IMG/VR virus record: IMGVR_UViG_3300017727_000147
Location: 1 to 25,032 of that record
Length of the DNA stretch: 25,032 bases
Reading direction: 5' to 3' (one strand)
Source of the DNA: a virus
The notes under the pieces were generated by a model, which saw only the letters and a list, made by a program, of their open reading frames with translations, had not been told where the DNA came from and did not search any database. Position numbers and translations under genes: made by a program. Numbering within the stretch: position 1 is the stretch's first letter; every line of letters starts with the position of its first letter. Below are positions 1 to 25,032 of the stretch, piece by piece.

Positions 1-1380
1 AACAGTAATGTTGTGCCTGATATAAGCGGATATTATAATCTTGGAAGCAGTTTATACAAATGGAAACAAGGATATTTTTCAGAAGCAAATATCAGTGATG
101 TAAAATTCAAAGACACAACAGTTACAACAAATATTTCAAACAGTGATCTTGAATTACAAGCAAATGGAACTGGTAAAATATATCTATCAGATGCTAATTT
201 AGAGATAACAAATGCTACAACAATAGCAGGATTAACAACTTTGCAGGATACAAATATAACCGGCAATGTTGTATTGACAGGTGACTATAATATTAGTGAT
301 AATTTTAATGTTACAGGTAATTTAATAGTACAGCAAAATTTGAGTGCAGTAAGTGCTTCTCTAGAAAAAATTAATATTTTTACAAATGTTATCGAAACTT
401 TCTCTGCAGATGACGATTTAGATATTAGAGCTAGTGGAACAGGAAATATACTGTTTGATGAAAATCTAATTATTAGTAAAAATATTACTGTGCAAGGAAC
501 AACTTCAACTATAGATTTAAACATTACAAAAACATCAGCTGATTTTTCAACTGGCGATATTGAAATATATGATAATGTTATAACAACACAAAATACTAAT
601 AGTAATTTAGAATTACGCAGTGTGGGCACTAGTAGTGTACAATTTGAACAAGTTTTAGTAGATGGACAAAATATAAGTTCGGCAACAAATATTACAATAG
701 ATCCTTTACAGAACTTGTTGATAAATGCTACAGGTGCAATAAAACTACCAACCGGCAATACATCACAACGTTCACAAACACAAGGTGATATTAGATTTAA
801 TACAGAAAAAAATGCATTTGAACTATACATTAATTCTGCTATTGCACTAGGTGGTGTATACTCTGATGATTTATTAACTAAAGTTATAGCACATCCTACT
901 AATAATACTTTACAATTAGATATAGCAAGTGTAAATCTAGGTAGTTTTGACAGCGATGGTATCAATATACATGCAATGCAGATTGAAGATATAAATCTTG
1001 ATGCAAACACTATAAGTACAAATGTTAGCAATAGTGATCTAGAATTAATAACAGACGGATCTGGAAATACTGTAGTTGCTGATATAACAATTGATAGTAA
1101 CACAATAACCAACACAGCTAATGATGCAATCACATTATTAAGCAATACCGATAACGGATATTGGCAGTTTTCAGGATCTGGTGTGATTAGGATGCCGTTT
1201 GGTGATAACAGCACACGCCCTACAAGTCCTGAAATTGGATTTACGAGAGTAAACACTGATTCAGATGAATTAGAATCTTGGAACGGTACTTCCTGGGAAA
1301 CTTCAGCTGGTAGGTTTGATAGTATCAGTATCGAAGATATGGAAGACGAAGCTCTAGTTCAGTCTCTAATCTACGGCTAA
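1..1380 (+). CDS. Repeat-built tail fibre protein, 5'-truncated by the window edge
   Basis: The frame is open from base 1, so the first possible start (GTG at 13) is probably internal and the gene begins upstream. The visible 459 or so codons are built of beta-rich fibre repeats. At least four copies follow the pattern N-x-I-x-T-x-x-S-N-S-D-L-E-L-x-x-N-G-T-G, alternating with 'NVTGNL'-type strands. The first residues (PDISGYYNLGSSLYKW) match the PDxxxxYxLG-W module seen twice in the next gene. Two copies of the fibre motif with LPxG, a T-x-R stretch and a following RFNT or RVNT occur near residues 245-275 and 390-420. The protein ends in WNGTSWE and ALVQSLIYG, like the tail of its neighbour. 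The role is inferred as a long trimeric fibre or whisker-like structural protein. There is no enzymatic motif. The exact tail position is unknown. Confidence 0.8.
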   Translation, partial: NSNVVPDISGYYNLGSSLYKWKQGYFSEANISDVKFKDTTVTTNISNSDLELQANGTGKIYLSDANLEITNATTIAGLTTLQDTNITGNVVLTGDYNISDNFNVTGNLIVQQNLSAVSASLEKINIFTNVIETFSADDDLDIRASGTGNILFDENLIISKNITVQGTTSTIDLNITKTSADFSTGDIEIYDNVITTQNTNSNLELRSVGTSSVQFEQVLVDGQNISSATNITIDPLQNLLINATGAIKLPTGNTSQRSQTQGDIRFNTEKNAFELYINSAIALGGVYSDDLLTKVIAHPTNNTLQLDIASVNLGSFDSDGINIHAMQIEDINLDANTISTNVSNSDLELITDGSGNTVVADITIDSNTITNTANDAITLLSNTDNGYWQFSGSGVIRMPFGDNSTRPTSPEIGFTRVNTDSDELESWNGTSWETSAGRFDSISIEDMEDEALVQSLIYG

Positions 1381-1526
1381 TCAGCTATTATTTACAAATC
1401 ATATAAATACTATTAACGCTACAAAGGATCGACCAAATCCGTAGCAGGACAAACTGTGGTTAGCCGGCAAAGAGCAATAGCTGAAAATTAGGCTTGTGGG
1501 ACAGGATCCCCGTGTAAGGAGTAGAG
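1381..1526 (+). promoter_or_regulatory. Intergenic leader with late promoter and possible RNA structure
   Basis: This is the longest gap between genes on the plus strand. It holds a perfect T4-type late promoter box (1402-1409), then about 110 bases of leader that look more GC-rich than the flanking genes. A Shine-Dalgarno AAGGAG lies at 1516-1521, five bases before the ATG at 1527. Possible pairings are GGAT/ATCC (1426-1429 with 1437-1440), AGCC/GGCT (1462-1465 with 1491-1494) and GGGA/TCCC just upstream of the Shine-Dalgarno. These are short and were found by eye only. No open frame in the leader looks like a gene. Confidence 0.5.
1402..1409 (+). promoter_or_regulatory. T4-type late promoter, TATAAATA
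   Basis: Exact match to the T4 late promoter -10 element, recognised in T4 by the phage sigma factor gp55 with the sliding clamp. It lies in a non-coding gap 118 bases before the ATG of the 1269-residue fibre gene, so transcription would start near 1415 and leave a leader of about 110 bases. That the same late-transcription system operates here is inferred from homology. Confidence 0.75.
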
Positions 1527-4500
1527 ATGGCAGTTGGTCGCATATCCGGTCCGCTCTTAAAGTCTAATCTTATCCGTAATGGGATTGATTTAGCTTTTGA
1601 GACCGACCTATTATACTTAGATGTTAACAACCAACGTGTTGGTATCAAAAATAGTTCTCCTCAACACGAGTTAGATGTTACAGGTACATCTAGAGTAAAC
1701 AATCTTACAGTAACAAACACAGCAACATTGGGTGATGTAGTAGTACAAGGAAATACTATTTCATCTAATCAAACCTATTTGAATTTAGGTACTCTAGATA
1801 ATGTTGTTTATCAAAACAGATTGACAGTAGATAGTATTGACATAGAAGGCAATACTATTTCAACTAATGACTCAAACACAAACCTAGAATTTAGACCAAA
1901 CGGAACTGGAACTGTAGAAGTTCTTGCAGACATGAATGTCACAGGAAATTTACATGCAACCGGCACTATTAGTTCAGATGGCGACATTACATTAGGTGAT
2001 GCAGATACTGACAATATTATTATTAATGCAGAAATAGCAAGTAATATTGTTCCTGATGCAACAAACACATATCAACTAGGTACAAATCCTGCTACAGGCG
2101 GAAAACAATGGGCAGACATTTATGTAAATAATTTTAATGCAACAGCTATAACTGTTGACGCACTTATAGTAAACGGTATTGATCTAACACTTAGACAAGG
2201 TAACATTTATTATGTTGCTGAAAACGGCGACGATGCAAATTCTGGAGATCACCCACAAGATCCATATGCAAGTATCAAACATGCACTTAGCCAAGTTACT
2301 TCTGGTGATACAGTTCACATATATCCAGGAGAATACACAGAGATATTTCCTTTGACTGTACCTGTAGGAGTTACTGTAAAAGGACACAGTATTAGAAGTG
2401 TAAATATTTCTCCAACAACTGCTACAAGATACAATGATGCTTTCTTATTGAACGGTGAAAGCACAGTAGAAGATTTGACTGTAAAAGATTTTTATAGCGG
2501 CGGCAATTATTTTACAATAACAGAAATAGTCGACACTGATACATTTAAAGTAAATGTAGGAATTACTGACCAAGCACATGCATATGTAAGTGGCGGAACA
2601 GTTGACTTTAGTGATAGCACTGCTCCTGTAAACGTAACATCAGCAACATATAATAATTCAACAGGAGTATTAGAAGTTACAACAGCGTCACCACACGATA
2701 CTTATGTTGGACATAGTGTGTTTATTTCAAATCTAACATTTAGTTGTAGTGGAGATAACAGAGTATTTCCTGACAACGGTTACGCATTTCGTTTTGCAAC
2801 AGATTTTACAGTAACTACTCGTTCACCTTACATAAGAAATATTACTGTAATAACCAAAGGTACAACACTTACAGCAGATGATCCAAGAGGATTTTTATCA
2901 GGAGATGCTGGCAAAGGAGCCCTTGTTGACGGTGCATATGCAACAGCTGCATCAAGAGAAGCAGCAATGTTGTTCCACAGTGTAACATTTATTACTCCGG
3001 GTGTTGATGGACTTGTCGCAACCAACGGTGCTAGAATTGAGTGGTTAAACTGTTTCACATATTTTGCAAACAGAGGTCTTCATGCGTTTGATAGTACTGC
3101 TGGCCAAGCATATGATGGAAAAACAAGAATAAGACTTGGTGGAGTATCAGGAACTTTTGCTGCTGGTAACACTGTTACGTTTACTTCTACAGATGCGTCT
3201 AGTGTCGTAAATGTCACAGTAGAAAGTGTTGACAATGACATACTTGTCCTCGATGGAAAAAATACTGATTTATTAAATTTTGATACTACACCAGCTAGTA
3301 TATCAAACGGTGCTGGAGCAACTGCAACAACAATTGAAAACGTAGATATTAGAGATTTTGGTGCAGAAGTAAGAATGATAGGATCTGCTAATGTTTACGG
3401 CAACTTTGGATTATACGGTAACGGTGAAGGGGTATTAGTTTATGCAATTGGACAAAACTTAGCCTATATCGGTAATGGTAAAGAAGTAAGCAACGATACA
3501 GGTAGTGTTGTTCAAGCAAACGAAGTTGTAGAACTTAACGGAGCACAGATAAGATACAGTAGTGTTGATCACAAAGGCGACTTTAGAGTTGGTGATTTAT
3601 TTCATATTAATCAAGAAAGCGGAACAGTAGACTTTGCTGTATCATCTTTAAACATTACACTAACAGATGGTGTAACATTTAGCAATGCCGGTGATACAAC
3701 ATTTATTAATGGTTCAAGAATTGATACAGGAAATATCAGGATCAGTGGCAACACAATAGAAAGCACAGCAGGTGCTCTAAACTTTGTAAGTGCAACTGAC
3801 GAAATTAATTTAGAAAATAATGTAAGTGTAACTGGTAACATCGATGTAACTGGAGATGTAACAATAGGCGGAAATATTACACTTGGTGACAGCGGTGATG
3901 ATAATCTACAAATTGTAGCAGGAATAACAAGCGACTTGCGCCCTAATATTACAAGTACTTTTAGTTTAGGCACAAGTACAAATATGTGGGCAAACTTGCA
4001 TGTAGATGAAATGTTAGTTGATGATATTAGAATTACTGACAATTTTATCACAACAACAATATCTAATGCTGATTTAGATTTACGTGCAAACGGCACAGGT
4101 AAAGTGTTAATACCTACAAATGATTTACAAGTAGATAATAATCTTAGAGTTGACGGCACTGCAACTTTAGCAAATACAAATATCACAGGTACAGTCACAT
4201 TAGTAGGCGGACATACACAAACAGGTAATGCTGACGTAAGTGGCGATGTTACAGTTACACAAGATTTGACTGTAGGTGCAGCGGCACAGTTTGAAGAAAT
4301 AAAGATAGATGATAATGTAATTACTACAACTACTAGTAATTCTAATTTAGAACTTAGAGCAAATGGCACAGGCGATATATTAATTCCTAATAACAATGTT
4401 ATTATATCTAATGATGTACAAATACTAGGAACAACAAATTTTGTAGATCTTGTAAGTACTGGTATAATTACATCATCAGAATTTGTCACAGGTGATATTG

Positions 4501-5336
4501 TTATTAGAGAAAACTTTATTACTACTACAAATAGTAATAGTAATTTAGAACTAAGAACTGCAGGTACAGGAAAAATTGTAGTTGACGATTTAACATTTGA
4601 TGCTAGTACTATTGCTAGTACAGCTGATATTACTCTTACTCCTACCAATGGAGTTGTTACAATTGATGCAACTGGCGCTGTAAATTTACCATCTGGGACC
4701 ACAGCAGAACGTCCAACAGCAGTAGCAGGACAATTTAGATTTAACAGTGAACTTGCAAGATTTGAAGGATATGACGGTTCAAATTGGATTAGATTAGATG
4801 GTTTACAAGACCTTGACGGCAATACGAAGATTACAGCTGAACTTACACCAGGTGCAAATGACAACAAAATTAGATTTTATATTAATGGAAGTATTGTAGC
4901 AGATATAGATGCTAGTAGATTTAACACAAATAGAGTAACCGTAGATGACATTGAGATAGATGGTAATAGGATAAGTAGTATTACTACTAACACAGATTTA
5001 AACTTAATTGCAAACGGCACAGGACAGGTTAAATTTGAAAACTTGGGTGTTACTGATAGCACTATAAAAAATAACGTAGCTGATGCTGTAACAGTATTTG
5101 CAAATACAGGCAACGGATATGTTAAATTTGATGGAACCCAAGGTGTAGTGCTACCTGTAGGCGGAAACGCCACTCGTCCAACAGGCGCAACTGGAATGAT
5201 ACGTTTTAACACTGATGATTCTAGAGTTGAACTATACGACGGAACAACATGGGTAAGTGTTGCAGGTGCTAGTGGCGGTATTTCTTTTGCTCAAGCAGAA
5301 GAAATTGCAATTGAGAAAGTATTAATTTTTGGATAG
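1527..5336 (+). CDS. Large tail fibre protein with central beta-helix core
   Basis: 1269 residues. The start is supported by AAGGAG five bases upstream. Residues 1-215 are fibre repeats, including a PDATNTYQLG module. Residues about 226-295 start a pectate-lyase-like right-handed beta-helix (YYVAENGDDANSG, then PYASIKHAL, VHIYPGEYTE and VPVGVTVKG). This core continues to about residue 680 with strands such as DGLVATNGARIEWLNCFTY and GSANVYGNFGLYGNGEG. A DHKGDFRVGDLF motif follows, and its equivalents (DQDGNF) occur near the ends of the two giant proteins downstream. Residues 700-1269 return to fibre repeats, with four or more clear N-x-I-x-T...NLELRANGTG copies and two LPxG...RP...RFN motifs. 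The C-terminus (EKVLIFG) resembles that of the preceding gene. No catalytic residues of polysaccharide lyases can be assigned, so the helix is best seen as structural or glycan-binding. It is probably a trimeric fibre. Confidence 0.85.
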   Translation: MAVGRISGPLLKSNLIRNGIDLAFETDLLYLDVNNQRVGIKNSSPQHELDVTGTSRVNNLTVTNTATLGDVVVQGNTISSNQTYLNLGTLDNVVYQNRLTVDSIDIEGNTISTNDSNTNLEFRPNGTGTVEVLADMNVTGNLHATGTISSDGDITLGDADTDNIIINAEIASNIVPDATNTYQLGTNPATGGKQWADIYVNNFNATAITVDALIVNGIDLTLRQGNIYYVAENGDDANSGDHPQDPYASIKHALSQVTSGDTVHIYPGEYTEIFPLTVPVGVTVKGHSIRSVNISPTTATRYNDAFLLNGESTVEDLTVKDFYSGGNYFTITEIVDTDTFKVNVGITDQAHAYVSGGTVDFSDSTAPVNVTSATYNNSTGVLEVTTASPHDTYVGHSVFISNLTFSCSGDNRVFPDNGYAFRFATDFTVTTRSPYIRNITVITKGTTLTADDPRGFLSGDAGKGALVDGAYATAASREAAMLFHSVTFITPGVDGLVATNGARIEWLNCFTYFANRGLHAFDSTAGQAYDGKTRIRLGGVSGTFAAGNTVTFTSTDASSVVNVTVESVDNDILVLDGKNTDLLNFDTTPASISNGAGATATTIENVDIRDFGAEVRMIGSANVYGNFGLYGNGEGVLVYAIGQNLAYIGNGKEVSNDTGSVVQANEVVELNGAQIRYSSVDHKGDFRVGDLFHINQESGTVDFAVSSLNITLTDGVTFSNAGDTTFINGSRIDTGNIRISGNTIESTAGALNFVSATDEINLENNVSVTGNIDVTGDVTIGGNITLGDSGDDNLQIVAGITSDLRPNITSTFSLGTSTNMWANLHVDEMLVDDIRITDNFITTTISNADLDLRANGTGKVLIPTNDLQVDNNLRVDGTATLANTNITGTVTLVGGHTQTGNADVSGDVTVTQDLTVGAAAQFEEIKIDDNVITTTTSNSNLELRANGTGDILIPNNNVIISNDVQILGTTNFVDLVSTGIITSSEFVTGDIVIRENFITTTNSNSNLELRTAGTGKIVVDDLTFDASTIASTADITLTPTNGVVTIDATGAVNLPSGTTAERPTAVAGQFRFNSELARFEGYDGSNWIRLDGLQDLDGNTKITAELTPGANDNKIRFYINGSIVADIDASRFNTNRVTVDDIEIDGNRISSITTNTDLNLIANGTGQVKFENLGVTDSTIKNNVADAVTVFANTGNGYVKFDGTQGVVLPVGGNATRPTGATGMIRFNTDDSRVELYDGTTWVSVAGASGGISFAQAEEIAIEKVLIFG
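3960..5070 (+). repeat. Tandem fibre repeats within the 1269-residue gene
   Basis: Four well-conserved copies of a coding repeat occur here: IRITDNFITTTISNADLDLR, IKIDDNVITTTTSNSNLELR, IVIRENFITTTNSNSNLELR and IEIDGNRISSITTNTDLNLI. Each is followed by an (A/T)xGTG turn and a short strand run. Similar copies lie at 100-190, 555-650 and 990-1080 in the preceding gene. DNA similarity is visible as well, for example the AGTAATTTAGAA-type core, so the repeats could recombine between the two genes. They are presumably beta-strand shaft repeats. Confidence 0.7.
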
Positions 5337-5340
5337 ATAA

Positions 5341-5670
5341 ATGGCAACAATATTAAAAAATACAGTAATAAAAAATTGTGGTACAGTCCCTGTTTTAATT
5401 TATGAAACATTGCCTACCACAAGGGTAACAATTCTAGGTTTGAGTTTTACAAATCTTACTGATCAGTTTGTATACACTGATGTGCTTATAAAAGACGATA
5501 CAAGTGTAACTGGATATTATTTAAAAAATAGTATCTTGCCAGCAGGAACAAGTTTACGGGCAGTAAGTACAGGTGAAAAACTTGTATTAGCACCTAGTAA
5601 TCAACTACTAGTAAGAGCAAGTGTAGATGACTCAGTAGATGTAATAGTCAGCTACGTGGAGATAACATAA
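5341..5670 (+). CDS. Small all-beta virion structural protein
   Basis: 109 residues. It starts four bases after the preceding stop, with only a weak GGAT-type ribosome site at the end of the upstream gene, so translation may be coupled. The protein is beta-rich: an N-terminal NTVIKNCGTVPVLIYETLP, then VTILGLSFTNLTDQ, VYTDVLIKDD, an 'LPAGTSLRAVSTGEKLVL' strand pair and VDVIVSYVEIT at the end. This is the architecture of a short protein I know from many marine T4-like phage genomes, usually annotated as a virion structural protein. The order of strands suggests a jelly-roll-like fold. It shares its layout, but little sequence, with the 106-residue protein at 20408. A decorating or connector role is inferred only from the setting. 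Confidence 0.7.
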   Translation: MATILKNTVIKNCGTVPVLIYETLPTTRVTILGLSFTNLTDQFVYTDVLIKDDTSVTGYYLKNSILPAGTSLRAVSTGEKLVLAPSNQLLVRASVDDSVDVIVSYVEIT

Positions 5671-6107
5671 TGACATACTATATTGGAACAAGTCCTACAG
5701 ACGTAATTAATGGTTTTATTAAAAGGTACATGTACGGCTTGCGTAGAAATGATGACGGAGAACTATTTTTAATAAAAGTAGACCAATTATCAGGCGGCCA
5801 AGATAACATTGCAATTATCAATGACATTGGTATTGCAGCTGAGAACTATTTAGATTTTGAAGAAGGAATTGATTTCCTATCAGGAATAGATGAAGATCAC
5901 GAAATTGTAAATGATAACCTAAGATATCCTCAATTTAAATGGGACAACAGAAGTTTAACATATTTTATTGATCCTGTTGACGGACAGTTTATACAAAGAT
6001 TATCAGAAACTTATAGCTATCCAGATAAAATATCGTCACCTGCATACGGTGACGGAAATGATTCAGATGTTATAAAGACCAATACAACCCCGGACGGAGC
6101 ATACTAA
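5670..6107 (+). CDS. Conserved virion structural protein of T4-like marine phages (function unknown)
   Basis: 145 residues. The ATG overlaps the previous stop by one base (TAATG), and GGAG at 5658-5661 is the ribosome site. The protein opens with MTYYIGTSPTDVINGFIKR and YMYGLRRNDDGELFL, continues through an acidic middle (YLDFEEGIDFLSGIDEDHE), then YPQFKWDNRSLTYFID, and ends in a Gly/Asp-rich tail. I recognise the start and the QFKWD stretch as typical of a short protein that precedes the giant fibre or baseplate gene in marine T4-like phages. Its biochemical role is not known to me. It has no signal peptide, membrane segment or enzymatic motif. Its coupling to both neighbours suggests co-assembly with the giant protein that follows one base after its stop codon. 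Confidence 0.65.
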   Translation: MTYYIGTSPTDVINGFIKRYMYGLRRNDDGELFLIKVDQLSGGQDNIAIINDIGIAAENYLDFEEGIDFLSGIDEDHEIVNDNLRYPQFKWDNRSLTYFIDPVDGQFIQRLSETYSYPDKISSPAYGDGNDSDVIKTNTTPDGAY

Positions 6108-6108
6108 G

Positions 6109-9100
6109 ATGGCAGAGTTTAGTTTAGATCGATTTAAATTTAGATGGAAAGGTGATTGGACTACTGGTGAACCTTATAGAAGAGATGACATTATACGTGT
6201 TGGCGGTAAAAGTTATGTATGTTTGATTGCACACACATCATCGGCTTTATTTAGGACTGATTTACTTGCTACACTTCCGGGATCTAATCCACCTGTTCCT
6301 CAACCTAAATGGGTTGTAATGACTAGCGGCAGAACATTTTTAGGTGATTGGGCAACTGCTACAGTATACAACAAAGGTGACATTATAAACTATCAAGGAA
6401 GTTTATATACATGTAAAAATAGCCATACTTCAACAACTCTTCCTGCTGATGCTCCTACAATAGATGAAAGTGTGCCAATATCAAACGAGAATTGGGAACT
6501 GTTTATTCCAGGACAAAACTTTTTGACTAATTGGTCTGGTGACACCGACTACGGATTAGATGTATTAGTAAAATATAATGGTATTGTTTACAAGTCAATA
6601 AAAACGCATAATAGCGGATCTACATTTGAAGATAATGAAGATAAATGGGAAATATATTACGAAGGATACAATTATAGGACAGCTTGGTTACCAACTACCA
6701 AATATGTAAAAAATGATATTGTAAAATATGGAGGTAGTGTTTTTAGATGTAATGAAACTCATACATCCGGAGATTTACAAATTGATGCAACAAAATTTGA
6801 TTTAGAATTATTAGGAAGTCAGTATGACAGTGAATGGAGTGACACTGTTGTTTACAATCAAGGTGACATAGTCCGCTATGGCGGAACATTATATTATGCA
6901 GTTAATAATAATTTAGATAGTAATCCTAGTCAAGGTCAAGTATCTGATACTGATGATAGTACAATTAATTGGATTATTCTAGCCAAGACATATAATTTTA
7001 AAGGACTTTATAATACAGTAGATTTATCAACACAAACAATTGATGTTAAAGTAGATGTAGATTCAGTTGATGAAAAAGCAACTGGTAATTTGTATTTAAA
7101 CGGTGTAGAAAAAAATCAAATATCATTAGTTAGAACTGTAACCTATATTTTTAACCAATCGACAGATTCAAATGCTACTTACAATGATGTTACAAATCCG
7201 ATTTGTTTTAGTACAAGAGAAAATGGAATTGCTGGCGGCGGAACATATTTTGAAGATGACTATCCAGGAGCAGTCAAATATATTTTAGATGGTGTTGAAG
7301 TTACAAGGCAAAATTATTTCGATAATTTCTTATCCTCAGCAAGTCGACAGGTTTCACTAACTATTCCAGCTGCAAATACTGTTAGTATGTATTATTTCTC
7401 AGCAACAAACGTAGAAATGGGTGGTTTAATACCTAATACACCTGCACCAACAACTATAGCAGAAACCGACAAGCAATATAAAACAGGCGATGTTGTACAA
7501 CGTGGAGGAAACGTTTACTATGCAGTAAGAGATGTACACCTTTCAGACGGTGACGGGTCTAGTATTGATTATCTTGATCCTGAAGTTTGGGAATTACTTA
7601 TACCAGGAAAACTTTTTAGTGCTGGTTGGACTGCTAATAAATTATACAGTATAAATGAAGTAGTTGTGTATGCCGGTACTGCATGGGTATGTAATTTAGA
7701 ACACACTTCAGCAGATAATAATTTTCCAGGTGATAACGGTTCAGGATATGATTATTGGGACACCTTAATACAAGCAGGTCAACCAGGTGCTCTGCAAGCC
7801 AAGGGTGATTTAGTACAATACGGATTAGCTAGAGAACCTATAGGTGATTTATCAACTCTTGGAGATAAGCGTTTACCTATCGGACAAAAGAAACAATTGT
7901 TATCAGTAGAAAAAGATAGTATTTCTGAAGAATTAGAAGCATTTTGGAGGAATCTGTCAACAGACACTGATACAATATTTGTTGCAAATCACGGGCAAGA
8001 CGAAAAAGATTTTGGATTTAGTTGGAGATCACCATTTAAAACTGTAAGACATGCTTGTGAATATGTAGAGGATAATTTTACCGCAGGAACACTAGTTAAA
8101 ATTTATGTAGCAACTGGTAGATTCGAAGAAGTTGGCCCTATAAGTGTACCAGCTGGATGTGTTGTAATGGGAGACGAATTGCGTTCAACAACTGTAGTAG
8201 CTACTGGACCCAAAATAGCATACACTGATACATTCAAATATATTCAAGAATATTTAACAAGGTTAAAACAGTTATTCCCGCAACTTATACAATTACAAAA
8301 CGCAACAAAAGATGAAGCAAATACGTTTGTACAAGACAAGACAGGACCTATAGCGGAGGTAACATCTATCTCAGTTATAAATCAACTGATAGATGACTAC
8401 GAAGCATTTATTGATGCAAACGTTGGTAGTGGTTCGTCACCTGATGTAACAGGATCTAATGAAGCTACAACAAGCACAAGTGATGTAAATGCAGCAGCGA
8501 TCCTAAGTAGGAACGTAGAATTTATAGCCAAAGAATTAATATTATATGCTAAGGCAGAATATCCAAACGATACTTTACCAGAAGCAGAAATGCGCGAAGA
8601 TATTAGACACTTGATTAGAGCATTTAACAGAGATTTAAATTATTCAGGCAATTGGGCAATATCAATGTCAGCAAGACGCTATTATAACAGTGTACTAGGT
8701 TCTCAACTAGACGACCTGTTGTATATGAGAGACACTACTGGTTTAAGAAATATGACTACTGAAGGATTACAAGGTACTCTTAATCCCCCAGGAGTTTTTG
8801 CACAATACCAAAAACCAACAGGAGGTGCTTTGGTATCATTAGATCCGGGTTGGGGACCAGCAGATGAACGTGTCTGGATCAATAACAGATCTCCTTATTT
8901 ACAGGGTGTTACTAACATAGGTACAGCATGTGTGGGTAAAAAAGTTGACGGTGCACTACACAATGGTGGTAACAAATCAATGGTGTCAAATGACTTTACA
9001 CAAGTATTAAGTGATGGTATTGGTGCTTGGGTTACTAACAATGGTAGAGCAGAACTTGTATCAGTGTTTACATACTATTGTCAAATCGGATATCTTGCAG

Positions 9101-12100
9101 AAAATGGCGGAGTCATAAGGGCAACAAATGGCAACAATTCATACGGAAATTTTGGAAGTGTTGCAGACGGAAACGATCCTAACGAAACACCAATTCCTGT
9201 TACTGTTAACAATAGAGAAAATAATGCTATTATTAAAAGTGCTATAGCAGGCGGCGCCAACGATGAATTAAAAATATTTGAATATACAAATTGTGGTGAA
9301 CAGTATTCATTTGCTGATGCAGACATTACTGGAGCAGGCGCAGATGCAGATGTTGAATACACAGATTTTAGAAAAGGTGCATTATTTGAAGGCAGATTGG
9401 TTAATACTAAAGGGTCTGGAAGTGAAGGCGGCTCTGGTTATACAATTAGACAAAACTCTGCACAAGTTGATTTAAGCACATTAACGTCTATGACTTTAAA
9501 TGTTAATGAAGAAACACAATTTGCTAGTGAAATTTTAGGCATGAGAGTTATTTTAACTGCTGGTACTGGAGTAGGACAATACGCACAAGTAGCAGGATAT
9601 GATCAGCCAAGCAAAGTTCTTGATGTTGTAAAAGAAAGCGACGGAACACCAGGATGGGATCATATTGTGCCTGGCACAACTATACTAGGTGCACTAGACA
9701 GTACAACAACTTATAGGATAGAGCCGAGGTTGACCTGTTCAGCTCCACCGTTTGTAGCTAATACCTATAAACCACTACCAAACCCACGAACATGGGCAGA
9801 TATGGATTTTGGTGGAACTACAGTAACTTATACAGGCATATCTCTTGCAGAAGGAACTGGCGCAGTTGACGAGGAGGCTGCTGTAATTACAGCATCAGTA
9901 AATATTATAAGATCAGGAGATACTTATACAGCCGCAATAATAAATCCAGGTGCAGGATATGCTGTAGGAGATAGTCTTGTAATACCAGGTACTAGTTTAG
10001 GCGGAACTTCTCCAACAAATGATTGTACCATAGAGGTACTAACAAACTCTAATGACAGTACTAACAGTATACTTACTGTAAGTGTAACAGGAACTCCTAG
10101 AGGAGGAAGATGGGTTGCACTTACCACCGATGGTATTTTTGGATACAGTGATGATGGAGAAACTTGGTTTGAAGGTAATTTGCCGTTTACTGGTACATTT
10201 ATAAGAGTTTTAGCTTACAAAAATAGATTTTTAGCTGTATGTACAAACAGTAATAAAATTGCGTATAGTTTAACCGGACAAAGTTGGACAGAAAGATCAC
10301 TACCTGTTAATGCAGAATGGAAAGATATAGTATACGGATTAAATGCATCAGGTACAGGATTAGACAACGGAAGATTAGTTCTTGTTGGATCAGCAACACA
10401 ATCAGCTTTATATAGCACAAACGGATTAACCTGGAGTACTTCTACACTTCCTGTAGGAGATGACTCGACAGGCGATCAGTGGCAGGGTGTAGCATACGGA
10501 CAAGGAACATATGTTGTTGTAACAGGATCTAATAACAAAGATGTTGCATACAGCACAGACGGAATAAATTGGTCAAGATATGATGCAGTTTTTCCAGCAG
10601 GTGACTTTGATATTATAGATCTTGTATATGGTAACAACAGATTTATTGCATTTTCATCAACTGGTGATACACTAATAAGTTTAGATAAAGGAGCAACTTG
10701 GATAGCAGGCACAGATGCTCCAACTATTGACGGTTCTACTGCAATGGCCTGGAAACGATTAAAGTACGGTCAAGGTGTATTTGTAGGTATCTGTGACACG
10801 GGCGGACAGGTTATTGGCTTTGATGATACCAGTGGCCCAACAACATTTTTTGCAACAACCCAAGATGGAATATTGTGGACAGAAAGAGCATTTGAATATG
10901 AACAGAGTTGGACAGCATTAGCAATTGATAAAGATGCTGCCATACCAGAATGGAGAATATTATCTGACAATGCAACAAATAACGCCCTAGCAGTAATAAA
11001 CGTAGGTTCAACGGCAAAAGTACGTTCTGATATATCTGTAGGTTCATTTGAGAGTGTAAAAATATGGAATCCAGGAAGCGGATATACATCAGACAATTTA
11101 CCACAGATAACTGTTACTGATCCTAACTTTATTACTGAAGTTGAAATAGATGAAAGAATAGCTAGTGGTGTTTTGGCACAGCCTGACTTTGTAGATAGAG
11201 GTACAGGTTATAGAACTAGTACAAGTACAATAACAACTTCAGGAGACGGTTTTGCTGATATAGTTCCTCAGGCAAACTTACTAGTGCTAAACGGAGTAAA
11301 CTTACCTGTTCCAGGGCCCGGAGCACAAATAAGATTGTCTTCAATATTGAACATACTTACAGATGATCCTGATGATTTAAAACTATTTACAGCCGTCGGA
11401 GCAACAGATTTAGGTGATGACGGATCTGGAAACGGAACCCGCAAAGTAAGATTTACTATTAGTCCAACAATAGATAATGAGTCTAATCTATCACACGGAA
11501 CAACTGGTACAATAAATTTAAGATACAGCCAGTGTAGAGTAAGTGGACACGATTTCTTAGATATTGGCACAGGTAATTTTACACAAACAAATTATCCAGA
11601 ACTTTATGCCGGAGGTGCTTTCTTTACAGCTGCTCCTGAAAATGAAGTATTAGAAGTAAATGGCGGTAGAGTATTTTATGTATCAACTGACCAAGATGGT
11701 AACTTTAGAGGCGGCGAACTTTTCGGAGTTAACCAAGCGACAGGTGTTGTTACTATTAGTGCTGAATTCTTTGATCTAGACGGACTTTCGTCACTAGCAC
11801 TAGGTGGTGTGAGATTGGGTGGTACTGGTACAGTTGTAAATGAGTTTAGTACTGATGCAACATTTAGTGCAGACTCTAATAATATTATTCCAACACAAAA
11901 GGCTATTGCAACATTCCTTGCAGATAGGTTAAGTGTTGGTGGTTCTGATCTTGAAACCAACGCAATTACTGCAGGACAGGTTAAAGTAGGTACGAATGAA
12001 AATATAGTAGACATACTAGGTGGAGGATATTTAAAAATTCCAAGAGATGTAACTTTTGATGGAGCTGACGCCCTAGGCAATGTAACAAACACTCATGGTT

Positions 12101-12156
12101 CTTTGTTAGCTCAAATTATGTTTTTTAGATCTTTTACCAGAAGTGAACAACAATGA
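6109..12156 (+). CDS. Giant multidomain tail structural protein (chitin-binding-like modules, beta-helix, beta-propeller)
   Basis: 2015 residues, with GGAG at 6096-6099 and the shared start MAEF. Residues 1-560 hold seven W-x(4-6)-Y-x(2-3)-D-x-V-x-x-x-G-x-x-Y modules, often followed by C-x-x-x-HTS and similar to CBM5/12 chitin-binding folds. They are interrupted at about 320-440 by a cupredoxin-like insert. A beta-helix core starts near 623 (IFVANHGQDEKDF) and is interrupted at about 700-858 by a helical module (REDIRHLIRAFNRDLNYSGN). It continues through DGALHNGG and NNGRAELVSVFTYY (947-1020). Six Asp-box-like motifs (YSDDGETW to TTQDGILW, residues about 1346-1585) indicate a beta-propeller. 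The C-terminus carries SGHDFLDIGTGNF, STDQDGNF and PTQKAIA. It is a full-length paralogue of the split pair that follows. It is probably an outer baseplate or fibre component that contacts the cell surface; no catalytic site can be assigned. Confidence 0.85.
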   Translation: MAEFSLDRFKFRWKGDWTTGEPYRRDDIIRVGGKSYVCLIAHTSSALFRTDLLATLPGSNPPVPQPKWVVMTSGRTFLGDWATATVYNKGDIINYQGSLYTCKNSHTSTTLPADAPTIDESVPISNENWELFIPGQNFLTNWSGDTDYGLDVLVKYNGIVYKSIKTHNSGSTFEDNEDKWEIYYEGYNYRTAWLPTTKYVKNDIVKYGGSVFRCNETHTSGDLQIDATKFDLELLGSQYDSEWSDTVVYNQGDIVRYGGTLYYAVNNNLDSNPSQGQVSDTDDSTINWIILAKTYNFKGLYNTVDLSTQTIDVKVDVDSVDEKATGNLYLNGVEKNQISLVRTVTYIFNQSTDSNATYNDVTNPICFSTRENGIAGGGTYFEDDYPGAVKYILDGVEVTRQNYFDNFLSSASRQVSLTIPAANTVSMYYFSATNVEMGGLIPNTPAPTTIAETDKQYKTGDVVQRGGNVYYAVRDVHLSDGDGSSIDYLDPEVWELLIPGKLFSAGWTANKLYSINEVVVYAGTAWVCNLEHTSADNNFPGDNGSGYDYWDTLIQAGQPGALQAKGDLVQYGLAREPIGDLSTLGDKRLPIGQKKQLLSVEKDSISEELEAFWRNLSTDTDTIFVANHGQDEKDFGFSWRSPFKTVRHACEYVEDNFTAGTLVKIYVATGRFEEVGPISVPAGCVVMGDELRSTTVVATGPKIAYTDTFKYIQEYLTRLKQLFPQLIQLQNATKDEANTFVQDKTGPIAEVTSISVINQLIDDYEAFIDANVGSGSSPDVTGSNEATTSTSDVNAAAILSRNVEFIAKELILYAKAEYPNDTLPEAEMREDIRHLIRAFNRDLNYSGNWAISMSARRYYNSVLGSQLDDLLYMRDTTGLRNMTTEGLQGTLNPPGVFAQYQKPTGGALVSLDPGWGPADERVWINNRSPYLQGVTNIGTACVGKKVDGALHNGGNKSMVSNDFTQVLSDGIGAWVTNNGRAELVSVFTYYCQIGYLAENGGVIRATNGNNSYGNFGSVADGNDPNETPIPVTVNNRENNAIIKSAIAGGANDELKIFEYTNCGEQYSFADADITGAGADADVEYTDFRKGALFEGRLVNTKGSGSEGGSGYTIRQNSAQVDLSTLTSMTLNVNEETQFASEILGMRVILTAGTGVGQYAQVAGYDQPSKVLDVVKESDGTPGWDHIVPGTTILGALDSTTTYRIEPRLTCSAPPFVANTYKPLPNPRTWADMDFGGTTVTYTGISLAEGTGAVDEEAAVITASVNIIRSGDTYTAAIINPGAGYAVGDSLVIPGTSLGGTSPTNDCTIEVLTNSNDSTNSILTVSVTGTPRGGRWVALTTDGIFGYSDDGETWFEGNLPFTGTFIRVLAYKNRFLAVCTNSNKIAYSLTGQSWTERSLPVNAEWKDIVYGLNASGTGLDNGRLVLVGSATQSALYSTNGLTWSTSTLPVGDDSTGDQWQGVAYGQGTYVVVTGSNNKDVAYSTDGINWSRYDAVFPAGDFDIIDLVYGNNRFIAFSSTGDTLISLDKGATWIAGTDAPTIDGSTAMAWKRLKYGQGVFVGICDTGGQVIGFDDTSGPTTFFATTQDGILWTERAFEYEQSWTALAIDKDAAIPEWRILSDNATNNALAVINVGSTAKVRSDISVGSFESVKIWNPGSGYTSDNLPQITVTDPNFITEVEIDERIASGVLAQPDFVDRGTGYRTSTSTITTSGDGFADIVPQANLLVLNGVNLPVPGPGAQIRLSSILNILTDDPDDLKLFTAVGATDLGDDGSGNGTRKVRFTISPTIDNESNLSHGTTGTINLRYSQCRVSGHDFLDIGTGNFTQTNYPELYAGGAFFTAAPENEVLEVNGGRVFYVSTDQDGNFRGGELFGVNQATGVVTISAEFFDLDGLSSLALGGVRLGGTGTVVNEFSTDATFSADSNNIIPTQKAIATFLADRLSVGGSDLETNAITAGQVKVGTNENIVDILGGGYLKIPRDVTFDGADALGNVTNTHGSLLAQIMFFRSFTRSEQQ
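7075..7425 (+). other. Degenerate cupredoxin-like insert domain (coding)
   Basis: Residues about 323-439 of the 2015-residue protein resemble a cupredoxin-like module seen in marine phage and bacterial proteins. It has a TYIFNQS strand, an FST strand, a central YILDGVEV segment and a final MYYFSATNVEMGG. In the copies I know, these positions read HPL and YYxCxxHxxMGG, and supply metal ligands. Here the His of HPL is Asn and the Cys-x-x-His is gone, so only the Met-Gly-Gly remains. The fold assignment rests on this pattern alone. The paralogue at 12180 lacks the insert. Confidence 0.45.
10144..10880 (+). other. Asp-box beta-propeller domain (coding)
   Basis: Six regularly spaced motifs of the form S-x-D-(x)-G-x-x-W occur: YSDDGETW, YSLTGQSW, YSTNGLTW, YSTDGINW, SLDKGATW (the canonical Asp-box spacing) and TTQDGILW. 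Between them lie strands such as 'YGNNRFIAFSS'. This is typical of sialidase/BNR-type propellers. The catalytic residues of sialidases (an Arg triad, Tyr/Glu and Asp) are not evident, so binding or structure is more likely than hydrolysis. Confidence 0.7.
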
Positions 12157-12162
12157 TAAATA
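12155..12162 (+). promoter_or_regulatory. Possible late promoter, GATAAATA
   Basis: It matches seven of the eight bases of the T4 late box, and overlaps the stop codon of the 2015-residue gene. A start near 12168 would leave only about 12 bases before the ATG at 12180, which is just enough for the GGAG at 12170-12173. The mismatch and the very short leader make this doubtful. Confidence 0.3.
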
Positions 12163-12179
12163 TAGTAGTGGAGTAATAA

Positions 12180-14159
12180 ATGGCAGAGTTTAAATTAGGT
12201 AGATTAAGGTTTGTTTGGAAAAACGACTGGTCAGCAAGTACAGTTTATTTTCAAGATGACGTAATAGCATTTGGAGGAAAAACTTATATCTGTGTGCTTG
12301 GACATACAAGTTCAGCAAGTTTCTTTAGTGACTTTGACATAGTACCTCCAAAATGGAATCTTGTAAGTGACGGTCAATCCTGGAAAGGCGACTGGCAACC
12401 ACAGACATCTTACGTATATGATGATATTGTAAAGTACGGCGGTAGATTATATATATGTCAAACTAACCATACTAGCGCAGAAGATTCAACTACAGGATTA
12501 GAGTCAGACATAGGCAGCTGGGAAATTTTTGCCGAAGGAAATGATTGGAAAGGTAATTGGACAGTTAGTTTTGATTACAAAGCAAAAGATTTAGTTAAGT
12601 ATGGTGGTACTACATATGTGTGTAATACTGCTCATATTTCTGCAGCTAACGAAGCGGCAGGTCTTGAATCTGATTTATCTAAATGGGATATATTTAATCA
12701 GGGATTTGAATACAAAGGTGTTTGGTCAACAGCGACTAGATACAAAGTTAATGATGTTATAAGATTTGGTGCTAATTCGTACATCGCAACAGCTTATCAC
12801 ACATCAGCAGCAAGTTTTGGGACAGACAGTGCTTATTGGAATAGATTTGTTGACGGATTCCAATTTGAAAATGTTTGGTCATACGAAACATCTTACCAAA
12901 TTGGGGATATTGTAAAACACGGTGGTAACCAGTATATTGCAATAACAGAAAATTTAAATAAAATACCATCAACACAAACAAATGACTGGAATTTATTTTC
13001 AGAAGGATTTAGATATAGAGGCGACTGGGGAGATGATTCTTCTAATATAGATTATCTTATTGGTGACCTTGTAAGATATGGAGCATACACTTACAGAGCA
13101 ATTTTAGATCATAACGGACAAGAACCGCCTAGTGCTAGTTATTGGGAAAGATTTAATACAGGGCTGCAATGGCGCGGCGTTTGGTTAGATGACCAATATT
13201 ATAATCAAGGAGACGTTATAAGATATGGTGATAACTCTTATGTATGTGTCCAAAACCACGTTGCAGAAGGTGATGACTTTTCAACTGAAACTAGAGTAGG
13301 TGCAGGTGGTGGTGCAGAAAACTCTAGACCAGATTTAGATGTTGCCGGTGCATACTGGAACTTGATTGCTATAGGTAGTGAAACAAGCGTACTTACTACA
13401 ACAGGAGATTTGGTTTATTACGGTGGAGCAGGACCAACAAGATTACCAATCGGCGACGACGGACAAGTTTTACAGGTTAGTTCAACAGGCATACCGGAAT
13501 GGGCAACATTAGATTATGTTGATGATGTATATTATGTTGCAGAACATGGAGTTGATAGTCCGGCACCTATTTATGGAAAGTCAGTTGACAGACCGTTTAG
13601 AACAATTAGATATGCAACTCAGCAAATTGAAAAAGGTGCAAAAGTACCTAATGCAGCGAGACTTTTAGAATTAAACAGAAGATTTATACAAAGAGAGATT
13701 GTAGAATGGACTGACTATCAAATTACAAACGGTACTAGTCCTTTTACAACAGATTTTAATTATGACAGTGCAAAGTGTGAAAGAGATATGGGATTATTAG
13801 TAGATGCATTTATTTGGGATTTGACACACGGCGGCAATGTAAGAAGTCGCGAAGCAGCACTATCTTATGTGAATGACACAGCTGGATCTCCTTATCTAGG
13901 ACAAAAAACAGAAACAAAAGCAAGTATTGCATATGGACTTACAGTAATAGAAAAAGTTTTAAAACAAGAAGCCCCGACTACAAATTATCAAACCGAAAAC
14001 GGGGATAACTCAACAGCTATTGTCGCCCAATATTTTGAAACAGGATTAGGCAGACAAGACAATGTTGAATACGAAAGCACAGCAACAGCAGCATACAGTG
14101 GAACATCCGTTGGTAGCGGAGGATCCGGCGGTGGCGGTGGTGGCGGAGGAGGCTACTAA
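12180..14159 (+). CDS. Giant tail protein, N-terminal part of a split gene (chitin-binding-like modules)
   Basis: 659 residues, starting MAEFKLGRLRFVWKNDW, the counterpart of MAEFSLDRFKFRWKGDW in the previous gene. Seven W...Y...D-x-V...G-x-x-Y modules fill residues 1-420 (for example WKGDWQPQTSYVYDDIVKYG), several of them with C-x-x-x-HTS. A linker with LPIGDDGQVL leads to the first strand of the beta-helix core at 451 (YYVAEHGVD, then RPFRTIRYATQQIEKG). At about 490 a helical module starts (LELNRRFIQREIVEW; its signature Cys in KCERDMG is residue 533). The protein then ends in a glycine run and a Tyr instead of completing the module. The missing part lies at the start of the next frame. The GGA-GGA-GGC codons near the stop contain AGGAGG, the apparent ribosome site of that frame. 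The two products probably assemble together, or the split is recent. Confidence 0.85.
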   Translation: MAEFKLGRLRFVWKNDWSASTVYFQDDVIAFGGKTYICVLGHTSSASFFSDFDIVPPKWNLVSDGQSWKGDWQPQTSYVYDDIVKYGGRLYICQTNHTSAEDSTTGLESDIGSWEIFAEGNDWKGNWTVSFDYKAKDLVKYGGTTYVCNTAHISAANEAAGLESDLSKWDIFNQGFEYKGVWSTATRYKVNDVIRFGANSYIATAYHTSAASFGTDSAYWNRFVDGFQFENVWSYETSYQIGDIVKHGGNQYIAITENLNKIPSTQTNDWNLFSEGFRYRGDWGDDSSNIDYLIGDLVRYGAYTYRAILDHNGQEPPSASYWERFNTGLQWRGVWLDDQYYNQGDVIRYGDNSYVCVQNHVAEGDDFSTETRVGAGGGAENSRPDLDVAGAYWNLIAIGSETSVLTTTGDLVYYGGAGPTRLPIGDDGQVLQVSSTGIPEWATLDYVDDVYYVAEHGVDSPAPIYGKSVDRPFRTIRYATQQIEKGAKVPNAARLLELNRRFIQREIVEWTDYQITNGTSPFTTDFNYDSAKCERDMGLLVDAFIWDLTHGGNVRSREAALSYVNDTAGSPYLGQKTETKASIAYGLTVIEKVLKQEAPTTNYQTENGDNSTAIVAQYFETGLGRQDNVEYESTATAAYSGTSVGSGGSGGGGGGGGGY

Positions 14160-16930
14160 TGGCAACAATATTTGAAACAATTACGGAATTAAGTGGAATA
14201 GTCACTGATGCAATTACAGCTGGTGTAGCAACTAATATTCCAGCAAGGCATATCAGAACAACACTAGTTAGAATTTCTACAGGTTCTTACAAAGAAGTAT
14301 TACCAATTATTGTTCCTGCTGAATGTTGTATTATGGGTGACGAACTACGTGCAACAAATGTACAACCTAGAACAATTTATAATAGTGCTAACACTCTAAC
14401 AAGCATAGACGATTTCCAATATACATACGAAGGCATAAAGCACATGGAAAGCATCGTCGGTGATATTGTTACCGGTGCGACTGTTACAGCAGAATCTGGA
14501 AATACAAAAACTCAAGACCAATCTTGGCCATATGCAGAAACAGCAATTGTAGCTCCTGCTGTAAAAAAATTAGCAAGGTCTATAAGACGAAAAATTGATT
14601 ACGGACTAGGAATAAAAAACGAATCAGCATTAACTCCTTACTATGATATGACTGATCCTGCCGATGGCAAATTGCGCGATTTGAATTTATTAAACAAAGA
14701 ATTTATACAAGCAGAAATTGTTGGATTTATTGCTGATGGATATCCAAATTTAAAATATAGTAGAACAAAATGTAAACAAGATGTTGGATTTATTCTTGAT
14801 GCGTTAGCCTATGACTTAACATATGGCGGCAACTGGCAAACTGTAAAAGCCGGTGAAGCATATTGGGAAGCAACTAACCTACAAATTAATTCAAGTGAAA
14901 AAACAGCAACACTAGCTGCATACGGGTATCTTAGAGATCTTGTACAAACCGTTGGTAGAAATATTACAGTTACACCAGTATACCAAAGTGATAAAACTCA
15001 AAAGGCAGGGGTAGCTGGAGATACAGGAGCATCAAATAGAGCAAGAGATCTAGTAATTAATATTATTGATATTATAACTAATGGCTCAGGCACGGTTGCT
15101 ACTACATATCCAAGTTTAACCGGAACATCTGCAACTGTTGCATCTGACTTTGCTATAGCAAGAGACAACTTAGAAGTAATACAAGACAAAACAATTGATT
15201 TTATTAACGAAAACTTTGGATCTTTTAAATATAGATCTTCAAAGTGTCGTAGAGACTTAGAACTAATTATTGGTGATATTTCTTATGATGTTGCTCTTGG
15301 AACAAATTACAACGCAGTTTTTGCTGGACAAGCATACCAACGTCCGATTAACGCTTACAATTTGACAAGTCAAAGAATTGAAACTGTAGGTGCTTTACGT
15401 AAAGCAAGAGATGATTTAAAAATAAGTGTAACAACTGATGGATCAAGTGCGTCTGGATCAAGTAATTCAAGTACTAGAATACAAAATGCATTTAATGAGA
15501 TTGTAGACATTATTAATAATGGTAGTTCTAATGCAGATACGTTAACTTTTCCAAGTCCTACAGGCGTCGATCAAAATAGAGTGGATGCAAAAGATAATCT
15601 TATTGCAAACAAAGAATTTATAAAAGATGAAATAATTGCTTGGATTGCCAACCAAATAACTGTTAATTCAGGTAATCCTGGTAGTATATGGTATCAGTTT
15701 CAGTATGATCCTGTAAAATGTGAAAGAGATGTTGGATTTATTATTGATGCAATGTGCTATGATGTTTTATATGGCGGTACTCAAGCTACAACAAGAATAG
15801 CACAATCTTATTTTACAGAAACAACTGCTTATCCAGCAGGACAATCAGCACAAACTGCGGCAGCATATGATAGACTTGCAACTGTAATGTTTTATGTTGT
15901 GCAAGAAGATACAGGTTCTTGGACTAAAACTACTACTGAAGTACAAACAACTCCAGGTACACCTGCAACAGCAACAGAAGGTGCCCTGATACGTGACACG
16001 CAAATGCAGATTATCGAAGATGTAATCACAGCCGGAAATTTAAATAGTTTACCAGCAATTGTTAAACCGTCTATAACTTGGGCAGATGCAGAATATCAAA
16101 CTGCATTTAGTAATATAGCAAGTGATACTACTGATGTTATTAGATCAGTCACACAGTATATTACAGATACATATAATGATTTCAAATATAATCATGCTAA
16201 ATGTTCAAGAGATTTAGGCATAATACTTGAAGCAGCAAAATATGACGTACTTTTAGGAACAAATTTTGCTAGTATAAATGCAGGATTAAGTTATCTTAGA
16301 GCTCCTAGTACTAAAGTCTTAGGCGCACAAAAAACAGCAACGCTTGCGGCAAATGAATTTGCAAGAGCACAAATTAATAGTTACATGTCTGTATCTGCGG
16401 CACAAACAGGAATTAACGATACATGGGAATGGGTCCAAGATATTATTTGGAGTGGAAGTCCTGAAGGTGGTGTCAAAGCTAACGAAGATATTGAAGTATG
16501 GAATGCTATACGCCAACTAGAACTTAATAAAGAATTTATTGTTGAAGAAGTTTTAAATCATGTTGATAATAAATTTAAAGATAGAGTGACGGCAATTAAT
16601 ATTAACACAGATGAACTATCAATATCAGATACATCTTGGTTGTCAACAGGCATGGAGATAAAATTCTTTGATGATGAAACAGCAGGAGATTCAACTGATG
16701 CTGTTGTTAATGCAAACTTACTAGAAACATTAACATATTATGTAAAAGATATTACAAGTGCTACAACATTTACAATTTCGGAAACACAATATGGTACTGC
16801 AACAGACTTTACTGAATATGGTGAAGGATTTGTTGTATCAAAAGCATATGCATATGATCGTACATTATGTGCTAGAGATGTAAGAGAATACGTAAACGGA
16901 ATGAAGTGGGACTTACAATGGCCACAAGAA
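13651..16930 (+). repeat. Helical module repeat with Cys-x-x-Asp signature, about 158 residues per unit
   Basis: Coding repeat spanning the gene junction. The signature is an x-K-E-F-I-x-x-E-I helix, an F-x-Y-x-x-x-K-C-x-R-D-x-x-x-I-(I/L)-x-A-x-x-Y-D helix, then GGN or GTN and an A-x-x-Y-x-x segment. The Cys codons are at 13776, 14771, 15245, 15719, 16202 and 16868. The spacings within the second gene are 158, 158, 161 and 222 codons. The second half of each unit has two further helices (KTATLAAYGYLRDL and LVINIIDIITNG types). A related single copy without the Cys lies at 8503-8690 (REDIRHLIRAFNRDL). I know this pattern from large structural proteins of marine phages but can give it no named family. 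The fold is inferred to be all-alpha. Confidence 0.7.
14147..14152 (+). promoter_or_regulatory. Shine-Dalgarno AGGAGG embedded in the poly-glycine codons
   Basis: The last glycine codons of the 659-residue frame (GGA GGA GGC) contain AGGAGG six bases before the ATG at 14159, which overlaps the TAA stop at 14157-14159. This is the strongest ribosome site in the window. It argues that the second frame is genuinely translated on its own, by coupled initiation, rather than reached by frameshifting. Confidence 0.7.
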
Positions 16931-19900
16931 TGGGATAGAAATTACAACTTAACTGATGTTTCATTAGATGCTAATGGTACAACTTCAAGCACTACTGTTA
17001 ATACTAAATTATATCTATCTGCTTTCTACAAAAGTAGTTTAGCAGCTCGTTATTATGTTAATAGTGTAATTGGATCACAAGAAGAAGATTTCTACTACTT
17101 ACGCAATGGAACAGGATTAAGACTGCAAACACTTGACGGGTTACGCGGCGACTTAGGTCCTGCAAATGCATATGGTACAAGTAGACCAACAGCAGGTGCA
17201 TATGCATCATTAGATCCGGGTTGGGGACCAGACGATACAAGAGTTTGGATTAGTGCAAGATCACCATACGTACAAAACTGTACCACATTTGGTTTTGCCG
17301 CAATTGGACAAAAAATTGATGGTGCACTACACAATGGAGGCAATGATTCGATTGTTAGTAATGACTTTACACAGGTTATATCAGACGGTATCGGTGCATG
17401 GATAACAAACAATGGTAGAGCAGAGCTTGTGTCAGTGTTTACATACTACTCACACATAGGTTACCTAGCAGAAGCAGGTGGACGTATACGTGGAACTAAC
17501 GGTAACAACTCATATGGTACATTTGGTAGTGTAGCAGAAGGTGTTGATCCTGATGAAACTCCTGTAACAGCAATAGTTGATAATAACAAACAATACAATG
17601 CTGTTGTAAGTAATGTTTTCACAGACGGAGCAAACGAACTTCTACAAGTAGAATATTCTCATGCTGGCAACGATTATACTGAAGCTAACCTTAATATATT
17701 TGGTGCAGGTGACAGTGAAGAGCTTGTACAAGAAGATTTTAGAGATGAAGCTGTAAACCAGGTAAGAATTATCGAAGTTGATGATTCTACAGGCAACCCA
17801 GATGCCACAGCAGGTGGTAGTGGATACCTAGTAGCAACAAACACAGCACAAACTGGAACGACAAATAGTATTACACTTGCTGCGACAGATGGTAACTTAT
17901 CAACTGCATATCCAGGGATGAAACTTTATATTACAGGTGGTGCTGGCGTAGGTCAATTTGGTGTTATAGACACATACAATTCTGGTACTAAACTTGCTGG
18001 TATTGTTAAAGAAACAGATGGTACAGCTGGTTGGGATCACGTAGTTCCTGGCACAACTATTGTTGCAGCAAATAGTTCTTCAACTTATTTGATCGAACCG
18101 AGAGCACAATTTACTGCACCTACTCAAAGTAACACTGTTGTTACAGGTAATCCTTCTGTTACAAACGCAGTGGTTGAATTTATTGAAACTTCAGATGAAT
18201 ATACAGGTGTATCTATAACTACACAAAGTGACGGTACTGGTGCTACATTTGATGTTACACGCAACGGCGAAAAATATTATCTAGCAACTAATGCAGCTGG
18301 TACAGGTTACACCAGACTAGACACATTAACTATAGTAGGTACTAATGTAGGCGGTACAACACCGGCACATGATATTACAGTTACAATTACTGCTGTGGAC
18401 GCAGATACAGGTGCAATTACAGCATTTGACTTCTCTGGCAGAGGACGTCGAGGAAATTTAGCATTATTTGACGGTACAGGAACAGCTGGACATTATAGTA
18501 CAGATATGGGTGCAAATTGGTCAACAATTACGTTACCAACCAACGCTAACAACGGTTGGGATCAAATTGCAAGCGGACGTATTGATGACGGTACAACTAC
18601 ATTTACACAAAGTAAAGCGGTTGGTGTAGGTATTGCAGGAACTGCACTTATAGCTATTATTTCAGATGATGGAGATTCTTGGACAGCATCAAGTCCTGGA
18701 TCCATACAAGCAACTAATTTAACTGGCGTGGCGTTTGGACAAACTGACACAGCAATATCTAGATTTGTTGTAATTGGTGATAATGATAGAGACGTTGCGT
18801 ATTCGGATAACGGCGGCACAAGTTGGACAGTAACTACTAACGCATTACCGAGCACAGGTTATACAGCAATACAATATGGCTTAGGATTATTTGTTGCTGT
18901 CAAAGCAGGAAGCCAAGAAATGGCATACTCCGCAGATGGTATTACATGGACAACAGTAGCAACAGGAATGCCAAGCACAGATGATTGGACAAGCCTAGCA
19001 TTTGGTAATGGTAGATTTGTTGCAATAACAAGCGATACAACAGGAGTTGCATATAGTATAGATGGACAAAATTGGACTGCTGTTGCAGGTGCTCTTGTAG
19101 GAACTGTGGGTAGAAAAATTAAGTACGGTCAGGGTATGTTTGTTGTGACAACAGATGATGCAAATCAATTAAGTATCTCTGAAGATGGTGTGTATTGGCC
19201 AAGCGGAGGATATACGCTTACTGGTGCAGCACTACCAGCAGGTGGAACATCAGGTGTAACGTTTGGTAACAATGATAGAGATCCAAACTTTATTGTATTC
19301 CCTAGTGCGGCAACAACTGTTCACGTAAAAGCAAAACTTGGAGCTACCACAAAAGGTAGAGTCGGTGTTGCAAACCAACAAGTATTTGAAGTAAGGATTA
19401 CAAATCCAGGTTCAGGATACGGTTCAACTCCTCCTACAGTTACAATTACAGATCCTAATAATATTAACGATGTACTTACAACAGTCAGATTAAATTCCGG
19501 TGTGTTAGCACAACCAACATTTATAGCAAGAGGTAGTGGATTTATTACAGCCACAGCAGAAATAGATGCTACTACAAGTAATGGTTTTGCAGACTTCTTA
19601 CAAGATGGTCAGTTTATTGCTGTAAGACGTTTAAGTGCTACTCCAGTAAATGGATCTAACATAGTGTTTGATGATTTACCAGGACAAGTGTTCAAACTAG
19701 TTAACACTGTATCACTAGTAGGTCTTATTGACGGTGATAAAACTGCTTTCTTACAACTATCACCTAACATGGAAATTGAAGATGCTGTAAGCGATGAAAA
19801 CCCAGTTACAATGAGAATTAGATTTAGTCAAACACGACTAACAGGACACGATTTCTTAGACATTGGAACAGGTAACTTTGTTGATACAAATTATCCCGGT

Positions 19901-20389
19901 GACCCTGTAAACGCACCAAAGGCTTCTAGTGAAACAGTAAGTTCAAATGGTGGTAGAGTGTTCTTTACAAGTACTGACCAGGACGGTAACTTTAAAGTTG
20001 GTGATTTATTTAGTATTGAACAGTCAACTGGTGTTGCTACATTGAATGCTGAAGCATTTAATATTGCAGGACTACAGGAACTATCACTAGGTGAAGTTAC
20101 ACTAGGTGGTAACTCTGCAAGTGTTACTGAATTTAGTACAGATCCGTTCTTCACAGCAAATAGTGATACTGTTGTACCGACACAGAGAGCAATTAAAGCA
20201 TACATTGAAGCACAAATTGGTGGCGGAGGTGCATCTCTTATTGTTAACAGTGTAACTGCAGGTGACATATTCATTAACGGAACACAAATTACGACAGTCA
20301 GTGGCGCGACGATAAATATAAAAGCAAACGTACAGTTCCAAGGCGCAGTACTTGGTACACCGTTAGCATACAATTACTTTTTAAGATAA
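14159..20389 (+). CDS. Giant tail protein, C-terminal part of a split gene (helical repeats, beta-helix, beta-propeller)
   Basis: 2076 residues. The start overlaps the previous stop (TAATG) and is backed by AGGAGG. Residues 1-30 (IFETITELSGIVTDAITAG) match the second half of a helical repeat. Residues 34-67 resume the beta-helix strand (LVRISTGSYKEVLPIIV, then GDELRATNV). Five helical modules follow, with signature Cys at 205, 363, 521, 682 and 904; the last carries an insert of about 85 beta-rich residues. The core resumes at about 965 (YYVNSVIGSQEEDFYYLR) and runs through DGALHNGGNDS and NNGRAELVSVFTYY (1054-1128). Six Asp-box motifs (YSTDMGANW to ISEDGVYW, about 1446-1680) form a propeller. 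NPGSGYGSTPP, GHDFLDIGTGNF, STDQDGNF and PTQRAIKAYIE close the protein, in the same order as in the 2015-residue paralogue. It is probably a host-facing baseplate or fibre component. Confidence 0.85.
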   Translation: MATIFETITELSGIVTDAITAGVATNIPARHIRTTLVRISTGSYKEVLPIIVPAECCIMGDELRATNVQPRTIYNSANTLTSIDDFQYTYEGIKHMESIVGDIVTGATVTAESGNTKTQDQSWPYAETAIVAPAVKKLARSIRRKIDYGLGIKNESALTPYYDMTDPADGKLRDLNLLNKEFIQAEIVGFIADGYPNLKYSRTKCKQDVGFILDALAYDLTYGGNWQTVKAGEAYWEATNLQINSSEKTATLAAYGYLRDLVQTVGRNITVTPVYQSDKTQKAGVAGDTGASNRARDLVINIIDIITNGSGTVATTYPSLTGTSATVASDFAIARDNLEVIQDKTIDFINENFGSFKYRSSKCRRDLELIIGDISYDVALGTNYNAVFAGQAYQRPINAYNLTSQRIETVGALRKARDDLKISVTTDGSSASGSSNSSTRIQNAFNEIVDIINNGSSNADTLTFPSPTGVDQNRVDAKDNLIANKEFIKDEIIAWIANQITVNSGNPGSIWYQFQYDPVKCERDVGFIIDAMCYDVLYGGTQATTRIAQSYFTETTAYPAGQSAQTAAAYDRLATVMFYVVQEDTGSWTKTTTEVQTTPGTPATATEGALIRDTQMQIIEDVITAGNLNSLPAIVKPSITWADAEYQTAFSNIASDTTDVIRSVTQYITDTYNDFKYNHAKCSRDLGIILEAAKYDVLLGTNFASINAGLSYLRAPSTKVLGAQKTATLAANEFARAQINSYMSVSAAQTGINDTWEWVQDIIWSGSPEGGVKANEDIEVWNAIRQLELNKEFIVEEVLNHVDNKFKDRVTAININTDELSISDTSWLSTGMEIKFFDDETAGDSTDAVVNANLLETLTYYVKDITSATTFTISETQYGTATDFTEYGEGFVVSKAYAYDRTLCARDVREYVNGMKWDLQWPQEWDRNYNLTDVSLDANGTTSSTTVNTKLYLSAFYKSSLAARYYVNSVIGSQEEDFYYLRNGTGLRLQTLDGLRGDLGPANAYGTSRPTAGAYASLDPGWGPDDTRVWISARSPYVQNCTTFGFAAIGQKIDGALHNGGNDSIVSNDFTQVISDGIGAWITNNGRAELVSVFTYYSHIGYLAEAGGRIRGTNGNNSYGTFGSVAEGVDPDETPVTAIVDNNKQYNAVVSNVFTDGANELLQVEYSHAGNDYTEANLNIFGAGDSEELVQEDFRDEAVNQVRIIEVDDSTGNPDATAGGSGYLVATNTAQTGTTNSITLAATDGNLSTAYPGMKLYITGGAGVGQFGVIDTYNSGTKLAGIVKETDGTAGWDHVVPGTTIVAANSSSTYLIEPRAQFTAPTQSNTVVTGNPSVTNAVVEFIETSDEYTGVSITTQSDGTGATFDVTRNGEKYYLATNAAGTGYTRLDTLTIVGTNVGGTTPAHDITVTITAVDADTGAITAFDFSGRGRRGNLALFDGTGTAGHYSTDMGANWSTITLPTNANNGWDQIASGRIDDGTTTFTQSKAVGVGIAGTALIAIISDDGDSWTASSPGSIQATNLTGVAFGQTDTAISRFVVIGDNDRDVAYSDNGGTSWTVTTNALPSTGYTAIQYGLGLFVAVKAGSQEMAYSADGITWTTVATGMPSTDDWTSLAFGNGRFVAITSDTTGVAYSIDGQNWTAVAGALVGTVGRKIKYGQGMFVVTTDDANQLSISEDGVYWPSGGYTLTGAALPAGGTSGVTFGNNDRDPNFIVFPSAATTVHVKAKLGATTKGRVGVANQQVFEVRITNPGSGYGSTPPTVTITDPNNINDVLTTVRLNSGVLAQPTFIARGSGFITATAEIDATTSNGFADFLQDGQFIAVRRLSATPVNGSNIVFDDLPGQVFKLVNTVSLVGLIDGDKTAFLQLSPNMEIEDAVSDENPVTMRIRFSQTRLTGHDFLDIGTGNFVDTNYPGDPVNAPKASSETVSSNGGRVFFTSTDQDGNFKVGDLFSIEQSTGVATLNAEAFNIAGLQELSLGEVTLGGNSASVTEFSTDPFFTANSDTVVPTQRAIKAYIEAQIGGGGASLIVNSVTAGDIFINGTQITTVSGATINIKANVQFQGAVLGTPLAYNYFLR
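18494..19200 (+). other. Asp-box beta-propeller domain (coding)
   Basis: Six motifs are present: YSTDMGANW, ISDDGDSW, YSDNGGTSW, YSADGITW, YSIDGQNW and ISEDGVYW. They are spaced about 40-60 residues apart, with strands such as 'FGNGRFVAITSD' between them. It is the paralogue of the propeller at 10144-10880, in the same position relative to the flanking 'PGxGY' and GHDFLDIG segments. It is likely a binding or structural domain. Confidence 0.7.
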
Positions 20390-20407
20390 CATTGGAGGAT
20401 AAACATA

Positions 20408-20728
20408 ATGGCAAACGGAATTTTAGGTACTTCGGAAGTTCCAGCAACAACTGATACAACTGTGTATACTGTACCAGCAGATACATTTTCAGTAGTTACA
20501 CTTAACGTAGTAAATAGATCATCAGCACCAAGACTTGTTAGAGTAGCTCTTTCAGCTGCCGCAACACCGGCTGTTGCTGAATATATTGAATATGACGTTG
20601 AAATTTTAGCTAATGGTGTTCTTGAACGCACAGGATTAGTCTTAGATGCAACAAAAAATATTGTTGTATATGCAGATAGTTTAGGTTGTTCAGCAGTAGC
20701 ATTTGGCTTAGAAACTGCAACAGCATAA
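20408..20728 (+). CDS. Small virion structural protein
   Basis: 106 residues, preceded by TTGGAGGA (GGAGG at 20394-20398) nine bases before the ATG, a strong site. The sequence is beta-rich: MANGILGTSEVPATTDTTV, YTVPADTFSVVTLNVVNRSS, VRVALSAAATP, a long 'YIEYDVEILANGVLERTGLVL' strand pair and a closing 'VVYADSLGCSAVAFGLE'. I recognise the pattern 'VPA...FSVVTLNVVNR...RVALS...YIEYD...ERTG' from short structural proteins of marine T4-like phages that lie next to fibre genes. Its exact place in the virion is unknown. It parallels the 109-residue protein at 5341 in size, strand layout and position next to a giant gene. It has no export signal or catalytic motif. Confidence 0.7.
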   Translation: MANGILGTSEVPATTDTTVYTVPADTFSVVTLNVVNRSSAPRLVRVALSAAATPAVAEYIEYDVEILANGVLERTGLVLDATKNIVVYADSLGCSAVAFGLETATA

Positions 20729-20732
20729 ACAA

Positions 20733-20740
20733 TATAAATA
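20733..20740 (+). promoter_or_regulatory. T4-type late promoter, TATAAATA
   Basis: Exact late box in the 30-base gap between the genes at 20408 and 20759. A start near 20746 would leave about 13 bases of leader containing AGGAG (20746-20750), so the fit between promoter and ribosome site is tight. It would give the fibre-tip genes an additional late transcript, independent of the giant genes upstream. Confidence 0.65.
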
Positions 20741-20758
20741 TATTTAGGAGAGTATTAA

Positions 20759-21100
20759 ATGGCAAGAATAGTAGCAAAAGGAGTTCAACCAACACCGACA
20801 TTTGTAAAAATGCCGAACGTGGAAGTGAACGCTGCACACAATGCAGATTCTAATAAAGCATACTGGATAGATACATCAGCTGCACCAATAACTTTAACTT
20901 TACCTGCAAGTCCTTCAATGGGTGATATATTGAGAATTTTTGATGTTCAAAATACTTTCGATACTAATAATTTAACTATAGACAGAAACGGTAAACCTAT
21001 TATGGGTGCTAACGATAATCTAACAGTGAATACAGAAGGTAGTGCATTTGAAATTATTTTTTATAATGACACACAAGGATGGAGATTGTTTACAATCTAA
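20759..21100 (+). CDS. Small tail fibre-associated structural protein
   Basis: 113 residues, with AGGAG eight bases before the ATG. The sequence contains the widespread phage tail motif YWIDTSAAPITLTLPASPS, followed by GDILRIFDVQNTFDTNNLTI, DRNGKPIMG, NLTVNTEG and a final GWRLFTI. In other phages this module occurs as a separate small protein or fused to the end of fibres, and forms a compact beta domain. The N-terminal 35 residues (MARIVAKGVQPTPTFVKMP) are distinct and may anchor it. Its position between the short protein at 20408 and the C1q-tipped fibres suggests a part of the fibre or a cap. There is no catalytic motif. The assignment to the family is good; the function is inferred. Confidence 0.75.
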   Translation: MARIVAKGVQPTPTFVKMPNVEVNAAHNADSNKAYWIDTSAAPITLTLPASPSMGDILRIFDVQNTFDTNNLTIDRNGKPIMGANDNLTVNTEGSAFEIIFYNDTQGWRLFTI

Positions 21101-21115
21101 GGTAAAGGTGAGACA

Positions 21116-22066
21116 ATGGCAACGTATAGCAGTTTTAAGAGAATAGATAGGCAAGCAATTGTCGACGGACAAGTACAAGGGACAGATATTGCTCCCGGAG
21201 CTGTTGGTTCCAATGAGATTGCAACAGATGCTGTTACATCTCTTAAGATTGCAAACCAAGCGGTTACATCTGATAAACTTGGATCAACACTAGATCTATC
21301 AACAAAAAATATTACATATAGATCTATAGTAAATAATGATATTTCTGGTAGTGCGAATATAGCTGAAAGCAAAATGGCAACAGGCGCTGCTGAGGTAAAC
21401 CTAGGATATACACCTTTATCTACAACTGGTAATAATGCAATGAGCGGTAGACTAGCTGTATCTAACGGTAGTGCTAGTAGTCCAAGTATTAGAGGAAATG
21501 ACTCAGATACAGGTATCTATTTTGCAGACAATCAAGTTAGGTTTTCTGTAAACGGAAGTGATGCAATGACTATTGACAGCTCGGGTAGAACTACGTTTCC
21601 ACGTAAGCCTATGTTTGCTGCCGCAGGACAACCGGGTTGGTTATATACAAATAGTTTTGGAGGCGGTGTTGGTGAAAAAGAACTTAATAGTACTATGAAC
21701 TGGAACTTAGCTCACCAGTACGGTGGAAGTAATTTCAACACTAGCAATGGACGTTTTACAGCACCTGTGAGTGGATGGTATCATTTTAGTACTATGTATT
21801 ATTTGTATAATAATAACAATAGTACAAGTAGTTATATACATTCATTTTTCCGTAAAAACGGAGCTGTAAACACAACACCTAGTGGCAGAATTCCTTATAA
21901 TATTAACATGCACGGAAACACAAACAGTCACGATGACGGTGCTTGCTATAATAGTATACAATATTTGAACAGTGGTCAGTATGTAAGTTTAGCTGTCAGA
22001 TGGCATCAAAACAATTCAAGAATACATGCTGGACACCAAATTTTTAGCGGACAATTGATAGGATAG
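21116..22066 (+). CDS. C1q-tipped tail fibre / receptor-binding protein, copy 1
   Basis: 316 residues, with AAAGGTGAG (21104-21112) before the ATG. Residues 1-30 (MATYSSFKRIDRQAIVDGQ) form the start shared by all three tandem copies. Residues 30-90 are collagen-like or YadA-like stalk repeats of the type (I/A)xxGAVxxxKIAxxAVTSDKL, followed by NITYRSIVNNDIS. The middle has GYTPLSTTGNNAMSG and the fibre motif SPSIRGNDSDTGIYFADNQ...MTIDSSGRTTFP. The C-terminal 150 residues look like a C1q/TNF-type trimeric head: PGWLYTNSFGGG, GRFTAPVSGWYHFS, LNSGQYVSLAVRW, RIHAGHQIFSGQLIG. Such heads at the C-terminus of phage fibres are usual candidates for host receptor binding. This copy has the longest Asn/Ser-rich loop in the head (YNNNNSTSS). 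Confidence 0.8.
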   Translation: MATYSSFKRIDRQAIVDGQVQGTDIAPGAVGSNEIATDAVTSLKIANQAVTSDKLGSTLDLSTKNITYRSIVNNDISGSANIAESKMATGAAEVNLGYTPLSTTGNNAMSGRLAVSNGSASSPSIRGNDSDTGIYFADNQVRFSVNGSDAMTIDSSGRTTFPRKPMFAAAGQPGWLYTNSFGGGVGEKELNSTMNWNLAHQYGGSNFNTSNGRFTAPVSGWYHFSTMYYLYNNNNSTSSYIHSFFRKNGAVNTTPSGRIPYNINMHGNTNSHDDGACYNSIQYLNSGQYVSLAVRWHQNNSRIHAGHQIFSGQLIG

Positions 22067-22069
22067 ATA

Positions 22070-22996
22070 ATGGCAGATTATAATAGTTTTAAAAAGATTA
22101 ATTCAGAAGCTATAGTTGATGATTCTATTGCCGCAAGTGATATCGGCACTGGCCAGGTTACAACTGCTAAAATTGCACCCGGTGCAGTTTCAACAGATAA
22201 GTTTGGAAGCGGCGCAGTATCAGGGGATAAATTAGCTAGTACATTAGATATTTCTGGTAAAACGGTTACATATAGACCTATTGTAGACGGTGACATTGCA
22301 GCTGATGCAATTGCAGGAACACAGATGCAAACTGGTGCTGTTATAGACTCATTAGGATATACTCCTGTAAACACTGCCGGCGACACAATGACTGGCCAAA
22401 TACAAGTTGCAAACGGTACTATTCTTGGCAGTAGTGGTGCTTCTAATAGCGGCATAAGAATAGATGCACAAACAATTAATATAAGAGAAAACGGCACTGA
22501 TCGTATGTCTATTAACAGTAATGGACATCCTACACAAAGCAACCATCCAGCTTGGGAAGCAAGTGGTCGAGGAGGTTGGCGATATGGTAACAGCTACGAT
22601 GGAGCTCGCGCCTGGCGTGAACTTGACAACATGGGTTGGAACTTTAACACAAGCGGCGGCATTACAACATCTAATAACTGTAGAGTAACGGTTCCTATTG
22701 CAGGATACTATTATGCTTATTTGTCAACATATTGGTACAATGACTCAAACTCAACAAACGGATACACTCACTTTAAAATTGGTCTAAATGGTGGCAACGG
22801 AGAATTAAGTGGAGGTAGAACTAACCACCAAATGTATGCATACGGATTAAGAAACAACTATGCTCCGGGTATTATGACGTCTTATGTACGTTATTTGAAT
22901 GCAGGACAATATCTAACTCCATTACCATATTTTGGAGGTAACCAAGGCAGGCATCACGGTAATCACAGTTATTGGTGTGGATATTTGATAGGATAA
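22070..22996 (+). CDS. C1q-tipped tail fibre / receptor-binding protein, copy 2
   Basis: 308 residues, starting four bases after the previous stop. The ribosome site AGGA (22060-22063) lies in the codons for the last residues (LIG) of copy 1. Residues 1-95 follow copy 1 (MADYNSFKKINSEAIVDDS, DKLASTLDISGKTVTYRPI, DGDIAADAIAG), then LGYTPVNTAGDTMTGQ. The middle differs: instead of the DTGIYF motif there is RIDAQTINIRENGTDRMSIN. The C1q-like head starts near residue 164 with GGWRYGNSYDGARAWREL and includes VTVPIAGYYYAYLSTYW, YLNAGQYLTPLPYF and RHHGNHSYWCGYLIG. It differs strongly from copy 1 and copy 3 in the loops, which suggests another binding specificity. A single Cys lies near the end. It may be an alternative or co-assembled tip. 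Confidence 0.8.
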   Translation: MADYNSFKKINSEAIVDDSIAASDIGTGQVTTAKIAPGAVSTDKFGSGAVSGDKLASTLDISGKTVTYRPIVDGDIAADAIAGTQMQTGAVIDSLGYTPVNTAGDTMTGQIQVANGTILGSSGASNSGIRIDAQTINIRENGTDRMSINSNGHPTQSNHPAWEASGRGGWRYGNSYDGARAWRELDNMGWNFNTSGGITTSNNCRVTVPIAGYYYAYLSTYWYNDSNSTNGYTHFKIGLNGGNGELSGGRTNHQMYAYGLRNNYAPGIMTSYVRYLNAGQYLTPLPYFGGNQGRHHGNHSYWCGYLIG

Positions 22997-22999
22997 GCA

Positions 23000-23944
23000 A
23001 TGGCAAATTATAATAGTTTTAAAAGAATTAACTCAGAAGCAATTGTAGACGGAGAAGTTGTTACTTCAGAAATTGGAGGAACAACAGTTGGTACAACTGA
23101 ATTTGCAGATGGAGCTGTGACAGAAACTAAAATCTTAGACGGTTCAGTAGCTGATACGCAGTTAGATACTAATTTTGATATTTCTGGCAAAACTGTTACA
23201 TACAGGGCAATTGCAAATGGTGATATTAGTAGTAGTGCAGGCATCTCCGGCGGCAAATTTGCAGGTGGAGCAATAGCTGGAAATTTAGGTGGAGCACCAC
23301 TTAATAAGGCCGGCGGAACAATGACCGGCGCATTAAAAACTACAACCGGTAGTACTGGAGCACCTGCTGTTTATAGATCAGGTGACGCTGATACAGGTAT
23401 TAGTTTTAGTGGAAATAGTACAACTATTTCAGCAGGCGGCCAAGCAGGAATTGTTATGAACACCAATGATACTCTAACAAAACCTAACAGTGTTGCATTT
23501 CATTCTCCTGGAACCAGTGGCTGGCGGTATGCTAACAGCTACGGCGGTACAGGATGGAGAAGTATGAACGGCAACTTTGGATGGACCGGTCAACAAAGAG
23601 GCGGAAGTAATTTTAATTACGGTAATGGTAGATTTACTGCACCAATTGCAGGATTTTATCAGTTTCAGTTTGAAACATATGCAAGAAATGATCGTAACAA
23701 CAACCAAGGTTACTATCATATGAGTTTTGGTGTTAACGGCGGCAACGGTATGGTCGGAGGTCGTGCTCCGCACGGAATATATGGCCATTCAAATGCACAG
23801 AGATACTATCCAAACGGCACACATGTTGATTTAGGAACATATCTAAATGCTGGACAGTATGTAGAAGTGCGTGTGTTCTGGCACAACAATCAAACCCGCT
23901 TTCACAGTGCTCACAGTGTGTTCAACGGATACATGATTAGCTAA
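23000..23944 (+). CDS. C1q-tipped tail fibre / receptor-binding protein, copy 3
   Basis: 314 residues, starting four bases after the stop of copy 2, again with AGGA in the codons of the upstream LIG end. Residues 1-95 are of the same family (MANYNSFKRINSEAIVDGE, FDISGKTVTYRAIANGDIS), followed by APLNKAGGTMTGALKT and a DTGISFSGN motif like the DTGIYF of copy 1. The C1q-like head begins near residue 170 (SGWRYANSYGGTGWRSM) and includes NGRFTAPIAGFYQFQF, LNAGQYVEVRVFW and RFHSAHSVFNGYMIS. Its head shares NGRFTAP and the GGSNFN lead-in with copy 1, but NGGNG with copy 2, as expected if copies exchanged segments. It is the last large gene before the terminator. It is probably a receptor-binding tip. 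Confidence 0.8.
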   Translation: MANYNSFKRINSEAIVDGEVVTSEIGGTTVGTTEFADGAVTETKILDGSVADTQLDTNFDISGKTVTYRAIANGDISSSAGISGGKFAGGAIAGNLGGAPLNKAGGTMTGALKTTTGSTGAPAVYRSGDADTGISFSGNSTTISAGGQAGIVMNTNDTLTKPNSVAFHSPGTSGWRYANSYGGTGWRSMNGNFGWTGQQRGGSNFNYGNGRFTAPIAGFYQFQFETYARNDRNNNQGYYHMSFGVNGGNGMVGGRAPHGIYGHSNAQRYYPNGTHVDLGTYLNAGQYVEVRVFWHNNQTRFHSAHSVFNGYMIS

Positions 23945-23967
23945 ATAACTATGAGGATAAACTTAAA

Positions 23968-24210
23968 ATGAGAAATATAGTATTTGATATTACAGACAAC
24001 GAACAAAAAGTGTTAAACCGCTATTGTATGGATCCACAAGATTGGATCGAAAATGCAGTGAACCATCTCGTTGAACAAGCAAAACAAGAAATTTATGATG
24101 TAGAAGTTGAAAGAATTCTTGCAGATCCTGATGTAGGCACACTTGTAACTGATAGAAATGAAATAGTTGCAATGTATAGTGGACCGCTTAGAGGTAACCC
24201 AAATGGTTAA
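23968..24210 (+). CDS. Small conserved protein, paralogue of the next gene; function unknown
   Basis: 80 residues, with GAGGA (23953-23957) ten bases before the ATG. It starts MRNIVFDITDNEQKVLNRY and continues DPQDWIENAVNHLVEQAKQEI, then ILADPDVGTLVTDRNEIV. This matches residues 4-68 of the next gene in order and spacing (VQISDADYKAL, NPNTYIDEHVTEYIRQMKEDL, ELARPGMRSIPADKEELL). It is mostly helical and has a short Gly/Pro tail. Small helical proteins immediately behind fibre-tip genes are often fibre assembly helpers, but no known chaperone family is recognisable here, so this is only a suggestion. It has no DNA-binding motif or membrane segment. Confidence 0.6.
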   Translation: MRNIVFDITDNEQKVLNRYCMDPQDWIENAVNHLVEQAKQEIYDVEVERILADPDVGTLVTDRNEIVAMYSGPLRGNPNG

Positions 24211-24222
24211 AGGAGAGTTATA

Positions 24223-24552
24223 ATGGCCGTACAATACACAGTTCAAATAAGTGACGCTGATTACAAAGCTCTATGCTATGTAGCAGATAACCCTAATACA
24301 TATATCGATGAGCATGTGACAGAATATATAAGGCAAATGAAAGAAGATTTAGTTAAAGAAATTATTAAAAGTGAATTAGCTAGACCAGGTATGAGATCCA
24401 TACCTGCCGATAAGGAAGAATTACTCCGCACAGCAACAGTGAAAACACAAGTACAAATAAATCAGGAAGATACACAACGTATGGAAGCAATGGTTCTGAA
24501 TCCTGATGCACACGATTCAGATATCGGACAGACTGTCGTATTACCGGATTAG
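24223..24552 (+). CDS. Small conserved protein, paralogue of the previous gene; function unknown
   Basis: 109 residues, with AAAGGAG (24209-24215) seven bases before the ATG. Residues 4-68 are a diverged copy of the preceding 80-residue protein: a short beta-like start (YTVQISDADYKALCY), a long helix (YIDEHVTEYIRQMKEDLVKEI), then ARPGMRSIPADKEELL. The last 40 residues are extra: TVKTQVQINQEDTQRMEAMV, then an acidic end. It is the last gene of the structural operon, 22 bases before the terminator hairpin. I do not recognise the family. A role in fibre assembly or as a minor virion protein is possible from context only. Confidence 0.6.
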   Translation: MAVQYTVQISDADYKALCYVADNPNTYIDEHVTEYIRQMKEDLVKEIIKSELARPGMRSIPADKEELLRTATVKTQVQINQEDTQRMEAMVLNPDAHDSDIGQTVVLPD

Positions 24553-24573
24553 TAAAAAAATTTTTATAATATT

Positions 24574-24600
24574 AAAAAAGCCGCTTTAAGCGGCTTTTTT
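24574..24600. terminator. Bidirectional Rho-independent terminator
   Basis: GCCGC, a TTTAA loop and GCGGC form a GC stem, flanked by a six-base A run on the left and a T run on the right, so the stem can extend to 11 pairs. The T run serves the rightward structural operon, and the A run serves the leftward gene at the right edge. It sits exactly between two convergent genes (stops at 24552 and 24600). Confidence 0.9.
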
Positions 24601-25032
24601 TATTCTTGTGTATCAGTTGTTTCTTCTACAACTTCATTTTCAACATCTTCTATAACTTCATCTTCAACATCTTCTACAACTTCATCTCCAGTATCGTCAA
24701 CATCTTCAACTTCGTAAAAGTTTTTCCTTAGATATTCATAATGACTATCTGCATCATTTGCAAGTGTTTGTATATAATCTTTCTTTTGATCCCAATAATC
24801 CTGCAATTGTTTAGTATATATTTCTGGAGTTTGTCCTTGTCTTGCCAAAATTAGATCTTCTAAGATTTTTAATTGAGTAGGGTTTGAAGGTATACAATTA
24901 TTGCCAACAAATATGTCAGGGATACCTCCCATTGATAAGTCACCTTGCATAGAATGAGACTGTAATAGTGAGTTAGCCATTACCGCAGGTAAACTCTCTC
25001 TACTCTTATTAAACTTAGGATCGCCTACTCTC
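24600..25032 (-). CDS. Convergent gene with acidic C-terminal tail, 5'-truncated by the window edge; function unknown
   Basis: The stop codon is at 24600-24602, and the minus-strand frame is open to the window edge. A Met at 24980 is possible, but it has no Shine-Dalgarno, and the codons upstream of it read like protein (GDPKFNKSRESLPAVMANSL), so the true start is probably outside. The visible 143 or so residues have a mixed front part (GGIPDIFVGNNCIPSNPTQ), then a helical stretch with LKILEDLILARQGQTPEIY and DYWDQKKDYIQTLANDAD. The last 35 residues are almost entirely Asp, Glu, Val and Thr. I do not recognise the family. The acidic tail could mimic nucleic acid or bind basic proteins, but that is speculation. 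It ends at the shared terminator. Confidence 0.6.
   Translation of the reverse strand, partial: RVGDPKFNKSRESLPAVMANSLLQSHSMQGDLSMGGIPDIFVGNNCIPSNPTQLKILEDLILARQGQTPEIYTKQLQDYWDQKKDYIQTLANDADSHYEYLRKNFYEVEDVDDTGDEVVEDVEDEVIEDVENEVVEETTDTQE
24631..24702 (-). repeat. 24-base tandem repeat coding for the acidic tail
   Basis: Three tandem copies (24631-24654, 24655-24678, 24679-24702) of a 24-base unit. The first two differ at two positions, and the third is more diverged. They encode the E-V-(V/I)-E-D-V-E-(N/D) type repeat at the end of the minus-strand protein. Slippage or unequal crossing-over would change the tail length in steps of eight residues without a frameshift. Confidence 0.75.

Follow-up and report, generated by a model that had tools for sequence, protein, structure and literature searches.

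The window, that is, the whole stretch of 25,032 nucleotides analysed here (IMG/VR record IMGVR_UViG_3300017727_000147, positions 1 to 25,032, from an uncultured marine phage group), carries two overlapping genes, ORF1 and ORF2, that appear to encode the two parts of one giant tail fibre. The features of the locus are:

6109-12156, plus strand: tandem paralogue, continuous (2015 aa), without a helical module at the equivalent site.
12180-14159, plus strand: ORF1, upstream chain of the split tail fibre (659 aa).
12180-13340, plus strand: CBM_5_12-like N-terminal repeats of ORF1, end approximate (PF02839, E 5.7e-37, 5 stretches).
13518-13640, plus strand: start of the beta-helix core in ORF1 (DVYYVAEHG...FRTIRYA; alignment A2; strand at residues 10-13 in the L006 model).
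13653-14033, plus strand: front part of a helical module with KCERD, bounds approximate (AF2 helices, pLDDT ~90).
14049-14156, plus strand: added Gly-rich C-terminal tail of ORF1 (36 aa), ending GGY.
14147-14152, plus strand: putative Shine-Dalgarno (SD) sequence AGGAGG within the glycine codons GGA GGA GGC.
14157-14161, plus strand: TAATG, in which the ORF1 stop TAA (14157-14159) overlaps the ORF2 start ATG (14159-14161).
14159-20389, plus strand: ORF2, downstream chain (2076 aa).
14171-14224, plus strand: helix that would complete the split module, now the ORF2 N-terminus (modelled as a helix at residues 215-235 of L006 and 140-157 of the unsplit L004).
14252-14365, plus strand: beta-helix continuation (TLVRISTGSYKEVLPIIVPAECCIMGDELRATNVQ) in ORF2 (strands in the models).
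14645-14956, 15119-15430, 15593-15904 and 16076-16387, plus strand: further CxRD modules of ORF2.
16742-17053, plus strand: divergent CxRD module of ORF2 (overall module span 14645-17053).

ORF1 ends in ...GGGGGGGGGY encoded by a glycine run and TAC before its TAA stop, and six bases (CTACTA) separate AGGAGG from the ATG of ORF2, whose N-terminal residues are (M)ATIFETITELSGIVTDAITAGVATNIPAR. The frame of this ATG is open upstream for just 14 codons (14117-14158) in the window and for 1 to 30 in relatives. The glycine run, AGGAGG, the TAATG overlap and the short open stretch in the window had been described in the initial annotation and hold on the sequence. Both chains match the tail fibre family phrog_9851 (ORF1, E 1.7e-114, best stretch on profile positions 12-355; ORF2, E 3.4e-71, profile 932-1078), as does the tandem paralogue (E 5.4e-136), and we predict that they form a fibre in the virion. 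The family includes fibres of marine T4-like phages (Prochlorococcus P-SSM2 PSSM2_301, Synechococcus S-CAM1 SXBG_00229 and Pelagibacter Mosig_00063), which share the CBM-like N-terminal repeats, the beta-helix start and a conserved C-terminal part with the window chains, but are single genes of ~1090-1330 codons with neither a helical module at the cut site nor a split. Among PDB entries, the ORF1 repeats also weakly match chitin deacetylases, in their C-terminal parts. Purifying selection is apparent on both chains, with dN/dS of ~0.09 (ORF1) and ~0.14 (ORF2), each against L003.

A split at the same site was found in 23 distinct junctions from ~30 IMG/VR contigs of many samples, which is more than expected by chance, the 23 sequences not being independent of one another. 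Every one of these junctions has a Gly-rich ORF1 tail followed by TAA, and an SD motif within the 3' end of the upstream gene, GGAGG (GGGGG once) lying just 5' of the ATG. The ATG sits at -1 relative to the stop in 17 junctions, +2 in three and +3 in three, all inside the overlap or gap of ~-8 to +6 nt that defines termination-reinitiation pairs. In each of the 14 split chains that were aligned, the downstream chain begins with Met-Ala-Thr. Of the 63 matching records among 50,697 cultured-phage records searched, none of the best 40 reached the first 12 residues of ORF2, and no report of a tail-fibre gene fission was found in a search of the literature.

The gene is unbroken in 39 distinct contig sequences (L004 and 38 others), in which the helical module is present and the cut site is occupied by a short loop. 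L004, like the orthologue L005, has a single 2690-aa frame that is colinear with both chains (residues 1-647 are 73.6% identical to ORF1, and residues 634-2690 are 72.9% identical to ORF2 residues 9-2076), with the short loop where the window has a Gly-rich tail, a stop and a start. Since unsplit relatives have no glycine run, the tail came with the split, and the earlier suggestion that a pre-existing glycine linker was converted into it does not stand. The tandem paralogue had been cited as an unbroken version of the same architecture; its beta-helix is indeed continuous, but 'SPFKTVRHA' and 'LVKIYVATG', between which the module would sit, are only ~16 residues apart, and the proper unbroken comparison is therefore with L004 and the other 38 sequences.

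Unbroken relatives without an AGGAGG-ATG arrangement had been named beforehand as evidence against a fission. Such relatives do exist, but because ~30 other contigs are split alongside them, the break is best read as an evolving trait and not as an artefact. An indel in the glycine-codon run, to which metagenomic contigs with a G-rich tract might be prone, has a negligible probability and is already refuted by the comparison of relatives: the same split occurs with different tails and frames across many samples, the Met start and SD are conserved, and split and unsplit forms were found together in metagenomes 3300031519, 3300026094 and 3300027752. Moreover, no single indel interconverts the two forms, since the glycine tract is absent from unsplit relatives. 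It is also very improbable that programmed frameshifting or stop readthrough yields an additional fused full-length chain. Although 17 of the 23 junctions place ORF2 in the -1 frame relative to ORF1 and the two frames add up to one full-length relative, three junctions are in the same frame with TAA between and three are in the third frame, such that no frame relation is conserved. Slippage would thus serve some junctions only and readthrough just the three same-frame ones, and the short open stretch upstream of the ATG also argues against slippage. The three frame relations exclude both programmed frameshifting, which had already been judged less likely, and an indel artefact, and the gene break is a real, evolving feature.

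The break had been placed inside a helical module, with KCERDMG in ORF1 and IVTDAITAG at the start of ORF2. The Cys of KCERDMG is residue 533 of ORF1, ..IVTDAITAG spans ORF2 residues 14-22, and the placement can now be refined: the module interrupts the first coil of the beta-helix, and the cut falls in the loop that leads to its final helix. Residues flanking the cut are conserved on both sides as in unsplit relatives. In a joined model of L006, a split form with both chains in the same frame, confident helices flank a disordered tail (pLDDT < 50 for the Gly-rich tail), with a pTM of just 0.52; as the chains were modelled joined, their helix packing could arise from proximity.

Within the glycine codons, codon -3 is GGA in 22 of the 23 distinct split junctions against a 33% background, whereas either GGA or GGC is found at codons -2 and -4; L013 has GAC at codon -2 and nonetheless keeps GGAGGAG. 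The predicted pairing with 16S rRNA is -12.1 kcal/mol at ORF2, the strongest among the 13 starts tested in the window. Over the whole tail, pairing energy was no stronger than a synonymous glycine-codon null (p 0.25), since random glycine codons also yield G-rich strings, and the SD claim therefore rests on the lock of codon -3, the only position-specific part of this evidence. A search with the pattern GGNGGAGGNTAYTAATGGCNAC returned 29 stretches versus 14 for a synonymous GGY control. Real gene pairs occurred in both, such that GGGY-TAATG is not purely a by-product of the SD. Unrelated gene pairs of phages that have GGGY-TAATG but GGY in place of GGA suggest that the SD by itself does not account for Gly-rich tails. 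In the window, a predicted RNA hairpin would sequester the ATG (z -2.5); it was dropped, as it is not conserved in the other 22 junctions and speaks neither for nor against coupling.

Based on these comparisons, which support the gene fission with an SD in glycine codons first proposed for the window, we consider it likely that an ancestral single tail-fibre gene of ~2,700 aa, as in L004, became two cistrons whose products fold jointly. The upstream chain would have acquired a disordered Gly-rich tail ending GGY, with the last glycine codons (GGA GGN TAY TAA TG) serving as the ribosome-binding site for the downstream chain. Given that its start overlaps or nearly touches the stop, ORF2 could be translated by coupled termination-reinitiation, by ribosomes that initiate de novo on the strong SD, or by both. 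Both chains may then fold together co-translationally, the ORF2 N-terminal helix completing the module of ORF1 and its strands extending the beta-helix; coupling, a set stoichiometry and reassembly of the chains are what we infer from this arrangement. Overlaps of -1 and gaps up to ~+6 are indicative of termination-reinitiation, which dominates where a start overlaps or lies near the stop, and subunits of heteromeric complexes are overrepresented among such pairs (PMC10666635). When the SD was removed from five E. coli pairs, reinitiation fell by 60-90% in three and was abolished in one (PMC6728339). The bacterial and archaeal pairs of Huber et al. (2019, PMC6728339; 2023, PMC10666635) likewise have a -1 TAATG or a very short gap, an SD just inside the first gene's 3' end, and products expected in one complex, but here both genes are one chain in close relatives and the cut is inside a domain.

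There is a modest chance that ORF2 is started only de novo, uncoupled from ORF1, given AGGAGG at ideal spacing and the strength of its pairing; in every junction, however, the start overlaps the stop or lies within 3 nt of it. That the chains are independent virion proteins without joint folding, with ORF1 a separate carbohydrate-binding protein, would accommodate its own CBM-like repeats, its flexible tail and selection on both genes. We regard this as unlikely, as neither side of the cut would then hold the whole of the first beta-helix coil or of the conserved module there, although residues on both sides are conserved as in unsplit relatives, and as closely related phages have one chain. 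These phages offer a natural series in which the same giant fibre occurs as one chain or as two, cut within a domain, with the putative restart signal carried by glycine codons of the upstream tail. This series makes it directly testable whether coupled translation reassembles a split domain as well as a continuous chain does, and for what reason phages alternate between the forms, and should help the annotation of genes that would otherwise be called broken or frameshifted.

L004 is the sister of the window and nested in the split clade, and the split/unsplit state has accordingly switched at least four times, changes that are forced on the longer ORF1 and ORF2 trees. Recombination of the junction may be behind them, and the junction tree does not reject a single origin of the split (AU p 0.151).

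An unrelated structural gene has been split likewise. In L252, L263 and L267, a baseplate-wedge gene has a ...GGGY tail, GGAGG, TAATG and a Met-Ala-Thr start, which divide a protein that Microcystis phage Mel-JY01 (629 aa) and Flavobacterium phage immuto (607 aa) encode as a single chain. This is apparently an independent fission event.

The repeated fibre modules (CxRD/CxQD at ORF2 residues 205, 363, 521 and 682, and the divergent one at 904) are probably phycobiliprotein-like, which would provide a first fold for many unannotated cyanophage-type tail proteins. CxRD is a motif of the bilin-attachment type. A bilin-carrying fibre was considered and set aside, as neither the lyase family CpeT nor the reductase family Fe_bilin_red was found in 12 contigs, which may be fragments. 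Both phycobiliproteins (PF00502) and the fibre modules have CxRD in a middle helix, and their helical folds may be alike, but the latter belong to a predicted virion protein and score below the curated threshold (ORF2, 18.1 bits versus 22.2), with weak matches to 7 of 55 modules (best E 0.0068). A literature search for phycobiliprotein-like phage structural proteins gave no match. We tentatively raise the possibility that the modules share ancestry with cyanobacterial phycobiliproteins, such that fission halves one globin-like domain into complementary chains, and that, with at least one other baseplate gene (gp6-like) split by the same device, intradomain fission with coupled restart is a recurrent and switchable route by which these phages build giant structural proteins. 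All 27 matches at E<=10 in a PDB profile search with the module were phycobiliproteins, as were nearly all of the top 50 Foldseek matches (probability mostly 0.9-1.0, TM ~0.5, E 0.06-0.7), with sequence similarity limited to ~40 columns. As the modules were selected with a pattern that itself requires the Cys and Asp, independent support for the motif comes from the alignment to phycocyanin alpha; among the 55 modules, the Arg of CxRD is present in 87% and a Lys before the Cys in 85%.

The 25-kb window, a virus record of IMG/VR, holds a tail-fibre and baseplate gene cluster of a T4-like marine phage, in which one fibre is split into two overlapping genes, ORF1 (659 aa) and ORF2 (2076 aa). All junction details in the initial annotation, namely the glycine run, TAC TAA, AGGAGG six bases off and the overlapping ATG, were confirmed. 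Upstream of this ATG, its frame is open for only 14 codons.

Features of the split fibre gene in the window
12180-14159, plus strand: ORF1, 3′ end of nine glycine codons, TAC and TAA
14147-14152, plus strand: Shine-Dalgarno (SD) AGGAGG, spacer of six to the ORF2 ATG
14159-20389, plus strand: ORF2, start ATG overlapping the ORF1 stop
13653-14033 with 14171-14224: helical module at the junction, CxRD
14645-17053: further CxRD helical modules of ORF2

An eleven-base stem (CCGTTGGTAGC / GCTACTAATGG; 14107-14161) would mask the ORF2 start in this genome alone; this RNA hairpin was rejected as a general feature since it is not conserved in related junctions.

The ORF2 start was used as a query against 2.9 million viral contigs, yielding 80 loci, and further loci were added by two extra scans with alignments of either side of the junction. 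Comparing the junction across related genomes, as the initial annotation had suggested, revealed that the split recurs: 62 distinct sequences were readable on both sides, 23 split and 39 unsplit. In split forms, the upstream frame continues via NGDNST..V..Y (or H) into a variable Gly/Ser-rich tail ending in GGY (GGDY once) and TAA, and the downstream chain starts with MAT, its ATG overlapping the stop by one base (17/23) or lying 2 nt (3/23) or 3 nt (3/23) after it. In unsplit forms, a loop of ~10 residues without a glycine run bridges the two sides, contrary to the earlier proposal that a pre-existing glycine linker became the tail. Assembly error is disfavoured because the same metagenomes yield split and unsplit forms, and an indel artefact was rejected since the unsplit form lacks any tail, so that no single indel converts one into the other. 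Furthermore, the split forms differ in where the ORF2-type ATG stands with respect to the upstream reading frame, with all three frame relations represented, which excludes slippage or readthrough as a common mechanism and bears out the doubt about frameshifting expressed previously.

The start signal is locked into the glycine codons. The third codon before the stop (-3) is GGA in 22 of the 23 split junctions, which are related and not 23 independent draws, and GGG once; GGA otherwise makes up 33% of glycine codons across these genes, and 27% over the remainder of the tails. The contrast is position-specific, with codons -2 and -4 varying between GGA and GGC, and L013 retains GGAGGAG even though Asp replaces glycine at -2. 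In a weaker test, duplex energy did not differ significantly from that of synonymous glycine codons (p 0.25), as every run of such codons pairs to some extent with the anti-SD; among 13 starts tested in the window, the ORF2 site has the strongest SD pairing. A synonymous control pattern without GGAGG also found real gene pairs with Gly-rich tails, which argues for a function or history of the Gly tail that goes beyond the SD. Such GGAGG-free phage gene pairs (...GGGY tail and TAATG) occur in L284, L287, L288 and L290, and in L289, L291, L293, L295 and L296, for example a ~1190-aa gene followed by a chain starting MATRRTVDLLPEIFR...

Overlaps of -1 and few-base gaps are the geometry of termination-reinitiation. 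This process is over-represented among genes for heteromeric complex subunits (PMC10666635) and often depends on an SD within the upstream gene (PMC6728339). Based on the junction geometry and this literature, the most likely mechanism is coupled synthesis of two chains that would fold together, with termination-reinitiation at the overlapping or near-touching stop and start. We consider the two-chain explanation, which leaves room for some de novo initiation at ORF2, quite probable. The comparisons show the fission, its conservation, the SD codon lock, selection on both chains and the switching between states, and we infer the coupling, the chain ratio and the reassembly.

The AlphaFold2 model of the module in unsplit L004 (pLDDT 82.8, pTM 0.78) has helices at 2-28 (with a break), 41-61 (KCERD), 65-76, 87-105 and 140-157, followed by strands. 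L006 has its stop and start in one frame and was hence modelled as one read-through chain (pTM 0.52), giving the same helices, a tail (187-213) below pLDDT 50 and a confident helix (215-235) that is the first of ORF2. From these models, ORF1 has every module helix except the last, with which ORF2 opens; the break thus falls within one helical module, as had been proposed, and is placed before its last helix. The simplest reading of the models is joint folding of the two chains.

Gene fission, as initially suggested, is supported by L004, whose single 2690-aa frame is colinear with ORF1 (73.6%) and ORF2 (72.9%). The fibres of P-SSM2, S-CAM1 and Mosig are also single genes. The tandem fibre paralogue in the window (6109-12156) is indeed continuous but has no helical module at the equivalent site. 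The P-SSM2 match to ORF1 stops at 482 and restarts at ORF2 residue 37, ~10 residues later. The likely order is a continuous beta-helix, insertion of a helical module in its first coil, and a break within that module. Both chains are maintained, with dN/dS against L003 of ~0.09 (ORF1) and ~0.14 (ORF2), and values far below 1 in four further comparisons.

The gene has also switched between states. On the junction tree, unsplit forms enclose split ones with three changes, and a single split clade was not rejected (p 0.151). The longer ORF1 and ORF2 trees (ORF2 ~residues 13-910) force at least four state changes and cluster L004 with the window and L002 at full support, a group that sits within a split clade in the ORF2 tree. 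L004/L005 represent an unsplit allele nested by full-length sequence among split relatives, the junction having been exchanged or re-fused. Since L004 shows no trace of the tail, its junction was more likely exchanged by recombination than re-fused by a point change.

The helical modules are probably remote homologues of phycobiliproteins, judging from sequence profiles and predicted structures. Whether the L004 or the L006 model was used, nearly all of the 50 best structure-search hits were phycobiliproteins (best E 0.06 and 0.12), with TM near 0.5 and a probability of mostly 0.9-1.0. A 55-module profile run against all PDB sequences matched only phycobiliproteins, with 27 hits up to E 10 (best E 0.0011) that align at K-C-x-R-D, and profile-profile comparison with 14 genome-derived cyanobacterial phycobiliproteins gave a probability of 66% over 38 columns (reversed controls, 0.2% or less). 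The likeness lies in the fold and around the CxRD helix; the modules score below the PF00502 cut-off, and we do not assign them to the family. Searches of 12 contigs for bilin lyase and bilin reductase families found neither, so a bound chromophore is unlikely unless supplied by the host. Structure predictions for cyanophage tail proteins (e.g. of S-CAM1, S-WAM2, S-PM2) contain similar modules, and the repeated modules apparently lack annotation in cyanophage-type tail proteins.

A scan with the junction-DNA pattern also retrieved a second split gene, cut into 542-560 aa and 188 aa.

Split gp6-like baseplate wedge gene
L252:2523-4771
L263:1774-3968, minus strand
L267

Its layout (...GGGY-GGAGG-TAATG-MAT) is that of the fibre junction, whereas Microcystis phage Mel-JY01 and Flavobacterium phage immuto encode the wedge protein as a single chain.

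Split carriers may be large phages, as the capsid protein of the 155-kb split carrier G001 is nearest to jumbo T4-like phages (e.g. Vibrio phage 2.275.O, 70%). This Gp23-type capsid (L244:1426-2595, minus strand) has 66-70% identity to Vibrio 2.275.O, Sinorhizobium Phosso and Escherichia A4; these jumbo phages head its match list, ahead of the cyanophages with which the carrier has its fibre in common. The window also encodes three tandem paralogues of 308-316 aa (21116-23944) with a common N-terminal region, the first of which has a weak C1q-like match.
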